This document shows positions 1-64,000 of a stretch of DNA of 64,000 nucleotides, piece by piece (position 1 is the first letter of the stretch; each line of letters opens with the position of its first letter). The stretch is from contig SVPE01000002.1 of assembly GCA_015066015.1 (NCBI GenBank), positions 124,001 to 188,000 on the forward strand, in the 5' to 3' direction. Source of the stretch: Oscillospiraceae bacterium. GTDB taxonomy: Bacteria > Bacillota > Clostridia > Oscillospirales > Acutalibacteraceae. Both the position numbers and the translations under genes were made by a program. The notes beneath the pieces were generated by a model. That model saw only the letters and a list, made by a program, of their open reading frames with translations, searched no databases and was not told the origin of the DNA.

Positions 1-1281
1 CACGTTGCAATGCTCCCCGAGTTAGCACCTGACTACGACCTTCGTATTCAGTACAATTCCGTAGGCTATATATTCAACTCCTTCGGTATGTTCCCCTCTT
101 TCTTCCTCGTTTCTGCAATACTCGGTTGCTTCGGCTTCAGCACACCTCAGGCAGGCGCAGAAAAGCCGATGCTCATAGCAGGTCTTGTTCTTGCAGTTGT
201 TTACGGTCTGAGTCTTTTCACCACATTCAAGCGTGTAAGAGAAAAGCCTTCACTTGACCTCAAAGTAGAAAAGTTCAGTTTACGCCATCTTCTCAACGAA
301 TACAAGTATGTTGTTATCAACAAGGCTTTCAGAGAATACTTCTTTATGAGCCTTTGCTATAACATTGCAACCTATTTCTACACCACAACACTCATCTACT
401 ATATCGAATATGTTGCAAAGCTTCCTTCCTACTACACCCTTTTCACCACAATTGCAGGTATATTTGAAGCATCGTCCTTCCCACTCAACTATGCTCTTAC
501 AATGAAGTTCGGAAAGAAAAAGTGCGGTGCTATCGTAACGCCTCTGATGATTGCAGGCTTTGCAGTATGTCTGTTTATGAATCCCACCGCAGAAACAGAA
601 GGTGCTCTCATCTGGAAAATCCTTCTTATGGCAACTGCAGTGCTTTATCCCTTCGGTAAATCCGGTCTTGGCTATGTTGCAATAAACATCCTTCCCGACA
701 TTTCCGACGTTGACGAGCTTATCACCGGCAGAAGACGCGAAGGCGTTATCGGCACATTCAACACCTTCATCAAAAAGACCGTTTCAGGTGTTATGAGCTC
801 TGTTGTTATGTTCATCCTCGGAGGCTTCGGTCTTGTTGTAGGTGAAGAGGTTGAAATCTGGGAAGAGGCACATCCCGGCATGCTTTTCCAGCAATCAGGC
901 AGTGCACTTTTAGGTGTACGAATCTGTATCACCTTTGCGCCTATTGCCTTTACTCTTATTTCGCTCTTCCTTCTCCACAAATTCCAGATGACAAAGAAGG
1001 AGCATACGATCATCCGCGCCGCCATTGCAACCAAGCACAAGTACGGCAGTGTTGATCTTTCACCCGAACAGATCGAAATTGTAGAAAAGATTTCCGGTCA
1101 GAAGTATGAATCTACATGGCTCTGTCATAATAACACCGGCAACGGAGAACATCCCCTCGAGCCTAATGCAAACGGAGACTACCAGATTCTCATCGATATT
1201 GAAGAAGAAATGAAGAGAATCAGAACCTCCAAAGAGGGCAAAAAAGCTGAAGCAGCAAAGGCTGCTATCGGAGAAAAATAA
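1..1281 (+). CDS. GPH-family (MelB-like) sodium/sugar symporter, 5'-truncated by the window edge
   Basis: This is the C-terminal part of a major-facilitator transporter of the glycoside-pentoside-hexuronide:cation symporter type, which imports sugars or glycosides with Na+ or H+. The frame is already open at base 1 (His-Val-Ala before the first ATG at 10), and the ALLPEL-like motif of the loop after helix 4 appears at the start, so roughly the first 120-150 residues lie outside the window. About seven to eight hydrophobic helices follow, then a charged cytoplasmic tail rich in Lys, Glu and Ala. Family level is fairly sure; the substrate cannot be read from sequence. The HEYGH protein starts 15 bases downstream and is probably cotranscribed. 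Confidence 0.8.
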   Translation, partial: HVAMLPELAPDYDLRIQYNSVGYIFNSFGMFPSFFLVSAILGCFGFSTPQAGAEKPMLIAGLVLAVVYGLSLFTTFKRVREKPSLDLKVEKFSLRHLLNEYKYVVINKAFREYFFMSLCYNIATYFYTTTLIYYIEYVAKLPSYYTLFTTIAGIFEASSFPLNYALTMKFGKKKCGAIVTPLMIAGFAVCLFMNPTAETEGALIWKILLMATAVLYPFGKSGLGYVAINILPDISDVDELITGRRREGVIGTFNTFIKKTVSGVMSSVVMFILGGFGLVVGEEVEIWEEAHPGMLFQQSGSALLGVRICITFAPIAFTLISLFLLHKFQMTKKEHTIIRAAIATKHKYGSVDLSPEQIEIVEKISGQKYESTWLCHNNTGNGEHPLEPNANGDYQILIDIEEEMKRIRTSKEGKKAEAAKAAIGEK

Positions 1282-1296
1282 TAAAGGAGAATTACT

Positions 1297-1845
1297 ATGG
1301 AAAGAATAGACATTACAGTAAAAGAGCCTCCCAAAAAAGAGAAAAACTGGAAAAACTCAATCAAGGATTTCCTCTTCTATCTTGTTCAGTGGACATGGGG
1401 TCTTCCCGTAAACCTTGTCGGCGGCATCGCATTTCTCATCTGCACAAAAATCAAGGGTTACCGTTGGCAGCGCTTCGGTTACTCAAAAATAGTTTACGTA
1501 CCCTGGAAGGGCGGCGGACTTTCAATGGGTCTTTTCATCTTTGTAAAGGCTCAACACTCAAACAAAACCTGGACCTACAACTGCAGAATTCACGAATACG
1601 GTCATACCTGGCAGTGCCTCATCCTCGGTCCTCTTTACTACCTTGTAATTGCACTCCCCTCTGTTATCTGGTGTAACTGCTTTGCAGGCTACAGAAAAAA
1701 GAACAATGTTCCTTACAGTGCAGCTTATTGCGAAAGCTGGGCAGATTTATGGGGTCAGAAGTTCAGCGGTCTTACCCAGGCCCCTGATTTCAACCACAGA
1801 TCTCTTGCCAAGATAAAGGAAGCCGCAAAAACCGAAGAGTCATAA
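1297..1845 (+). CDS. Small membrane protein with a HEYGH zincin-like motif
   Basis: A 182-residue protein of unknown function. The ATG is preceded by AAAGGAG at good spacing. The N-terminus is basic, followed by a hydrophobic segment at about residues 27-50. The striking feature is HEYGHTWQ near residue 101, which fits the HExxH zinc-binding motif of metallopeptidases. A second hydrophobic stretch follows at once, and AAYCESWADLWG near residue 148 could supply a third ligand (Glu or Asp). It could be a membrane-embedded peptidase or a catalytically idle relative. It follows the transporter by 15 bases and ends at a strong terminator, so the two probably form one transcript. Confidence 0.6.
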   Translation: MERIDITVKEPPKKEKNWKNSIKDFLFYLVQWTWGLPVNLVGGIAFLICTKIKGYRWQRFGYSKIVYVPWKGGGLSMGLFIFVKAQHSNKTWTYNCRIHEYGHTWQCLILGPLYYLVIALPSVIWCNCFAGYRKKNNVPYSAAYCESWADLWGQKFSGLTQAPDFNHRSLAKIKEAAKTEES

Positions 1846-1871
1846 TTCAGGCTCCTTTTAATACGTATCTT

Positions 1872-1908
1872 AAAAACCATCGGGACATCGAATCCCGATG
1901 GTTTTTTT
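1872..1908 (+). terminator. Rho-independent terminator of the transporter operon
   Basis: A 10-bp stem (ACCATCGGGA paired with TCCCGATGGT) is followed by seven T residues. It lies 27 bases after the HEYGH gene stop. Confidence 0.85.
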
Positions 1909-1943
1909 CGTCTGCCCCTTTTCAAAAAATCTGCGCCCTACTG

Positions 1944-2095
1944 CGCGGGCAGCGCAATGCGACGCATTGCCGGAGAGGACACCGGAAAAACTGCCTCCCA
2001 CATATATCCGCTCTCCCCGGTCTGGAAAATCCCTCAGGACAAATCAGACAGTCCTCTCCGCTTCTGACTTCAACGAAGTCAGAAGGCTGCCCGCG
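1944..2095. repeat. GC-rich palindromic element able to fold as a perfect four-way junction
   Basis: Four perfect helices abut with no unpaired base at the junction. P1 pairs 1944-1953 (CGCGGGCAGC) with 2086-2095. P2 is a hairpin pairing 1954-1961 with 1963-1970 (GCAATGCG/CGCATTGC). P3 pairs 1971-1980 (CGGAGAGGAC) with 2051-2060. P4 is a hairpin pairing 2061-2070 with 2076-2085 (CTTCTGACTT/AAGTCAGAAG) around a CAACG loop. Inside P3, ACCGG at 1981-1985 can pair with CCGGT at 2017-2021. The element is far more GC-rich than its surroundings. It could be a mobile palindromic repeat (MITE/REP-like) or a structured RNA. No second copy is present in this window. Confidence 0.6.
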
Positions 2096-2117
2096 GTCCC
2101 CTTTGTATAATTTAAAC

Positions 2118-2146
2118 TTGACTTATACTTATATTTGTAATATAAT
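2118..2146 (+). promoter_or_regulatory. Sigma-A promoter of metY
   Basis: TTGACT, a 17-bp spacer and TATAAT lie 72 bases before the metY start. The 15-mer TATAATTTAAACTTG occurs twice here (2106-2120 and 2141-2155), so the -10 region is duplicated in part and could serve as a repeated operator. Confidence 0.7.
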
Positions 2147-2217
2147 TTAAACTTGCAAAGAAATACGTTTTTTATTTCTGTACATAAATAACTCAAACAG
2201 GAAAAGAGGTTAATATT

Positions 2218-3501
2218 ATGAGCGATTTCAGACCCGCAACAAAGTGCATCCACTCAGGCTACACTCCCAAAAACGGTGAACCCAGGCAGCTCCCCATTTA
2301 TCAGAGCACTACATATAAATACGATTCCAGCGTTGAAATGGGAAAGCTTTTCGACCTTGAAGCTTCGGGTTACTTCTACACCCGTCTTCAGAATCCCACA
2401 AACGATGCAGTTGCCGCAAAAATTGCAGACCTTGAAGGCGGCGTTGCAGCAGTGCTTACCTCCTCCGGTCAGGCAGCAAACTTCTTTGCTATTTTCAATA
2501 TCTGTAACGCAGGTGACCACGTTGTCTCTTCAAGTGCAATTTACGGCGGTACATTCAACCTTTTCAATGTTACTCTCAGAAAGCTTGGCATTGAATTCAC
2601 TTTTGTAACACCGGACTGCAGCGAAGAGGAGCTCAATGCAGCCTTCAGAGAAAACACAAAGGCTGTTTTCGGCGAAACTCTTTCAAACCCTTCACTTCAG
2701 GTGCTTGATATTGAAAAGTTCGCAAACGCTGCTCACGCTCACGGAGTGCCTCTTATCGTAGATAACACCTTCCCCACACCTATCAACTGTCAGGCATTCA
2801 AGTACGGCGTTGACATCATCACTCACTCAACAACAAAATATATGGACGGTCACGCTACTCAAGTCGGCGGTGCAATCATCGACAGCGGTAACTTTGACTG
2901 GACAAAGAGTGACAAATACCCCGGACTCACCACTCCCGATGACAGCTATCACGGCATCACCTATACGGAACGCTTCGGTAAGGGTGCATACATAACAAAA
3001 TGCGTTGTTCAGCTTATGCGTGACCTCGGCTCAATCCCCGGTCCCCAGAATGCTTTCCTTCTCAACCTTGGTCTTGAGACTCTCGCTTTAAGAATGGAAA
3101 GACATGTTGAAAACGCTCTTAAGGTTGCAAAGTATCTCGAGCAGAGTGATCTTGTTTCATGGGTATCATATCCCGGACTTGAAAGTGACCCGCAGTACGA
3201 AATCGCAAAGAAATATATGCCCAGTGGTACATGCGGCGTTGTTTCCTTCGGCGTCAAGGGCGGCAGAGAGGCTGCGACTAAGTTTATGGACTCACTCAGA
3301 CTTGCTTCCATCGTTACACACGTTGCAGACACAAAAACCTGTTGTCTCCATCCTGCATCAACAACTCACCGTCAGCTCACCGAAGAGCAGCTCAATGACT
3401 GCGGCGTAAAGAGTGACCTTATCCGCCTTTCCGTAGGAATAGAAGATGCAGAGGATATTATTGCAGACATCGAGCAGGCACTTATTGCTGCTACAAAATA
3501 A
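2218..3501 (+). CDS. metY: O-acetylhomoserine sulfhydrylase (O-acetylhomoserine aminocarboxypropyltransferase)
   Basis: A PLP enzyme of the Cys/Met-metabolism fold, which in this family makes homocysteine from O-acetylhomoserine and sulfide in the cytoplasm. The 427-residue length is normal. Family hallmarks are QSTTYKYDS, the FYTRLQNPTNDA segment that contacts PLP, SSGQAA, VDNTFPTP, and the Schiff-base lysine in THSTTKYMDG near residue 205. The very long insert after the lysine (KYPGLTTPDDSYHG) separates MetY from cystathionine synthases and lyases. The start follows GAAAAGAGG. ychF begins 24 bases after the stop with its own ribosome binding site. No SAM or cysteine riboswitch is visible upstream. 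Confidence 0.92.
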   Translation: MSDFRPATKCIHSGYTPKNGEPRQLPIYQSTTYKYDSSVEMGKLFDLEASGYFYTRLQNPTNDAVAAKIADLEGGVAAVLTSSGQAANFFAIFNICNAGDHVVSSSAIYGGTFNLFNVTLRKLGIEFTFVTPDCSEEELNAAFRENTKAVFGETLSNPSLQVLDIEKFANAAHAHGVPLIVDNTFPTPINCQAFKYGVDIITHSTTKYMDGHATQVGGAIIDSGNFDWTKSDKYPGLTTPDDSYHGITYTERFGKGAYITKCVVQLMRDLGSIPGPQNAFLLNLGLETLALRMERHVENALKVAKYLEQSDLVSWVSYPGLESDPQYEIAKKYMPSGTCGVVSFGVKGGREAATKFMDSLRLASIVTHVADTKTCCLHPASTTHRQLTEEQLNDCGVKSDLIRLSVGIEDAEDIIADIEQALIAATK

Positions 3502-3525
3502 ATCCGGATTTAAAAGAGGTATAAT

Positions 3526-4620
3526 ATGAAATTAGGTATAGTAGGCTTGCCCAACGTAGGCAAAAGCACACTTTTCAATGCAATCACCAATGCAGGCGCA
3601 CAGTCAGCAAACTACGCTTTCTGCACAATTGAACCCAACGTAGGCGTTGTTGCAGTTCCCGATGAAAGACTCGACAAGCTTGCAGAAATGTATAACCCCG
3701 TAAAGTTCACCCCTGCAACAATTGAATTTGTTGATATCGCAGGTCTTGTAAAGGGTGCATCAAAGGGTGAAGGTCTCGGCAACAAGTTCCTTTCCCACAT
3801 CCGTGAGGTTGACGCTATTATTCACGTTGTACGTTGCTTCGAGGATGACGACATTATTCATGTTGACGGAAGCGTTGACGCAAAAAGAGACATCGAAACC
3901 ATCAACCTTGAGCTTATCCTTTCCGATATGGAAATGATTGACAGAAGAATTGACCGCACCTCAAAGGCTATGAAGGGCGACAAGAGCCTCGCTGCAGAGG
4001 TTGATTTCCTCAAGAGAGTCAAAGAGGCTCTCGAAAATGAGAGGCCCGCAAGAAGCGTTGAATGCACCGATGAAGAAAAAGCTATGCTTCAGGAGGTTGC
4101 ACTCCTCACCTCTAAGCCTGTTATCTACGCTTGCAATATGAGCGAGTCAGACTTCGTTTCAGGCATTGATACAAACGAAAACTACAAGGCAGTTATTGAA
4201 ATTGCCGGTGCTGAGGGTGCTCAGGTGCTCCCCATCTGCGCAGGACTTGAGGCTGAAATTTCCTCACTTTCAAAAGAAGACAAAGAAATGTTCCTTACCG
4301 ATCTCGGCATTGAAACAAGCGGTCTTGACCTGCTTATTCAGCGTAGTTACGACCTCCTCGGACTAATCTCTTACCTTACTGCAGGTCAGCCCGAAGTAAG
4401 AGCCTGGACAATCAAAAAAGGCACCAAGGCTCCTCAGGCAGCAGGTAAGATTCACTCCGACTTTGAAAGAGGCTTTATCAGAGCAGAGGTTGTTTCCTTT
4501 GAAAATCTTATGAATTGCGGCTCTCTTGCTGCAGCAAAGGAAAAAGGCCTTGTCAAAAGTGAAGGCAAGGAGTATGTTATGAAGGACGGCGACATCGTTC
4601 ACTTCCTTTTCAACGTATAA
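3526..4620 (+). CDS. ychF: Redox-regulated P-loop ATPase YchF (Obg family)
   Basis: A universally conserved Obg-family nucleotidase that binds ribosomes and prefers ATP. The 364-residue length is typical. Visible motifs are the P-loop GLPNVGKST at residues 6-14, the G3 region [20 protein letters not shown], and a G4 motif of the NMSE type (ending in Glu rather than Asp), which underlies ATP preference. A C-terminal TGS domain ends in [12 protein letters not shown]. It follows metY closely but ends at its own terminator. Confidence 0.95.
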
Positions 4621-4634
4621 TCACTATAAATAAC

Positions 4635-4683
4635 AAAAAGCAGATTCCTTTTTGCGGTAGCTGTAAGGAATTTGCTTTTTTAC
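4635..4683 (+). terminator. Terminator after ychF
   Basis: AAAAAGCAGATTCCTT pairs with AAGGAATTTGCTTTTTT across a short loop, with a T-run on the plus strand. Confidence 0.8.
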
Positions 4684-4706
4684 AATATTTTAATGGAAGT
4701 GATACC

Positions 4707-5414
4707 GTGAAAATAACATTCAGAAATCTCTCAGGTGAACATATTGAGCTGACATTAAATGGGAAAACCACAATAATCGCAGCAAATTCAAGCGAAGAAA
4801 TTCTCGTTGATTACGGTGAACTCACATTTTCACTTAACACCTACAGAAAAAGTTCACTCTCTTATTTCATACGCAGAGCAGGTTTAATACGCAAAAAGGA
4901 CTTCTGTGTCCTTACAACCTACAAAACCAGCGTTGGTTGGGATTCGGTAATAACCAACAATACAATGTCAGCCAAGGGAAGATTTTTCGACACCTATTGC
5001 AGAGTCACTGCTACGTGCGATAACTTCCCGATTACATTTGAAAGTTGCAGAGTAGCCGACGAAAAGGAAATGCGCAAAGAATTTGCCGATGCCCAAAAAA
5101 GAGGAAACCGTACAATTCTCCTTTTTGACATTTTGGATATTCTCGGAAATGCTTTTACCGTACTTCTTCTTTTGCTTATCCCCTTTGCGCTTATATGGCT
5201 TTTTGGCTCATTTGAAACCGCCTACACCGTCTGCGGATATCTGTTTATACCGATTTTTGCAATAATTGTCATAATCAACAGAGTCTTTGACAAATACAAG
5301 AAAAAGCTATGGTATTTTGCTAAAGGCAAGGCTCTCAAAAATTCCGTCTATAAGGGCACAGATTCCCACTTTGAGGAAGAATATATCAAAGAAATTTTCT
5401 CATCAAAATTCTGA
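4707..5414 (+). CDS. Hypothetical membrane protein, GTG start
   Basis: I do not recognise this 235-residue protein. It starts at GTG behind GGAAGTG. The first 140 residues are soluble and look beta-rich. Two hydrophobic helices follow at about 146-168 and 172-192, with a basic C-terminal tail (FDKYKKKLWYFAKGKALK). This suggests a cytoplasmic domain anchored by a hairpin of two membrane segments. It stands alone between a terminator and the serC promoter. No function can be proposed. Confidence 0.6.
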   Translation: MKITFRNLSGEHIELTLNGKTTIIAANSSEEILVDYGELTFSLNTYRKSSLSYFIRRAGLIRKKDFCVLTTYKTSVGWDSVITNNTMSAKGRFFDTYCRVTATCDNFPITFESCRVADEKEMRKEFADAQKRGNRTILLFDILDILGNAFTVLLLLLIPFALIWLFGSFETAYTVCGYLFIPIFAIIVIINRVFDKYKKKLWYFAKGKALKNSVYKGTDSHFEEEYIKEIFSSKF

Positions 5415-5578
5415 ATAGCAATTTTCACAAATATCAGTTATACATTTTTTATACCCTGAATCTGAATTGATTCTGAAAAACGTTGGTAAAAGCTGACGCC
5501 TTATCTCTTTTTACTGAAAAAATATACAAAAGCTTGTGTCAAAAACTGACAAAAACAACATTAAATCTTTTGTTAATA

Positions 5579-5607
5579 TTGACATATTTCTTCTGAAATC
5601 GTATAAT
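5579..5607 (+). promoter_or_regulatory. Sigma-A promoter of serC-serA
   Basis: A perfect TTGACA, 17-bp spacer and TATAAT lie 35 bases before the serC ATG. The 228-base gap before serC otherwise shows no structured leader. Confidence 0.8.
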
Positions 5608-5642
5608 GTTAAGAAATAGTATTTTTCACGAGGTGTTTTAAT

Positions 5643-6731
5643 ATGAAAAGAGTATACAACTTCTCAGCAGGTCCCTCAATGCTCCCTATGCAGGTGCTTG
5701 AAAAGGCTGCAAATGATATGTGCTGCTACGGTGAAAGCGGTATGTCTGTAATGGAAATGAGCCACCGTTCCCCCGAATATGATGCAATTATCAAAGAAGC
5801 TGAAGCCCTCCTTCGCGAGATTATGGAAATCCCCGACAACTATAAGGTGCTTTTCCTTCAGGGCGGTGCTTCAACCCAGTTTGCAGCAGTACCTCTCAAC
5901 CTTATGAACAAAAACGGTAAGGCTGACTACATCCTTTCGGGACAGTTCTCCACAAAGGCTTATAAGGAAGCTCAGAAGTACGGTGACGTTGTTGCCGCAG
6001 CTTCAGGCAAGGATGTAAACTTCTCCGTTATTCCCGAAACAACAAGAGAATCCTTCAGAGCCGATGCTGACTACGTTCACATCTGCTTCAATAACACAAT
6101 TTACGGCACAAAATTCAATTATATCCCCGATACAGGCGATATTCCCCTTGTTGCGGATATGTCATCCTGCATCATCTCCGAGCCCGTTGATGTCAGCAAA
6201 TTCGGACTTATCTACGCAGGTGCACAGAAGAACATGGCCCCCGCAGGTCTCACTCTTGTAATCGTACGTGAGGATCTTATCGGAAACGCTGATGAAAAGA
6301 CACCTGCAATGCTTGACTATAAGCTTATGGCAGACAACGATTCAATGTACAACACTCCCCCCTGCTACTGCATTTACGTTGCAAAGCTTGTTTATGAGTG
6401 GATCAAAGAGCTCGGCGGTCTCACGGAAATGAAAAAGCTCAATGAAAAGAAGGCTGCACTTCTCTACGATTACCTCGACTCACAGGACTACTACATTGCT
6501 CCCGTTAAAAAGGAAAGCCGTTCAATGATGAATGTAACCTTCGTTACAGGTGATGCAGACCTCGACAAGAAATTCGCTTCAGAAGCTTCAGCAGCAGGTC
6601 TTAAGAATCTCAAGGGTCATCGCAGTGTGGGCGGCATGAGAGCTTCCATTTATAACGCTATGCCCTACGAAGGCGTTGAAGCACTCGTTGCGTTTATGAA
6701 GAAATTTGCAGACGAAAATCCCAAGGCATAA
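5643..6731 (+). CDS. serC: Phosphoserine aminotransferase
   Basis: A class-V PLP aminotransferase that converts 3-phosphohydroxypyruvate plus glutamate to phosphoserine. The 362 residues are the usual size. Motifs seen are NFSAGPSMLP at the N-terminus, GGASTQFA for phosphate binding, ADMSSCIISEPVDV, the PLP lysine in YAGAQKNMAPAG near residue 199, and the C-terminal GHRSVGGMRASIYNAMP that binds the substrate phosphate. The ATG follows ACGAGGTG. serA follows 31 bases later, so the first two steps of serine synthesis are made together; no serB lies nearby. Confidence 0.95.
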   Translation: MKRVYNFSAGPSMLPMQVLEKAANDMCCYGESGMSVMEMSHRSPEYDAIIKEAEALLREIMEIPDNYKVLFLQGGASTQFAAVPLNLMNKNGKADYILSGQFSTKAYKEAQKYGDVVAAASGKDVNFSVIPETTRESFRADADYVHICFNNTIYGTKFNYIPDTGDIPLVADMSSCIISEPVDVSKFGLIYAGAQKNMAPAGLTLVIVREDLIGNADEKTPAMLDYKLMADNDSMYNTPPCYCIYVAKLVYEWIKELGGLTEMKKLNEKKAALLYDYLDSQDYYIAPVKKESRSMMNVTFVTGDADLDKKFASEASAAGLKNLKGHRSVGGMRASIYNAMPYEGVEALVAFMKKFADENPKA

Positions 6732-6762
6732 ACCATTATATGATAAAAGGAGAGAGACTGAG

Positions 6763-7923
6763 ATGAAAATCGTCCAGACAATGAATAAAATCGCTCCTGT
6801 CGGACTTAAGGAGCTTGATCCAAAAAAATACGCAATCACTGATTCAACAGAAAATCCCGATGCAATTATGGTGCGTTCAGCAAACCTCAACGCTATGGAG
6901 TTCGGATATAAGCTTACAGCTATTGTCCGTTGCGGCGCAGGTGTGAACAACATCCCTGTTGACCGCTGTGCAGAGCAGGGTATTGTTGTATTCAACACTC
7001 CCGGTGCAAACGCAAACGGTGTTAAGGAGCTTACCATTGCTTCCCTTCTTCTTGCTTCAAGAAACATTGTCGGCGGTATTGAGTGGGCAAAAACTCTTAC
7101 CGAAGATGTTGCCAAGCAGGTTGAAAAGGGAAAGGGTGCTTTTGCCGGCTGTGAAATTCACGGCAAGACTCTCGGTGTAATCGGTCTTGGCGCTATCGGC
7201 GGTATGGTTGCTAACTCTGCCAAGAGCCTTGGTATGAAGGTTATCGGCTGCGACCCCTATATCACAATTGAAGCTGCATGGCATCTTTCACGCTCCATAA
7301 ACAAAGCTTCAACCTATGATGAAATCTATGAAAACGCTGACTATATCACCCTTCACATTCCTGCAACAAAGGACACAAAGGGTATGATTAACAAGGAAAG
7401 CATCGCAAAGATGAAGGATGGCGTGAAAATCATCAACCTTTCACGTGCTGATCTTGTAAACTTTGATGACCTGAGAGAAGCTCTTGAAAGTGGTAAGGTA
7501 AGTGCTTATGTAACAGACTTCCCCAACGAAGAAATCAAGGGCTGCAAGAATGCAATCGCCATCCCCCACCTCGGAGCTTCAACTGCCGAATCAGAGGACA
7601 ACTGTGCGGTTATGGCAGCTCACGAGCTTGACGACTTCCTCACAAACGGCAACATTACAAACAGTGTAAACTACCCCTCAATCTCAATGCCCAGAATCGT
7701 TGACGGCGGCAGACTTGTGATCCTTCACAAGAATGTTCCCAACATTCTCAGTTCAATTACCTCTCACATTTCCGCAGAGGGTATCAACATTGAGAATATG
7801 GCAAACCGTTCAAGAGGCAACTACGCATGTACACTCATTGACACACCTGAGCACGCAAGCGACAAGCTGATTGAGAAGATTTCTGAGATTGATAATATCA
7901 TCAGAATTATTAAAGTAGATTAA
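6763..7923 (+). CDS. serA: D-3-phosphoglycerate dehydrogenase with C-terminal ACT domain
   Basis: It oxidises 3-phosphoglycerate with NAD+ in the first step of serine synthesis. I chose the ATG at 6763 because AAAAGGAGAGAG sits just upstream; an earlier in-frame ATG lies inside serC. The 386-residue protein has a substrate domain with RCGAGVNNIPVD, a Rossmann motif GLGAIGG, the catalytic region ending in PHLGAST (the general-base histidine), and a C-terminal ACT domain (about 310-386) that usually senses serine. It is the shorter serA form without an intervening domain. A terminator follows. Confidence 0.93.
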   Translation: MKIVQTMNKIAPVGLKELDPKKYAITDSTENPDAIMVRSANLNAMEFGYKLTAIVRCGAGVNNIPVDRCAEQGIVVFNTPGANANGVKELTIASLLLASRNIVGGIEWAKTLTEDVAKQVEKGKGAFAGCEIHGKTLGVIGLGAIGGMVANSAKSLGMKVIGCDPYITIEAAWHLSRSINKASTYDEIYENADYITLHIPATKDTKGMINKESIAKMKDGVKIINLSRADLVNFDDLREALESGKVSAYVTDFPNEEIKGCKNAIAIPHLGASTAESEDNCAVMAAHELDDFLTNGNITNSVNYPSISMPRIVDGGRLVILHKNVPNILSSITSHISAEGINIENMANRSRGNYACTLIDTPEHASDKLIEKISEIDNIIRIIKVD

Positions 7924-7940
7924 TCTTTTAATACACATAG

Positions 7941-7983
7941 CCTGCAAGGTAAACTTTTCATGTTCCTTGCAGGTGTTTTTATT
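7941..7983 (+). terminator. Terminator after serA
   Basis: CCTGCAAGG pairs with CCTTGCAGG across a 15-base loop, followed by GTTTTTATTT. Confidence 0.8.
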
Positions 7984-8041
7984 TACAAACAGTTTTCGCT
8001 GTGTTATAATTACTTTAACGAAATATGAAAGGCTGATACTT

Positions 8042-8878
8042 ATGATGAACTTTTTCTTACAGGAAGCTATAGAAAAAAGAAAAAGCGTCCGCACCTACCT
8101 TGAAAAACCTCTTGATTCTGCCGACAGAGACAAAATAAACTGTTTTATTGACTTTCTCACCTGTGAGCCTCACCCCTTCAGCGCAAAGGTCAGAATCCGT
8201 CTTTTTGATGTTGACAAGGACATCAACGCTAAAGATCTGGGCACCTACGGTGTAATCAAGGGGGCAAGAAGCTACCTCGGTGTGGCAGTAAACGATGTGC
8301 CCGATGCCATGGAAGCAGTAGGTTATGTTTTTGAAAAGCTGGTGCTTTATGCACAGAGTCTGGGGCTTGGCACCTGCTGGCTCGGCGGCACCTTCAACAG
8401 AAGCGAATTTGCAAAGGCTATGGAGCTTTCAGGCGACGAATTCTTCCCCATAGCTTCACCCATAGGCTATCCTGCGCCCAAAAACCACACTGTTGATAAA
8501 ATCATGCGCAAAGCCATAAAGGCTGATACCCGCAAAAGCTTTGACGAGCTTTTCTTCGAGGGAAGCTTTGACTCTCCCCTTATAAAAGAGGCTGCAGGTG
8601 AATACCTCTATCCTCTTGAAATGACAAGACTTGCTCCCTCAGCCAAAAATGCTCAGCCCTGGAGAATTCTCCACGATGCAAGTGACTTCCACTTTTATGA
8701 AAAGAAAACCATCCCCTCATCAAATCACGATATCCAGCGTCTTGACATAGGCATTGCAGTCTGTCATTTTGAGCTTGCCGCAAAGGAAAAAGGCTTATCG
8801 GTAAAAATCACTGAACAGGCAGCTCCTCATATTGATGCAAAGGGGCTTATCTATGTTATGTCCTGTATCACAGAGTGA
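8042..8878 (+). CDS. Nitroreductase-family protein (TM1586 type)
   Basis: A 278-residue flavoprotein-like sequence. The N-terminal half has the nitroreductase signature (RKSVRTYLEKPLD) and the GLGTCWLGGTFNRSEF helix; the second half has LAPSAKNAQPWRI, again a nitroreductase FMN-binding motif. This two-lobed arrangement is that of the putative TM nitroreductase family, in which one chain imitates the usual dimer. I set the start at tandem ATGs at 8042, preceded by AAAGG. The substrate is unknown. Confidence 0.75.
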   Translation: MMNFFLQEAIEKRKSVRTYLEKPLDSADRDKINCFIDFLTCEPHPFSAKVRIRLFDVDKDINAKDLGTYGVIKGARSYLGVAVNDVPDAMEAVGYVFEKLVLYAQSLGLGTCWLGGTFNRSEFAKAMELSGDEFFPIASPIGYPAPKNHTVDKIMRKAIKADTRKSFDELFFEGSFDSPLIKEAAGEYLYPLEMTRLAPSAKNAQPWRILHDASDFHFYEKKTIPSSNHDIQRLDIGIAVCHFELAAKEKGLSVKITEQAAPHIDAKGLIYVMSCITE

Positions 8879-8886
8879 AAAAATTC

Positions 8887-8915
8887 TTTACAAAAGCCCT
8901 ATCCCGTGCTATACT
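8887..8915 (+). promoter_or_regulatory. Promoter of the 33-residue micro-protein
   Basis: TTTACA, a 17-bp spacer and TATACT lie 45 bases before the small ORF. Confidence 0.65.
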
Positions 8916-8959
8916 TAAGTTGTCCGGAAGGATAATTTATACAAAAAGGAGAAGTAGCT

Positions 8960-9061
8960 ATGAATTTACAGGACATGGAATGGTATCAGGAACTTATGGA
9001 AAGACTTGAGGCAGTATCCTTTAAACTTTTTATCAAATTTCTCCTCAAGCTTATTTTCTGA
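8960..9061 (+). CDS. 33-residue micro-protein, amphipathic
   Basis: This short ORF has its own near-consensus promoter and a strong AAAAAGGAGAAG ribosome binding site seven bases before the ATG, and a stem-loop follows its stop. The acidic N-terminal half (MNLQDMEWYQELMERLEA) runs into a hydrophobic, lysine-spaced C-terminal half (SFKLFIKFLLKLIF), which would form an amphipathic membrane-surface helix. It has no family I recognise. It could be a membrane micro-protein or a toxin-like peptide. The dedicated expression signals are the main evidence that it is real. Confidence 0.55.
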   Translation: MNLQDMEWYQELMERLEAVSFKLFIKFLLKLIF

Positions 9062-9079
9062 TTAAAAATCACTGAACAA

Positions 9080-9102
9080 GCGACCCTGAATTTCAGGGTC
9101 GC
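9080..9102 (+). terminator. Stem-loop after the micro-protein, weak terminator
   Basis: GCGACCCTGAA pairs perfectly with TTCAGGGTCGC. Only three T residues follow, so read-through into the oxidoreductase gene is likely. Confidence 0.5.
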
Positions 9103-9134
9103 TTTACATAATAAGATAAAAAGGAGATAAGAAT

Positions 9135-10388
9135 ATGAAAACAGTATCTGTAATCGGTCTTGGCAACAGAGGTACGGAGTATATGCGCTTCATAAAAGCC
9201 TTTCACTCGAAAAAAGTCAGCATACACTCACTTTGCGATATTCGTCAGCAGGCACTTGACGATATAGCACCAAAGTACAGTGTCCCCAATGAAAGACAGT
9301 ATCTTTCAACAAAGGACTTCTTTGCAAAGGGTGTGGTTTCCGATGCCCTTATCATCAGCACACAGGATGCAAGCCACTATGAAATAACAAAAGAGGCTAT
9401 TCTCACAGGATATAAAATGATCCTGCTCGAAAAGCCTGTAAGCGGAATAAAAGAAGAATACATAGAGCTTCGCGACCTTGCAAAAGAGCATAATGTTCTG
9501 TTAATAATCTGCCACGTGCTCAGATATTCCAACTACTACGGTAAAATCAAAGAAGTTATTTCAAGCGGTCAGATTGGCGACATCGTTTCTATCAATCACA
9601 CAGAAAATGTCGGCTACTTTCACTTTGCTCACAGCTTTGTAAGAGGCAATTGGAGAGATGAATTCACTTCTACTCCCTCAATCCTTGCAAAATGCTGTCA
9701 CGACCTTGACCTTATATCCTGGTTTATTGACAGTCCCTGCACCACGGTAAGCTCAGTCGGTGACCTGCGCTATTTCAAAAAAGAAAACGCTCCCAAAGGA
9801 GCCGCAGAAAGCTGTATGGGAGGATGCGTTGCAAGACACGATTGTCCTTACGATGCCGAAAAGCTCTATATAACCGACCCGTTTTATAAAGCGACTTTCA
9901 TCAAATATATGAAACGTACACTGACCGGCAAGTTGAAAAACAGTAAAGAAGACATTATAAATGCTCTTCGTTACGGTGAATACGGAAAGTGCGTTTTCCT
10001 CAACGACAACAATGTATGTGACCATCAGCTCGTTACGATGACCTTTGAAAACGGTGCCGTTGCCGTACTCAATATGAATGCCTTTTCCGAAAAGATGTTC
10101 CGTGAATGCCACATCGTCGGTACAAAGGGTGAGCTTATCGGCTACGGTGAAAAGCTACATATGAATATTTTCGGCAAGAAATCCGTTTCACTGCATACCG
10201 GTGCAGTTCAGGGTACAGGTCACGTTGAAGGTGATCTGAGACTTATTGCCGGTTTCGTGAAGCTTCTTTGCGGTGAGAACGATGACCTTACGGATATCAC
10301 AACCATTGAAGCTACGGTCGAAAGCCACAATATGGCACTTGCTGCAGAGGAAAGCCGTAAAAACGGCGGCAAGCTTATTGTACTTTGA
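9135..10388 (+). CDS. Gfo/Idh/MocA-family oxidoreductase
   Basis: A 417-residue NAD(P)-dependent dehydrogenase of the sugar/inositol oxidoreductase superfamily. The Rossmann motif GLGNRGTEY is at residues 8-16, the conserved EKP motif (LLEKPVSG) near 98, and the mid-domain HDLDLISWFI with a catalytic-type His/Asp near 195. An unusual cysteine group (CMGGCVARHDCPYD) around 229-242 is seen in a subset of the family and may bind a metal. It starts at ATG behind AAAAAGGAG. No sugar genes adjoin it, so the substrate is open. Confidence 0.85.
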   Translation: MKTVSVIGLGNRGTEYMRFIKAFHSKKVSIHSLCDIRQQALDDIAPKYSVPNERQYLSTKDFFAKGVVSDALIISTQDASHYEITKEAILTGYKMILLEKPVSGIKEEYIELRDLAKEHNVLLIICHVLRYSNYYGKIKEVISSGQIGDIVSINHTENVGYFHFAHSFVRGNWRDEFTSTPSILAKCCHDLDLISWFIDSPCTTVSSVGDLRYFKKENAPKGAAESCMGGCVARHDCPYDAEKLYITDPFYKATFIKYMKRTLTGKLKNSKEDIINALRYGEYGKCVFLNDNNVCDHQLVTMTFENGAVAVLNMNAFSEKMFRECHIVGTKGELIGYGEKLHMNIFGKKSVSLHTGAVQGTGHVEGDLRLIAGFVKLLCGENDDLTDITTIEATVESHNMALAAEESRKNGGKLIVL

Positions 10389-10428
10389 AATATTTTATAG
10401 TCAGAACAGTAAACTTTATCTTTTGTAC

Positions 10429-10457
10429 TTGAATTTGATTTAATATTTTGATAATAT
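10429..10457 (+). promoter_or_regulatory. Probable promoter of the secreted-protein gene
   Basis: TTGAAT, a 17-bp spacer and TAATAT lie 32 bases before the ATG, in an AT-rich leader. Confidence 0.5.
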
Positions 10458-10488
10458 AAAACTAACAAATCGCAAAGGAGAATAGTTT

Positions 10489-12102
10489 ATGAAAAAAGCA
10501 AAAAAGATTATTGCTGTCCTTCTTACAGTTGTACTTGTAGCACTTATCGCTGCAGCACCTGTTTCAGCAGCATCAAAGGTTGACCCCTCAGAAGGTCCGA
10601 TGCAGAAGCTCGAATCTATATTCTATATGCTTCTTGATAAGCTTATTTATGTTGTCGGCAAAGCACTCAATACATTTATTCCCGGTCTTGACTGGGGCGA
10701 CAGCTGGCAGAACTACGACGACTACCAAACCCCCGCAGATTTCTATCAGGGTGAAACCGCTTTCGAAACAGAGGTTAAGTCCGATGCAGTCTGGAGTGCA
10801 GGCTATTCCTATGGCTCACTGCTTGAAGGTCTCGACATTCTCGGCGGCAGCTTCTATATGGCAGGCTCTCTTCAGGCCATAGAAGGCAAAAAGCCCACAG
10901 CAATCGTTGACGACCAGGGTGTAAGTGTTTATGCTATTTCTGACGGTGTAAGCGGTACTGTTGTTCAGGCAGTTATTGACGGTTACGGCATCGCAAGAGC
11001 GGACGTACTCGAAATCAGAAGCCGCCTTGCAGCCTTTGCCGCAGAAAACGACATCATCAGCATCAACGTTTCTGTGCTTCATCAGCATTCAGCTATTGAT
11101 ATTCTCGGTCTTGGTGTACCCCTTCTTCCCGCGATCATTATGAATCCCGGTATGAGCGTAACAGGCATTGATAAAAACGAATTTTTGACCGGTAAAAACA
11201 AGGTCTTTATGGATAACCTTTACAATGTTGTTACAAGCACTATCACAGAAGCCGTAAACGATATGGAGGAAGGCACTCTCTACTACGGCAGCGCTGATGT
11301 CGGCGACCTTATGTACGACAAGCGCAAGCCTGTTGTATTCGATGAAGAAATCCACCGTTTCCGTTTCGATCCCGCTGACGAAAGCTCTGAAGAAATCTGG
11401 ATCTGTGAAGCAGGTATTCACTGTACCGGCGCAGACGGTGACAAGGTTTCCGCAGACTACCCCTACTACTTCAAGGAATATATCAAAGAAACCACCGGTG
11501 CTGACGTTGTATTTGTTCAGGGTGCTGAGCTTGCAATTACAGCAGAGCGTGAAAATGTTCCCGAAACCGAAGGCAACCACGAGGTAAAGGATTACGGTAT
11601 TGAGCTTGCTAAGAGAGTTGTTGCAATCGACAACGATGAAAAGCTTGATCCCGTGCTCAACATCACCTTCAGAGAAGTACCCATCACTGCCGATAATCAG
11701 ATTCTCACTCTCGCAGTAAGACTCGGCATTGTTGACTCCCTTATCACAAAGGGCGGCACAGACTACACACTTATAACCGAGCTCGGCTATATGGAGCTTG
11801 GCAACAAGATAGGTGTTGTTCTTGTTCCCGGTGAAATTGCTCCTGAAATTCTCTGGGGCGGTGTGGTTTCAAAGGAAGAAAGCTGGACAAACGAGAGCTG
11901 GGATTTCGCTCCCATGGAAGAGACTGCAGGCGTAGACAAGCTTCTCTGCTTCGGTCTTAACAATGACCAGATAGGCTACATTCTTCCCGATAATGATGTC
12001 CGTTCACTCCTCACTGAAAACGAGGAAATAAGCGCTTCTTCAACAAAGTCAGGCTCGGATATTACAAGAGCCTTTGAAGAGCTTATAGCAAGCGTTAAAT
12101 AA
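10489..12102 (+). CDS. Secreted protein, possibly related to neutral/alkaline ceramidases
   Basis: A 537-residue protein with a clear Sec signal peptide (basic KKAKK, hydrophobic core, probable cleavage after VSAAS near residue 29). No LPXTG or membrane anchor follows, so it is probably released or loosely wall-bound. The stretch SVLHQHSAIDILGLG near residue 203 resembles the zinc-site region of neutral ceramidases (usually THTHSGPG), and ECH-type residues recur in ICEAGIHCTGADG. The relation is my inference from short motifs; the remaining sequence is not familiar. It starts behind AAAGGAG and ends at a strong terminator. Confidence 0.55.
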   Translation: MKKAKKIIAVLLTVVLVALIAAAPVSAASKVDPSEGPMQKLESIFYMLLDKLIYVVGKALNTFIPGLDWGDSWQNYDDYQTPADFYQGETAFETEVKSDAVWSAGYSYGSLLEGLDILGGSFYMAGSLQAIEGKKPTAIVDDQGVSVYAISDGVSGTVVQAVIDGYGIARADVLEIRSRLAAFAAENDIISINVSVLHQHSAIDILGLGVPLLPAIIMNPGMSVTGIDKNEFLTGKNKVFMDNLYNVVTSTITEAVNDMEEGTLYYGSADVGDLMYDKRKPVVFDEEIHRFRFDPADESSEEIWICEAGIHCTGADGDKVSADYPYYFKEYIKETTGADVVFVQGAELAITAERENVPETEGNHEVKDYGIELAKRVVAIDNDEKLDPVLNITFREVPITADNQILTLAVRLGIVDSLITKGGTDYTLITELGYMELGNKIGVVLVPGEIAPEILWGGVVSKEESWTNESWDFAPMEETAGVDKLLCFGLNNDQIGYILPDNDVRSLLTENEEISASSTKSGSDITRAFEELIASVK

Positions 12103-12116
12103 GCTTTTACAATCAT

Positions 12117-12162
12117 TAAAGCACCGTTTGGCATTGAGCCTTAACGGTGCTTTGTTTTTTTT
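12117..12162 (+). terminator. Terminator between convergent genes
   Basis: AAAGCACCGTT pairs with AACGGTGCTTT and is followed by GTTTTTTTTG on the plus strand. It also separates the secreted-protein gene from convergent ung. Confidence 0.85.
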
Positions 12163-12177
12163 GTCTGTAATAATGTC

Positions 12178-12837
12178 TTACCAGCTGATAGCTTCAAGTC
12201 CGTTCTGCCTTAAGATTTCATTAGCCTTTGAAAAATGCTTGCAGCCGAAAAAACCCCTTGAGGCTGAAAGCGGACTAGGATGCACAGTCATAAGCTTGTA
12301 GTGAATCGGGTTAGTGATTATCTCTGCTTTTTTCTGCGCGTGAGCACCCCAGAGAAGAAACACCACGGGAGTCTCTTTACGGTTAAGCTCACTGATTACT
12401 CTGTCGGTAAAAATCTCCCAACCCATTTTACTATGGCTTGTCGGCTGCGCCTGTCTGACTGTCAGCACATTGTTAAGAAGGAGTACACCCTGCTTTGCCC
12501 AGTCTGTAAGCTCCCCATGAGGTGGTATCGGCTTTCCGACGTCGCTCTGAAGCTCCTTGAAAATATTTTTCAGTGACGGAGGCGGCATTACACCCTGCTT
12601 TACCGAAAAACACAGTCCGTGTGCCTGACCCTCACCGTGATAAGGATCCTGTCCTATTATAACAACCTTTGTATTTTCAAAAGAAGTATATTTAAGAGCG
12701 TTGAAAATATCATTCATATGCGGATATATCTTCTGTGTGGAATATTCAGCCTTCAGAAACCTGCGAAGCTGTTGATAATAAGGCTTTGCCCACTCGTCAG
12801 CAAGAATTTCATCCCAGTCATTACCGATATGTACCAT
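12178..12837 (-). CDS. ung: Uracil-DNA glycosylase, family 1
   Basis: It removes uracil from DNA as the first step of base-excision repair. At 219 residues it is of normal size. The water-activating motif GQDPYH lies at residues 62-67, the uracil-binding region includes LLLNNVLTV, and the DNA-intercalation loop is HPSPLSASRGF. It begins three bases after the DUF2804 gene stop, with a poor ribosome binding site, suggesting translational coupling. Confidence 0.96.
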   Translation of the reverse strand: MVHIGNDWDEILADEWAKPYYQQLRRFLKAEYSTQKIYPHMNDIFNALKYTSFENTKVVIIGQDPYHGEGQAHGLCFSVKQGVMPPPSLKNIFKELQSDVGKPIPPHGELTDWAKQGVLLLNNVLTVRQAQPTSHSKMGWEIFTDRVISELNRKETPVVFLLWGAHAQKKAEIITNPIHYKLMTVHPSPLSASRGFFGCKHFSKANEILRQNGLEAISW

Positions 12838-12840
12838 AGC

Positions 12841-13941
12841 TTACCACTTGTTTTCTACATACTCACAGAAAGCATACATATCCTTGATTTCAAGCACTGT
12901 GCCGTCATCAAGAGTAACCGTGCCGTTCCACATACCGTGAACCTGATGGGTGTGCATACGGAGAATGCCGACATTCATATCTGAATGATGGTCAAATGTG
13001 GGAGTCATCGAAAGATTAAATCTGCCGTCCTCGGAAACAAACTTCCACTCATCCATAAACTTATCGGGCTTCGGGAACACCTCAACGTCAACTGCACCGA
13101 ACTTGTGAGCCTTTCCGTCATAGAAAAGTGCTGTTTCCGTTGCGTTGGTCTCATCACCGATTGCCCATGTGATTTCAAAGCCGAAGAGATGCTTTTCACC
13201 GTTTTCATCGGTAATATATGTTGATCCGTTACCCCAGTACCATACCATCTTGTGAGGAGTGTTTACTCTGCCCCAGTCAAGTGCACAGAAAGCGGTTTCC
13301 TTATTGAATTCATAAACATCGTCACCGAACTTGTAGTAGCCTTCACAGGGCATACAGTTCTGCTTTGTTGTCATAAAGTACTTTGTGGGATCGCCCTCAA
13401 AGGGGAGAACGGTTGTGATGTTTTCAAGTCCGGGCATAATATCCATATCGAACTTACACTCAACTATCTTGCCCTTGAGAGGCATCTTGAAGTAAAGAGT
13501 TCTTGAATTCTCTCTTGTGTCAAAGTCGAATTCAGCCTTGCCGATTTTGTGAGCAAAACGGTTGGGGGCATCACCCTTTTTGTGAGGAATATACTTTTTA
13601 CCGCCGATGAAAAGCTGTGTAGCATCAGCGATAACAGAGCCTGCTTTAAGGTCGATAAGCTTTGCTGCGACATAACCGCCGATGCCGATATTTGCAAAGC
13701 TGAGTTGCACCATATAATTGCCGTCAGCTACCTGATAGAAGTCCCATTCCTTTTTGCTTGTGGGTGAACCTTTTTTTGTGAAATCTCTGTTGTAATCAAA
13801 AACGTTGTGTCTTGCCCAGCCCTTAGCAAGAAGTGTGCCGTCAGAAGCGAGAAGAGGTGTTTCCTCGGTGTACTCGGTCTGCTTCGACTTGCATTTCCAG
13901 TTTTTGTAGTTCTGATAAGTTCTTAAGGTTTCTTTGCTCAT
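12841..13941 (-). CDS. DUF2804-domain protein
   Basis: A 366-residue protein of the DUF2804 family, whose function is unknown. It has no signal peptide or membrane segment. The features are a beta-rich chain with FCALDWGRVNTPHKM, YWGNGS and a C-terminal VHGMWNGTVTLDDG region typical of the family. In other organisms such proteins have been compared with lipocalin- or glycosidase-like beta folds. It starts behind AAAGGAG and is the first gene of a two-gene unit with ung; nothing in the pairing explains its role. Confidence 0.75.
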   Translation of the reverse strand: MSKETLRTYQNYKNWKCKSKQTEYTEETPLLASDGTLLAKGWARHNVFDYNRDFTKKGSPTSKKEWDFYQVADGNYMVQLSFANIGIGGYVAAKLIDLKAGSVIADATQLFIGGKKYIPHKKGDAPNRFAHKIGKAEFDFDTRENSRTLYFKMPLKGKIVECKFDMDIMPGLENITTVLPFEGDPTKYFMTTKQNCMPCEGYYKFGDDVYEFNKETAFCALDWGRVNTPHKMVWYWGNGSTYITDENGEKHLFGFEITWAIGDETNATETALFYDGKAHKFGAVDVEVFPKPDKFMDEWKFVSEDGRFNLSMTPTFDHHSDMNVGILRMHTHQVHGMWNGTVTLDDGTVLEIKDMYAFCEYVENKW

Positions 13942-14193
13942 AATACTTTCTCCTTTATGTAATATTTCAACATATTTATTTTACAACTTTGTTGCGGGTT
14001 TTGCAAGGGGTTGCTTATTATTTATTTCACATAATGTCTCAATAAAATTTATGCTCTGATTGACTTTTCTTTCCTTGTTGTGATTGCTTACTTCTTTATT
14101 ATACCAACTTTTTTGTTCAGATGTTTTACAATTTGTAAAATTGTTGACATAATAGCATTTTATGTTAAAATGAATATAAAAGGAGATGATTTT

Positions 14194-15171
14194 ATGCTTG
14201 ATTTTCTGAATAAAGTTGAAATAATAAACGAAACAGACTACGCCTTTCTTATGAAAACAGAGGCTGAGCCTTATCTTTCAAAAAAGGGTAAGGAGGATTT
14301 TATTTTTACCTCCGACAACCGTAAACTGCATTATGAGGCTTATGTAAAAATGCTTTCGAGAGGCAGTATTGTTATTCTTCACGGATTTACCGAAAGTGCC
14401 GAAAAATTCCGCGAAGCCGCCTTATATTTCCGAAAGGCAGGCTACAGTGTTTTTTTACCGGATATGGAAGGTCACGGCAAGTCACACCGCACATCAAAGA
14501 AAACTGAAAGAGTTGAAATAGATTCCTTTGACACATATGCAGATGACCTTGATTTCTTTATTGAAAAGGTTGTACGCCCTGCAACCGCTAACGGAAAGAT
14601 TTACATTTACTCTCACTCTCTGGGAAGCACCGTTGCTCTTTTGTATCTTATGACTCATCCCTACACCGTAAAGAAGGCTATCCTTTCCTCACCGATGATA
14701 TGCGGCAATATGGGAATGCCCGTCGCCGTTGCAGGTACTGTTGCAAAGCTTCTCTGCGCTTTCGGCGGCAAGAAAATCTCTGCTCCGGGAAGATGTGTTT
14801 TCAATGCTGAACAGAGCTTTGAACAAAGCGACGCCACAAGTAAGGCCCGTTTTGAATATTACCACGAAAAAAGAATAAATCAGCCTCTTTATCAGACAAG
14901 CGGTCCATCCTTCGGATGGGTCAGTGCCTCCCTTGATGCAAGAGATAAAATTCTTTCAGCAAAGGGAAAGGCTGATTTCGGTGCAGAGCTTCTTATCTTC
15001 CTTCCCGAAGAGGATAAACAGCTGCTGCACTCATACACAAAAAAGTTTGCAGACCTGACAGACACAAAAATTAAAAAAGTAAAAAACTCAAAGCACGAAA
15101 TATTTATGAGTCAGAACAGTGTCCTTGAATGGTACTTTGGTGAAATTCTTGAGTTTTTCGCAGAAGACTGA
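14194..15171 (+). CDS. Alpha/beta hydrolase, monoacylglycerol lipase / lysophospholipase-like
   Basis: A 325-residue serine hydrolase. The ATG at 14194 is preferred because AAAAGGAGATG precedes it; the longer frame has no ribosome binding site. Motifs seen are HGFTESAEKF (oxyanion-hole region), DMEGHGKSHR, the nucleophile elbow SHSLGS near residue 150, and a late histidine in SKHEIFM. This pattern is that of Hydrolase_4 (S33-like) lipases. It lacks a signal peptide, so it is probably cytoplasmic. It is transcribed away from the DUF2804 gene across a 252-base AT-rich gap. Confidence 0.8.
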   Translation: MLDFLNKVEIINETDYAFLMKTEAEPYLSKKGKEDFIFTSDNRKLHYEAYVKMLSRGSIVILHGFTESAEKFREAALYFRKAGYSVFLPDMEGHGKSHRTSKKTERVEIDSFDTYADDLDFFIEKVVRPATANGKIYIYSHSLGSTVALLYLMTHPYTVKKAILSSPMICGNMGMPVAVAGTVAKLLCAFGGKKISAPGRCVFNAEQSFEQSDATSKARFEYYHEKRINQPLYQTSGPSFGWVSASLDARDKILSAKGKADFGAELLIFLPEEDKQLLHSYTKKFADLTDTKIKKVKNSKHEIFMSQNSVLEWYFGEILEFFAED

Positions 15172-15188
15172 GTCCCAATATGATGATT

Positions 15189-15225
15189 AAAATCTCCCCT
15201 TCCGTAACAGGATGGGGAGATTTTT
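15189..15225. terminator. Bidirectional terminator
   Basis: AAAATCTCCCC and GGGGAGATTTTT pair around TTCCGTAACAGGAT. T-runs exist on both strands, so it serves both the hydrolase gene and the convergent lipoprotein gene. Confidence 0.8.
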
Positions 15226-15237
15226 CTTTTATGTTGT

Positions 15238-16419
15238 TTACGAGGCTCTTTCAAGCATTATGAAGGCAGCCATCGACGTTCTTGCGGCATCTGCATTGTA
15301 GAGTGGCCATGCATGGTCATCTGTCAGCTCGGCATAGTTTGTCATATATGCCGTAACTCTTTCAACATCGTTCATAATTGCAGCGGCATAAACATTTGCT
15401 CCCCAGTAAAAATCGTCGGGATAGTCGAAGCTTTCCCACTCGAAGCTTTCGCAGAATTTACTGTAGAGATGCTCAGCTCTCTCCGTATTAGGCTCAATAA
15501 CACCGCAGATTATAGGAAAAAGCTGAGATGTAGCCTGAGGATAATATAAATCCCAGGAGAAAATCTTTGTGGGTACACCCACATAAGCTGCTATTCCGGG
15601 GCTGTAGTATCTACCTATGTAATTCCAGAGCTGACTGTTAATATTTTCCCTTACGGTGGAAATCAGCTTCTTACAGTCATCGCGCACAGAGGCATACTCA
15701 TTTTTACCGCTGAGAGCTATCTCTTCGAAAATGCCTGCAGCTGCGACGGCTCCCTCATATACCTCACAATTATCCATAAGGTACTTTACTCTATGGTTAG
15801 GCTTTGCATAAGTGAGACCGTTCTGCATATTTGAAAAAATCACATTGGTAATTCTTTCAAAATCCCTCGCATTATCAGTAAGGTAAGCACTGTCACCCGT
15901 TTTAAGGAAATATTTGTGCACCACCGTAAGGAAGGTTGCAGCATAGGAGTCTGTCGTATCATAGGAATCTGCATTATCGGGCTCAGATATATCCTCACTT
16001 ACGATTCTGCCGTCCTTCATTGTGATTACATAGTCGTAGATAGTGCCGTCGAGACCGTTAAAGTCCTCTTCAGCGGTATTCAGGTGTCCTAAGTGCCAGT
16101 CCATATATGCCTTTACATTTTCGGCATACTTTTCCGCATTATCAAGCAAAGCAAGAGCCGCAAAATCAGCAAAATACGGATTCATTCGAAGCTCACCGTT
16201 TGCGGAGTAGGTCATAGGAATAGCTCCGTTTGAAAGCTGAAGTGAAGCAATCCACTCAGTTTCCGTTTCATATATGAGTTTATACAGTTCAAGCTCTTCT
16301 TCACTTGCAGTGCCCTGACGGCCCTCAGTTGGCTTGAGATCATCGGGTGTACAGGCTACACCAAAAATACTCATAACCGAAAAAATTATTGCCATAAAAA
16401 ACGAAATAATCTGATTCAT
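15238..16419 (-). CDS. Lipoprotein with alpha/alpha-toroid (six-hairpin glycosidase-like) sequence
   Basis: A 393-residue exported protein. The signal peptide ends in FGVAC, a plausible lipobox, so the chain is probably lipid-anchored at Cys 23. The mature part has repeated helical pairs with aromatic and acidic residues (ETEWIASLQLSNGAIPMTY; YDTTDSYAATFLTVVHKYF; YEGAVAAAGIFEEIA; FYWGANVYAAAI), the pattern of six-hairpin glycosidase-like toroids. Acidic DTTDSY is a candidate active-site segment. The carbohydrate target is unknown. It starts behind AAAAGGAG. Confidence 0.6.
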   Translation of the reverse strand: MNQIISFFMAIIFSVMSIFGVACTPDDLKPTEGRQGTASEEELELYKLIYETETEWIASLQLSNGAIPMTYSANGELRMNPYFADFAALALLDNAEKYAENVKAYMDWHLGHLNTAEEDFNGLDGTIYDYVITMKDGRIVSEDISEPDNADSYDTTDSYAATFLTVVHKYFLKTGDSAYLTDNARDFERITNVIFSNMQNGLTYAKPNHRVKYLMDNCEVYEGAVAAAGIFEEIALSGKNEYASVRDDCKKLISTVRENINSQLWNYIGRYYSPGIAAYVGVPTKIFSWDLYYPQATSQLFPIICGVIEPNTERAEHLYSKFCESFEWESFDYPDDFYWGANVYAAAIMNDVERVTAYMTNYAELTDDHAWPLYNADAARTSMAAFIMLERAS

Positions 16420-16566
16420 ATTTTTCTCCTTTTAATTTTCTTTTTGCCATTATAGCATTAATCACTACGTTTGTCCACCGGATTTTCTGATTTTAATTTT
16501 TATAAGTCAGGATTCCTGAACAATATATAAAAATACAGTAGCTTTCACCTTGCATCACACATAAAT

Positions 16567-16592
16567 CCCCCCGGCTGAGCTCAGCCGGGGGG
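16567..16592. terminator. Long GC palindrome downstream of gatB
   Basis: CCCCCCGGCTGA is followed directly by its reverse complement, giving a 26-bp perfect palindrome. Neither side has a strong T-run, so it is a weak terminator or a transcript-stabilising hairpin at the end of the gat operon. Confidence 0.5.
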
Positions 16593-16631
16593 CACTGTTG
16601 TTATTAAACCCGTATAACTGTTTTAAAAGTA

Positions 16632-18041
16632 TTACTTATTTACTTCTGTTTCAAGGAGACTTCTTATAACAGCGGGATCTCCATTACCCTTGAGCTCGCG
16701 CATAACAAGACCGAAGAGAGCCTGAAGTGCCTTAACCTTGCCGCCCTTGTAGTCAGCAACAATTTTTTCATTTTCAGCAATAGCCTTACGTACTGTTTCA
16801 AGAATAAATGCATCATCAACCTTCTGATTGAGACCCTGTTCTTCGCAGAAGGCGTCAACATCAACATTCTTTTCAAATACTGCCGAAAGCACCTTTTTAC
16901 CTGCAGCACGGGTAATTTCATTCTTTTCAACGAGCTCAATGATTCTTGAAAGCTTATCAGGACATATATCGAGAGTTGCAATTTCAAGTCTCTTCATAAT
17001 ACCCATACACTCAGTAAGAATCCATGATGCAACAGTCTTTGCGTTTCTGCCTGAAGCAACGACTGTATCAAAGACCTCACAAAGCTTACGGTCGGAAGCC
17101 AGAACTGCAGCTTCCTTAGCAGCAATACCCATATCCTCGTAATACTTTGCCTTTTCATCTGCAGTTGCAGGCATACTCTTTCTGATTTCCTCAAGCCATG
17201 CATCGTCAATCACAATGGGCATAAGGTTAGGATCGGGGAAATAACGGTAGTCTGCGGCAGTCTCTTTGTTACGCATGGGGAATGTACGTCTCTTTACATC
17301 GTCCCAACGACGTGTTTCCTGCACAAGAATTTCCGTGTGACGTTCAATAGCATCAACGTGACGTACCTTTTCAAACTCGATAGCATCCTTGATTTCTGAA
17401 AGTGAGCTCATATTCTTGATTTCGGAGCGCACACCGAATTCCTTTGAGCCTTCGGGACGGACTGAAATGTTGACGTCACATCTCATTGCACCTTCCTCGC
17501 ACTCGGAAATACCTGCAAACTGAAGAGCCGACTTAAGCTTTTTAAGATATGAGATTACCTCTTCAGATGAACGGAAATCGGGCTTGCTTACGATTTCAAT
17601 AAGAGGAACACTTGTACGGTTGAAGTCAACAAATGATGTGTTTGTTGCCTCATCGTGAATAAGCTTACCTGCGTCTTCTTCAAGATGAATCTGCTTAATG
17701 CCTATTTTTCTGCCGTCAACATCAACAGTACCCTCAACGCATATGGGGTTGAACCACTGAGTAATCTGATAGGCACAGGGAAGATCGGGATAATAGTAGC
17801 TTTTCTTATCAAAGGTTGTATACTGATTGATTTTGCAGTTAAGCATAAATCCAGCCTTGACTGCAAGCTCAATTGCGTGCTTATTTGTCACGGGAAGCAT
17901 ACCGGGCATACCGCTACAGGCAGGACATACACAGTCATTGGGCTCTTTCGGGCTTGAATGACCGCCACAGGAGCAGAAAAGCTTAGAATCTGTCGAAAGC
18001 TCAACGTGAGTTTCAAGACCTATAACAAGTTCGTATTTCAT
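16632..18041 (-). CDS. gatB: Asp-tRNA(Asn)/Glu-tRNA(Gln) amidotransferase subunit B
   Basis: GatB phosphorylates the mischarged aminoacyl-tRNA and transfers ammonia to it. The 469 residues are the usual length. The cradle domain starts with VIGLETHVELSTDSKLF, a cysteine cluster (CSCGG, CVCPAC) gives the zinc-site form of GatB, and the kinase motif HLEEDAGKLIHD is intact. The C-terminal YqeY-like tail domain (about 400-469) ends in GNGDPAVIRSLLETEV. The gene starts two bases after gatA ends. GatB looks fully functional, in contrast with its GatA neighbour. Confidence 0.93.
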   Translation of the reverse strand: MKYELVIGLETHVELSTDSKLFCSCGGHSSPKEPNDCVCPACSGMPGMLPVTNKHAIELAVKAGFMLNCKINQYTTFDKKSYYYPDLPCAYQITQWFNPICVEGTVDVDGRKIGIKQIHLEEDAGKLIHDEATNTSFVDFNRTSVPLIEIVSKPDFRSSEEVISYLKKLKSALQFAGISECEEGAMRCDVNISVRPEGSKEFGVRSEIKNMSSLSEIKDAIEFEKVRHVDAIERHTEILVQETRRWDDVKRRTFPMRNKETAADYRYFPDPNLMPIVIDDAWLEEIRKSMPATADEKAKYYEDMGIAAKEAAVLASDRKLCEVFDTVVASGRNAKTVASWILTECMGIMKRLEIATLDICPDKLSRIIELVEKNEITRAAGKKVLSAVFEKNVDVDAFCEEQGLNQKVDDAFILETVRKAIAENEKIVADYKGGKVKALQALFGLVMRELKGNGDPAVIRSLLETEVNK

Positions 18042-18043
18042 CT

Positions 18044-19243
18044 TTATGCTCCCTCCTTTTCTGCACAGTGTGCGATACTTAAAAGTGTGCTTTCTTTAAA
18101 AGAGTCTGCAACAAGCTGAACTCCGCCGCTTACCATTGCGGGAAGACCTGTAATTGAAGCTACGGCGGTATAAAGGCTTTCGTCAAACACCTTTGTGAAG
18201 GCATCCTTTGTGTCATAAGGCTCAAAGGAAAGCTTACTGCATACAGGCATAATAATTGCATCATATGAAGCGAGAAGCTCTTTTACCTTTGTAAGAACAA
18301 CCCGACGTATACGAAGACTCTTATCGTAGCAGCTCTCATATTTATCCTTTGCAAGGACATCTGAGCCATAAATAATATTTGCTTTTGTAAGGAATGAAAA
18401 TGCCTCGGTTCTGCTCTTTACATAAAGCTCGTCAATATTTTTGTATTCCGCACTGCGATAACCGTATTTTACACCGTCAAAACGGGAAAGGTTGTTGCAG
18501 CTTTCAGCTGACATAAGAATCTGCCATGCAGTCTGAGCAGCAAACACAACATCGAGCGAAATCCTGTCAACCTTTGCACCCTTGCTTTCAAGCATCTTCA
18601 CATAGGAGTCAAGCTTTGACTTCACCTCATCCGATGCCTTGTCGTAAAGCTCTGTGACAAGACAGATTTTCATTGCTGAAACATCCTCGTCAAGAGTGTA
18701 TTCGTATTTTTTTTCAGGAAGACTTGTTCCGTCCTTACTGTCGTGTCCTGCAATTACAGAAAGGATTTCCTTCACACCTTCTGCGTCTGCAGCAGTAACA
18801 CCGATCTGCTCACCTGAACATGCACAGGCTATAACACCGTAACGCGATACTGTACCGTAGGTAGGCTTGATAAAGTCTACACCTGAAAGTGCAGCGGCAC
18901 GGCGTGGCGCACCGTTAAGGTCCACACTGAGTGCTGCCTTGATATTCTTGTTTTTTACAAGCTCTGCTGCTGCGCCCTTGAGTGATGTCTCATCAGCGTA
19001 ATCAGCAAAGTGTGAGGTTTCGCCCACAAGGTCAAAACCGAACTCACCTACATTTGTTTTACCGGAAACTGCGTAGCCTGATTTTTCAAGTCTTTCAACA
19101 GCCTCAGCGCTGAAAAGAGGCCTGAAGCTTTCAAGCATTTTTGAGCCTGCAGTAGCAGGAACATCTTTCACGAGAATAGTATCGTCTACGGCAACTGTAC
19201 CTGCTTTATTGATTTCGTTAATATAATATCTCACTTGTGTCAC
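18044..19243 (-). CDS. gatA: GatA-like amidase subunit lacking the catalytic triad
   Basis: GatA normally supplies ammonia by hydrolysing glutamine with a Lys-cisSer-Ser triad. This protein aligns well with the GatA core (TAGSKMLESF; GKTNVGEF; the KPTYGTVSRYG segment) but is 399 residues instead of about 485, with a shortened N-terminus. Where GatA has AIKDN it has VAVDD (Lys to Asp20). The GGSSGG loop is replaced by ETSLKGAA (cis-Ser to Leu88). GSDTGGSIRQ becomes SVDLNGAPRR, so the nucleophile Ser is Ala112. The frame is intact. It lies between aspS::gatC and gatB with 1-2 base gaps, so it is probably still a structural subunit. Confidence 0.85.
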   Translation of the reverse strand: MTQVRYYINEINKAGTVAVDDTILVKDVPATAGSKMLESFRPLFSAEAVERLEKSGYAVSGKTNVGEFGFDLVGETSHFADYADETSLKGAAAELVKNKNIKAALSVDLNGAPRRAAALSGVDFIKPTYGTVSRYGVIACACSGEQIGVTAADAEGVKEILSVIAGHDSKDGTSLPEKKYEYTLDEDVSAMKICLVTELYDKASDEVKSKLDSYVKMLESKGAKVDRISLDVVFAAQTAWQILMSAESCNNLSRFDGVKYGYRSAEYKNIDELYVKSRTEAFSFLTKANIIYGSDVLAKDKYESCYDKSLRIRRVVLTKVKELLASYDAIIMPVCSKLSFEPYDTKDAFTKVFDESLYTAVASITGLPAMVSGGVQLVADSFKESTLLSIAHCAEKEGA

Positions 19244-19244
19244 C

Positions 19245-21353
19245 TCACTTTACAAGTCTGGGAACCTGCCAGCTGTCTTCTGTGCTCTGAGGAGCACCTG
19301 CAAGAAGGTCCTTTCTTTCAAAGGCCTGGTTTCTCGCATCATCGCGGAGAACATTGGTCATGGGCATCACATATACCATAGCTTCCACACTGTCTGTATC
19401 AACATCTGAAAGCTCTGCTTCCTTTTCGGACATACTGTCAAGTATGCTCTGCATATTTTTCTTTTCTTCATCTGTAAACTGAAGCTCGTTCACCTGCTCG
19501 AGACCCCTGAGCTTACTTTCCTTTGTCTGAACAGATGACTTTGCAGAATTCACAGTAGCTGTAAAGGCCGATGAATCGGAACTGCCTGAACCGAGAACCT
19601 CACTGCCGCCCTTACCGCGGATGCTGACGTTTGCTTCAAAGAGCTGAAGCTCTGTAACCTCACTGGGAGCACCGAGCATCTGATCCTGAGCAGTACCGTC
19701 AAGAGGAAATGCAATAACATCTCTGATTGTCTCGGTGTCTGCAAGAAGCATTACGATTCTGTCAACACCGGGAGCCATACCGGCATGAGGAGGAGCACCG
19801 AACTGGAACGCATTGTAAAGGGCACTGAAGCGTTTTTTAACTTCATCCTCACTATATCCGGCAATTTCAAAAGCCTTTCTCATAATTTCAGGACTGTGGT
19901 TTCTTACAGCGCCTGATGCAAGCTCGATACCGTTACATACAAGGTCATACTGATATGCAAGAATCTCTGTTGGATCCATTGTTTCGAGAGCTTCAAGTCC
20001 ACCCTGAGGCATTGAGAATGGGTTATGGGTAAAAATAATCTTGTCGGTGATTTCATCTCTTTCGTACATGGGAAAATCAACAACAAAACAAAATTCGAAG
20101 GAATCGTTATTGATAAGGCCAAGCTCATTACCGAGCCAGGTACGGATTACGCCTGCATTCTTATCTGCAACACCCGAAACAGTGTCACAGATAAAAAAGA
20201 TTGTTTCGCCTGCCTTGACGCCGGTAAGCTCAACGATTTCTTTCTTTTCCTCTTCGGTCATAACCTTGGTAATGGGATCATCCTTGAATTCGAAGGTTTC
20301 TGCATTAAGAAGAGTGATGTGTGCAAGACCTGCCATTTTTGCCTGCTTTGTAGCAAATGCAAGAGACTTATCAAAGAACCATCTTTCATTCTTACAGGGA
20401 GCAACAATACCTCTTACAGGCTTATTCATAAAGGGCTTGAACTTCACTCTTTTGAACATATCTGTAAGATCACAGATAACAAGCGGATTACGAAGGTCAG
20501 GCTTATCTGAGCCGTATTTTGCCATTGCTTCCTTGAAAGGAATACACCTGAAAGGAGCATCTGTCACCTTCTTATCTGAGAATGTGCGGAAAATGTCACT
20601 TACAACTTCCTCACATACCTTGAGCACCTCCTCCTGAGTGGAGAAAGCCATCTCAAAGTCAAGCTGATAGAATTCACCGGGTGAACGGTCTGCACGTGCG
20701 TCCTCGTCTCTGAAGCAAGGAGCAATCTGATAATACTTATCAAATCCTGATACCATAAGAAGCTGCTTGAACTGCTGAGGAGCCTGAGGCAGAGCGTAGA
20801 ACTTACCGGGATGCTTACGTGAAGGAACAAGGAAGTCTCTTGCACCTTCAGGTGAAGAAGCGGTAAGAATAGGTGTCTGAATATCAAGGAAGCCTCTTTC
20901 CTCCATAAGGCGTCTCATATGACCGATAACCTTGGAGCGAAGAATGATATTGTTGTGCAAAGCAGGATTTCTCAGGTCAAGGAATCTGTGCTTGAGTCTA
21001 AGGTTTTCGTTTGTATCTGTTGAGCCGATTTCAAAGGGGAGATCCCTGCTGCAGACACCGAGCACCTTAAGATCGTCAGCAATAAGCTCAACATAACCTG
21101 TTTCGATTTTGGGGTTGACTGTGCTTTCATCACGCTTTGACACTGTGCCGTGAACAGAAATAACTGTTTCCTTGCTGATACCCTTGAGAAGATTTTCGTC
21201 GTGAACAACAACCTGAGTCACACCGGTTTCGTCACGCAAATCCACAAAGAGAACGCCGCCGTGGTCACGGACAACATCAACCCAACCGGCAAGCTCAACG
21301 GTCATACCGATATGGTTGTCTCTTATCTCGTTGCAACGATGAGTCCTGTACAT
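19245..21353 (-). CDS. aspS: Aspartyl-tRNA synthetase fused to GatC
   Basis: A 702-residue fusion. Residues 1 to about 590 are a bacterial AspRS: OB-fold anticodon domain (GWVDVVRDHGGVLFVDLRD), class-II motif 2 (FRDEDARADRSPGEFYQ), a GAD insertion, and motif 3 (APGVDRIVMLL). After a Ser/Gly-rich linker, about residues 610-702 match GatC: LQFTDEEKKN, the VDTDSVEAM motif, TNVLRDD, and the final AGAPQSTEDSWQVPRLVK. The histidine of RDHGG is the residue associated with non-discriminating AspRS, which charges tRNA(Asn) too. No separate gatC exists here. The fusion would tether mischarged tRNA directly to GatAB. Confidence 0.93.
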   Translation of the reverse strand: MYRTHRCNEIRDNHIGMTVELAGWVDVVRDHGGVLFVDLRDETGVTQVVVHDENLLKGISKETVISVHGTVSKRDESTVNPKIETGYVELIADDLKVLGVCSRDLPFEIGSTDTNENLRLKHRFLDLRNPALHNNIILRSKVIGHMRRLMEERGFLDIQTPILTASSPEGARDFLVPSRKHPGKFYALPQAPQQFKQLLMVSGFDKYYQIAPCFRDEDARADRSPGEFYQLDFEMAFSTQEEVLKVCEEVVSDIFRTFSDKKVTDAPFRCIPFKEAMAKYGSDKPDLRNPLVICDLTDMFKRVKFKPFMNKPVRGIVAPCKNERWFFDKSLAFATKQAKMAGLAHITLLNAETFEFKDDPITKVMTEEEKKEIVELTGVKAGETIFFICDTVSGVADKNAGVIRTWLGNELGLINNDSFEFCFVVDFPMYERDEITDKIIFTHNPFSMPQGGLEALETMDPTEILAYQYDLVCNGIELASGAVRNHSPEIMRKAFEIAGYSEDEVKKRFSALYNAFQFGAPPHAGMAPGVDRIVMLLADTETIRDVIAFPLDGTAQDQMLGAPSEVTELQLFEANVSIRGKGGSEVLGSGSSDSSAFTATVNSAKSSVQTKESKLRGLEQVNELQFTDEEKKNMQSILDSMSEKEAELSDVDTDSVEAMVYVMPMTNVLRDDARNQAFERKDLLAGAPQSTEDSWQVPRLVK

Positions 21354-21407
21354 TATATTATACCTCCGTATCTATAATCTTCTTTACATATGATATGCCA
21401 ACAAAAA

Positions 21408-21618
21408 CAAAAAAGCCCGGGAATTACAAAACATAATTCCCGGGACGAGCAATCAAAACCCGCGGTGCCACCCGTATTGATACAAAATGTACCCACTCTT
21501 TTATTAAGTTTTTAGCATATACCGCGAAGTGTTCCCAGACTTACTACTCATCCTAAGTGTGCTTTCAGCCCACGACACACTCTCTCTGACGGACTTTCCA
21601 AAAAAGCTGATTCTTCGC
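21408..21618 (-). ncRNA. T-box leader of the aspS::gatC-gatA-gatB operon
   Basis: The complement of 21459-21473 reads GGGTGGCACCGCGGG, the T-box sequence; its TGGC bulge can pair with a GCCA tRNA end, as in Asn and Asp tRNAs (discriminator G). Stem I is closed by GCGAAG/CTTCGC and has an AGAGAG loop motif. A terminator follows (CCCGGGAATTA paired with TAATTCCCGGG, then six U). AAC, an Asn codon, lies just before the 3' strand of the stem I base, where a specifier is expected; GAC does not occur there. The specifier call is tentative. Confidence 0.85.
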
Positions 21619-21623
21619 AAAAG

Positions 21624-21652
21624 ATTATATCAAAAAGAGATTTGTTTGTCAA
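21624..21652 (-). promoter_or_regulatory. Consensus promoter of the T-box leader
   Basis: On the minus strand TTGACA, a 17-bp spacer and TATAAT form a perfect sigma-A promoter, placing transcription start near 21617. Confidence 0.85.
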
Positions 21653-21711
21653 TAGGAATTATTAAGAAGTTTAAGGGGTGGAGAGGGAAATTTTCCACTC
21701 AAATAAGCATT

Positions 21712-21740
21712 AAAAAGAGGATAGCCTTAAACTATCCCCT
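21712..21740 (-). terminator. Terminator of the ATP synthase operon
   Basis: On the minus strand GGATAG pairs with CTATCC around TTTAAGG, followed by TCTTTTT. Confidence 0.7.
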
Positions 21741-21813
21741 TCTGCCACATCATGTTTTTGCTTATCACAAACTGTACTGATAATTCGTGCAGCTCGGAAC
21801 CACTGATACATTT

Positions 21814-22083
21814 TTATTCGCTGACACTGTCAACTGCTACTCTGACCTCATCGTTCTCTACTGTGGCAAAGCCCTCACTGCATTCTGCAGAAAAAACCGC
21901 TTTGCCGTTAAGACTTGCGGATATTTTGCCTTTTGCCAGAGCAAAAACTGCTTTAGCGTGACCTTTTCTTATTCCGTAGCAACCTGAAAACTTGCCGTCT
22001 GAGCCGTCGGCGATACTAAGCTTTACACTGTCACATTCAATCGTAGAAAACTGACGGTGTGGCGTGAAAACAGTAAACTTCAT
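21814..22083 (-). CDS. atpC: ATP synthase epsilon subunit, short form
   Basis: Last gene of the operon. The 89 residues cover only the N-terminal beta-sandwich of epsilon (FTVFTPHRQF, YGIRKGHAKAVFALAKGKI, ECSEGFATVENDEVRVAVD). The C-terminal helical hairpin, which in other bacteria inhibits ATP hydrolysis, is absent. The stop is followed by non-coding sequence and then the terminator, so this is a natural short form rather than a window artefact. It begins five bases after atpD. Confidence 0.8.
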   Translation of the reverse strand: MKFTVFTPHRQFSTIECDSVKLSIADGSDGKFSGCYGIRKGHAKAVFALAKGKISASLNGKAVFSAECSEGFATVENDEVRVAVDSVSE

Positions 22084-22088
22084 AATTT

Positions 22089-24321
<2,233 letters not shown>

Positions 24322-24323
24322 AA

Positions 24324-26534
24324 TTACAACCTCTCAGCAAACTCTTCGAGAGCTTCTTTGAGTAAAGCCTTCAGCTCACCGTCAAACTTCCTTGCTTCTC
24401 TGAGCTTAAGTGCGATATCAGCCTTTTCTTCACGGAAATACCGGTACAGGTCCTTTTCAAATTTTTCCATTTGGTCGGGAGAAATACCGTCAGCGTAGCC
24501 TTCACTTACGGCAAAAATAAGAATTGTCTGCATAGAATCCTCTACGGGTGCATATCTCGGCTGACGGAGAGCTTCAGTCAGAAGCTGACCTGAAGCAAGC
24601 GTTTTCTTTGTTTCTTCATCTATGTCTGAGCCAAACTGCATAAATTCAGCAAGCTCTCTGTACTGTGCAAGACGTGTACGCAAAGAGGATGAAACCTTTT
24701 TCATTGACGGAGACTGTGCCGCGCCACCTACACGAGAAACAGAAAGTCCTACATTGACAGCAGGGCGCTGACCCTCGTTGAAAAGCTCTGCATCAAGGAA
24801 AATCTGGCCGTCAGTAATCGAAATAACATTAGTCGGAATATATGCAGAAATATCCCCTGCCAGAGTCTCAATAATGGGAAGTGCGGTAATTGAACCTCCG
24901 CCGAGCTCATCGGAAAGGTGAGCTGCTCTTTCGAGAAGTCTTGAATGCAGATAGAAAATATCACCCGGATAAGCCTCACGACCTGACGGTCTGTGAAGCA
25001 GAAGCGAAAGCTCACGGTAAGCAACTGCGTGCTTTGAAAGGTCATCGTAAACTATGAGCACATCCCTACCCGCATACATAAAGTATTCAGCCATAGCTGA
25101 GCCTGAAAAGGGCGCAATATACTGAAGCGCAGCAGAAGCAGAAGCAGGCACCGCAATAATAGTGGTATACTCCATAGCTCCGTGAGCTTCAAGTTTTTCC
25201 TTTATTTCTGCCACAAGGGTATCCTTCTGTCCTATTGCAACATAGATGCAGACTGTATCCTTACCCTTCTGATTGATTATAGTGTCAATTGCTATAGCAG
25301 TTTTACCCGTCTGTCTGTCGCCTATGATAAGCTCTCTTTGTCCCTTGCCGATAGGAACAAGAGCATCTATAGCCTTTATACCCGTATGAAGAGGTGAATT
25401 AACGGGAGCACGGTCAAGTATACCGGGAGCCTTATACTCAATAGGTCTTGTTTCCTTATAAGGCAAATAACCCATAGCGTCAATCGGATTACCCAAAGCA
25501 TCCACAACTCTGCCCAGAAGGCACTCACCTACAGGAACAGAGGCAATTCTGCCGACTCGTCTTACACGGCTACCGCTTTCGATATGCTCAAACTCACCGA
25601 AAATAACACAGCCAATGCGGTTCTGCTGAATGTCAAGAACCATACCTTTTTCACCGCATTCGAACTCAACAACCTCACCGTACATAATATCGGCAAGACC
25701 GTCCATCCAGCATATACCGTCGGAAACAGTCATAACTCTGCCAAGCTGATACTTATGAATATGAGGCTTGAAGCTTTCGGCCTTTACGGTGAATTCCTGA
25801 ATAAGATGACCCACCGTGTCGTCATTCATAATAGGCTCATGATTAAGGCTCTTTTCAAACTGATAAAGCTCCTCAGCTATTGTACCGTCATATACAGTAT
25901 CACCTATACGAAGACGGAGTCCGCCTATAAGATTACTGTCCTCCAGTACCCATAAGGAGGTTTTTCCACCCACCGACTCCAGCAGCTGTGAGGTTACTCT
26001 GTCTACATCGCTGACTATATCCTCGGCAAGAGGATAAGCTGAAGTGAGCGTAACATAAAGCACATCGTGATGCTTGAGATAAGCCATATCGCCGGGAGTA
26101 AGTGAAATCCTTTTTAAGATTTCATCAATTACCAGTCTGTCAAGTGCTCTGATTTCCTGCTGATACTTTTCATAAGAAAAAAGATTAATCACATTCTCTT
26201 TCATTACAGAAAAAAGCTTTCTTCTTGCATTTTCAATCATCTCACGGTGAATTTCACTTTTCTCTCTTTCGCGAAAAGCCCCGATAGCTGCAATTTTTTC
26301 AGCAACAAGACCTTCTGCTTTCTGAATTTCTTCACTGCAGGAATCAATAGCCACTTCAACCGTAGGCAAAACCGAAGAAGGCAGCGGCATTTTTTCTATT
26401 TCCTCTGCCTTGTCAAGGTCTTTGTTTATTCTTTCATATCTGTCGCCAAAAATTCTTTTTACGGTTTTCCTTCCCGCAAGAACAACAATAGCAACAAGAA
26501 TCAGAAAGTTAATGATTACATATTGTATTTCCAT
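24324..26534 (-). CDS. atpA: Fusion of b'-like stalk, delta and alpha subunits of F-type ATP synthase
   Basis: One continuous 736-residue frame. Residues 1-20 are a membrane helix (IQYVIINFLILVAIVVLAG), 20-100 a charged b-type helix, about 100-230 the delta subunit ending in the signature LIGGLRLRIGDTVYDG, and about 236-736 a complete alpha subunit: VSDGICWMDGLADIMYGEVVEF, P-loop GDRQTGKTAI, and SVSRVGGAAQ. The operon has no other delta or alpha gene. An internal ATG (before NDDTVGHLI) has no good ribosome binding site. b-delta fusions are known in mycobacteria; I know of no b-delta-alpha chain. It starts four bases after atpF. Confidence 0.9.
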   Translation of the reverse strand: MEIQYVIINFLILVAIVVLAGRKTVKRIFGDRYERINKDLDKAEEIEKMPLPSSVLPTVEVAIDSCSEEIQKAEGLVAEKIAAIGAFREREKSEIHREMIENARRKLFSVMKENVINLFSYEKYQQEIRALDRLVIDEILKRISLTPGDMAYLKHHDVLYVTLTSAYPLAEDIVSDVDRVTSQLLESVGGKTSLWVLEDSNLIGGLRLRIGDTVYDGTIAEELYQFEKSLNHEPIMNDDTVGHLIQEFTVKAESFKPHIHKYQLGRVMTVSDGICWMDGLADIMYGEVVEFECGEKGMVLDIQQNRIGCVIFGEFEHIESGSRVRRVGRIASVPVGECLLGRVVDALGNPIDAMGYLPYKETRPIEYKAPGILDRAPVNSPLHTGIKAIDALVPIGKGQRELIIGDRQTGKTAIAIDTIINQKGKDTVCIYVAIGQKDTLVAEIKEKLEAHGAMEYTTIIAVPASASAALQYIAPFSGSAMAEYFMYAGRDVLIVYDDLSKHAVAYRELSLLLHRPSGREAYPGDIFYLHSRLLERAAHLSDELGGGSITALPIIETLAGDISAYIPTNVISITDGQIFLDAELFNEGQRPAVNVGLSVSRVGGAAQSPSMKKVSSSLRTRLAQYRELAEFMQFGSDIDEETKKTLASGQLLTEALRQPRYAPVEDSMQTILIFAVSEGYADGISPDQMEKFEKDLYRYFREEKADIALKLREARKFDGELKALLKEALEEFAERL

Positions 26535-26538
26535 AATA

Positions 26539-26964
26539 TCATATCCTGTCGGAGATTATGTTTTTGGCAAAAATAGCCGCCGCTGTCTCCATTTTCGGAG
26601 CGACGGAATAAACTATTTTGTCGTATTCCCCCGTTATGTCATTTCTGTAGTCTTCTAAATCAGAAAGACATTTTCTCTGGGCGTTTTCAATTTCTTTTTT
26701 TCCGTCGGACTGTATCTGCTGCACCTTCGCCTTAGCCTGCAGCACACTTTCACTTTCGGCACGGAGCTTTTCTTCGGCACTCCGTCTTTCATTTTCTGCA
26801 TTTATGCTTTCTATTTCACGAAGCTTTTTCTCTGCTTCATCAATTTTTTCCTTACGGCTATCAATAACCTTAAGAACAGGGGTGAAAAGCAGATTCTTCA
26901 GTATAACCATAAGCAGAACAAAGCATATCACAGTCCACACTATAACTGATGGCTGTATGTTCAT
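26539..26964 (-). CDS. atpF: ATP synthase F0 b subunit
   Basis: A 141-residue stalk subunit: one membrane helix at residues 8-27 (IVWTVICFVLLMVILKNLLF) followed by a long charged coiled coil (DSRKEKIDEAEKKLREIE onward). With the b'-like N-terminus of the next gene, the complex would have a hetero-dimeric stalk of b and b'-delta-alpha. Confidence 0.9.
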   Translation of the reverse strand: MNIQPSVIVWTVICFVLLMVILKNLLFTPVLKVIDSRKEKIDEAEKKLREIESINAENERRSAEEKLRAESESVLQAKAKVQQIQSDGKKEIENAQRKCLSDLEDYRNDITGEYDKIVYSVAPKMETAAAIFAKNIISDRI

Positions 26965-26974
26965 AAGCTACTCC

Positions 26975-27205
26975 TCAGATTTTCGAAATAAGCATAAATG
27001 CAATAAGAAGACCGTAAATTGTAAGAGCCTCCATAAGTGCAAGAGAGATAATAAGAGTTGAACGGATATCCTTTGCCGCGTCAGGCTGACGGGCAATACT
27101 TTCCATAGCTGCCTTTGCCGTTATACCCTGACCGATTGAAGGACCGAGGGTACTGATTGCGATTGCCATTGCTGCTGCGATTGCGATAATTGCTGAACTT
27201 GTCAT
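26975..27205 (-). CDS. atpE: ATP synthase F0 c subunit
   Basis: A 76-residue hairpin of two membrane helices joined by the RQPDA polar loop. The ion-binding glutamate is in [12 protein letters not shown]. The residue after it is Ala rather than the Ser-Thr of sodium-type rings, while the Gln of GPSIGQG is present; the pattern is most like proton-type c subunits. Ion choice is inferred, not proven. Confidence 0.93.
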
Positions 27206-27241
27206 TTTAAATTACTCCTTTAAAATTGAAATTTAGTTTTG

Positions 27242-27916
27242 TTATTCGTCTTCTGTGACTTCTTCTAAATATATTGATACAAGCATAGTGAAAACCATTG
27301 CCTGCAAAGCACAAAATAAAAGTGAAAGCACCATCATTACAACAGGTGCACCTATTGGGAAGATGTGATAAAGCTCTTCTGTCACCATTTCTTCACCGAA
27401 GATATTACCGTAAAGTCTCAGTGCAAGTGATGCCGGCTTGATAAATTCATCAAGCAGCAACAGCGGTAACATAAAAAACATCGGCATTACAAAGCGTTTG
27501 AAATAATGCTTTACATTATGCCTTAATCCCGAAATCTGCAGGAAAAGGAATGTAAGTATGCCAAGTCCTGCCGTAACAGAAAGTGAGGCTGTCGGCGCCT
27601 TGACATAATCCGTAAGTCCCACACCGGGAATCATACCGGAATAATTGGAAAAAATTATAAATATAAAAAGTGATGCGAGAAATGTGAAATATTTTCTTGC
27701 CTTCTTTTTACCGAGAATATCCGTAAAGAAATTATCAAGATATTCCACGCCGACCTCAATAACATTCTGGAATTTGCCGGGGCGCTCCTTAAGATTGAAT
27801 CTGACAATAAGTGAAACAAACGTAAGCACACCGAGCATTATCCACATTGTGATAACTTCACCTGTTACATCAAATATTCCGAAGAGTTTAATGATTACCT
27901 CGGATTTTTCACCCAT
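27242..27916 (-). CDS. atpB: ATP synthase F0 a subunit
   Basis: The ion-channel stator subunit. I choose the ATG at 27916 (224 residues) because AAGGGGG stands nine bases upstream; this start overlaps the end of the atpI-like gene by eight bases. Five to six membrane helices are visible. The conserved arginine lies in PASLALRLYGNIFGEE, the hallmark of subunit a. Confidence 0.92.
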   Translation of the reverse strand: MGEKSEVIIKLFGIFDVTGEVITMWIMLGVLTFVSLIVRFNLKERPGKFQNVIEVGVEYLDNFFTDILGKKKARKYFTFLASLFIFIIFSNYSGMIPGVGLTDYVKAPTASLSVTAGLGILTFLFLQISGLRHNVKHYFKRFVMPMFFMLPLLLLDEFIKPASLALRLYGNIFGEEMVTEELYHIFPIGAPVVMMVLSLLFCALQAMVFTMLVSIYLEEVTEDE

Positions 27917-28250
27917 CAGCCTCATCCCCCTTTTCATTTTCATTTTCTTTTACTTTATTTGCCATCAACTCATTTACAAGCAAAAGCTTTTTCGTAAAAT
28001 AAATCATCGGCAATGTCATACCGATAACGGCGCCCACAAGAAGATAAATAGGATCAGCAAATCCCGTGCTGGTGCCGACAAAATACACAGCCGCAAGAAA
28101 TCCTACCTGTATAATCTGTCTTGCCACAGTTATCAGCGAATATTTTTCAGGTGCTTTCACAAGCACTTTTTTTGACAAAACAAAGTTTACAAACGCAATG
28201 AATAAACCCGTTGCCGCCGTCGCAAAGGCACCAACAATATTCTGATTCAT
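27909..28250 (-). CDS. AtpI-like small membrane protein, first gene of the ATP synthase operon
   Basis: A 113-residue protein with about four hydrophobic segments and a charged tail (KVKENENEKGDE). Its position as the first gene, before atpB and overlapping it, matches AtpI, an accessory factor for c-ring assembly. Sequence identity with AtpI is weak, so the name rests mainly on position and topology. Confidence 0.65.
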   Translation of the reverse strand: MNQNIVGAFATAATGLFIAFVNFVLSKKVLVKAPEKYSLITVARQIIQVGFLAAVYFVGTSTGFADPIYLLVGAVIGMTLPMIYFTKKLLLVNELMANKVKENENEKGDEADG

Positions 28251-28281
28251 ATAACCACCGGTTTCTGTATTTTATTAGATT

Positions 28282-28309
28282 ATTATAGCACTTTGATTTC
28301 TTTTTTCAA
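28282..28309 (-). promoter_or_regulatory. Promoter of the ATP synthase operon
   Basis: On the minus strand TTGAAA, a 16-bp spacer and TATAAT lie about 30 bases before the first start codon. Confidence 0.65.
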
Positions 28310-28387
28310 TAGTGTACAGAAAAAAACAGATTTTTTAAAGGTTAATTTTTATAGCTTTTCAAATGTGCAAAATACAATTGCAGATGT

Positions 28388-28424
28388 AAAAAAGCGAAAA
28401 ACCGCCCTTCGAATCGAAGAGCGG
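28388..28424 (-). terminator. Terminator after birA
   Basis: CCGCTCTTCGA pairs with TCGAAGGGCGG (one mismatch) on the minus strand, followed by TTTTTCGCTTTTTT. Confidence 0.75.
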
Positions 28425-28430
28425 CATACT

Positions 28431-29201
28431 TCACTGTGCCGAATTCAATATCTTTTCTCTGCCATCAGGCAATATAATTTTAAGATGACACATCTCATCA
28501 ATTCCGACAACTATACCTTTATATTCCTCTTCGCCCTCTTTTACAGTGATTTCCTCATTGAGACCGAGAAGCCTTTCTGAATATTCTTGTATAAATTCCT
28601 TTTGAGTAAGATTTCGGTAATATAACACAAATTCATTTACGATTTCGCCTATAAGACGGTTTTTGATTTTTCCGTCCTTTTTACCGAGAGCTGTAGCAAT
28701 TTCTTTCAGCTCCCCGGGAAAGCCGCCCTCGGGTTCACTTAAGTTGATACCTATTCCCACAACTGCCCATTCAACTTTCTTGCCACCATTTGACAAATGC
28801 GCCTGACTCAAAATTCCTCCGACCTTTTTCCCACCGAGATAAAGGTCATTCACCCATTTGATCTGCAGTTTTATTCCGGCCACATTCTCAATTGCCTTCG
28901 CAGCGCTTGCAGCCGCCATAGTAGTAAGAAAAGTGCACTCCTGCGGCGTATAGGTCGGTCTTAAAAGAAAACTCATATATACCCCTGTGCTCTCAGGTGA
29001 AAAAAAGCTTCTGCCCTTGGTACCTTTGCCCTTGGTCTGCTCTTCGGCAATAAGAAGTGATATTTCCCTTTCTCCCTTTTCTGCCCGTCTTCTCATTTCA
29101 TCGTTTGTGGAGTCGATTGTATCAACGGTTTCTATTTTTATATCTTTTGCATAACCGGAAAGATATTTTCTGATTATTTTTTCATCTGCACATTCCTTCA
29201 A
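28431..29201 (-). CDS. birA: Biotin--[acetyl-CoA-carboxylase] ligase, without regulatory HTH
   Basis: It attaches biotin to the lysine of biotin carrier proteins. The 256-residue chain has TIDSTNDEMRR, the biotinyl-AMP motif KGTKGRSFFSPESTGVYMS (usually GRGR), and KWVNDLYLGGKKVGGIL. It lacks the N-terminal winged-helix of regulator-type BirA, so it is only a ligase. Its natural clients are the two biotin carrier proteins encoded upstream in the decarboxylase clusters. Confidence 0.92.
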   Translation of the reverse strand: MKECADEKIIRKYLSGYAKDIKIETVDTIDSTNDEMRRRAEKGEREISLLIAEEQTKGKGTKGRSFFSPESTGVYMSFLLRPTYTPQECTFLTTMAAASAAKAIENVAGIKLQIKWVNDLYLGGKKVGGILSQAHLSNGGKKVEWAVVGIGINLSEPEGGFPGELKEIATALGKKDGKIKNRLIGEIVNEFVLYYRNLTQKEFIQEYSERLLGLNEEITVKEGEEEYKGIVVGIDEMCHLKIILPDGREKILNSAQ

Positions 29202-29288
29202 GACACGTCACCTCTTTTCTGCTTCTATTTTAACATAAAAGCACCCCTGATTACAACATATTTCAGCTTTTTGCTGAACATAAAATCA

Positions 29289-29314
29289 GCTCAGCACCCG
29301 AACAGGCACTGAGC
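29289..29314 (-). terminator. Stem-loop after decarboxylase cluster 1
   Basis: GCTCAG pairs with CTGAGC, followed on the minus strand by TGATTTTATG. A second small hairpin (TTCAGC/GCTGAA) lies at 29263-29278. Confidence 0.5.
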
Positions 29315-29338
29315 TTAAATTTATATTTATTTATTCGA

Positions 29339-30538
29339 TTACTTTCCGCCGAACATTGCAAGAAGGAAGCCTGCAGCAACAGCTGAGCCGATAACACCTG
29401 CAACATTGGGACCCATTGCATGCATAAGAAGGAAGTTTGCGGGATTATATTTTCTGCCTTCATTCTGAGCAACACGGGCAGCCATAGGAACAGCAGAAAC
29501 GCCTGCCGCACCGATAAGAGGATTAACCTTACCGCCGGTGATGACGTAGAGGAGCTTGCCTAAAAGGAGTCCGCCGACAGTGGAGAATGCAAAAGCAACA
29601 AGGCCGAGAACAACGATTTTGATTGTGCCCCACTGAAGGAAGGTCTGACCGTTAGTTGTTGCACCAACTGTAAGTCCGAGCATAATTGTAACAATGTTCA
29701 TAAGAGCATTCTGAGCCGTATCGGAAAGTCTGTCAACAACGCCGCACTCCTTGAAAAGGTTACCGAGCATAAGGAAACCTAAAAGAGGTGCAACTGAAGG
29801 AAGAATAAATGCACAGATTACAAGAACAACAACAGGGAAAATAATCTTCTCTGTCTTTGATACCTTTCTGAGCTGCTTCATTTCAACCTTGCGCTCTTTT
29901 TCCGTTGTAAGAGCCTTCATAATGGGAGGCTGGATAAAGGGAATAAGAGCCATATATGAATATGCGGCAACGGCGATGGGACCCAAGAGGTGGCTTGCAA
30001 GCTTACCTGTGAGGAAGATAGCGGTAGGGCCGTCTGCACCGCCGATGATTGCTATAGAAGCTGCTTCGTTAGGCTCAAAGCCGAGAAGGATAGCGATAAC
30101 AAAAGCAACATAAATACCAAGCTGTGCCGCCGCACCTAAAAGAAGTGACATCGGATTTGAAAGCAAGGGACCGAAGTCAGTCATACAACCGATACCAAGG
30201 AAAATAATGCAGGGGAAGATACTTGATTTTACACCTGCGTATATCAGTCTCAGAACACCGCTGTCGTACCAATGAGCACCTTCAATCAGGTTTGATGTAT
30301 CCATAAGTCCCGTGGGGTCATCCATAAGACCTGCACCGGGAAGGTTTGCAAGAAGAATACCGAAGGCAATGGGAACAAGAAGTAAAGGCTCACATTTTTT
30401 CGCAATTGCAAAATAAAGAAGCACAAAAGCTACAATAATCATTACAAGATTCTGCCAGAGAAATGTGCCGTCTGCAAAAAGCGCGTAAAAGCCTGATGAT
30501 TCCCACAAGCCGATAAGGACATCTTTAATCATTTCCAT
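29339..30538 (-). CDS. oadB: Sodium-pumping decarboxylase beta subunit, copy 1
   Basis: The membrane subunit that couples decarboxylation of carboxybiotin to Na+ export. At 399 residues it is complete, with an N-terminal extension over copy 2. The family motifs [18 protein letters not shown] and [18 protein letters not shown] and the C-terminal [18 protein letters not shown] are all present. It is the last gene of cluster 1. It differs clearly from copy 2, while the other subunits of the two clusters are nearly the same. Confidence 0.93.
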
Positions 30539-30580
30539 TTAAGAAATCTCCTTTTCTTTAATCAAATATACTTTTGGGAA

Positions 30581-30958
30581 TCAAATTACAACAAGAACAT
30601 CATCTGTGTTAACCGTTGAACCCTTTGAAACAAAAAGCTGCTTAACTGTACCGTCGCAAGGTGCAACGATATCGTTTTCCATTTTCATAGCCTCAAGAAC
30701 CATAAGCACATCGCCTGACTTTATAGTCTGACCGACGCTCACACTAACACTGAGAATTGTACCGGGCATAGGTGAAGGCACCTTGGTACCGTCACCGGCT
30801 ACAACTGCCGGAGCTGCAGGTGCTGAGGGCGCTGCAGGTGACGGAGCTGCCGCAGGAGCAGGTGCTGCAGCTGCATCGGAAGCTGAAAGAAGAACAGCCT
30901 CCTGCTCAGTTACTTCAACCTCGTAGTTTTTACCGTTCAATGTAACAACATATTTCAT
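30581..30958 (-). CDS. Biotin carrier protein of the decarboxylase, copy 1
   Basis: A 125-residue carrier. It has an N-terminal MKYVVTLNGKNYEVEVTE strand region, an Ala/Pro-rich flexible linker, and a C-terminal biotinyl domain with the target lysine in VLEAMKMEND. It receives CO2 from OadA and delivers it to OadB. The gene begins one base after oadG ends. Its C-terminal domain is almost identical to that of copy 2; the linker differs. Confidence 0.92.
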   Translation of the reverse strand: MKYVVTLNGKNYEVEVTEQEAVLLSASDAAAAPAPAAAPSPAAPSAPAAPAVVAGDGTKVPSPMPGTILSVSVSVGQTIKSGDVLMVLEAMKMENDIVAPCDGTVKQLFVSKGSTVNTDDVLVVI

Positions 30959-30959
30959 T

Positions 30960-31307
30960 TTATTTATCCTCCATCAGTTTAATAGACTTGAAAGAAAGTC
31001 TGTTAAGCGGAATACCGCTCTTATCTGAAACAATCGCCATAATAATTGCGGCTGTTTTTTCGTCCGTTCCGACAAGCTCAAGCTCACCCTGATTCATCCC
31101 CTCAGGCATAGGTACGCCTGAAGGAGCGGATGCAACATTCTCGGCAACAACGGGCTTTTTCTTATCCGCGGCAGCTTCAATACCTCTGATTGCCTTTGAA
31201 ACAAGAATAATGAGACCGGCAATAACCGCAAGAATAAAAATAACCGTTACGATACCGATAAGTGAAACCGCAAGTGCATCTGTAAGTGGCATTTTTAAAT
31301 CAAACAT
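30960..31307 (-). CDS. OadG-like gamma subunit, copy 1
   Basis: A 115-residue protein with one membrane helix (residues 10-33, VSLIGIVTVIFILAVIAGLIIL), a linker, and a conserved tail (MNQGELELVGTDEKTAA) that is shared with copy 2. Gamma subunits bridge the soluble alpha and membrane beta subunits. It lies between oadA and the biotin carrier. Confidence 0.8.
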   Translation of the reverse strand: MFDLKMPLTDALAVSLIGIVTVIFILAVIAGLIILVSKAIRGIEAAADKKKPVVAENVASAPSGVPMPEGMNQGELELVGTDEKTAAIIMAIVSDKSGIPLNRLSFKSIKLMEDK

Positions 31308-31319
31308 ATCCTTACCCCC

Positions 31320-32696
31320 TTACACTTCTCTTATGGTATATCTGAAAGTATTTCTTTCTTTTTCGTCACGCTTGTCAAAGAAGGCTTCAGCCTGAGCCGG
31401 GAATGCGATGTATGAAAGAACGTCCTCATCACTTTTGGCCTTGTCGCCGATTTCAGCCTTTGCCTTTTCAAAATATGGCTCAAGTGTATCTGCAAAACGG
31501 CATGTAACGGGACTTTCGTCACCGAGAATCTTCTTTGAAAGCTCTGCATTTACTTCACCGGGAGCCTTTCCGTAAAAGCCGAGGAAGTAATTCTTTATTT
31601 CCTTTGAAACATTCTTGTATCTTTCACCGGCAAGAACATTCTGTGTTGCCTGAACTCCGACCATCTGGCTCATGGGAGTTACAAGCGGAGGATATCCGAG
31701 GTCTTCACGTACTCTGGGTACTTCAAGGAGCACCTCTTCAAACTTGTCGAGCTTGCCTACCGCCGTAAGCTGAGCAACAAGATTTGAAAGCATACCGCCG
31801 GGAACCTGATATGAAAGAGCATCTGTATCTGTTGCAAGAACAACCGGATTGAGAAGACCGCTTTCAAGCGTCTTCGCTCTTATGGGTTTGAAGAAATCGT
31901 TGATTTTCTTGAGTGTATCCATATTGACGTCAACTTCATATCCCTGCTGCTTAAGAGCATAAACCAAGGTTTCTGTAGGAGGCTGTGATGTGCCGCCTGA
32001 GAAGCATGAAATTGCGGTATCGATTACATCTACACCTGCCTCAACCGCCTTCTGAAGTGTAAGTGCGCCAAGACCTGTTGTTGAATGTGTATGAAGAACA
32101 ACGGGAAGCTTTACCTCAGCCTTGATAGCCTTAACAAGGTCATATGCCTCCTGAGGACCCATAATGCCTGCCATATCCTTGATGCAGATTGACTTTACAC
32201 CCATCTTTTCCATTTCCTTAGCAAGCTCAACATACTTTTCAAGGGAGTGGATAGGTGAAAGAGTATAGCAGATTGTACCCGAAGGATGTGCTCCGCACTT
32301 AAGGGTTTCATCAACGGCAACCTCAATATTCCTGAGGTCATTGAGGGCGTCGAAAATACGGATAATATCAATACCGTTTTCAACACTCTTTCTGATAAAT
32401 GCACGGACAACGTCATCAGGATAATGCTTATATCCGAGAAGGTTTTGTCCGCGAAGGAGCATCTGTAATTTTGTATTGGGACATGCCTTACGGATTTTTC
32501 TGAGTCTCTCCCACGGATCCTCACCAAGATAACGAAGGCATGAATCGAAGGTCGCACCGCCCCAGCATTCAAGTGAATAGTAGCCTGCCTTATCAAGCTC
32601 TGAAAGTATAGGCTCGAATTCGTCAAAGGACATTCTTGTTGCAATCAAAGACTGATTGGCATCACGAAGGATTGTTTCTGTGAATTGTACTTTCAA
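31320..32696 (-). CDS. oadA: Oxaloacetate decarboxylase alpha (carboxyltransferase) subunit, copy 1
   Basis: A 458-residue carboxyltransferase that moves CO2 from oxaloacetate to biotin. The TIM-barrel motifs are TETILRDANQSLIATRM, the metal-site VVLHTHSTTGLG, and IKDMAGIMGP. It lacks a fused biotin domain; the carrier is a separate gene. The start is TTG behind GGGGTG. The protein is identical over its whole length to copy 2, and the DNA is nearly so. The set of genes indicates a Na+ pump fed by oxaloacetate or pyruvate-type substrates. Confidence 0.93.
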   Translation of the reverse strand: MKVQFTETILRDANQSLIATRMSFDEFEPILSELDKAGYYSLECWGGATFDSCLRYLGEDPWERLRKIRKACPNTKLQMLLRGQNLLGYKHYPDDVVRAFIRKSVENGIDIIRIFDALNDLRNIEVAVDETLKCGAHPSGTICYTLSPIHSLEKYVELAKEMEKMGVKSICIKDMAGIMGPQEAYDLVKAIKAEVKLPVVLHTHSTTGLGALTLQKAVEAGVDVIDTAISCFSGGTSQPPTETLVYALKQQGYEVDVNMDTLKKINDFFKPIRAKTLESGLLNPVVLATDTDALSYQVPGGMLSNLVAQLTAVGKLDKFEEVLLEVPRVREDLGYPPLVTPMSQMVGVQATQNVLAGERYKNVSKEIKNYFLGFYGKAPGEVNAELSKKILGDESPVTCRFADTLEPYFEKAKAEIGDKAKSDEDVLSYIAFPAQAEAFFDKRDEKERNTFRYTIREV

Positions 32697-32867
32697 ATTA
32701 TCACCCCATAATTATAGTATTTACTGCAGCAGTTGCTTTGCTGTAAGTATTAATGTACATAAAAAAACAATATTTTCCACTATTATATATCATACAAAAA
32801 AAATTAAAAATTTCAACTGTTTTTTGCTTTTTCTCAAATTTTCAGTGCTTTGCTCATTTTTTTTGCC
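31320..32867. repeat. Long direct repeat, copy 1 (oadA1 plus upstream region)
   Basis: Nearly identical to 35379-36917, including the non-coding leader up to the TTTTTTGCTTTTTCTC stretch. The few differences cluster in the last ~130 bases of oadA and in the leader; the body of the gene appears base-for-base the same. Confidence 0.9.
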
Positions 32868-33178
32868 ACTCAGGATGATTTTTTCATTACTTTTTCAGTT
32901 CATATCACGTAATTTTTATTTTCTGAATTACAAAATAAAGAATCAGATGAAAAATACGCAGAACTTTTGCAGGATAAGAGGTGTGCCCGTACAGCATATC
33001 TCCTTAAAGGTCCGAAAAGGTATAGAGCCCGTATTGTTTTTATCTGTCAGAAGACTCACTGCAAAAAATTCAGCATTCTCAATGAGCGGGGTTACTAAGG
33101 ACAGAAAAAGCTATCGGGAGACACCTTATAAAAAAGTGCTCCCGATTTTCTTTTTTAATTGACACTTTTAACATAAAA
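32868..33178. other. Intergenic region between decarboxylase clusters; possible gene remnant
   Basis: No intact gene is visible. On the plus strand 32946-33098 is open for 50 codons in a plausible basic, Cys/Lys-rich sequence (DEKYAELLQDKRCARTAY...; QKTHCKKFSILNERGY) that ends in a stop but has no start codon or ribosome binding site. It may be the 3' end of a decayed gene. I do not recognise it. Confidence 0.3.
33113..33156 (+). terminator. Terminator-like hairpin
   Basis: ATCGGGAG pairs with CTCCCGAT, followed by TTTCTTTTTT on the plus strand. It fits the end of a former plus-strand gene. Confidence 0.6.
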
Positions 33179-33286
33179 TTGTCCGAAGGACAATAACACT
33201 GTGCAAGGCATAATAAAACTACGAAGCAATATCACTCGCCGTATGGCGAATAATAAAACTGCCGAGTGCCCTTATGAACACTCGGC
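33179..33286. repeat. Cluster of small hairpins joined by ATAATAAAACT repeats
   Basis: Three perfect hairpins occur in a row: TTGTCC-GAA-GGACAA (33179-33193), TCGCC-GTAT-GGCGA (33236-33249), and GCCGAGTG/CACTCGGC (33261-33286). Between them the linker ATAATAAAACT recurs. The last hairpin can also end transcription of cluster 2 on the minus strand. The modular pattern resembles intergenic hairpin arrays I recall from clostridial genomes. Confidence 0.5.
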
Positions 33287-33323
33287 TAATGAATGTTGAG
33301 TTTTTTAATTATTATAACCCGAT

Positions 33324-33470
33324 TTACTCTTTATCCTTTTTTTCAGGCAGGTTGTTAAGCGCATTTACAAAAACAACAATAATGGCTGTTACAACAAAAA
33401 TACCCAGCATACCCTTACCCATATAAGGAAGTGATGCAAGAAATGCCTCAAAATCAATAGCAAAATTCAT
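33324..33470 (-). CDS. 48-residue membrane micro-protein at the end of decarboxylase cluster 2
   Basis: This short ORF starts at ATG behind a strong GGGAGG and lies 14 bases after oadB2. The sequence has one membrane helix (LASLPYMGKGMLGIFVVTAI then IVVFVNALNNL) and a charged tail (PEKKDKE). The YMGKGMLGIF motif followed by a single helix resembles the very short gamma-type subunits of sodium-pump decarboxylases. As cluster 2 already has an OadG-like gene, this may be an extra small subunit. It has no counterpart in cluster 1. Confidence 0.65.
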   Translation of the reverse strand: MNFAIDFEAFLASLPYMGKGMLGIFVVTAIIVVFVNALNNLPEKKDKE

Positions 33471-33484
33471 ATTATTTTCCTCCC

Positions 33485-34591
33485 TTATTTACTGAAGAAT
33501 GTAAGAATAAGACCACCGGCGATAACTGAGGCAATCTGACCTGAGACATTTACACCGATTGAGTGCATAAGAAGGAAATTCTGATTGTCCTCCTCAAGTC
33601 CCATCTTATGAACAACACGGGCTGCCATAGGGAATGCAGAAATACCTGCGGCACCGATCATAGGATTGATCTTCTTCTTTGAGAAGAGATTCATAAACTT
33701 TGCAAGCATAACGCCCGCAAAGGTATCGAAGATGAATGCGAAAAGACCAAGACCGATAATGAGAAGGGTGTCAACCTTAAGGAAGTCCTCTGCACGCATC
33801 TGTGAAGCAATGGTAAGACCGAGGAAGATAGTGATAAGGTTTGCAAGAACCTTCTGTGCTGTTTCTGAAAGGGAGTTAAGAACACCGCATTCACGGATAA
33901 GATTACCGAACATAAGGAAACCGATAAGAGCAACAGCGTCCGGAGCCACCAGACCTACGATAACAGTAACAACAATCGGGAAAAGGATCTTTGTGAGCTT
34001 TGAGGGTTGCTTACCCTGAGTGTTGTCCATACGAATAAGGCGTTCCTTCTTTGTGGTACAAAGCTTGATAATGGGAGGCTGGATAAGAGGCACAAGAGCC
34101 ATATATGAATAAGCCGCAACCATAATTGCACCGATATATTTTGAACCGAGCTCCATTGAAACTGCAATGGCTGTGGGACCGTCTGCCGCACCTATGATAC
34201 CGATTGAAGCAGCGTCCTTGATATCAAAGCCTAAAAGTGATGCAAGGCAAAGAGTGAAGAAAATACCGAACTGTGCCGCCGCGCCGAAAAGCATCAGCTT
34301 CGGATTCGTGAGAAGTGGCGTAAAATCAATCATAGCACCGATACCGATGAAAAGAATAAGCGGCATAAGCTCACCGAATTCATTCGAGATACCGAATTTG
34401 AAAATAACATCAATAACGTGCTGAGCGCCTGAGTTGGGAAGATTTATAAGAATTGCACCGAAGCCCATAGGAAGAAGGAGTGAGGGCTCCATTTCCTTTT
34501 TGATTGCAAGGTAGATAAGAACTGCACCTATAATCCACATCGCAACCTCTTTCCATTCGAGGGTCACAAAATTCGCAAATAAGTCAGCCAT
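33485..34591 (-). CDS. oadB: Sodium-pumping decarboxylase beta subunit, copy 2
   Basis: A 368-residue membrane subunit with the family motifs [36 protein letters not shown] and NPMIGAAGISAFPMAARVV. It is clearly diverged from copy 1 and lacks its N-terminal extension; for instance the GGADGPT motif here is GAADGPT. The divergence contrasts with identical alpha subunits and suggests that the two membrane subunits have different coupling or partners. Confidence 0.92.
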   Translation of the reverse strand: MADLFANFVTLEWKEVAMWIIGAVLIYLAIKKEMEPSLLLPMGFGAILINLPNSGAQHVIDVIFKFGISNEFGELMPLILFIGIGAMIDFTPLLTNPKLMLFGAAAQFGIFFTLCLASLLGFDIKDAASIGIIGAADGPTAIAVSMELGSKYIGAIMVAAYSYMALVPLIQPPIIKLCTTKKERLIRMDNTQGKQPSKLTKILFPIVVTVIVGLVAPDAVALIGFLMFGNLIRECGVLNSLSETAQKVLANLITIFLGLTIASQMRAEDFLKVDTLLIIGLGLFAFIFDTFAGVMLAKFMNLFSKKKINPMIGAAGISAFPMAARVVHKMGLEEDNQNFLLMHSIGVNVSGQIASVIAGGLILTFFSK

Positions 34592-34606
34592 TTATCACAC
34601 CTCCGG

Positions 34607-34990
34607 TTAAATAACAATGAGAACGTCGTCGGTGTTAACCGTTGAACCTCTTGAAACAAGAATCTGCTTAACTGTACCGTCGCAAGGTGCAACGATATCG
34701 TTTTCCATTTTCATAGCCTCAAGAACCATAAGCACATCGCCTGACTTAATAGTCTGACCGACGCTCACACTAACACTGAGAATTGTACCGGGCATAGGTG
34801 AAGGAATTGTTGTACCTTCAGCGGAAACTGCCGGAGCTGCTGCAGGTGTTGCCGGAGCTGCTACAGGTGCTGCCGGGGCTGCAACGGGAGCTGCAACGGT
34901 GGCTGCATCGGAAACGCTGACAAGAACTGCTTCGGTTTCATTAACTTCAACCTCGTAATTTTTACCGTTCAATGTAACTACATATTTCAT
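34607..34990 (-). CDS. Biotin carrier protein of the decarboxylase, copy 2
   Basis: A 127-residue carrier with the same layout as copy 1: MKYVVTLNGKNYEVEV start, a Pro/Ala linker built of APAAPVA-type repeats, and the biotin-accepting lysine in VLEAMKMEND. The biotinyl domains of the two copies differ in only a few residues near the end (for example KQILVSRG against KQLFVSKG). Confidence 0.92.
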   Translation of the reverse strand: MKYVVTLNGKNYEVEVNETEAVLVSVSDAATVAAPVAAPAAPVAAPATPAAAPAVSAEGTTIPSPMPGTILSVSVSVGQTIKSGDVLMVLEAMKMENDIVAPCDGTVKQILVSRGSTVNTDDVLIVI

Positions 34991-34991
34991 T

Positions 34992-35366
34992 TTATTTATC
35001 CTCCATCAGTTTAATAGACTTGAAAGAAAGTCTGTTAAGCGGAATACCGCTCTTATCTGAAACAATCGCCATAATAACTGCAGCTGTTTTTTCGTCCGTT
35101 CCGACAAGCTCAAGCTCGCCCTGATTCATTCTCTCAGGCATAGGTACGCCTGCTCTTTCTGCTGTTGGGGTTTCTATCACGGCAATAGCTTCTTTTGGGA
35201 GTGCTTTTCTGCGGATTGCCTTTGCTATATAAACATAGGCCACAAATATAACACCGACAACGGAAACAAATATTGCGGGTAAGGGCAGGTTCCCTGAAAC
35301 GAAAACTGCCGTAGGACCGTCTGCACCGCCGATGATAGCGATTGATGTCGAAAGCAGATTTAACAT
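34992..35366 (-). CDS. Gamma-type subunit, copy 2, with an OadB-like N-terminal motif
   Basis: A 124-residue protein. Its tail (MNQGELELVGTDEKTAA onward) equals that of copy 1, but its N-terminus is unrelated and reads [18 protein letters not shown], the functional motif normally buried in OadB. A membrane helix follows (IFVSVVGVIFVAYVYIAKAI). The gene therefore looks like a chimera of an OadB segment and a gamma subunit. Short proteins carrying this GGADGPT motif do occur in other gut Firmicutes, as far as I recall. Confidence 0.75.
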   Translation of the reverse strand: MLNLLSTSIAIIGGADGPTAVFVSGNLPLPAIFVSVVGVIFVAYVYIAKAIRRKALPKEAIAVIETPTAERAGVPMPERMNQGELELVGTDEKTAAVIMAIVSDKSGIPLNRLSFKSIKLMEDK

Positions 35367-35378
35367 ATCCTTACCCCC

Positions 35379-36755
35379 TTACACTTCTCTTATGGTATAT
35401 CTGAAAGTATTTCTTTCTTTTTCGTCGCGCTTATCAAAGAAGGCTTCAGCCTGAGCCGGGAATGCGATGTATGAAAGAACATCCTCGTCACTTTTTGCCT
35501 TGTCGCCGATTTCAGCCTTTGCCTTTTCAAAATATGGCTCAAGTGTATCTGCAAAACGGCATGTAACGGGACTTTCGTCACCGAGAATCTTCTTTGAAAG
35601 CTCTGCATTTACTTCACCGGGAGCCTTTCCGTAAAAGCCGAGGAAGTAATTCTTTATTTCCTTTGAAACATTCTTGTATCTTTCACCGGCAAGAACATTC
35701 TGTGTTGCCTGAACTCCGACCATCTGGCTCATGGGAGTTACAAGCGGAGGATATCCGAGGTCTTCACGTACTCTGGGTACTTCAAGGAGCACCTCTTCAA
35801 ACTTGTCGAGCTTGCCTACCGCCGTAAGCTGAGCAACAAGATTTGAAAGCATACCGCCGGGAACCTGATATGAAAGAGCATCTGTATCTGTTGCAAGAAC
35901 AACCGGATTGAGAAGACCGCTTTCAAGCGTCTTCGCTCTTATGGGTTTGAAGAAATCGTTGATTTTCTTGAGTGTATCCATATTGACGTCAACTTCATAT
36001 CCCTGCTGCTTAAGAGCATAAACCAAGGTTTCTGTAGGAGGCTGTGATGTGCCGCCTGAGAAGCATGAAATTGCGGTATCGATTACATCTACACCTGCCT
36101 CAACCGCCTTCTGAAGTGTAAGTGCGCCAAGACCTGTTGTTGAATGTGTATGAAGAACAACGGGAAGCTTTACCTCAGCCTTGATAGCCTTAACAAGGTC
36201 ATATGCCTCCTGAGGACCCATAATGCCTGCCATATCCTTGATGCAGATTGACTTTACACCCATCTTTTCCATTTCCTTAGCAAGCTCAACATACTTTTCA
36301 AGGGAGTGGATAGGTGAAAGAGTATAGCAGATTGTACCCGAAGGATGTGCTCCGCACTTAAGGGTTTCATCAACGGCAACCTCAATATTCCTGAGGTCAT
36401 TGAGGGCGTCGAAAATACGGATAATATCAATACCGTTTTCAACACTCTTTCTGATAAATGCACGGACAACGTCATCAGGATAATGCTTATATCCGAGAAG
36501 GTTTTGTCCGCGAAGGAGCATCTGTAATTTTGTATTGGGACATGCCTTACGGATTTTTCTGAGTCTCTCCCACGGATCCTCACCAAGATAACGAAGGCAT
36601 GAATCGAAGGTCGCACCGCCCCAGCATTCAAGTGAATAGTAGCCTGCCTTATCAAGCTCTGAAAGTATAGGCTCGAATTCGTCAAAGGACATTCTTGTTG
36701 CAATCAAAGACTGATTGGCATCACGAAGGATTGTTTCTGTGAATTGTACTTTCAA
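35379..36755 (-). CDS. oadA: Oxaloacetate decarboxylase alpha (carboxyltransferase) subunit, copy 2
   Basis: Identical in protein sequence to copy 1 over all 458 residues, with the same TTG start and GGGGTG ribosome binding site. It leads a cluster of oadA, gamma-like, biotin carrier, oadB and a micro-protein. The synonymous differences from copy 1 are confined mainly to the 3' end, so the central part has been homogenised recently. Confidence 0.93.
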   Translation of the reverse strand: MKVQFTETILRDANQSLIATRMSFDEFEPILSELDKAGYYSLECWGGATFDSCLRYLGEDPWERLRKIRKACPNTKLQMLLRGQNLLGYKHYPDDVVRAFIRKSVENGIDIIRIFDALNDLRNIEVAVDETLKCGAHPSGTICYTLSPIHSLEKYVELAKEMEKMGVKSICIKDMAGIMGPQEAYDLVKAIKAEVKLPVVLHTHSTTGLGALTLQKAVEAGVDVIDTAISCFSGGTSQPPTETLVYALKQQGYEVDVNMDTLKKINDFFKPIRAKTLESGLLNPVVLATDTDALSYQVPGGMLSNLVAQLTAVGKLDKFEEVLLEVPRVREDLGYPPLVTPMSQMVGVQATQNVLAGERYKNVSKEIKNYFLGFYGKAPGEVNAELSKKILGDESPVTCRFADTLEPYFEKAKAEIGDKAKSDEDVLSYIAFPAQAEAFFDKRDEKERNTFRYTIREV

Positions 36756-36917
36756 ATTATCACCCCATAATTATAGTATTTACTACAGCAGTTGCTTTGC
36801 TGTAAGTATTAATGTACATAAAAAACAATATTTTCCACTATTATATATCTTACAAAAAAAATAAAAAAATTCAACTGTTTTTTGCTTTTTCTCAAATTTT
36901 CAGTGCTTTGCTCATTT
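35379..36917. repeat. Long direct repeat, copy 2 (oadA2 plus upstream region)
   Basis: Partner of 31320-32867. Similarity breaks off at about 36917, where the sequence turns to CCCCTGCGTTTAAGG. Confidence 0.9.
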
Positions 36918-36992
36918 TTCCCCTGCGTTTAAGGTTGTTTTTCGGTACTTTTTTCATTGCTTATCAATACTGAAGCTCATTTTTTCCTACCT

Positions 36993-37024
36993 AAAAAAAA
37001 CGGGCATCGGCATGCCGACACCCT
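36993..37024 (-). terminator. Terminator after the phosphoribosyltransferase-like gene
   Basis: On the minus strand GGGTGTCGGCATGCCGATGC is a near-perfect hairpin followed by CCCG and eight T residues. Confidence 0.8.
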
Positions 37025-37037
37025 GTAAAACAAATTA

Positions 37038-37682
37038 TTATAATTTTGAAAAACCGTAACTGTTGATAAGTGCGTCAATTTTTACCTTTTCCTTACATAA
37101 GGGACATTCATGTGCAGGTACTGTAAAATAATCTCCCAGGTCACCTGGGTTGAATACCGATTCGACAGGATAACCTCCGCATTCCTTACGGGTTGCGAAT
37201 ATTGATGCAATACCTACGACTTTGCCGCCATAATATCTGATAGCATCAATAGCTGAATTTGCAGTATTACCTGTTGCAACGGAAATTGCAAGCACCAGAA
37301 CGTGCTTATCCTTTACCATAGGCACAATATTATCTCTGAGCAACAACTGAGAGTTGCCTGTCGTTTCAGGAGTCACAACATAAATTGTCTGATGTGCATT
37401 GATATTCATAAATGAATTTTTTGTAAGCTCGTCAGCAAGGCAGGTTCCGATAACCTCCATTCCGTCAAGGCAGAGAATAGTGTCAACAATCTTTGTATTA
37501 TAGTTGTTGTTGCGACAGAGCTCTCTTGCAACTGCTTTTGCTTCAGACAGTCTGGATTTCTGTGCAGCAACATCGATATAATAGTTACTGTGTGAATGAG
37601 AAGAAACAAAGTGTCCCTTTGATACACGAAGAACAAGATCGCTGTGCTTAGTTGTGATTTTTGCAGTTTTCTGTGTAGGCAT
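37038..37682 (-). CDS. Phosphoribosyltransferase-like protein (PyrE-like)
   Basis: A 214-residue protein of the type I PRTase fold, most like orotate phosphoribosyltransferases. The PRPP loop region reads KHVLVLAISVATGNTANSAI where active enzymes usually have two acidic residues before the TG (VVDDVITTG); both acids are missing here. A CPLC motif near the C-terminus, with an upstream Cys, may bind zinc. It may be a non-orotate PRTase or a ligand-binding relative. It starts behind AAGGAGG as a single gene. Confidence 0.65.
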   Translation of the reverse strand: MPTQKTAKITTKHSDLVLRVSKGHFVSSHSHSNYYIDVAAQKSRLSEAKAVARELCRNNNYNTKIVDTILCLDGMEVIGTCLADELTKNSFMNINAHQTIYVVTPETTGNSQLLLRDNIVPMVKDKHVLVLAISVATGNTANSAIDAIRYYGGKVVGIASIFATRKECGGYPVESVFNPGDLGDYFTVPAHECPLCKEKVKIDALINSYGFSKL

Positions 37683-38275
37683 TAAAAATACCTCCTTGTT
37701 TTTTGTTTACGCCTATAATATATGTAATTATCGTACAATATTTTTATAAAAAATTCAAGGTTTTTGAGCAAATTTATTTAAAAATAAAAAAGCTCTGCAC
37801 AATCCGGACTACTGATGATGAAAAATATATCAGGGACAGTGTATAATGACAGAAAGCTTTTACTTGCCATATCCCGAAATCATAAAACATAACAAGACAT
37901 TGCCGACAATAATATAAGCTGAGCAAAGGAGATAAAGAAAAACAGCCTCTTTTGAGGATGATTGAGATTTTTTGAAAAAACGAGGTGTTTTTTCCACACT
38001 TAAGCAATAAGTATCTTCGTTACTCCTCTTTATAACATTCTGTCAATAACTATAACGTTAAAAAAGTTCAACTATCTTTTAACATCTCACCATACACAAA
38101 GTAATTTATATACGGTTTAATATGTTATTCAGTTTCAACCACTTGACTTTTACGCTTTGATGTGTTAAATTTATAAAGTGTTTTTTAAGTCACCAATAAT
38201 CGTTAAGTTAAAAAAAACAGAAATGAAAAACTATTCAAAGATATAACAGTACCTTGTAAAGGAGAAAAAATCAAA
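37683..38275. other. AT-rich intergenic region between divergent genes
   Basis: No gene is seen. TTGACT, a 17-bp spacer and TAAATT near 38144-38172 is a possible promoter for the acyl-CoA synthetase gene. A run of AACTAT/TTAAC-rich sequence precedes it. The minus-strand frames here lack ribosome binding sites. Confidence 0.4.
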
Positions 38276-39910
38276 ATGGTAATCACAGATTTACTTGAAC
38301 GTAACGCTCGGCTCAAGGGTTCAGAAATTGCTCTTGTTGAAATTAATCCCTCAGAGGAGCGTGACAGTGCCGTAACCTGGAGAGAGGCAAGTCTTATAGA
38401 AAGTGCAAACGCAGGTACACCCTACCGCCGTGAAATAACTTGGAAAAGCTTTGAGCGCAGAGCAAACCGCTTTGCAAATCTTCTTCTCAGCCGCGGCTTC
38501 AAAAAAGGTACAAAGGTTGCAATTCTTCTTATGAACTCACTTGAATGGTTACCTCTTTACTTCGGCATTCTTAAAGCAGGCTGCATTGCAGTGCCCATGA
38601 ACTTTCGTTATTCAGGAGATGAGATTAAATACTGCCTCGAGCTTGCAGACTGTGAAGTCCTCATCTTCGGCAAGGAATTCATCGAACGAATTGATTCAAT
38701 TACGAACAACATTCCAGCTGTTAAAACGATGTTCTATGTAGGTAAGGACGGTCCTGCCTACAGTGAAGATTGCTGTGCAATGATGAACTTCTGCTCATCC
38801 GAAGCACCTCCGGTTATACTGAAAGAAGACGATTACGCAGCAATTTACTTCTCATCAGGTACCACCGGATTCCCGAAAGCTATTCTGCATAACCACAAGG
38901 CTCTTATTTCATCCTGTCAGACAGAGCAGAAGCACCACGGACAGACAGAGGACGACGTTTTCCTTTGTATTCCTCCCCTTTACCACACAGGTGCGAAAAT
39001 GCATTGGTTCGGCAGTCTCCTCAGTGGCAGTAAGGCTGTTCTTCTCAGGGGTGTTAAGCCCGAATGGATTCTTCGTACAATCACAGAAGAAAAATGTACA
39101 ATCGTCTGGCTTCTTGTACCCTGGGCTCAGGATATGCTTGATGCAATCAATAGCGGAAGAGTCAACCTTGATGATTATCTTCTTTCACAATGGAGACTTA
39201 TGCACATCGGTGCTCAGCCTGTACCTCCAAGCCTTATCAAGCGTTGGATGAGTATATTTCCCCACCATCAGTACGACACAAACTATGGTCTTTCAGAATC
39301 AATCGGTCCCGGCTGTGTGCATCTCGGTGTTGAAAACATCCACAAGGTCGGCGCAATCGGCAAACCCGGCTATCTCTGGGAAGCAAAGATTGTTGACGAA
39401 AAGGGTAATGAAGTTGCCAAAGGCGATATTGGCGAACTCATTGTCAAAGGTCCCGGCGTAATGCTTTGCTACTACAAAAACGAAGAAGCTTCGAACGAAG
39501 TTCTCAAAGACGGTTGGCTTTATACAGGCGATATGGGTCGTGAAGATGAAGACGGCTTTATCTACCTCGTCGACCGTAAGAAGGACGTTGTTATCTCAGG
39601 TGGTGAAAATATCTATCCTGTACAGATCGAAGATGCTCTTCGCAAGCACGATAAAATCAAGGATGTTGCAGTTATCGGCATTCCTGATGAACGTCTGGGC
39701 GAGAAAACCCTTGCAATTATCGAACTCAAAGACGGCATGAGCTGTACAGAAGAAGATATCAACGAATTCTGCAAGGCTCTTCCCCGATACAAGAGACCGA
39801 GAAAGATTATCTTCGAAAAAGTTCCCAGAAATCCCACCGGAAAGATTGAAAAGCCTGTTCTTCGCAAAAAGTACTGTCAGGGCAGCCTCGTAGAAGCACA
39901 AATAAAATAA
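38276..39910 (+). CDS. Acyl-CoA synthetase (AMP-forming)
   Basis: A 544-residue adenylate-forming enzyme that activates a carboxylic acid to its CoA thioester. The signature P-loop is IYFSSGTTGFPKAIL near residue 200; YGLSESIGPG, YTGDMGREDEDG, DRKKDVVISGGENIYP and the catalytic lysine in NPTGKIEKPVLRKKY are all intact. The layout is that of medium/long-chain or aryl-acid CoA ligases; the substrate is undetermined. It starts behind AAAGGAG and ends at its own terminator, just before a second CoA-ligase operon. Confidence 0.85.
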   Translation: MVITDLLERNARLKGSEIALVEINPSEERDSAVTWREASLIESANAGTPYRREITWKSFERRANRFANLLLSRGFKKGTKVAILLMNSLEWLPLYFGILKAGCIAVPMNFRYSGDEIKYCLELADCEVLIFGKEFIERIDSITNNIPAVKTMFYVGKDGPAYSEDCCAMMNFCSSEAPPVILKEDDYAAIYFSSGTTGFPKAILHNHKALISSCQTEQKHHGQTEDDVFLCIPPLYHTGAKMHWFGSLLSGSKAVLLRGVKPEWILRTITEEKCTIVWLLVPWAQDMLDAINSGRVNLDDYLLSQWRLMHIGAQPVPPSLIKRWMSIFPHHQYDTNYGLSESIGPGCVHLGVENIHKVGAIGKPGYLWEAKIVDEKGNEVAKGDIGELIVKGPGVMLCYYKNEEASNEVLKDGWLYTGDMGREDEDGFIYLVDRKKDVVISGGENIYPVQIEDALRKHDKIKDVAVIGIPDERLGEKTLAIIELKDGMSCTEEDINEFCKALPRYKRPRKIIFEKVPRNPTGKIEKPVLRKKYCQGSLVEAQIK

Positions 39911-39921
39911 AACATTTCAAA

Positions 39922-39966
39922 ACCTGTCTTATGATTTAGTCTTCATGCATAAGACAGGTATATTTT
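39922..39966 (+). terminator. Terminator after the acyl-CoA synthetase gene
   Basis: ACCTGTCTTAT pairs with ATAAGACAGGT, followed by ATATTTTATT. Confidence 0.75.
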
Positions 39967-40050
39967 ATTGAATTTCTACGACTTTATTAATATAAATTCA
40001 ATCCGATTAAAGATTTTTCGTATAATATTTCATTTTTTTCATGAAAAGTA

Positions 40051-40079
40051 TTGACATTTAAAAATCAAAGGAATATAAT
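40051..40079 (+). promoter_or_regulatory. Consensus promoter of the paaK T-box leader
   Basis: A perfect TTGACA, 17-bp spacer and TATAAT. Confidence 0.85.
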
Positions 40080-40085
40080 CCAAAG

Positions 40086-40410
40086 CATAAACAGCGAACC
40101 GATAGGTAGTTGTTTACAACTAAATGCAATGAGCAGAAACCAGTAGGTTGGAAATAATCTGGAGAGAGTTGCCGGTTGGTGCGAGGCAAAGAAGATGTCC
40201 TTCACGAATTCCTTCTGTTAGCAGTGCGCTGAACAAGAGAAATCTTTAGTAGGATGCAACGGGAGTTCCCGTTACAGAACTAGGGTATGTCAGTACCTGA
40301 TAAGGTTGTTGTTGTGAAACAGCAACGAACTGAGGTGGTACCACGGGATAGTTGATTTTCTCGTCCTCTGTATTCTTTTTTCGGAATGCACAGGGCGTTT
40401 TTTGTTTACC
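40086..40410 (+). ncRNA. T-box leader of the paaK-ACT operon
   Basis: The T-box motif GAGGTGGTACCACGGG lies at 40332-40347. Its TGGT bulge pairs with an ACCA tRNA end, as in Phe and Tyr tRNAs. The stem I distal motif AGAGAGTTGCCGGTTGGTG is clear at 40163-40181. The candidate specifier TTC (Phe) lies at 40209-40211 in CGAATTCC, the usual context. A terminator (CCTCTGTATTC with GAATGCACAGG, then GCGTTTTTTG) ends the leader at about 40375-40407. Low aromatic amino acid supply should therefore switch on the downstream genes. Confidence 0.85.
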
Positions 40411-40479
40411 CTTTTCGCACTCCGGGATAATATTACGGTCTGAGTAAGAATCAGATACAACTAAGAAAGGGTGTTATAA

Positions 40480-41787
40480 ATGGCACAGAATTACTACCAG
40501 AAAGAAATTGAAACAATGCCGGTTGAAGAAATGAAAAAACTTCAATCGGAAAAGCTCGTTAAGCAGGTAAAGCACGTTTATGAAAATGTACCTTACTATC
40601 GCAATCTTATGGATGAAAAAGGTGTAAAACCTGAAGATATCAACGGAATTGAAGATTTACATAAGCTCCCGTTTCTTACAAAAGCAGATTTACGTGACGC
40701 TTATCCTTACGGCCTTCTCGCAAAACCTCTTGATGATTGTGTACGTATTCAGTCAACATCAGGCACAACAGGCCGCCGTGTAGTTGCTTTCTACACACAG
40801 AAAGACGTTGATTTATGGGAAGACTGCTGTGCCCGTGCAATCGTTGCTGCAGGCGGTTCGAACAAGGATGTATGTCAGGTTGCTTACGGCTACGGTCTTT
40901 TCACAGGAGGCCCCGGTCTTAACGGTGGCTCACATAAGGTCGGCTGTCTCACTCTTCCTATGTCATCAGGTAATACCGAAAGACAGATTCAGTTTATGAC
41001 AGATCTCGGCGCAACCATTCTTTGCTGTACGCCCTCATATGCTGCATATATAGGTGAAACACTCAAAGACCAGGGATACAAGCCTGAGGATATTCCTCTT
41101 AAAGCAGGTATCTTCGGTGCAGAGCCTTGGACAGAAGAAATGCGCAGAGGCATTGAAGCTACACTCGGCATAAAGGCTTACGACATTTACGGCCTTACCG
41201 AAACAAGCGGACCCGGCGTTGCTTTTGAATGCAGTGAGCAGACAGGTATGCACATTAACGAAGACCATTTCTATGCAGAAATCATTGATCCCGATACAGG
41301 TGAAGTTCTTCCCGAAGGAAGCAAGGGTGAGCTTGTATTTACTTCCCTTGATAAAGAAGCTTTCCCTCTTCTGCGTTACCGTACCCGTGACATTTGTGTT
41401 CTCTCACGTAAAAAGTGTTCCTGCGGACGTACTCTTATCAAAATGGCAAAGCCTATGGGCAGAACAGACGATATGCTTATTATCCGTGGCGTAAATGTTT
41501 TCCCGAGCCAGATTGAAACTGTTCTTCTTAAAGAAGGCTATGAGCCCAACTATCAGATTGTTGTTGACAGAAAGAACAATACCGATACCTTCGAAGTAAA
41601 TGTCGAAATGACGTCAGACAAATTCACTGATAAGGTTGCCGACATTATTGCTATGGAAAAATCCCTTGCCAATGCATTGAAGGTTATGCTTGGTATAAAT
41701 CCTGCAGTTCATCTTGTTGCACCCAAGAGCATTACAAGAAGCGAAGGCAAGGCAGTACGTGTTATCGATAAGAGAAAGCTTATATAA
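40480..41787 (+). CDS. paaK: Phenylacetate--CoA ligase family protein
   Basis: A 435-residue adenylate-forming ligase that activates aryl-acetic acids (phenylacetate, indoleacetate) to CoA esters. Family motifs are VPYYRNLMDEKG, QSTSGTTGRRVVAFYT, YDIYGLTETSGPGVAFEC, LRYRTRDIC with the cysteines of KKCSCGRTL, and RTDDMLIIRGVNVFPSQIE. It starts behind AAAGGGTG. A partner ACT-domain gene follows by 17 bases. T-box control by an aromatic tRNA suggests it serves amino acid synthesis from scavenged aryl acids rather than breakdown. Confidence 0.9.
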   Translation: MAQNYYQKEIETMPVEEMKKLQSEKLVKQVKHVYENVPYYRNLMDEKGVKPEDINGIEDLHKLPFLTKADLRDAYPYGLLAKPLDDCVRIQSTSGTTGRRVVAFYTQKDVDLWEDCCARAIVAAGGSNKDVCQVAYGYGLFTGGPGLNGGSHKVGCLTLPMSSGNTERQIQFMTDLGATILCCTPSYAAYIGETLKDQGYKPEDIPLKAGIFGAEPWTEEMRRGIEATLGIKAYDIYGLTETSGPGVAFECSEQTGMHINEDHFYAEIIDPDTGEVLPEGSKGELVFTSLDKEAFPLLRYRTRDICVLSRKKCSCGRTLIKMAKPMGRTDDMLIIRGVNVFPSQIETVLLKEGYEPNYQIVVDRKNNTDTFEVNVEMTSDKFTDKVADIIAMEKSLANALKVMLGINPAVHLVAPKSITRSEGKAVRVIDKRKLI

Positions 41788-41804
41788 AACAAGGAGGATT
41801 TGTT

Positions 41805-42236
41805 ATGGCTATTAAACAATTAACAGTATTTGTAGAAAACAAGCAGGGCGCATTGGTTTCCATAACCAGGGCACTTTCTGAGCACAACATCAACATGAGA
41901 GCTCTCTCTATTGCGGAAACTCAGGATTTCGGTATGCTTCGTATTATCGTCAACGATACTGCAACGGCAGAAAGAGTTCTTGCTGACGAAGGCTATCTCA
42001 TAAAGGTAAATGATGTTGTCGGAGTAAAAATCGGCGACGCTCCCGGCAAGCTTTCCGGTGCACTCAGTGTTCTTGATGAAAAGAAAATCAATATGGATTA
42101 TCTTTACGCTTTTATGTCCCGTACAGAAAAACACGCTTATGTTGTAATAAGAGTGGAAGACAATGCTTTAGCTGAAAAAGCACTTGAGGATGCAGGCTAT
42201 CACATTATTACTGATGCAGATGTAAACAAGCTTTAA
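41805..42236 (+). CDS. Tandem ACT-domain protein
   Basis: A 143-residue protein made of two ACT domains (about 3-70 and 72-140), each beginning with a strand and the typical GALVSITRALSEHNINM or GKLSGALSVLDEKKINM helix. ACT pairs bind amino acids and regulate enzymes. Adjacent to paaK in many clostridia, it probably senses an aromatic amino acid and modulates the ligase or a partner oxidoreductase. Ribosome binding site AAGGAGG. Confidence 0.88.
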   Translation: MAIKQLTVFVENKQGALVSITRALSEHNINMRALSIAETQDFGMLRIIVNDTATAERVLADEGYLIKVNDVVGVKIGDAPGKLSGALSVLDEKKINMDYLYAFMSRTEKHAYVVIRVEDNALAEKALEDAGYHIITDADVNKL

Positions 42237-42257
42237 GATAAAATAATAACAATATAT

Positions 42258-42286
42258 AAGGGGGCTGTAAAAACAGCCCCTTTTCT
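42258..42286 (+). terminator. Terminator of the paaK operon
   Basis: GGGGCTGT pairs with ACAGCCCC around AAAAA, followed by TTTTC. Confidence 0.85.
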
Positions 42287-42338
42287 TTGGCGCTTTAGCG
42301 TGATTTTGTTTCTCAGCCTGAAAATTTTTCTGAATAAT

Positions 42339-42527
42339 TCAAATAGCTTTAACATATTCAAAAGAAACAACATCACCTTTGAATACTATATCTCCTAAAA
42401 ATACAAACAGTATAGTGGTCCCTGATTCAACATCTTTTCGTATTTCCCTGCACAACCGCCTCAATATGTTGTTCGCGGTACTTCCGTTAAATGATTTCGA
42501 CAAATGCAAATCTGACAAAAAACTCAT
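42339..42527 (-). pseudogene. N-terminal fragment of a metallophosphoesterase
   Basis: Sixty-two codons beginning SFLSDLHLSKSF and containing FVFLGDIVFKGDVVSFEYVKAI. The Asp-x-His and Gly-Asp motifs match the first two metal-binding blocks of calcineurin-like phosphoesterases, in the variant with GDI...G...EY that is often found in accessory loci. The frame then stops against the paaK terminator, and the Asn and His motifs are missing. It is a broken remnant at the left margin of the island. Confidence 0.5.
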
Positions 42528-42739
42528 CTTATTCCTCTTTCGCTACAAAATTACATTTAACTTTATTATACTCCTATTACAACGATTCTTTAATTAACCT
42601 TACACCATAAAAACAGGACAACCTAAGCCATCCTCTTTAATATATTACATATTCATTTATCGTAAAACCGACTGTTTACATTTTTGCCATCTCTCGGATC
42701 AATCTGCTAACAGTCTCTTATGTTTTTTAGTCGTTTGCT

Positions 42740-43120
42740 TACATCAAAATTTTAGAAAAAAGCTTTCTTTGCATATTTTTTGCATCAATTGATGTAAATT
42801 TGATGTATGATGTAAGTTTTTGGAGTTTTATACCCCTCAAAACCCCAGTAAAATAGGGGTTATTGAGAGTTTTATTTATCCAATGACTTCATTGTGGGGA
42901 AAAGAACAACCGGTTTTTTTGCCCTTTCATATAACTTCACATAACCTCACTTAACTCGAAAACCCTTGATTTTACAAGGTTTCTGAGACCACGCAAAAAA
43001 TGTAACCTCACGCAACTTCACTTAACTTTTCAATCGTTTGGGGTAAAATTGGGGTAAAACGGGGTAGGTTTTTTGAGGGCGGATTTGAGGCTGATTTCGT
43101 GGTTGTTTTTTGATTATTTG
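42740..43120. repeat. Left att-like direct repeat of the accessory island
   Basis: Matches 57340-57698 in the same orientation. Inside, 10-bp arm units of the form NNAACYTCAC recur (42931-42956 and 43002-43026) on both sides of the inverted repeat AACCCTTG-ATTTTA-CAAGGTTT at about 42961-42982. A shared stretch CAATCGTTTGGGGTAAA and GGGGTAAAACGGGGTAGG follows. Arm sites around a core palindrome are typical of tyrosine-recombinase attachment sites. No gene is present in 42528-43213. Confidence 0.75.
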
Positions 43121-43213
43121 TGTATTTTACTGTATGGTTAATTTTAGCACGGTTGTTAAAATTAAGCTTAATGTTGGGAATCGTTTTTGTGGTTAAGCAA
43201 GGGCGCAAATAAC

Positions 43214-43987
43214 TTATTCATCACTTTCGGATTGATTTTTAGCCTTAAGTTTACGAAGAATTTCATCCTTACTGCTTTGCTTTTTCTTAAGGTTATTCAA
43301 AATAGAATCAACATTTTCGGTTGTGGTAACACCGGGATAATCATGCTGAAATTCAAGGAGTGTTTCCTTGGATTTCTTTTCTTCATCTGAAACTGCTTTA
43401 TAGAGCTGTTCAAAGTTACCTTTTTCCATTGTGCCTTCAATGAAATCTCTTGAATCAGATGACAGCTTATCCCAACTGCTGTATAAATTTGTTACAGCTG
43501 TTTTTATCATTTCCAATGTTATCGGCTTATTCCGCTTCTCATGTTCAGCAAGAATACCTACGATATCGGACAAATCGTTCTTATACTTTCTGCCCGCCAT
43601 AAGCTTCATTGCGATAAGATATTCAGCTGAAACTGTTCTCACCTGTAATACATTAGAGAATTCTTTATAGTGAACCGAATATGCTGACAGTTTAGGAGTA
43701 TAAGATGCTGTTTTCATAAAGTCTGCATTTAACCATCCGTTAGGAAGATTAAATTTATCACCGACTTTATTTATAGCTTCCTTCATTGAAGAAGCAGCCT
43801 TGATAACGGCATCCACATCCGTTGTCATTTCACGGAAGCCATAGTTAGCAAGAATAGCCGCACCGCCGATTAAGATAATCTCCGAGGGCATTCCCTTACC
43901 GACTAATTTTCTGTATTCCTTACCAAGCTCTTTTAAATATAAATCAAGATTTTCTTTATTAAAGGTATTCTGATTATCAGTAGACAT
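43214..43987 (-). CDS. Nucleotidyltransferase-like toxin candidate (DUF6036/AbiEii type)
   Basis: A 257-residue protein. The region IILIGGAAILANYGFREMTTDVDAVI near residues 37-62 has the GG...A...G..R.TxDxD pattern of minimal nucleotidyltransferases such as AbiEii and DUF6036 proteins. The C-terminal part is a charged helical tail. Its start overlaps the end of the HTH gene by 11 bases, the usual order of antitoxin then toxin. A toxin-antitoxin or abortive-infection role is inferred. Confidence 0.7.
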   Translation of the reverse strand: MSTDNQNTFNKENLDLYLKELGKEYRKLVGKGMPSEIILIGGAAILANYGFREMTTDVDAVIKAASSMKEAINKVGDKFNLPNGWLNADFMKTASYTPKLSAYSVHYKEFSNVLQVRTVSAEYLIAMKLMAGRKYKNDLSDIVGILAEHEKRNKPITLEMIKTAVTNLYSSWDKLSSDSRDFIEGTMEKGNFEQLYKAVSDEEKKSKETLLEFQHDYPGVTTTENVDSILNNLKKKQSSKDEILRKLKAKNQSESDE

Positions 43988-44546
43988 TTCTTACCTCGCT
44001 TTCTATGATGTTAAATCTTAAAAATTCAGGTATAGCTTCATTCATTGCTTTGCTCTTTATCTTGTTATCTTTTGAAACCGCTGTCGCTGCAACAATACTT
44101 GAGGGATACAGAGTTTCAGAGAGCTTTTGCTTTCTCAGTTCGCTATACTCTTCACAGTAAGGCACATCATTAACTCTGCTGACATAGTCAAGCATTGCAA
44201 GAAGATAAAAGCATTCCGCATACCAATGACGGTTATAGTAATCAAATATTTCGTTACTTTCAAGCGTATCAATGATGAAATCAATATCGCCGAGTTCCTT
44301 TAACTTATGGCAAACATTACTCTTAAAAAGCTCAAAACTTGTTCGTTTAACAAAACAAGGCTCCAGCAATTCTTCCATAGTAACGCCCAAAACTTTTGAT
44401 AATTTATACACTGTTTCAGCACTACATTTTTTTAGCTCAGCCTTGCCCGAAAGAATATCGGTCAGAGTTGTATAGGGAATATCACTGTTTTTCGACAAAC
44501 GGTATCTTGAAATATTTTTGCTTTCCATTATCTGATTAAGCATCAT
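43977..44546 (-). CDS. XRE-type HTH regulator, antitoxin candidate
   Basis: A 189-residue protein. Residues 1-60 form an XRE helix-turn-helix (MLNQIMESKNISRYRLSKNS, DIPYTTLTDILSGKAELKK). The remainder is helical and unknown. I place the start at the ATG at 44546, seven bases after AGGTG; a GTG three codons earlier overlaps that site. It is cotranscribed with the overlapping nucleotidyltransferase gene and probably represses the pair. Confidence 0.7.
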   Translation of the reverse strand: MMLNQIMESKNISRYRLSKNSDIPYTTLTDILSGKAELKKCSAETVYKLSKVLGVTMEELLEPCFVKRTSFELFKSNVCHKLKELGDIDFIIDTLESNEIFDYYNRHWYAECFYLLAMLDYVSRVNDVPYCEEYSELRKQKLSETLYPSSIVAATAVSKDNKIKSKAMNEAIPEFLRFNIIESEVRNVY

Positions 44547-44576
44547 TGTAATCACCTGCCTTCACTATTATTATAT

Positions 44577-44602
44577 CGGTCAACCGTGATAATGTCAACC
44601 GG
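44577..44602. promoter_or_regulatory. Candidate operator of the HTH/nucleotidyltransferase pair
   Basis: The heptamer GTCAACC occurs twice, 15 bp apart, in CGGTCAACCGTGATAATGTC followed by AACCGG. It sits 30 bases before the HTH start, where the product could bind. Confidence 0.45.
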
Positions 44603-44714
44603 AAAATTTATAATATTTTTTACTGTTTACGGTAACATAATAACTTTTGTTATATAAAAAATCATCCTCTTGCAAGTGCGATAATTGACTTTTTTCATTT
44701 TTTCGTAGTAAATC

Positions 44715-44836
44715 TTACATAATATCGAGGTGCCTACAAGATTAGAAATCCTGCTTGGTAACAGCAAGTGATTATATTATACAGAGAATTTAATAAAAAG
44801 GCATTATCGACTAAAAAAATCGATAATGCCTTTTTT
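44715..44836 (+). ncRNA. Possible small RNA ending in a strong terminator
   Basis: TTACATAAT at 44713-44721 could be a -10 element. Downstream, GATTAGAAATC and CTTGGTAACAGCAAG can form small hairpins, and GGCATTATCGA/TCGATAATGCC followed by six T residues is an excellent terminator (44795-44836). No ORF fits. The terminator is also symmetrical enough to stop minus-strand transcripts. The RNA itself is a weak proposal. Confidence 0.3.
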
Positions 44837-44939
44837 ATTATGCTTTTTGCAAGCCGCTTGACTTCTTCAGAACAACGTAGTTCATCACGGTGTTTTTATG
44901 TTTTTCCATTGTATACTTCACTTGCCATCTAACACATAA

Positions 44940-45236
44940 TCACCATAGTTTCCAGGAGGATACTTCATTATAGTTTCCGCCTGTATGAACTACTCCATGA
45001 CGATCTCCTAACACATTCTCTTCAATCGTATAGTATTTACCATCTCCGGTTGATACAACTGTTCCATCAGTTTTTAGACCGACAGCATAATTCCAGTGAA
45101 TATCAAAATCGGAATCCGCAGAAGTATCTACCCATACAATATTCGTCCATGATTCAACTTCGCTCTTAATGTCAGCATTCTGTGAATAGACATATCCTAT
45201 TTCTGATTCATAGTAAATGTCATCACTTACATATTT
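44940..45236 (-). pseudogene. C-terminal fragment of an RCC1-repeat protein
   Basis: An open stretch with no start codon that encodes SWTNIVWVDTSADSDFDIHW, NYAVGLKTDGTVVSTGDGKY and a terminal NEVSSWKLW. VGLKxDGTVV and the SWKL ending match the RCC1-like repeat proteins encoded further along the island. It begins out of frame just where the DUF6273 gene ends. It is the remnant of another family member. Confidence 0.65.
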
Positions 45237-47697
45237 AAGAGTTCAGATCAATCCACAAAGCGGGGCGGACGGCATCATTGCTGTGATCGACACCGCCACC
45301 CGACTCAAAAATATCTCCATCACTGGCGACATTAACGGCAAGATTCTGACGGGAACCGGGCGACCGCAGCCACCAAAACCACAGGTCGAGACTGATAGTT
45401 CCATGAGCGCCATTGGCAACCGCATATTCTGTAGCCTCACACTGTCTTGCACCATTGTAGCTGAAATATTTTTTCGCTTCCATGATGCTAAGCAAGAACA
45501 CTTGATCCTGCGTTGTGTTGCCGGGATTTGTGCTGTATAAAGGATTTTCATCTGCTGACACCGTAACAGTAGGAATCATAGCCTTTTCATTGGTAGAAAA
45601 TGCAGAGTTTATAAAATTGCTGTTTAACCACTTACGAAGTGTGCAAGTTTCCCAAGTAACATCGGTATAACTTGTATTGTATGGCTTGCAATCAAGAACG
45701 TATTTACTAATTACCAATGCTTTTCCGTCTTTTACTTCAAGAACAAGCCATTCAATGTCTTCTTTGCCGTTTGAGCTATTGTTATCCTGTTCATATGCAC
45801 CGAAATTGATATAGCTTCCAATTTTTATATTCTTTAATTGATCTTTGTTTTTTTGCAATCGAATATCTCCCGCTTTATCTGCAACATCTTTGTAATCTCC
45901 AAGTTCCTCAAAGATACTGTATGCTTCATCAAGTTTTCCAGCATCCATCAATGCAATGGCATCGTTGTATTTGCTATTAGGAATAATAACAGTATTCAAA
46001 ACGATAATAAAGGCGATAATAGCGCAAACGATAGGTGTTGTAATAATTACTATCTTCTTGTTCCGCTTAGCGATGCGTTCTGCTTCTTTACGCTCGATTT
46101 CGGCTTTGCGTTCTTTTTCCAAACGCTCGGCTTCCGCCCTTGCTTTGATTTCCTCTATTTTCTTTTGACAGGTGCAAATCTTTTCATCGGCATCCTTCCA
46201 ACCGGAGATGGATTCAAACAGCTTTATGGCAGATTCGTAATTGGATATAATCTCCCCGGTCATTTTAGATTTACCTTCGGAAAGAATGGCATCCTTTCGT
46301 GCAACTTCCGCTTTCTCATAGCACGACTGTGCAAGAACGGCAGAATCCTGATATTCATCAATAGATTCAAAAAGATGAGCCGCTTCCTTATAAGCACTCT
46401 CGGTATTTGCCGCAGACATTGCATTTTTTGCACGGGTGTAGATACTATCAAGACGGGTATTTTCATTACGGGTATTGATATGCTCTATGTAGCCGGCAAG
46501 TGCCGTTTTTAACTTTTCGTCGGCAAAGCGAACGGCTTTTTGGTAGTTGTTGCTATGATCAAATGGTTCTGCTTGGTCTTTTAAATTTTCCTGTTTTCTT
46601 ACCCTTAATTCTGACAAAAGTTTGCCTAAATATGCCAGAGCATTTTCAGGATCGATATCCAGCACCTTTTCGCAGTATTCGTTTGCAGATTTCGAATCAC
46701 CGTCTTCAATGAACATAAAAACTCTTTTAAGAAGCGAGTCAACAGTAGCTCTGTCACCGCTGTTTACAACTACTCTTTCCCCTATCTGTGCAGAACTTTC
46801 TTTTTTGCCGATAATCTTCTCAATACCTCTAAGCAGATCCTGAACAGCACCAACCTTGCCCATATCCTGAGCCTGAAGACGTGCAAATTCCTTAGGCATA
46901 TCGTAGGCGTCTATATTTTTGTAGCATGGAATAAGTATCTTCTTTTCGCCCTTTGCAATCAGCTGTAAAAATCTTGACCACTCGTTCTTCACCCATACAG
47001 CGTTGTAATATTCGTAATCTGTACCAAAAGCAAGCATAACCTTTGCACTGTTAAGTGCTGCAAATATATAAGGCTCATACTCCTAACCAAGCTTATCTTC
47101 AAGAGTTATTCTTGAGAAAAACACACGATAACCTTTATCTGTAAGCTCGGTATAAACATCCTGAGCAATAACGCTGTCTATTGTTCTGTCGCCTTTTTCA
47201 TCGGTTTCCTTGTAGCATATGAAGATGTCATAAGGCTCTTCCTTACTTGAAACCTCGATGATTGACTTGCGGAGTTCCTCGATTGCCTTAGCCTCTTCTC
47301 GATAAACCTTTTTCGCAACAGCATCGGCGTTTTCCATTACAAATTCAAAATTCTCGCTATCGAGCACACTGTCAAAAGATGAACGATGACATGTGGGAAT
47401 TTTTTTACCTGTTTTGGGATCATCAACGTATTCGATACCGTAGTTACAGAGAATAAGCCCCCAATAGGCCTCTGCTTCTTCGGGAAACTCTGCAACGATG
47501 CTTTCATATACGCCTGCAGCCTTATCAAATTCACAAGCAGCACGAAGCTTGTTTGCTCTGTTGAAAAGGTTAGTAATAACCTCATCCTTTTTTGAAGGCA
47601 CTGTCTGCTTTGAGCCACAGTACTCACATTCTGCAACAGTGATATCTTCGCTTATTTCAAGTGCGCCACCGCACATTTTACATTTAAATATTGCCAT
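45235..47697 (-). pseudogene. Zinc-ribbon/TPR/TIR protein with C-terminal DUF6273, split by an in-frame amber codon
   Basis: The frame is open for 821 codons from the ATG at 47697 except for one TAG at 47083-47085 (codon 205), inside the TIR domain between LEDKLG and EYEPYIFAAL. Order: zinc ribbon (CKMCGG...CEYCG), TPR-like helices, TIR (YDIFICYKE to the catalytic-type glutamate in WVKNE, about 156-280), helical region, membrane helix (IVIITTPIVCAIIAFIIVLN), and DUF6273 (WFWWLRSPG...AVRPALWI). The paralogue has Met at the amber position. Either a fresh nonsense mutation, read-through, or re-initiation at the Met 16 codons on. Confidence 0.8.
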
Positions 47698-47714
47698 GAT
47701 TTTTTCCCCTCTTA

Positions 47715-49304
47715 TCAATAATCTTTTTCTTTACCGCAGTTGGTACACACTTTTTTAAATACACCATTGAATGTTCCGCCGCAGTGTTGGCATCGTTTTT
47801 CTATGCGATACATTGATTTCTGATACTCTTCCCTTTTTCGCTTGTCTTCAATTACCAATTTTTCCTTGGCAAGGTGTGCTTCAGGCATTCTTCCTTTTTG
47901 CTCTTCTTCAAGATTACCAAAATCATCAAAAAGTTTCCATTCAGATATAACAGATGCATCTTCGTCGATGTCACCTGCATATACAATAGTTCCATCTGCT
48001 TTTAAACCCACTGTGCACCTTCCTCCTGCAAAAACAGCCAGAATGTTTTTCCAGTCCGAAACTTCACATTGTCCGGTTTTATTATCACCAGCCGCTACAA
48101 CAGTACCGTCCGCTTTAAGACCAACCACGTGATATGCTCCATATGAAGCAAAAACTATATCCTGCCATTCTTCACAATCTCGCAGTTCCCATTCACTCAA
48201 TTGATTCCGGACGACTGTTCCGTCCGCTTTTACACCCATTATATTGTTCTCACCTGCTGCAACAGAAACGATATCCTTCCAATATAAATACTTATCGCCG
48301 CCCAATAATGATCCGGCAACAACAACAGTTCCGTCAGATTTAAGACCTACAGAATAATGTTTTCCGGCACCAATGGCTACTATATCCTTCCACTCAGAAA
48401 CAGCACTCTGCCTGTAATCACGATGATAATCCTCCGTGCCTAAAAACTTCGTTGCAACAACAGTTCCGTCAGATTTAAGACCTATAGTATGCTCATAACC
48501 TGTGGCAATTGCTACTATACCTGTCCACTCCGAAACAGCACATTGTCCGCAGGAATCGCTTCCGCACGCAACAACAGTACCATCGGCTTTCAGCCCTACC
48601 AAATGACCGGTACTATTTGAAACTGCAATTATATTGCTCCACAAAGATGCATATTTCCATGTTGATGTTTCGACTACTGTGCCATCAGAATTCAATGCAA
48701 CTATATCTCTTTGACAGGAAACCATATTAGTTGCCGGTCTGCGTTTTTCTCTTATAAATTCAAGTCTTTTATTGTTATCCTGAAGATTTTTTTCTTTTAT
48801 TGCTTTTTCTTCTGCTGCCTTTCTTGCCTCTTCCTCAAAATATTCCTCTGCCTCTTTTTCGTAAGCTTCTAACTCTTTAAGTAATTTTTTGTCAGCAAAC
48901 TTCTTCGCTTTGAGATAATATTTATTATCAAGTTCTTCCGCATAAGCAAAGCAATCTATTTCGCATACTTCTACATCGGCCATTGCAAGACCAAGATAAG
49001 CCTCAACGCATTCAGCATCAATATCAAGAGCCTTATTGAAATGAGTTTTTGCCTCATCAAAATCCTCGTCTTCAAGAGCAAGCTTGCCGCGCTTTAAGAA
49101 ACTTTCAAGGTTAACACTACCCTCAACCTTCACAGTACCGGTAACCTCTACTGTTCCTTCGACCTGGACGATGCCTTTAATTTCCTGTATTTTGGCTTTT
49201 GCCCATGCGGTATCATATTGAAGGCCGCAATATTCACATTCAAAAATGCCGTCAGGCTTACCGACGAGCTTACCGCCGCAAACCTCACATTGTAACATTG
49301 CCAT
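47715..49304 (-). CDS. Zinc-ribbon protein with RCC1-like repeats, no TIR domain
   Basis: A 529-residue protein. The N-terminal zinc ribbon (CEVCGG...CEYCG) is followed by VEGTVEVTGTVKVEG, a TPR pair around 70-110, a long charged coiled coil (about 140-200), then six to seven RCC1-like units each with VGLKADGTVVA and a SEW-x-x-IVAI segment, and a C-terminal zinc ribbon (CQHCGG...CTNCG). It resembles the 775-residue protein with the TIR domain removed. It may act as a sensor or scaffold for the TIR partners. Confidence 0.75.
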   Translation of the reverse strand: MAMLQCEVCGGKLVGKPDGIFECEYCGLQYDTAWAKAKIQEIKGIVQVEGTVEVTGTVKVEGSVNLESFLKRGKLALEDEDFDEAKTHFNKALDIDAECVEAYLGLAMADVEVCEIDCFAYAEELDNKYYLKAKKFADKKLLKELEAYEKEAEEYFEEEARKAAEEKAIKEKNLQDNNKRLEFIREKRRPATNMVSCQRDIVALNSDGTVVETSTWKYASLWSNIIAVSNSTGHLVGLKADGTVVACGSDSCGQCAVSEWTGIVAIATGYEHTIGLKSDGTVVATKFLGTEDYHRDYRQSAVSEWKDIVAIGAGKHYSVGLKSDGTVVVAGSLLGGDKYLYWKDIVSVAAGENNIMGVKADGTVVRNQLSEWELRDCEEWQDIVFASYGAYHVVGLKADGTVVAAGDNKTGQCEVSDWKNILAVFAGGRCTVGLKADGTIVYAGDIDEDASVISEWKLFDDFGNLEEEQKGRMPEAHLAKEKLVIEDKRKREEYQKSMYRIEKRCQHCGGTFNGVFKKVCTNCGKEKDY

Positions 49305-49336
49305 GATTTTCTCTCCCTTTTTTATACACAGATATT

Positions 49337-50050
49337 TTATCTTCTCTTGTAAACCTTACACTGTGCATTTCTGTCCTCAAACAGGTCAATTATCTGATCT
49401 GTGAGTGTCTTTGCCTCATCATTCTCACCTGCTCTTACAAGATCACCGAGCTCACCGATTTTATCTGTAATTTCACTTTCAATTGCATAAAGCTCCTCGC
49501 AGGATACAGGGTCACTGTATTTTGCAGTGTCGCTGAGCTTTTCAAGAAGCTTAAGAAGGTCTTTATCATCAACACGGCGCATAATACTGTCGATGTTTAT
49601 ACGGAAAGTCTTGACCTGAACGGTCTGACGCTCTTCCTCTTCTTCAAGCTTTATAATTTCTTCTTTGGCTGTGTCAGTAAGAAGAACAAGGATAATGAAT
49701 ACACCGAGAATAATCACGCTCACCACATATATAATCCAGCCGGGGAAATTCTCAATAAAGTTAGCCGCAACCGAGAAAACAAGTGAAACACCAAGCTGAA
49801 CAGCAAGGTAAATAATGCCCATTCTGAAAACAGGGAAGGCATAAACCTTTTTGCGGAGGGTTTCTGCTCCGTTAGCTGCAAGAAGAACAATACCTATCTG
49901 AAGCAGAATTGCAACCGTACCGAATACATATGCACCCCAGAAAGTCGGTGTATGCTTAAAAGGTATTGCAAAACTGATAACATTATAAATTACAAGTACA
50001 ACAGCAAAAATGATGAGATTTTTGATTGTATTTTTATCGAGCTTTTTCAT
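49337..50050 (-). CDS. Four-helix membrane protein with cytoplasmic coiled tail
   Basis: A 237-residue protein with four hydrophobic helices (about 11-31, 40-60, 76-96, 104-125), then a highly charged cytoplasmic tail (KLEEEEERQTVQVK onward) of helices. I do not recognise the family. It starts six bases after the SPFH gene ends, so the two are likely made together and may interact at the membrane. Confidence 0.6.
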   Translation of the reverse strand: MKKLDKNTIKNLIIFAVVLVIYNVISFAIPFKHTPTFWGAYVFGTVAILLQIGIVLLAANGAETLRKKVYAFPVFRMGIIYLAVQLGVSLVFSVAANFIENFPGWIIYVVSVIILGVFIILVLLTDTAKEEIIKLEEEEERQTVQVKTFRINIDSIMRRVDDKDLLKLLEKLSDTAKYSDPVSCEELYAIESEITDKIGELGDLVRAGENDEAKTLTDQIIDLFEDRNAQCKVYKRR

Positions 50051-50056
50051 TTTTTA

Positions 50057-51931
50057 TCATTCCTTTCCTTTACCGCAGTTGTCACAGAATTTACCTGTTA
50101 TGTCTTTTCTGCCGCAGGAGCAATCCCATGTTGTGGGTTCTTCGGGCTTCTTTGCACCACAGTTTGAACAGAAGTTTCCTGTTATACCTTTATTACCGCA
50201 GGCACAGTCCCACGCTTTGGGAGGCTCGGGCTTTTTAGCGCCACAGTTTGAACAGAAATTACCTGTTATACCCTTATTACCGCAAGGACAGTCCCATGTT
50301 TCAACGGGAGCAGGCTTTTTCGCACCGCAGTTACTGCAGAAATTACCTGCAATACCCTTTACACCGCAAGCGCAGTCCCATGTATCAGCGGCAGGAACAT
50401 CACCTGCCACAACATTGCCGAAGCCTGCACCTAAATCGGCAGCACCGCCCATAATGGGGTTAAGAGCTTCCTTTGTCATACCGATAACACCGCCCATTGC
50501 ACCGAGAGCAACACCGAGTGAAGCAACATCGCCAAGACCGCCCATAGCTCCGCCGCCTTCACCGCCTGTCAAACCGTTCTGCATAGCTTCCATACCAACC
50601 ATACGTGCAGTTTCCTGCTGATAGGTATAACCCTTAGCCTGCATTTCTGCTGCCTCAGCAAATGCCTGTGCCTTATATGCTTCTGCCTCTGCCTGTGCTT
50701 TGATTTTGAGTGCTTCAGCTTCACCCTGAGCACCGACAAGCTTCAACTGTGCTTCAGTCTGTGCTTCAATAATTTTTCTGCCCTGTGCGGCTTCTGCTTC
50801 TGCTTTTCTTACCTCTTCTTCACGTACACGGAGAGTTTTCTCTGCGAACTGCTGACGGAGTCTTCTGTAGTTCGGGTCATCATCAGGAGTAACTATATTG
50901 GTGATATAGAATTCAGGCATAGTAAGACCGTACTCCTCAAGAGTTTCATTGAGAAGAGCTGTCATCTTTTCTGAAATAACATCAATGTGCTCATCAATTT
51001 CGAGAATATTAATGCTGTTCTCTTTGATAACACGGGCAAGGTTAGCCTTAACCTTATTCATAATAAGAGCCTTGAACTTACCTACAACGAGAGTGATACC
51101 GAAAATCTCTGCACCGTTGACTTCGCTCTGAGTAAACATACCTGCAGTACCGACAAGCTTAAGCACAAGCTTTCTTGAATTGCTGACACGGAGGTTGAAT
51201 TGACCGCAGGCACCGATTTCAATATGTAAGCCTGAAGCAGGGTCAAAGAGACGCACCTTTGAATCTGTGCCCCACTTAATGCCCATCTGAGTTGTCATAT
51301 TGATGAAATAAACCTCTGAATGGAAGAATTCATCGGCATTTGTGGGTAATTTGTAAAGCGTTTCGAGAGCAGGAAGATTCTGTGTTGCAAGAGTATAACG
51401 ACCTGCACCGAAAAGGTCAAGAGCCTGACCGTCACGGAAGAAAAGAGCCTCCTGGCTTTCGTGAACAATAAGCTGTGAGCCGAGATTGAAATCTTCAATA
51501 GGATGCTTCCATACAAAGACATCGTTTTCGCCCTCATATTTGATTACGCTTGCAAGTCCCTGATTTTTAACTTCTTCTTTGGCAATCTGCTTCTGAACAT
51601 CAATAACGGTTTCGCAGAGAGGACAGGTATATGTAGAGGCGTTTTTTGCAGTTATGAGCGCACAAGAACATGAAGGGCAGTGCATTTCAATTGCATTTTT
51701 CATACTCTCCACAGTATTAATAGGCTCCTTACAGACGGGACAAAGAGCCTTTTCACCCTTTGACTGATCAAAAAGAACAGTGTTGTGACAGTGAGCACAT
51801 TCCTTTGCCGTTATGCTGTCACGGGCTACAGAGATTTCATAACCGCAGGTACACTGCACGTGACGGTTAAATACTTTTGAAGCCATAGTATAGTTATGAC
51901 ACTGGGGACATTCAATTACAAATTTAGACAT
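50057..51931 (-). CDS. SPFH/Band-7 domain protein with N- and C-terminal zinc ribbons
   Basis: A 624-residue protein. Residues 1-130 hold several CxxC pairs (CPQCHN, CAHCHN, CPVCKE, CPSCSC, CPLCET). An SPFH domain of the virion-core/YdjI type follows at about 150-370, then the Glu/Ala-rich helix expected of stomatin-like scaffolds (EEEVRKAEAEAAQGRKIIEA onward), a Gly-rich hinge, and four tandem zinc ribbons of the form WDCACGxKGIxGNFCSNCG. SPFH proteins build membrane-associated ring scaffolds. It starts one base after the SIR2-like gene. Confidence 0.85.
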   Translation of the reverse strand: MSKFVIECPQCHNYTMASKVFNRHVQCTCGYEISVARDSITAKECAHCHNTVLFDQSKGEKALCPVCKEPINTVESMKNAIEMHCPSCSCALITAKNASTYTCPLCETVIDVQKQIAKEEVKNQGLASVIKYEGENDVFVWKHPIEDFNLGSQLIVHESQEALFFRDGQALDLFGAGRYTLATQNLPALETLYKLPTNADEFFHSEVYFINMTTQMGIKWGTDSKVRLFDPASGLHIEIGACGQFNLRVSNSRKLVLKLVGTAGMFTQSEVNGAEIFGITLVVGKFKALIMNKVKANLARVIKENSINILEIDEHIDVISEKMTALLNETLEEYGLTMPEFYITNIVTPDDDPNYRRLRQQFAEKTLRVREEEVRKAEAEAAQGRKIIEAQTEAQLKLVGAQGEAEALKIKAQAEAEAYKAQAFAEAAEMQAKGYTYQQETARMVGMEAMQNGLTGGEGGGAMGGLGDVASLGVALGAMGGVIGMTKEALNPIMGGAADLGAGFGNVVAGDVPAADTWDCACGVKGIAGNFCSNCGAKKPAPVETWDCPCGNKGITGNFCSNCGAKKPEPPKAWDCACGNKGITGNFCSNCGAKKPEEPTTWDCSCGRKDITGKFCDNCGKGKE

Positions 51932-51932
51932 T

Positions 51933-52805
51933 TTAGTTTTCTCCTTTTAATTTTGTTTTTATATCATCGATTGCACAATTATAAAATTCAATATAGCTAT
52001 TGTCGAAAGGTAAAAAATCGATTATTTCAACAGCATAAGCTTTTAACAAAGCTCTTTGTTCATCTGATATGTCTTTTGACGGTTGGTAAAAATATATTTT
52101 AGTGTCAGGAAAATGACGTTTTTTACAACATATTAACCACCAGATATCACTTTCGTTAAAATCCAATCCAAATCCTAACATATACACATTCTTTGAAAGA
52201 AAAGAATCCACCCAACTGTATTCAGTAAGTTCAGTATTGTTCTTTCTGGAATATGTATATCTTCTCATAAAAGAAGGTAAATAATCCTGAATTTCTCTTA
52301 ACAGTTTACCATAATAGTAATTACCCATAATGATTGATGATGCAGTAGCGATATCACCATGTATGTGCCAGATTCTTTTATCGCATGATTTAGGTTCATA
52401 AGTTTTAAAAAGATTGAATTTTTCATCTTTTGCAGAACACTTTTTAGTCAGTTTTCTGATTTTCCTGTAACTATGCATTGAATTTCGCACACCCGCTGTC
52501 TGCTCGATTTCAAAAGTATAATTTGCTGTTATTATGTTTTTAACAGGTAATTCGAGAATGCTTTCAATAAAATTCTTCTGTTCATCTGTAATATTAAAAT
52601 TCAATGCAACAGAAATATCCTGCATCGCTTTATCAACCTTGTCTCCCGTAGCAACGATTATCTGCATCGGCATAGGAAGTGATGACTTTTCATTGTATGG
52701 TAACTCCGAATTGTTTTTTTCATATATGTTCTTAACTAAATCTGTCCACGACGCTTGATTAAAAGCTCTGTTGATTCCGTTACCTAAAAATACCACACCT
52801 GACAT
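51933..52805 (-). CDS. SIR2-like domain protein
   Basis: A 290-residue protein of the bacterial SIR2_2-like type. The NAD-binding start is VVFLGNGINRAF with SWTDLV; the conserved NITANY-type motif is IITANYTFEIE; IWHIHGDIATASSIIMGNY carries the catalytic-region histidine; and YMLGFGLDFNESDIWWLI matches the C-terminal NAD-site strand. In anti-phage systems such domains degrade NAD+. Its place between a TIR gene and an SPFH gene suggests a common process. It follows the 775-residue TIR gene by 16 bases. Confidence 0.75.
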   Translation of the reverse strand: MSGVVFLGNGINRAFNQASWTDLVKNIYEKNNSELPYNEKSSLPMPMQIIVATGDKVDKAMQDISVALNFNITDEQKNFIESILELPVKNIITANYTFEIEQTAGVRNSMHSYRKIRKLTKKCSAKDEKFNLFKTYEPKSCDKRIWHIHGDIATASSIIMGNYYYGKLLREIQDYLPSFMRRYTYSRKNNTELTEYSWVDSFLSKNVYMLGFGLDFNESDIWWLICCKKRHFPDTKIYFYQPSKDISDEQRALLKAYAVEIIDFLPFDNSYIEFYNCAIDDIKTKLKGEN

Positions 52806-52821
52806 TTTTATCCCTCTCTAA

Positions 52822-55149
52822 TCAATAATCCTTTTCTTTACCACAAACAGAACATTTTTTAGTGAACAGACCTTTGAAAGTGCCTCCACAGTGTTGGCAG
52901 AGACCTTGTGAACGCAAATTAGCTTTTTGTTGCTGTATTGCTGCTTCTGCCATTTTTTTTGCCGTTACTGCCATTTTAGTTCTTTTTTCTTCTTCTAAGT
53001 TGTCATAATTATCAAACAGTTTCCACTTTGAAACATCACACTGATTGTGGTCATTTTTACCAACCGCTACAGCTGTACCGTCTGATTTTAGCCCTACTGT
53101 GCGATCAAATCCTGCAGCTATTGCTACAATGTTATTCCACTTTGAAACATCGCACTGATTGTATTCATCATAACCAACCGCTACAACTGTACCGCCTGAT
53201 TTTAACCCTACTGTGTGATACCAGCCTGCAGCTATTGCTACAATGTTATTCCACTTTGAAACATCGCACTGATTGTATTCATCATAACCAACCGCTACAA
53301 CTGTACCGTCTGATTTTAACCCTACTGTGTGATGATAGCCTGCAGCTATTGCTACAATGTTATTCCACTTTGAAACATCGCACTGATTGAATTGATTTCT
53401 ACCAACCGCTACAACTGTACCGTCTGATTTTAGCCCTACTGTGTGACCACAGCCTGCAGCTATTGCTACAATGTTATTCCACTTTGAAACATCGCACTGA
53501 TTGTAGTAATCATAACCAACCGCTACAGCTGTACCGTCTGATTTTAGCCCTACTGTGTGATTTTCGCTTGCAGCTATTGCTACAATGTTATTCCACTTTG
53601 AAACATCGCACTGATTGTATTTATTATAACCAACCGCTACAACTGTACCGTCTGATTTTAACCCTACTATGTGACTTCCGCCTGTAGCTATTGCTACAAT
53701 GTTATTCCAGTTCAAAACATCGCACTGATTGTCGCTGTTTTCACCAACCGCCACAACTGTACCGTCTGACTTAATCCCTATGACGTTAGTAGATTTCACA
53801 CAAATCAGATTTTTTGCATTGCTGATTTTCTTGCGCATTGGAGCCAATCTGAGCATCGCTTCTTCAGATTCTCTTTGTTTTCTTGTTTTTTCCTGATTAA
53901 TTTCATATAGAAAATCTGCTTCAAGCTTTTCAAGAGTTGCAAGCAAGTTGTTATCTGCAAACTGTTTAGCTCTTTGATAGTTTTTGTTTTGCAATCGCAT
54001 TTTAAAAGAATCTTCTGTCAATGTTTTGAAGATGAAATCTCTTGCTGTTACAACCTTTTCATCAATCATAGCTAAACAAAGATATGCCTCGGCACATTCG
54101 GCATCCATATTAAGCACCTGTTCAAAAAAGTCTTTCGCCTTACTCCATTCACTATCTTGAATTGCCATTCGACCACGCTTTAAAAGAGCTTCCATGTTCG
54201 GACCACCTGATGTTTGGTTTACAATAACAGTTTCTGTTGTCTTTGGAGCGTTTGTTTCAGATACAATTTTCTCAACACCTCTAACAATATCCTGCACTGC
54301 ACCAAGTTTGCCTAAATCCTGTGCTTGCAAACCTTTGAATTCATCAGGCATATCATAAGCATCAATATCCTTAAAACACGGAATAAGCACCTTTGACTTG
54401 TCCTTTGCCATAAGCTTGAGGAAGCGTGACCATTCATTCTTCACCCATACTGCGTGGAAATACTCATACTTTGTACCGATCGAAAGCATAACCTTTGCAC
54501 TGTTGAGAGCTGCAAATATGTAAGGCTCATACTGCATACCGAGTTTATCCTCGAGAGTTACTCTTGAGAAGAAGACGTTGAAACCCTTTGCAGTAAGTGC
54601 ATCATAAATATCATAAGCAAGAACACTGTCAACTGTTCTCTCTCCCTTTTCGTCTGTTTCCTTATAGCAGATGAAAACATCATAAGGCTTTTCGTTTTTA
54701 CTGACAGCAAGAATTTCACCCATAATTCTGTCGATTTCTCTTGCCTCGTCACGGTAAACCTTCTGTGCAACAACATCTGCATATTCAAGAGCAAGCTCAA
54801 AGTTTTCATCCTTCTGCAGACTTTCAAAAGAAGCTCTGTGGCAGGTGGGAATCTTCTTTGCTGTTGCGGGGTCGTCAACATACTCGATACCGTAATTGCA
54901 AAGACAGAGACCCCAGTAAGCTTCAGCCTCCTCGGGAAATTCAGCAATTATATTTTCATAAATGCCTGTAGCCTTATCAAACTCACTCGCCATACGAAGT
55001 CTGTTAGCACGGTTAAAAAGATTGACCTTCTTTTCGTTATCTGCATTTGGTACAGTCTGTTTTGTGCCACAGTAATCACATTCAACTATTTTAATTTCTT
55101 CAGTAACCTCAAGGTCACCGCCACACATTTTACATTTTAAAATTGCCAT
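52822..55149 (-). CDS. Zinc-ribbon/TPR/TIR protein with seven RCC1-like repeats and C-terminal zinc ribbon
   Basis: A 775-residue multidomain protein. Cys6, Cys9, Cys24 and Cys27 form a zinc ribbon; residues 40-150 are TPR-like; 156 to about 280 is a TIR domain (YDVFICYKE, FFSRVTLEDKLG, and Glu239 in WVKNEW at the NADase glutamate position). A second TPR region spans 330-400. Then 38-residue RCC1-like units (VGLKSDGTVVAVGxNxxNQC, DVSKWNNIVAIAAG) fill about 460-720. A zinc ribbon (CQHCGG...CSVCG) ends the chain. TIR domains with this glutamate often cleave NAD+; a beta-propeller could sense a ligand. Confidence 0.85.
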   Translation of the reverse strand: MAILKCKMCGGDLEVTEEIKIVECDYCGTKQTVPNADNEKKVNLFNRANRLRMASEFDKATGIYENIIAEFPEEAEAYWGLCLCNYGIEYVDDPATAKKIPTCHRASFESLQKDENFELALEYADVVAQKVYRDEAREIDRIMGEILAVSKNEKPYDVFICYKETDEKGERTVDSVLAYDIYDALTAKGFNVFFSRVTLEDKLGMQYEPYIFAALNSAKVMLSIGTKYEYFHAVWVKNEWSRFLKLMAKDKSKVLIPCFKDIDAYDMPDEFKGLQAQDLGKLGAVQDIVRGVEKIVSETNAPKTTETVIVNQTSGGPNMEALLKRGRMAIQDSEWSKAKDFFEQVLNMDAECAEAYLCLAMIDEKVVTARDFIFKTLTEDSFKMRLQNKNYQRAKQFADNNLLATLEKLEADFLYEINQEKTRKQRESEEAMLRLAPMRKKISNAKNLICVKSTNVIGIKSDGTVVAVGENSDNQCDVLNWNNIVAIATGGSHIVGLKSDGTVVAVGYNKYNQCDVSKWNNIVAIAASENHTVGLKSDGTAVAVGYDYYNQCDVSKWNNIVAIAAGCGHTVGLKSDGTVVAVGRNQFNQCDVSKWNNIVAIAAGYHHTVGLKSDGTVVAVGYDEYNQCDVSKWNNIVAIAAGWYHTVGLKSGGTVVAVGYDEYNQCDVSKWNNIVAIAAGFDRTVGLKSDGTAVAVGKNDHNQCDVSKWKLFDNYDNLEEEKRTKMAVTAKKMAEAAIQQQKANLRSQGLCQHCGGTFKGLFTKKCSVCGKEKDY
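53028..53790. repeat. 114-bp tandem repeat array (RCC1-like units)
   Basis: GCTATTGCTACAATG starts at 53117, 53231, 53345, 53459, 53573 and 53687, a strict 114-bp period equal to 38 codons. The units are almost identical in DNA, which points to recent expansion. Confidence 0.9.
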
Positions 55150-55164
55150 AATATTTTCTCCTTA

Positions 55165-56703
55165 TCAATAATCCTTTACTTTGCCGCAGACAGAGCATTT
55201 TTTAATAAGCACACCTTTAAAATCTCCTCCGCAATACTGACAAAGATTATATTGTCTGCGTTGTCCCATAATACCAAATGTTTGCTGAGCCATCTGATTA
55301 TTCTGATATTGCTGTTGCTGCTGAAATTGCTGAGCTTCCTGCCAACGTCGGCTTTCTGCCGCATTTGAAGTAACAGTAAAGCTATAATAAAACCACTGGG
55401 AATCATTTACTGAAAACGCAGCCTTGTAATTACCCGTAGGTACTGCTGAACCGTCCTCGCCTCTTAAAACCCAACCCTGACTTATTTTGTCATAATCTGG
55501 TGCCCAGGAAATGTCTGTATTGTGATCCAGAATCTGCAAGCCTGAAGAATTGAATATATAAAATTTCAGATGTATCGTCGAATATTGACAAAGCTTCTGC
55601 TTTGAAACAGCCAAGAAAAATCTTATATGACGGAATTGGTCGAGATTTATAACATTGCTGTATGTACCCTTGGGCCACAGCTCATCACGAACAGTTCCCA
55701 TAGAAGAAACATTGTTGATTATAACCGGCGGCTTACGGATTTCTTGTTTCACAACCTGTTGGGTGCTTTTTTGCACAATAGGAGTCTGAATCGGTGCAAC
55801 AGGTGATATAGGTGTAATAATTTTCAATACACCTCTGACAATATCCTGCACGGCGCCAAGCTTACCTAAATCCTGTGCCTGTAATGCTTTGAATTCCTCG
55901 GGCATATCGTAAGCATCAATATCCTTAAAGCAAGGAATAAGCACCTTTGATTTGTCCTTTTTCATAAGTTTGAGAAAACGTGACCACTCATTCTTAACCC
56001 ATACTGCATGGAAATATTCATACTTTGTTCCGATTGAAAGCATAACCTTTGCACTGTTGAGTGCCGCAAAGATATAAGGCTCATACTGCATTCCGAGCTT
56101 GTCTTCAAGCGTTACTCTTGAGAAGAAAACATTAAAGCCCTTTGCGGTGAGTGCATCGTAGATATCATAGGCAAGTACACTGTCAACTGTTCTTTCGCCT
56201 TTTTCATCTGTTTCCTTATAGCAGATGAAAACATCATAAGGCTTTTCGTTTTTACTGATAGCAAGAATTTCACCCATAATTCTGTCGATTTCTCTTGCCT
56301 CGTCACGGTAAACCTTCTGTGCAACAACATCTGCATATTCAAGAGCAAGCTCAAAGTTTTCATCCTTCTGCAGACTTTCAAAAGAAGCTCTGTGGCAGGT
56401 GGGAATCTTCTTTGCTGTTGCGGGGTCGTCAACATACTCGATACCGTAATTGCAAAGACAGAGACCCCAGTAAGCTTCTGCTTCCTCAGGAAATTCAGCA
56501 ATAATATTTTCGTAAATGACTGTAGCCTTATCAAACTCACTCGCCATACGAAGTCTGTTTGCACGGTTAAAAAGATTGACCTTCTTTTCATTGTCGGCAT
56601 TAGGTACTGTCTGCTTTGTGCCACAGTAATCACATTCGACGATTTTCATATCTTCGGTAACCTCAAGGTCACCGCCGCACATTTTACATTTTAAAATAGA
56701 CAC
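55165..56703 (-). CDS. Zinc-ribbon/TPR/TIR protein with a distinct C-terminal domain
   Basis: A 512-residue paralogue. Its first ~290 residues (zinc ribbon, TPR, TIR with Glu in WVKNEW) are nearly identical to the downstream 775-residue protein, also at DNA level. After a Pro/Gln linker (PISPVAPIQTP) comes a different beta-rich domain of about 130 residues (WPKGTYSNVINLDQF; LRGEDGSAVPTGNYKAAFSV), a Gln-rich segment, and a zinc ribbon (CQYCGG...CSVCG). The same front end joined to different back ends suggests modular effector or sensor swapping. Confidence 0.8.
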   Translation of the reverse strand: MSILKCKMCGGDLEVTEDMKIVECDYCGTKQTVPNADNEKKVNLFNRANRLRMASEFDKATVIYENIIAEFPEEAEAYWGLCLCNYGIEYVDDPATAKKIPTCHRASFESLQKDENFELALEYADVVAQKVYRDEAREIDRIMGEILAISKNEKPYDVFICYKETDEKGERTVDSVLAYDIYDALTAKGFNVFFSRVTLEDKLGMQYEPYIFAALNSAKVMLSIGTKYEYFHAVWVKNEWSRFLKLMKKDKSKVLIPCFKDIDAYDMPEEFKALQAQDLGKLGAVQDIVRGVLKIITPISPVAPIQTPIVQKSTQQVVKQEIRKPPVIINNVSSMGTVRDELWPKGTYSNVINLDQFRHIRFFLAVSKQKLCQYSTIHLKFYIFNSSGLQILDHNTDISWAPDYDKISQGWVLRGEDGSAVPTGNYKAAFSVNDSQWFYYSFTVTSNAAESRRWQEAQQFQQQQQYQNNQMAQQTFGIMGQRRQYNLCQYCGGDFKGVLIKKCSVCGKVKDY

Positions 56704-56720
56704 TGTTTTTTTCTCTCCTT

Positions 56721-56909
56721 TTAAGCTTCCGTGATTTCAATATTTTCTGCTGCAAATTCGAGACAAAGCTGAATTACTTCATTTCTCGTTCTGCCGCTGC
56801 CTTTTGCAATTTCATCAAGCCTTTCAACGAGGTCAATAGGCACTCTTGATGAAATTACAGTCGTTTCTCCACGGTACTTTTTTGATTTGATTTCAAGCTT
56901 CTTTCCCAT
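56721..56909 (-). CDS. Ribbon-helix-helix regulator
   Basis: A 62-residue CopG-like protein. The start at 56909 is chosen because AAGGAG lies nine bases upstream. TTVISSRVPIDLVERLDEIA forms the beta-strand and first helix, and SGRTRNEVIQLCLEF the second helix. As the first gene of the TIR/SIR2/SPFH operon it is the obvious candidate to control it; a palindrome lies in its own promoter. Confidence 0.75.
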   Translation of the reverse strand: MGKKLEIKSKKYRGETTVISSRVPIDLVERLDEIAKGSGRTRNEVIQLCLEFAAENIEITEA

Positions 56910-56941
56910 AAAATCAATCTCCTTATAAAAATCCACAATTG

Positions 56942-56970
56942 ATTATACTACAATTGTATACACATTTCAA
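56942..56970 (-). promoter_or_regulatory. Promoter and candidate operator of the TIR/SIR2/SPFH operon
   Basis: On the minus strand TTGAAA, a 17-bp spacer and TATAAT. The perfect palindrome TACAATTGTA (56949-56958) lies in the spacer, where a ribbon-helix-helix dimer could block polymerase. Confidence 0.7.
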
Positions 56971-57049
56971 TGTTTTTTCGATAGAAAATCCCCAAATCAT
57001 TGATATATTGCACCAAATTCAACATAATATAAAATAAATTATATTAGAT

Positions 57050-57199
57050 TTATACATAGTTCTTATGATTTTCAAGATATGTCTTGTGCATCATTCGCCA
57101 TTTGCCTAAGATAACACTTGCTTCTTCAGGCGAGAAGATAAGGTTCGGGATAAGATAATCACCAACTCAACGGTATTTGATTTTGTTTTTGTTTGACAT
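57050..57199 (-). pseudogene. TnpV transposon-protein remnant
   Basis: Fifty codons matching the N-terminus of TnpV, a small protein of clostridial transposons: MSNKNKIKYR, a TGA, VGDYLIPNLIFSPEEASVI, then GKWRMMHKTYLENHKNYV and a stop. TnpV is usually about 120 residues, so this copy is both interrupted by TGA at codon 11 and truncated. Confidence 0.75.
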
Positions 57200-57205
57200 A
57201 ATAAA

Positions 57206-57252
57206 AACCTCCTGTTATTTGATAGCATCATTTTATCAAATAACAGGAGGTT
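57206..57252 (-). promoter_or_regulatory. Perfect 19-bp hairpin sequestering the tnpV ribosome binding site
   Basis: AACCTCCTGTTATTTGATA at 57206-57224 is the exact inverse of 57234-57252, with a 9-base loop. On the minus strand the 3' arm contains AGGAGGTT, the ribosome binding site of the tnpV remnant, so folding would mask it. Confidence 0.75.
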
Positions 57253-57339
57253 AATCCAATGTGCCGATTTTAAAGTACAAAAAAGACTGCTTTCAGAATT
57301 TTAATCTGATAGCAGTATTAACTTTTTTAATGTAAACTT

Positions 57340-57698
57340 ACTACAAAAATTTAAAGAACTGACATCTCTGCACATTTTTTGCATCGATTGTAGTAAGTTT
57401 TCGGTATTTTACACCCCTCAAAACCCCAGTAAGACAAAACTTATTGAGAACTACATTTTCACACACTCATTGTGGGGAAAAGAATAACCAGTTTTTTGAC
57501 CCTTTCATGTAACTTCACATAACCTCACTTAACTTGAAAAACCTTGATTTTACAAGGTTTCTGACAACTCGCAAAAAATGTAACCTCACGCAACTTCACT
57601 TAACTTTTCAATCGTTTGGGGTAAATTTGGGGTAAAACGGGGTAGGTTTTTTGGGGGCATATTTACGGTTAAATCCGGTGGTTATTTTTTGACTATTA
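57340..57698. repeat. Right att-like direct repeat of the accessory island
   Basis: Matches 42740-43120. The core inverted repeat is perfect here (AAACCTTG at 57539-57546, CAAGGTTT at 57553-57560) with the same 10-bp arm units (AACTTCACAT, AACCTCACTT) on either side. The repeat overlaps the truncated end of kptA. Confidence 0.75.
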
Positions 57699-57840
57699 CA
57701 GTAGGTTTTGCACCTTTAATCAGTTCATTTACATCAGCCCAACCGTTCTCGTCGAGGGTTATTCCTGCTGCTTGCGGTTTATGCCTTAAAAGCATACTTA
57801 TATAGCAACTGATTTTGATTAAGTCTTTTTCTTCAGGCAT
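57682..57840 (-). pseudogene. kptA: RNA 2'-phosphotransferase, N-terminal fragment cut at the right repeat
   Basis: Fifty-two codons: KISCYISMLLRHKPQAAGIT followed by LDENGWADVNELIKGAK. The RHKP and GWADVxEL motifs are those of the KptA/Tpt1 N-terminal winged-helix domain. Full KptA is about 180 residues; the frame ends within the att-like repeat (VIVKK then stop), so the catalytic domain is gone. It follows the HAD fusion gene by 24 bases. Recombination at the repeat probably removed the 3' part. Confidence 0.75.
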
Positions 57841-57864
57841 TACGCCACCTTCTTTCTTGTTTCA

Positions 57865-59838
57865 TTACATCGGAGTAAAGAAAACAACATCTATGATGTC
57901 TTTTTCTTCAAATACCTCAAACGCCCATTTGATAATGTCAAACTCGTTCTTTTTAATCCATGGTGTGACATTTTCTTCAATAAGAACCTCAATCATATCG
58001 TCAAGCATTCTTCTGAACTGAGGTGACTTTCCATTAAGGGTTGCCTCAGCAAGGTCATCGTCGGTAATATTGAGCACAAGGTTCATATGATTCTTTACAT
58101 CATCCTTTGTAAGCACTCCTCTACCTGTCACTTTACCAAGCAAAGCATTGAACTTTTCTGTAAGCACCTCAAATACCTTGTCTGCATAAATATTTTCATT
58201 ATCGGTAAGCGAGTAGTTATAAAGGGTCTTTGATATATTTCTTTCTCTTGAAAGAGCGAATGCGAACTCTACGGAAGCATTATAATACGAAGCGTCGAAT
58301 CTGTCCTTTCCGCCTGCTTCAATTTTGCTGTAACAGCTTTCAGTATAGCCTTTTTTATGAGCATCAAGATAATCAGTTATATTTTTATAGTCATATGTGA
58401 TTCTGTCATCCGTACCGGCGTAAAAGAAGCTTATCTTAACACCAAAAACAGCTGACATCATTTCAGCGACCTCTATGATATCCAAACTCGATAAATTAAA
58501 ATGATTACATTTGAATGTAATATATGTACCGTCATTCAGATCCGTTTCGATTTCTTCTATTCCGTCGGTTACTAATTTCACATAAGTCATGCACTTATTC
58601 TTTCCGTTTCTCACACTTTCGAAGCAAACATAGTCGGAAAGATAAATAAGAGAAAAGAGTGAGAAATCACCGTCAGTGTTAGCCGTACTTTTTGAATCAT
58701 TTGAACTACACTTATAAAACGGAGTAGTGGGATATTTCTTGTTTTTGTTACAATTGAATGTAAGGTTCTTATCATAGTCACAGGAAGCAAAAAGCTGAAC
58801 GTCTGATGCTCTTTCTACAAGGAACTCTGTATTATCGGCACAATAAATCTCGATAAAGCTATCCTTTCTTTTTACAGAGATATAATCAGTAATTCCGTTC
58901 TTAGCTGCATTGACAAAGATTAAAAGAACTCGATAAAGCATCTCTTTAAAGGGCTCTGCTCCGAATATACTTCTGGGGCTCACGGCAAGCTTCTTGCATA
59001 ACGCCTTGCGCATTTTGTACGCTTTTACATCCGGAACCTCTTCGTAAGCCAAGAAGGGGTTGTACATCATCTTACCTGATAAATGAATACAACCGTCGTC
59101 TTCCGAAGTAGGGTCAGACACATCTATGATGTATTTGCTGTCCTCACCGAATACAGCTTTAACAGCAGCTTCAAGTGCTAACGTTATTTTGTAATTCTTC
59201 TTAATGCGCCCGATTTTATATAAATCGCAATTGAGAAGTAAGGTCTTGCTATCATTGAAATAGCCTTCTGCGTCAAGATATTTGAACTGGTCGAAGTCTA
59301 CTTCATCAATAATATAATCGTCCTTGACGAGGCACTTAATCTCATCCCACTCTTTATCAATATCCCTGTTGATTTCTGTGAAAACAGGATGTAAAATGCG
59401 ATATGCTTTATCACAAGCCTCATCGTCAAGACCCTTTGCATCAGAGGTCTGAACAAAATGGCTTTTGTCAAATCCGTAATCGACATCATCTATGATGACA
59501 TAATTTTCGACCTTACTTTTGTACCTTTCGAACCAATCATCGATCTCAGCCTTTCTGTCGTTGCCGGAAAACTCAAGCGTTTTACCGTATATAGCGACTC
59601 TGTGTTTCGCAAAAATATCATTGATATAATCTCCGATAGGGCTCACCTGTGAGAGCCCGTGATTCCAATACACTCTCCAGGTAGAGGTCAAAACTATCAC
59701 GGATCCCGTTGACTTAACAAGCTTTTCGAGACGACTCATATGCACTTCAGAGATAGGCTTGTCAAAGTATTCTTCATTTTCAAGCCTAGTCTTTTCTGTA
59801 TTTAAAACACCGTCTATATCAAGGAATATTACGTTCAT
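57865..59838 (-). CDS. HAD phosphatase domain fused to a degenerate GyrB/GHKL ATPase-like domain
   Basis: A 657-residue protein. Residues 1-150 are a HAD domain of the kind found in RNA-repair proteins (FLDIDGVLNT with the nucleophile Asp, VLTSTWR, IIDDVDYGF). From about 290 to 480 the order of segments follows the GyrB ATPase: LLIFVNAAKNGITDYISVKR (N-box position, catalytic Glu lost), LFASCDYD, then FSLIYLSDYVCFESVRNGKN and DGTYITFK. The GyrB relation is my reading of a weak pattern. Neighbouring kptA fits an RNA-repair context. Starts behind GGAGAG. Confidence 0.6.
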   Translation of the reverse strand: MNVIFLDIDGVLNTEKTRLENEEYFDKPISEVHMSRLEKLVKSTGSVIVLTSTWRVYWNHGLSQVSPIGDYINDIFAKHRVAIYGKTLEFSGNDRKAEIDDWFERYKSKVENYVIIDDVDYGFDKSHFVQTSDAKGLDDEACDKAYRILHPVFTEINRDIDKEWDEIKCLVKDDYIIDEVDFDQFKYLDAEGYFNDSKTLLLNCDLYKIGRIKKNYKITLALEAAVKAVFGEDSKYIIDVSDPTSEDDGCIHLSGKMMYNPFLAYEEVPDVKAYKMRKALCKKLAVSPRSIFGAEPFKEMLYRVLLIFVNAAKNGITDYISVKRKDSFIEIYCADNTEFLVERASDVQLFASCDYDKNLTFNCNKNKKYPTTPFYKCSSNDSKSTANTDGDFSLFSLIYLSDYVCFESVRNGKNKCMTYVKLVTDGIEEIETDLNDGTYITFKCNHFNLSSLDIIEVAEMMSAVFGVKISFFYAGTDDRITYDYKNITDYLDAHKKGYTESCYSKIEAGGKDRFDASYYNASVEFAFALSRERNISKTLYNYSLTDNENIYADKVFEVLTEKFNALLGKVTGRGVLTKDDVKNHMNLVLNITDDDLAEATLNGKSPQFRRMLDDMIEVLIEENVTPWIKKNEFDIIKWAFEVFEEKDIIDVVFFTPM

Positions 59839-59901
59839 GTTTATCTCTCCTTCTCTTTATATTCTACGACAAAGCTTTTAATTAGTCTATAGAAAATACA
59901 A

Positions 59902-60258
59902 TTAGCTCTGACTCTTTTTTTCTATGATGACTGACTTTCTCGGACCGAGAAGCTCAGGCTCGATAAAGTCCAGGAGCTGCCTCAAATCGAGAACAAGTAC
60001 ATCCTTTTTTGTGTGAGCGAGAATCTTGAAATCTTCAATTATCTCAAGGTAGTAATCATAACCTAAGTAGAGCTGCTCAAAGGTGTACTTCATAGTACAT
60101 GTCTCGAACACAAGATCAGAACAGTGCAGTTTTACACCTTCAGCATTTTCTTCAACAAGGTTACCATCATTATCACAAAGCCACTCCTCACTACTATAAA
60201 CGACAAAAGGCTCACTTATAATAAAACTTCCGAAATCTGAAATAACGACCGTTTCCAT
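59902..60258 (-). CDS. Hypothetical acidic protein
   Basis: I do not recognise this 118-residue protein. It is acidic, without signal peptide or membrane helix, and looks beta-rich at the N-terminus (VVISDFGSFIISEPFVVYSS). Ribosome binding site AAAGGAG. It belongs to the run of hypothetical genes downstream of the toxin/immunity pair and may be an immunity or accessory protein. Confidence 0.5.
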   Translation of the reverse strand: METVVISDFGSFIISEPFVVYSSEEWLCDNDGNLVEENAEGVKLHCSDLVFETCTMKYTFEQLYLGYDYYLEIIEDFKILAHTKKDVLVLDLRQLLDFIEPELLGPRKSVIIEKKSQS

Positions 60259-60272
60259 ATTCTTTTACTCCT

Positions 60273-60725
60273 TTAACCTTTGATGAATTTTTTTATTTCA
60301 AATCTGTCACTTACAATGCGTTCTGTACAGATTTTTTCGAACATCTTTATGTGTTCAGATGTTAAACCATATAAAGCGCAGCTGTGTTCAACCTTGACGT
60401 AGATCGCACCGTTATCTTCGATACCGCCTGTGCATCTGTCACGTATAAATGTTTCATTTACCCAGTGAAAGTGATCTGTAAGCGTGGTTTTCTGCTCTTC
60501 AGTTACAGGATTAACATTATAATACATTTTATATATAAGACGCATTGTATCAGGATCAATGTATATGACAACCGAACTTTCACAATGTCCTTCCCAGTTG
60601 TTGAAAACAACTCTGTATTTCCCCGGCTTGACATGTTCCGAAGCATCCATAACGCAAAGCTCTGTCAGATATTCTTCAATAACCTTTACAGCATTTTTAT
60701 AAACAGCCATATCATCATTCCTCAT
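60273..60725 (-). CDS. Hypothetical protein
   Basis: A 150-residue soluble protein of unknown family. The ATG at 60725 lies seven bases after AAGGAG, inside the end of the upstream DUF1292-type gene (11-base overlap); a TTG one codon earlier is less likely. A two-layer alpha/beta pattern with GKYRVVFNNWEGHCESSVVI in the first half is seen. Overlap shows cotranslation with the upstream gene. Confidence 0.5.
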   Translation of the reverse strand: MRNDDMAVYKNAVKVIEEYLTELCVMDASEHVKPGKYRVVFNNWEGHCESSVVIYIDPDTMRLIYKMYYNVNPVTEEQKTTLTDHFHWVNETFIRDRCTGGIEDNGAIYVKVEHSCALYGLTSEHIKMFEKICTERIVSDRFEIKKFIKG

Positions 60726-61581
60726 CAAGATACTCCTTAATGTCTATTTCCTCGGTATCGCCATTAAAAAATTTCTCGACCTCATGTCTGAGTCTGCTCT
60801 TATAGGCCTCATTCACAGCATCAACCATTATGCACAATAAATTGTCAAAGGCTCCGTTCTGTGTAAGACCTGCGGCTTTATATTGCTTTGCAATACTTAT
60901 AACTATGTGCTTGAAAGCATCCTCAATATCATCAATCGTTCCACTGAGAATAACTCCAGTAATTTCGTTGCATGTGTCGTCACCCTTAGCGGCAAGAATA
61001 AACGGATCTTTTTTGCTCTTATCCTGAGCCAAAGCATTTGCCATAAAACACAGAGTTATGAAAGGGCTGAATTCGCCCTCAGGGCATTCAATTTTATTAT
61101 CTTCCCTTGTAGATTCCTCGCATGACTTTTCCACAGCATAACTGAGCACGCTCTTTATTGCTGTCCATTCCTCATCATCGTCATCAACAGGTATAAGCTC
61201 TTTGCTGACGTCCGGATTATATATAGAAGCAAAGAGCTGAAGTTTACCATCCACATCGGTTGAATTATCTGTGTACACGATGTAGTTCTCTTTTTCACTG
61301 TCTCCTTTAAAGATAAGCAATGTTTCATAACTTTTGCCATTCAAAGCAAATGTATCGTCCTCAGACAAAGTACTCCAATCCTGTTCAGGTGATTCTTTGT
61401 CACCATAGGGATAAATACCCATTCTGTCGCCGTAATCCTCAAAAGCTTCATCCTCAATAAAAAGGGCATTTCTCACATTATTGATGAGCTTTCTATGTTT
61501 TCGATCTGAAAATGCAATTATGAAAAGTATCATAACAAATGCATTTACTAATAAAAAAACACAACAAATTATCTCAAACAT
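60715..61581 (-). CDS. Membrane-anchored DUF1292-like protein
   Basis: A 288-residue protein with an N-terminal membrane helix (residues 3-24). Residues 70-145 (FALNGKSYETLLIFKGDSEK, ENYIVYTD, then DDDDEEWTAIKSVLSY) follow the DUF1292 pattern, a small beta domain common in Firmicutes with no known role. The C-terminal helical part is unfamiliar. It looks like a membrane-tethered member of the hypothetical gene run. Confidence 0.55.
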   Translation of the reverse strand: MFEIICCVFLLVNAFVMILFIIAFSDRKHRKLINNVRNALFIEDEAFEDYGDRMGIYPYGDKESPEQDWSTLSEDDTFALNGKSYETLLIFKGDSEKENYIVYTDNSTDVDGKLQLFASIYNPDVSKELIPVDDDDEEWTAIKSVLSYAVEKSCEESTREDNKIECPEGEFSPFITLCFMANALAQDKSKKDPFILAAKGDDTCNEITGVILSGTIDDIEDAFKHIVISIAKQYKAAGLTQNGAFDNLLCIMVDAVNEAYKSRLRHEVEKFFNGDTEEIDIKEYLDEE

Positions 61582-61600
61582 TCTTGCACCCTCCTTTCAT

Positions 61601-62188
61601 TCACTCATCATCAGGTTCAAAGAATTCAAGAAGCTTATATGCAGTGAGTTCCGAATCATTGTCTGAATCATCATCCTCTTCTTCGTCTTCAAAGTCACAA
61701 AAATAACTTGCGTCAACAATACTGTCGAAGAAATCTTCATCAATACTGTTTCCTGCATTAACACTTGCTACTTCGGATGCAAAATTTTCATAAGCTTCTA
61801 CACAGATTTCTTCCATACATTTAAGCGTTGCAAGAGTTACCTCGTGCATATCATAGTTTTCACAGGCGGTTGAATAAAGTCTGCCGGTTGAATCAAATTC
61901 CACTGAATATAAAGGGAAGCACTGAACATTTTTGATTCTTTCAAGGCACTCGATAAGTTCGTTCTTGTGTTCCTCTTCAACGTTGAAACCCCAGAAGAGT
62001 TTCATAACAACCTTCTTCTTCACTTCGTCAACAACTATCGACTGAAGGAAAGAATTTCTTCCGACATAAAGGTCACAAATGTACTCGGATTCATCAAGGT
62101 GTGTTACAACATCAATGTGGCCTTCCGTTGCGAGGAACTTCATCACGCTATCGGTTGCTTTTGCATAGTTTGCTGTCTTGTTTTTCAT
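61601..62188 (-). CDS. Hypothetical acidic protein
   Basis: A 195-residue protein, strongly acidic at its C-terminus (DFEDEEEDDDSDNDSE). Its middle, with KKVVMKLFWGFNVEEEHKNE, shares its general outline with the 150-residue neighbour (strand, aromatic pair, acidic helix), so the two could be distant relatives. No known family. Confidence 0.45.
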   Translation of the reverse strand: MKNKTANYAKATDSVMKFLATEGHIDVVTHLDESEYICDLYVGRNSFLQSIVVDEVKKKVVMKLFWGFNVEEEHKNELIECLERIKNVQCFPLYSVEFDSTGRLYSTACENYDMHEVTLATLKCMEEICVEAYENFASEVASVNAGNSIDEDFFDSIVDASYFCDFEDEEEDDDSDNDSELTAYKLLEFFEPDDE

Positions 62189-62203
62189 TTTTAAACATCT
62201 CCT

Positions 62204-62602
62204 TTAATTGGTTCGTTTTGTATTTTCGCTTTTGTCGTTAAGAATTGCTTCGAGCTCGGCCACCATTTCGATAAGCTCTTCGTTTTCATTAGTGAGCTGT
62301 GAAATATGAGTGTTGAGTTCAGATACTTTCTCTTCAGCCTTCTTCCAGCAATTCATAAAGTAAATCGATTGACCGAAAGCAACTATGAACAACAGATATA
62401 TCATTACAAACACACAAATACATTGTACGAGTTTCCTCTTGTTTTTTTCGATAATCTGAAGCCTTCTGATATGAGGATCTGTAAATGAATCCGGAGATCT
62501 GTAACGCTGCTCGTGGCTAACCACGGGCAGCATAATTATGTTTGAGGATTTCTCCTCGTCTTTACGCTTAAATTTTGATTTGATCTTTTCGATGAGTTTC
62601 AT
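62204..62602 (-). CDS. Membrane protein with C-terminal coiled coil
   Basis: A 132-residue protein from the ATG at 62602, chosen for the AAGGAA upstream. A basic N-terminus, one membrane helix (VQCICVFVMIYLLFIVAFGQ) and a leucine/glutamate coiled coil (KVSELNTHISQLTNENEELI) are visible, an FtsL-like layout. No family can be named. Confidence 0.5.
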   Translation of the reverse strand: MKLIEKIKSKFKRKDEEKSSNIIMLPVVSHEQRYRSPDSFTDPHIRRLQIIEKNKRKLVQCICVFVMIYLLFIVAFGQSIYFMNCWKKAEEKVSELNTHISQLTNENEELIEMVAELEAILNDKSENTKRTN

Positions 62603-62744
62603 ATTTATCAGTTCCTTATCTTTTTCTCTTTGGATGAACTTTAACAAATTGCAAAAGGCAGAGTACTGTATAACAATATTCTGCCTTGCAATCGCTTATA
62701 TAGTAGAAAGTACAACTGCAATAATGCAACAAACTATCTATATA

Positions 62745-63071
62745 CTAATCACCCTCGGAAATTATCGTTTTTCCTTCTTTAATGGCAACTTTCAAGTACT
62801 CATTGAGTTTTTCAATATGTTCTGCCACATACGGATACCTTGCGAATGCTATATGGTTAGGCATACTCATAAGATGCTCTACCTCTTCTTTAAGTGTTGA
62901 AACATCATCCACCTTAACCACTTCATAAGGATCAATATCAAACAATACATCCAATGAAAAACCAAGTTCGTGTCGTGATTCATAAAACAAGTTAACAAAG
63001 AAATCCGGCACATAAGCATTATCAGCAGTTGGATCATAGTGACCACTTTCATCAGCTAAATAAAAATTCAC
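62745..63071 (-). CDS. Probable immunity protein of the adjacent toxin
   Basis: A 108-residue acidic protein (NFYLADESGHYDPTADNAYV) with no signal peptide. It begins four bases after the toxin gene ends, the invariant position of immunity genes in polymorphic toxin loci. Function is inferred from position and charge only. Confidence 0.55.
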   Translation of the reverse strand: MNFYLADESGHYDPTADNAYVPDFFVNLFYESRHELGFSLDVLFDIDPYEVVKVDDVSTLKEEVEHLMSMPNHIAFARYPYVAEHIEKLNEYLKVAIKEGKTIISEGD

Positions 63072-63075
63072 ATTA

Positions 63076-64000
63076 TCACCTCGATCTTTTTAATAAATCT
63101 GCAACGGTTTCAGCATCAGGGAAAGCCGTTCGTATAAAGCCATCCGGCTCTATTACTACTCGTATCTCTCTTATATTCATATTTGTAACTGGATCCCAGC
63201 CAATAACCTTACCAAAATCTTTTCTAAATATATACCCTGGTTTACCATCAACATTTTTTATTATTGCATCAGGATTATTTAATGCATCATCAATAGCACC
63301 CTTTATATCAAAACCCTGTGTGAATTTCGTCTTGAATGCTCTGGTTGAAGTGAAATCATGAAGTTTAGTAATATGCTTATTAAATTGATCGGTTGTCAAG
63401 TTATAGTTTTGAGCCAACTTGCGAGCCTGAGAGAAATCTTGTTGAGGCAAGTTTGTAAATATCTTTTTTGCTTTTACATGCCTTGCGCCCTTGGTAATAT
63501 CGCTACCATTATTAACTATGGAGGTAATTTCATCAGCATTTTTCGTGAGAAGGGTAAGCTTATCTCCTCCCTTTATCATGGTGCCGATTGGTATAATCGC
63601 CACCATATCCATAAGAAGAACACCAACAGATTCACCATTATGTATATCGCCAAGCAAATCTCTGATATCCGCTATTGTTGATACTGAGCCCGGCAGCACC
63701 TCTCCGACAATTATCTGAGCAATAATGGAGGTGGCAGTAACCTGCTCATCTGAATACGTTCCTTTAAGAACTTGATCCAATATGGATATTATGTTAAACG
63801 ACACCGTTTCAGTCTTGGTTTCGGCTAATGTTATGCCACATATTGTGCAAAACGAAATTTCGCCTGCATCTGTTGAAACTACATTAACAAAGCTATGTGT
63901 AATGTGTTCTTCGCAATTACCTGTATAGATATAATAACTCTTGTCACTGTCTGGGAGTCTGATTTCTGCCCAACGACTGAATCTCCATGTCCAGAACACA
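63076..64000 (-). CDS. C-terminal part of a polymorphic toxin, cut by the window edge
   Basis: The visible 307 codons are open to the right edge, so the N-terminus lies outside. A segment with two hydrophobic stretches (IIAQIIVGEVLPGSVSTIAD; GVLLMDMVAIIPIGTMIKGG) precedes a hinge and a compact C-terminal domain of about 90 residues (KFTQGFDIKGAIDDALNNPD...IREIRVVIEPDGFIRTAFP). The pretoxin-like linker, small basic C-terminal domain and adjacent small acidic gene fit a polymorphic toxin, probably a nuclease of the BECR/EndoU-like group by the dG-x-I-x-TAFP ending. The class is uncertain. Confidence 0.6.
   Translation of the reverse strand, partial: VFWTWRFSRWAEIRLPDSDKSYYIYTGNCEEHITHSFVNVVSTDAGEISFCTICGITLAETKTETVSFNIISILDQVLKGTYSDEQVTATSIIAQIIVGEVLPGSVSTIADIRDLLGDIHNGESVGVLLMDMVAIIPIGTMIKGGDKLTLLTKNADEITSIVNNGSDITKGARHVKAKKIFTNLPQQDFSQARKLAQNYNLTTDQFNKHITKLHDFTSTRAFKTKFTQGFDIKGAIDDALNNPDAIIKNVDGKPGYIFRKDFGKVIGWDPVTNMNIREIRVVIEPDGFIRTAFPDAETVADLLKRSR

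Follow-up and report, generated by a model that had tools for sequence, protein, structure and literature searches.

The operon at 56909-45235 on the minus strand of the window (the whole 64,000-nucleotide stretch of a gut bacterium that was analysed) may well encode a membrane-anchored TIR receptor system with exchangeable sensors, assembled on a platform of a YdjI-like SPFH protein and a membrane protein (MEM); the probability of this reading is put at about 0.53. It draws on the gene content, on a core that is conserved and whose members co-occur, on an invariant Glu, on C-terminal swapping and on the targeting of one relative by a diversity-generating retroelement (DGR). Judged by sequence, the recurrent core consists of a soluble zinc-finger SPFH protein, a four-helix MEM and zinc-ribbon/TPR/TIR proteins. 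The role of the platform and its TIR receptors is probably anti-phage. The features of the locus, all on the minus strand, are as follows.

56942..56970, minus strand: promoter-like site TTGAAA-17-TATAAT before the RHH gene (11/12 consensus matches; a pattern match only)
56721..56909, minus strand: RHH, 62-aa ribbon-helix-helix protein (PF01402, E 4.8e-5)
55165..56703, minus strand: TIR1, Zn ribbon, TPR, TIR, beta-rich C-domain and C-terminal Zn motif, 512 aa, GTG start
52822..55149, minus strand: TIR2, TIR1-like N-module, RCC1 repeats and C-terminal Zn motif, 775 aa (TIR_2, RCC1_2)
51933..52805, minus strand: SIR2, stand-alone SIR2 domain, 290 aa (SIR2_2, E 2.6e-6)
50057..51931, minus strand: SPFH, soluble Band-7 protein, 624 aa (PF13421, E 8.2e-40)
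49337..50050, minus strand: MEM, four TM helices (by hydropathy) and a helical C-terminal domain, 237 aa
47715..49304, minus strand: Zn-RCC1, Zn ribbon, TPR-like part and RCC1 repeats, without TIR, 529 aa (RCC1_2, E 4.3e-21)
45235..47697, minus strand: TIR3, Zn ribbon, TPR, TIR, coil, one TM and DUF6273 (frames 47083-47697 and 45235-47037; DUF6273 E 1.6e-30)
47083..47085, minus strand: in-frame TAG within the TIR domain of TIR3, breaking the last TIR gene
44942..45232, minus strand: degenerate RCC1-like remnant 3' of TIR3 (translation judged by eye; limits approximate)
44790..44836, minus strand: terminator-like hairpin and T run closing the operon (by eye; absent from the pattern-search site list)

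The eight genes are separated by 17, 15, 16, 1, 6, 32 and 17 bases, as the sequence-only reading had it (eight co-directional genes with gaps of 1-32 bases). The families named there (RHH, TIR, SIR2, SPFH and RCC1) were recovered by Pfam as RHH_1, TIR_2 (in TIR1 and TIR2), SIR2_2, Band_7_1 and RCC1_2, together with DUF6273; its list of genes has to be amended in that the TAG interrupts the last TIR gene. The RCC1 repeats are located in TIR2 and in the separate Zn-RCC1 protein, and the C-terminal end of TIR3 is DUF6273. The claim that almost every protein carries a zinc ribbon did not hold: paired CxxC motifs occur in five of the eight proteins (TIR1, TIR2, SPFH, Zn-RCC1 and TIR3), and the CxxC check of all eight gave none in RHH, SIR2 and MEM. 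RHH is a probable operon repressor; its homologues occur in 15 of 78 relative loci, and in 11 of these the RHH gene precedes a TIR or SPFH gene by no more than 80 bases.

Co-occurrence of the core was followed in two nearly separate samples of 200 family and 391 class genomes. With cut-offs of E<1e-50 for strong Zn-TIR and E<1e-20 for MEM, the family sample contains Zn-TIR in 18 genomes, MEM in 22 and both in 16, in 14 of which the two share a contig and are no more than 10 kb apart (Fisher 6e-17). The corresponding numbers for the class sample are 21, 20 and 15, with 14 adjacent pairs; after removal of the source genome itself, MEM is present in 14 of 20 Zn-TIR genomes (Fisher 2e-17). SPFH and MEM are both found in 41 of the 78 fetched TIR loci, always on the TIR strand (41/41); the other 37, many of them short contigs, are without SPFH, MEM or both. 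The SPFH-MEM-TIR association thus exceeds chance. The conserved co-occurrence that the sequence-only reading had set as a check is confirmed for SPFH, MEM and zinc-ribbon TIR and not for the complete eight-gene set, which was seen in no fetched locus; the closest one, L083, has a TIR/RCC1 protein, SIR2, TIR, SPFH and MEM. The absence of the full set from the fetched loci would suit a chance operon of unrelated genes, which is very improbable given the co-occurrence and adjacency of the core in two samples; chance grouping of the core genes is refuted by the same data, RHH and SIR2 singly excepted. Strong Zn-TIR lies away from MEM in 11 genomes (4 of the family and 7 of the class sample), only three of which (G174, G175 and G209) have MEM elsewhere, so that use of the platform by such orphan TIRs is weakly supported. 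The records of four loci (L089, L120, L128 and L145) bear strain names and are not marked as MAGs, therefore cultures may exist.

In the SPFH protein five CxxC motifs lie at the N-terminus and four more form an array at the C-terminus; no TM was found in it by hydropathy. MEM shows 9 invariant columns in an alignment of 13 rows, and its AF2 model has a pLDDT of 87.8; on sequence grounds it is taken as the core partner of SPFH. The pspA-ydjGHI operon of B. subtilis is the nearest precedent for such a platform. According to PMC8581546, its soluble SPFH protein YdjI, which bears a zinc-finger motif close to the C-terminal end, requires YdjG and YdjH, membrane proteins encoded in the same operon, and recruits the soluble effector PspA. 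The present SPFH protein resembles YdjI in being a Band_7_1 protein with C-terminal zinc motifs and without TM, and by this analogy the earlier proposal of SPFH as a platform is consistent with the YdjI precedent. The partners differ, being Zn-ribbon TIR proteins and not PspA.

In one fetched set, 11 of 13 loci have SPFH-MEM without Zn-TIR, and 8 of these 11 contain another N-terminal Zn-ribbon gene; the original job of the platform may therefore be different. This occurrence with TIR-less cargo, as well as the pspA-ydjGHI precedent (PMC8581546), speaks for an envelope-stress function, in which SPFH-MEM would detect membrane damage and so play the part that YdjI-YdjG-YdjH has for PspA. The TIR proteins and further Zn-ribbon cargo would then act in stress, as effectors or as producers of a signal, and would have no specificity for phage. 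It also agrees with the neighbouring genes, among which no clear defence enrichment was seen in the matches listed. This lack of enrichment counts against the receptor reading, and so does the result that no TIR1 relatives were found in the viral contigs searched. An envelope-stress function is nevertheless rather unlikely: none of the operon proteins gave a PspA-type Pfam match, and exchangeable C-termini and a DGR in one relative point more to the recognition of ligands that change than to a stress cue that stays the same.

The TIR proteins are the candidate NAD-consuming enzymes of the system. Their TIR fold, as modelled, is nearest to SPARTA, followed by the TIRs of plant L6, MyD88, AbTir and SARM1. 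All 28 of the aligned TIR modules (TIR3 is absent from this alignment) have Glu239, which we take to be the catalytic Glu, and the W-V-x-N-E-W motif holds it in 27 of 27 full-length proteins retrieved independently of the motif, largely the same proteins as in the alignment. TIRs can act as scaffolds and SPFH proteins organise membranes, which would fit TIR domains serving as non-catalytic assembly modules of proteins that chiefly organise membrane domains; the retention of the Glu throughout makes this quite unlikely.

One of the three TIR genes of the operon is broken. The TIR part of TIR3 was identified by its 66% similarity to TIR1, the Pfam TIR_2 profile matching neither half. TAG is an uncommon stop in the source genome, where it ends 9 of 231 called genes with TIR3 counted, and two of the other eight TAG-ending genes, which are open to in-frame read-on, resemble ordinary gene pairs by eye. 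A nonsense mutation or an assembly error is likelier than recoding.

The exchange of C-termini is visible within the operon itself. TIR1 and TIR2 have 95% amino acid identity across the first 300 residues; their nucleotide identity is 91% over 897 nt and then vanishes up to the zinc tail, so that the N-module and the tail are shared and the part between them differs. Among 135 TIR proteins, 40 C-termini are DUF6273-like, 24 RCC1-like and 71 other; the swapped types include DUF6273 (lectin-like), RCC1, MORN and LRR, the majority being without an assigned type. One TM between TIR and DUF6273 is predicted from a hydropathy window in 19 of the 40 DUF6273 types, and in TIR3 at residue 329 of its 3' part. 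In all 19 single-TM proteins K and R are more numerous before the TM than after it, which predicts a Toll-receptor-like layout with positive-inside charges.

In L096, an uncultured Clostridiales MAG with one Zn-ribbon-TIR-DUF6273 protein beside an SPFH gene, a DGR is aimed at the DUF6273 of this TIR protein. The locus contains a reverse transcriptase (RVT_1, E 4.9e-23; the nearest NCBIfam models, group II intron RT and Drt3a, are below cut-off), a template repeat and an adenine-biased variable repeat, with 16 of 25 mismatches falling on the 28 template adenines (Fisher 3.6e-6). No MEM match was found in it, though SPFH is present, and the source genome G000 (91% complete) has 0 RVT_1 matches. 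The earlier suggestion that variable C-termini act as sensors is consistent with the module swapping and with this DGR-targeted relative.

SIR2 is a rare add-on of the system, present in 4 of 200 family genomes and 2 of 78 fetched TIR loci, and at 1e-10 in 2 of 37 other Zn-TIR genomes. All 6 of the aligned SIR2 proteins keep its GNG motif and its residues N95, H147 and H149, presumably the catalytic Asn and His; thus the residues singled out by the sequence-only reading, TIR Glu239 and the SIR2 histidine, are conserved, and its pairing of TIR and SIR2 as effectors is weakened on the SIR2 side by the rarity of the latter. TIR adjoins SIR2 in the source operon and in L042, L083 and L123, and PADLOC profiles match the N-terminal part of SIR2 only (LmuA 3.7e-8, ThsA 8.5e-7), with weak nearest PDB profiles (ThsA 0.024, KomC 0.043). 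Together with a weak ThsB match of TIR1, this could indicate Thoeris-like signalling, in which a cyclic ADP-ribose messenger made by TIR would activate SIR2. We regard it as improbable: Pfam gives SIR2_2 only, with no match for a SLOG/STALD half in the 290 residues, the ThsA match covers profile positions 23-176 of 478, and the remaining 35 of the 37 genomes have no SIR2 match at 1e-10. Assignment of SIR2 as a ThsA effector was rejected on the same profile data.

For the membrane-anchored receptor system, with its predicted topology, we infer docking, activation, NAD cleavage, repression and an anti-phage role as follows. MEM would tether a soluble YdjI-like SPFH oligomer to the inner face of the membrane by its four helices, and SPFH would be the docking site for the zinc-ribbon/TPR N-modules of the TIR proteins and of further zinc-ribbon cargo. 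Each TIR protein would sense by its own exchangeable C-terminus, in the cytosol for most RCC1 types and many others, and outside the cell for DUF6273 behind a single membrane helix. Bound ligand would cluster TIR domains on the platform and lead to NAD+ cleavage, by which the infected cell may be killed or arrested, or a signal made; SIR2, if present, would be a second NAD-consuming effector, and RHH would hold the operon repressed. A further-reaching and doubtful possibility is a Toll-receptor-like repertoire: receptors with a cytosolic TIR and sensors that can be exchanged (lectin-like, RCC1, LRR or housekeeping-decoy), part of them displayed outside the cell via one helix, would cluster on SPFH/MEM to cause NAD+ collapse, and in some lineages would be DGR-hypermutated, the repertoire adapting by targeted mutation. 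If the receptor reading is true, bacteria would possess a membrane-platform TIR system with three features in common with animal Toll receptors and plant TIR-NLRs: a single TIR end that is conserved, sensors that can be exchanged, and activation through assembly. SPFH proteins would gain a place in immunity, a natural set of sensor domains could be matched with phage ligands, and diversification of bacterial immune receptors by targeted hypermutation would become testable.

Literature searches for an SPFH and TIR system found none. Thoeris (SIR2-SLOG ThsA and TIR ThsB) is similar in having TIR and SIR2 domains in the same operon; here, in contrast, SIR2 is rare and without SLOG, there is an SPFH/MEM platform, and several TIRs have modular C-termini. 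TIR1 was rejected as a ThsB/Thc member (ThcB4 23.2 bits against a cut-off of 220; PADLOC ThsB E 0.0012). From SPARTA TIR-APAZ, AbTir and SARM1 the operon TIR proteins differ by their exchangeable C-termini, and no Argonaute, ARM or SAM domains were seen; SPARTA membership was rejected, short Argonaute and APAZ being without Pfam match among the operon proteins. Animal Toll-like receptors have the ligand domain outside, a single membrane helix and TIR inside. The same layout, in architecture only, is predicted for 19 proteins, with the order of domains reversed and mostly lectin-like sensors instead of LRR, i.e. an analogy and not homology. The DGR-hypermutated antigen sensors of multicellular bacteria, which join C-type-lectin DGR targets to TIR and to further conflict effectors, are STAND, CHAT and vWA-MoxR systems (PMC10907252), whereas L096 has a single Zn-ribbon-TIR-DUF6273 protein beside SPFH; what L096 shares with them is a C-type-lectin DGR target joined to TIR.

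The window carries eight co-directional genes with intergenic gaps of 1–32 bases, as the sequence-only reading had proposed (genome G000, 2.38 Mb in 42 contigs). MEM is a four-helix membrane protein and SPFH a soluble Band-7 zinc-finger protein; proteins combining zinc ribbon, TPR and TIR with an exchangeable C-terminus (DUF6273, RCC1 or other) are called Zn-TIR.

56909-45235, minus strand: RHH, TIR1, TIR2, SIR2, SPFH, MEM, Zn-RCC1, TIR3, in this order
56970-56942: promoter-like site ahead of the operon
near 44836-44790: terminator-like hairpin, read by eye

Each start is preceded by a purine-rich, ribosome-site-like stretch, as judged by eye. Pfam matches within the operon are RHH_1, TIR_2, SIR2_2, Band_7_1, RCC1_2 and DUF6273. 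Zinc ribbons had been assigned to almost every protein, a claim that did not hold: paired CxxC motifs are present on five of the eight. The TIR domain of TIR3 is interrupted by an in-frame TAG, a codon that seldom serves as stop in this genome (it ends 9 of 231 genes called in the window and fetched loci L157-L175). A degenerate RCC1-like remnant lies downstream of TIR3 (44942-45232) and is possibly a leftover of C-terminal exchange.

Elsewhere in the window, a short frame at 57682-57840, next to a 657-aa HAD_SAK_2 protein (57865-59838), resembles a truncated KptA/Tpt1 RNA 2'-phosphotransferase. An HTH gene overlapping a DUF6036 nucleotidyltransferase gene (43214-44555) perhaps forms with it a toxin-antitoxin pair. 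Two 458-aa ORFs with apparently identical translations (31320-32696 and 35379-36755), each within a carboxylase-type gene set, represent either a recent duplication or an assembly repeat.

What recurs in other genomes is the combination SPFH-MEM-Zn-TIR. Among 200 genomes of the family, strong Zn-TIR matches (E<1e-50) occur in 18 and MEM (E<1e-20) in 22; both are present in 16 (Fisher 6e-17), less than 10 kb apart on one contig in 14 of them. MEM was found in all 19 genomes matching the window SPFH at E<1e-70. The sample of 391 class genomes, which overlaps the first in G000 and no fewer than six members of the family, gave Zn-TIR (E<=1e-30) in 21 and MEM (E<=1e-20) in 20, both in 15 and adjacent in 14 of these 15; with G000 left out, the co-occurrence has a Fisher value of 2e-17. 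Among the fetched TIR loci (the best 78 of at least 534, from named genome records) SPFH and MEM are both present in 41, on the TIR strand in all 41 and separated by no more than 100 bases in 39, by tblastn ends; for those of the 78 with full flanks the count is 17/28. The conserved co-occurrence on which the sequence-only reading depended was found for SPFH, MEM and Zn-TIR; SIR2 is a rare accessory. The SIR2 protein is present in 4/200 family genomes, in 2/37 other Zn-TIR genomes and in two of the best 78 of at least 534 TIR loci. The SIR2 gene directly neighbours a Zn-TIR gene in three further loci (L042, L083 and L123), so the pairing recurs, albeit as an accessory.

A strict unit is counted against by 11 genomes across both samples in which a strong Zn-TIR is not beside MEM; only three of them (G174, G175 and G209) have MEM elsewhere. 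Conversely, 11 of 13 fetched MEM-SPFH loci lack Zn-TIR, and since another gene with an N-terminal zinc ribbon is found in 8 of these 11, the platform seems to be a general host for zinc-ribbon cargo, TIR proteins being one kind. Two TIR-less zinc-ribbon cargo proteins are encoded in L066:1339-3823, one with the ribosomal L7/L12 C-terminal domain and the second with EF-Tu domain 2; they are possible decoys. The main rival explanation is an envelope-stress role of the SPFH-MEM platform, which is favoured by its occurrence without TIR and by neighbour genes that show no clear defence enrichment: scattered PADLOC matches comprise at least 78 families in 150 neighbour genes vs at least 55 in 145 control genes.

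In the preferred mechanism, MEM would anchor SPFH by analogy with the soluble SPFH protein YdjI of B. subtilis, whose arrival at the membrane is described as dependent on the membrane proteins YdjG and YdjH and which recruits PspA (PMC8581546). By the same analogy, the zinc-ribbon/TPR modules would dock the TIR receptors. Oligomerisation is reported to be required for TIR activation (PMC13174449) and could be supplied by the SPFH oligomer. We infer every step of this path from sensing to NAD+ loss.

Membrane helices were called by a 19-residue hydropathy window. Exactly one helix, between TIR and DUF6273, was found in 19 of 40 DUF6273 types, and none in 21. Lys/Arg are commoner before the helix than after it in 19/19 (means 6.7 vs 1.7), so that TIR is predicted to be inside and DUF6273 outside. 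One such helix is present in 8/24 RCC1 types and none in 16/24. TIR3 of the window has the TIR-helix-DUF6273 layout, but the gene is broken. In four loci MEM itself is fused to a longer C-terminus bearing one further helix.

L180:6518-8164: MEM fusion with DUF6273-like end
L181:5963-7603: MEM fusion with DUF6273-like end
L182:7220-8734: MEM fusion with DUF6273-like end
L183:2557-4071: MEM fusion with DUF6273-like end

Pfam confirmed DUF6273 in two of them, L180 and L182 (along with weak TPR matches), and BLAST did so in L181 and L183; one helix of MEM scored below the hydropathy threshold in L182 and L183. The fusion is a possible link between anchor and sensor. DUF6273 has been likened to the C-type lectin fold of targets of diversity-generating retroelements (DGR) (PMC10743442).

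L096:12442-12549, 15598-15705, 17373-18434: DGR with its variable region in the DUF6273 domain of a Zn-TIR protein, SPFH gene adjacent
L200:456-2476 (genome G238): repeat pair and reverse transcriptase

L096 belongs to a metagenome-assembled genome of an uncultured Clostridiales bacterium; SPFH adjoins the TIR gene there, and no MEM match was found in the locus. A 108-base stretch within the DUF6273 of the TIR protein is repeated 3 kb downstream, with 25 mismatches, of which 16 fall at the 28 adenines of the template and 9 among its remaining 80 positions (Fisher 3.6e-6). A reverse transcriptase gene comes next (RVT_1, E 4.9e-23); in NCBIfam it comes closest to the models for group II intron RT and Drt3a, both matched below cut-off, and it has the GxxxSQ motif characteristic of DGR enzymes. 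At the level of sequence, DGR targeting of a TIR protein is demonstrated in L096 and likely for a second one in L200. There the reverse transcriptase is related to that of L096 (53%), 19/19 mismatches of the repeat pair lie at template adenines, and the targeted DUF6273 protein shares 51% identity with the TIR3 end; its start lies beyond the contig border, which leaves no TIR visible. Related reverse transcriptases (1e-15) occur in 5 of 37 searched Zn-TIR genomes, none on the contig of a found Zn-TIR, and three DGRs of these five genomes have other targets. In G000 DGR targeting is absent; a search for RVT_1 gave no match.

The supposition that no system of this composition had been described stands for the literature covered: no SPFH+TIR or RCC1+TIR system of this kind was found among the papers listed from full-text literature, by title, abstract start and passages, subscription journals being mostly outside it. 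A TIR protein with RCC1 repeats has been noted in Dictyostelium (PMC13142454). DGR-diversified sensors with TIR effectors are described from multicellular bacteria (PMC10907252), and conflict systems with variable domains have been described as well (PMC7159879).
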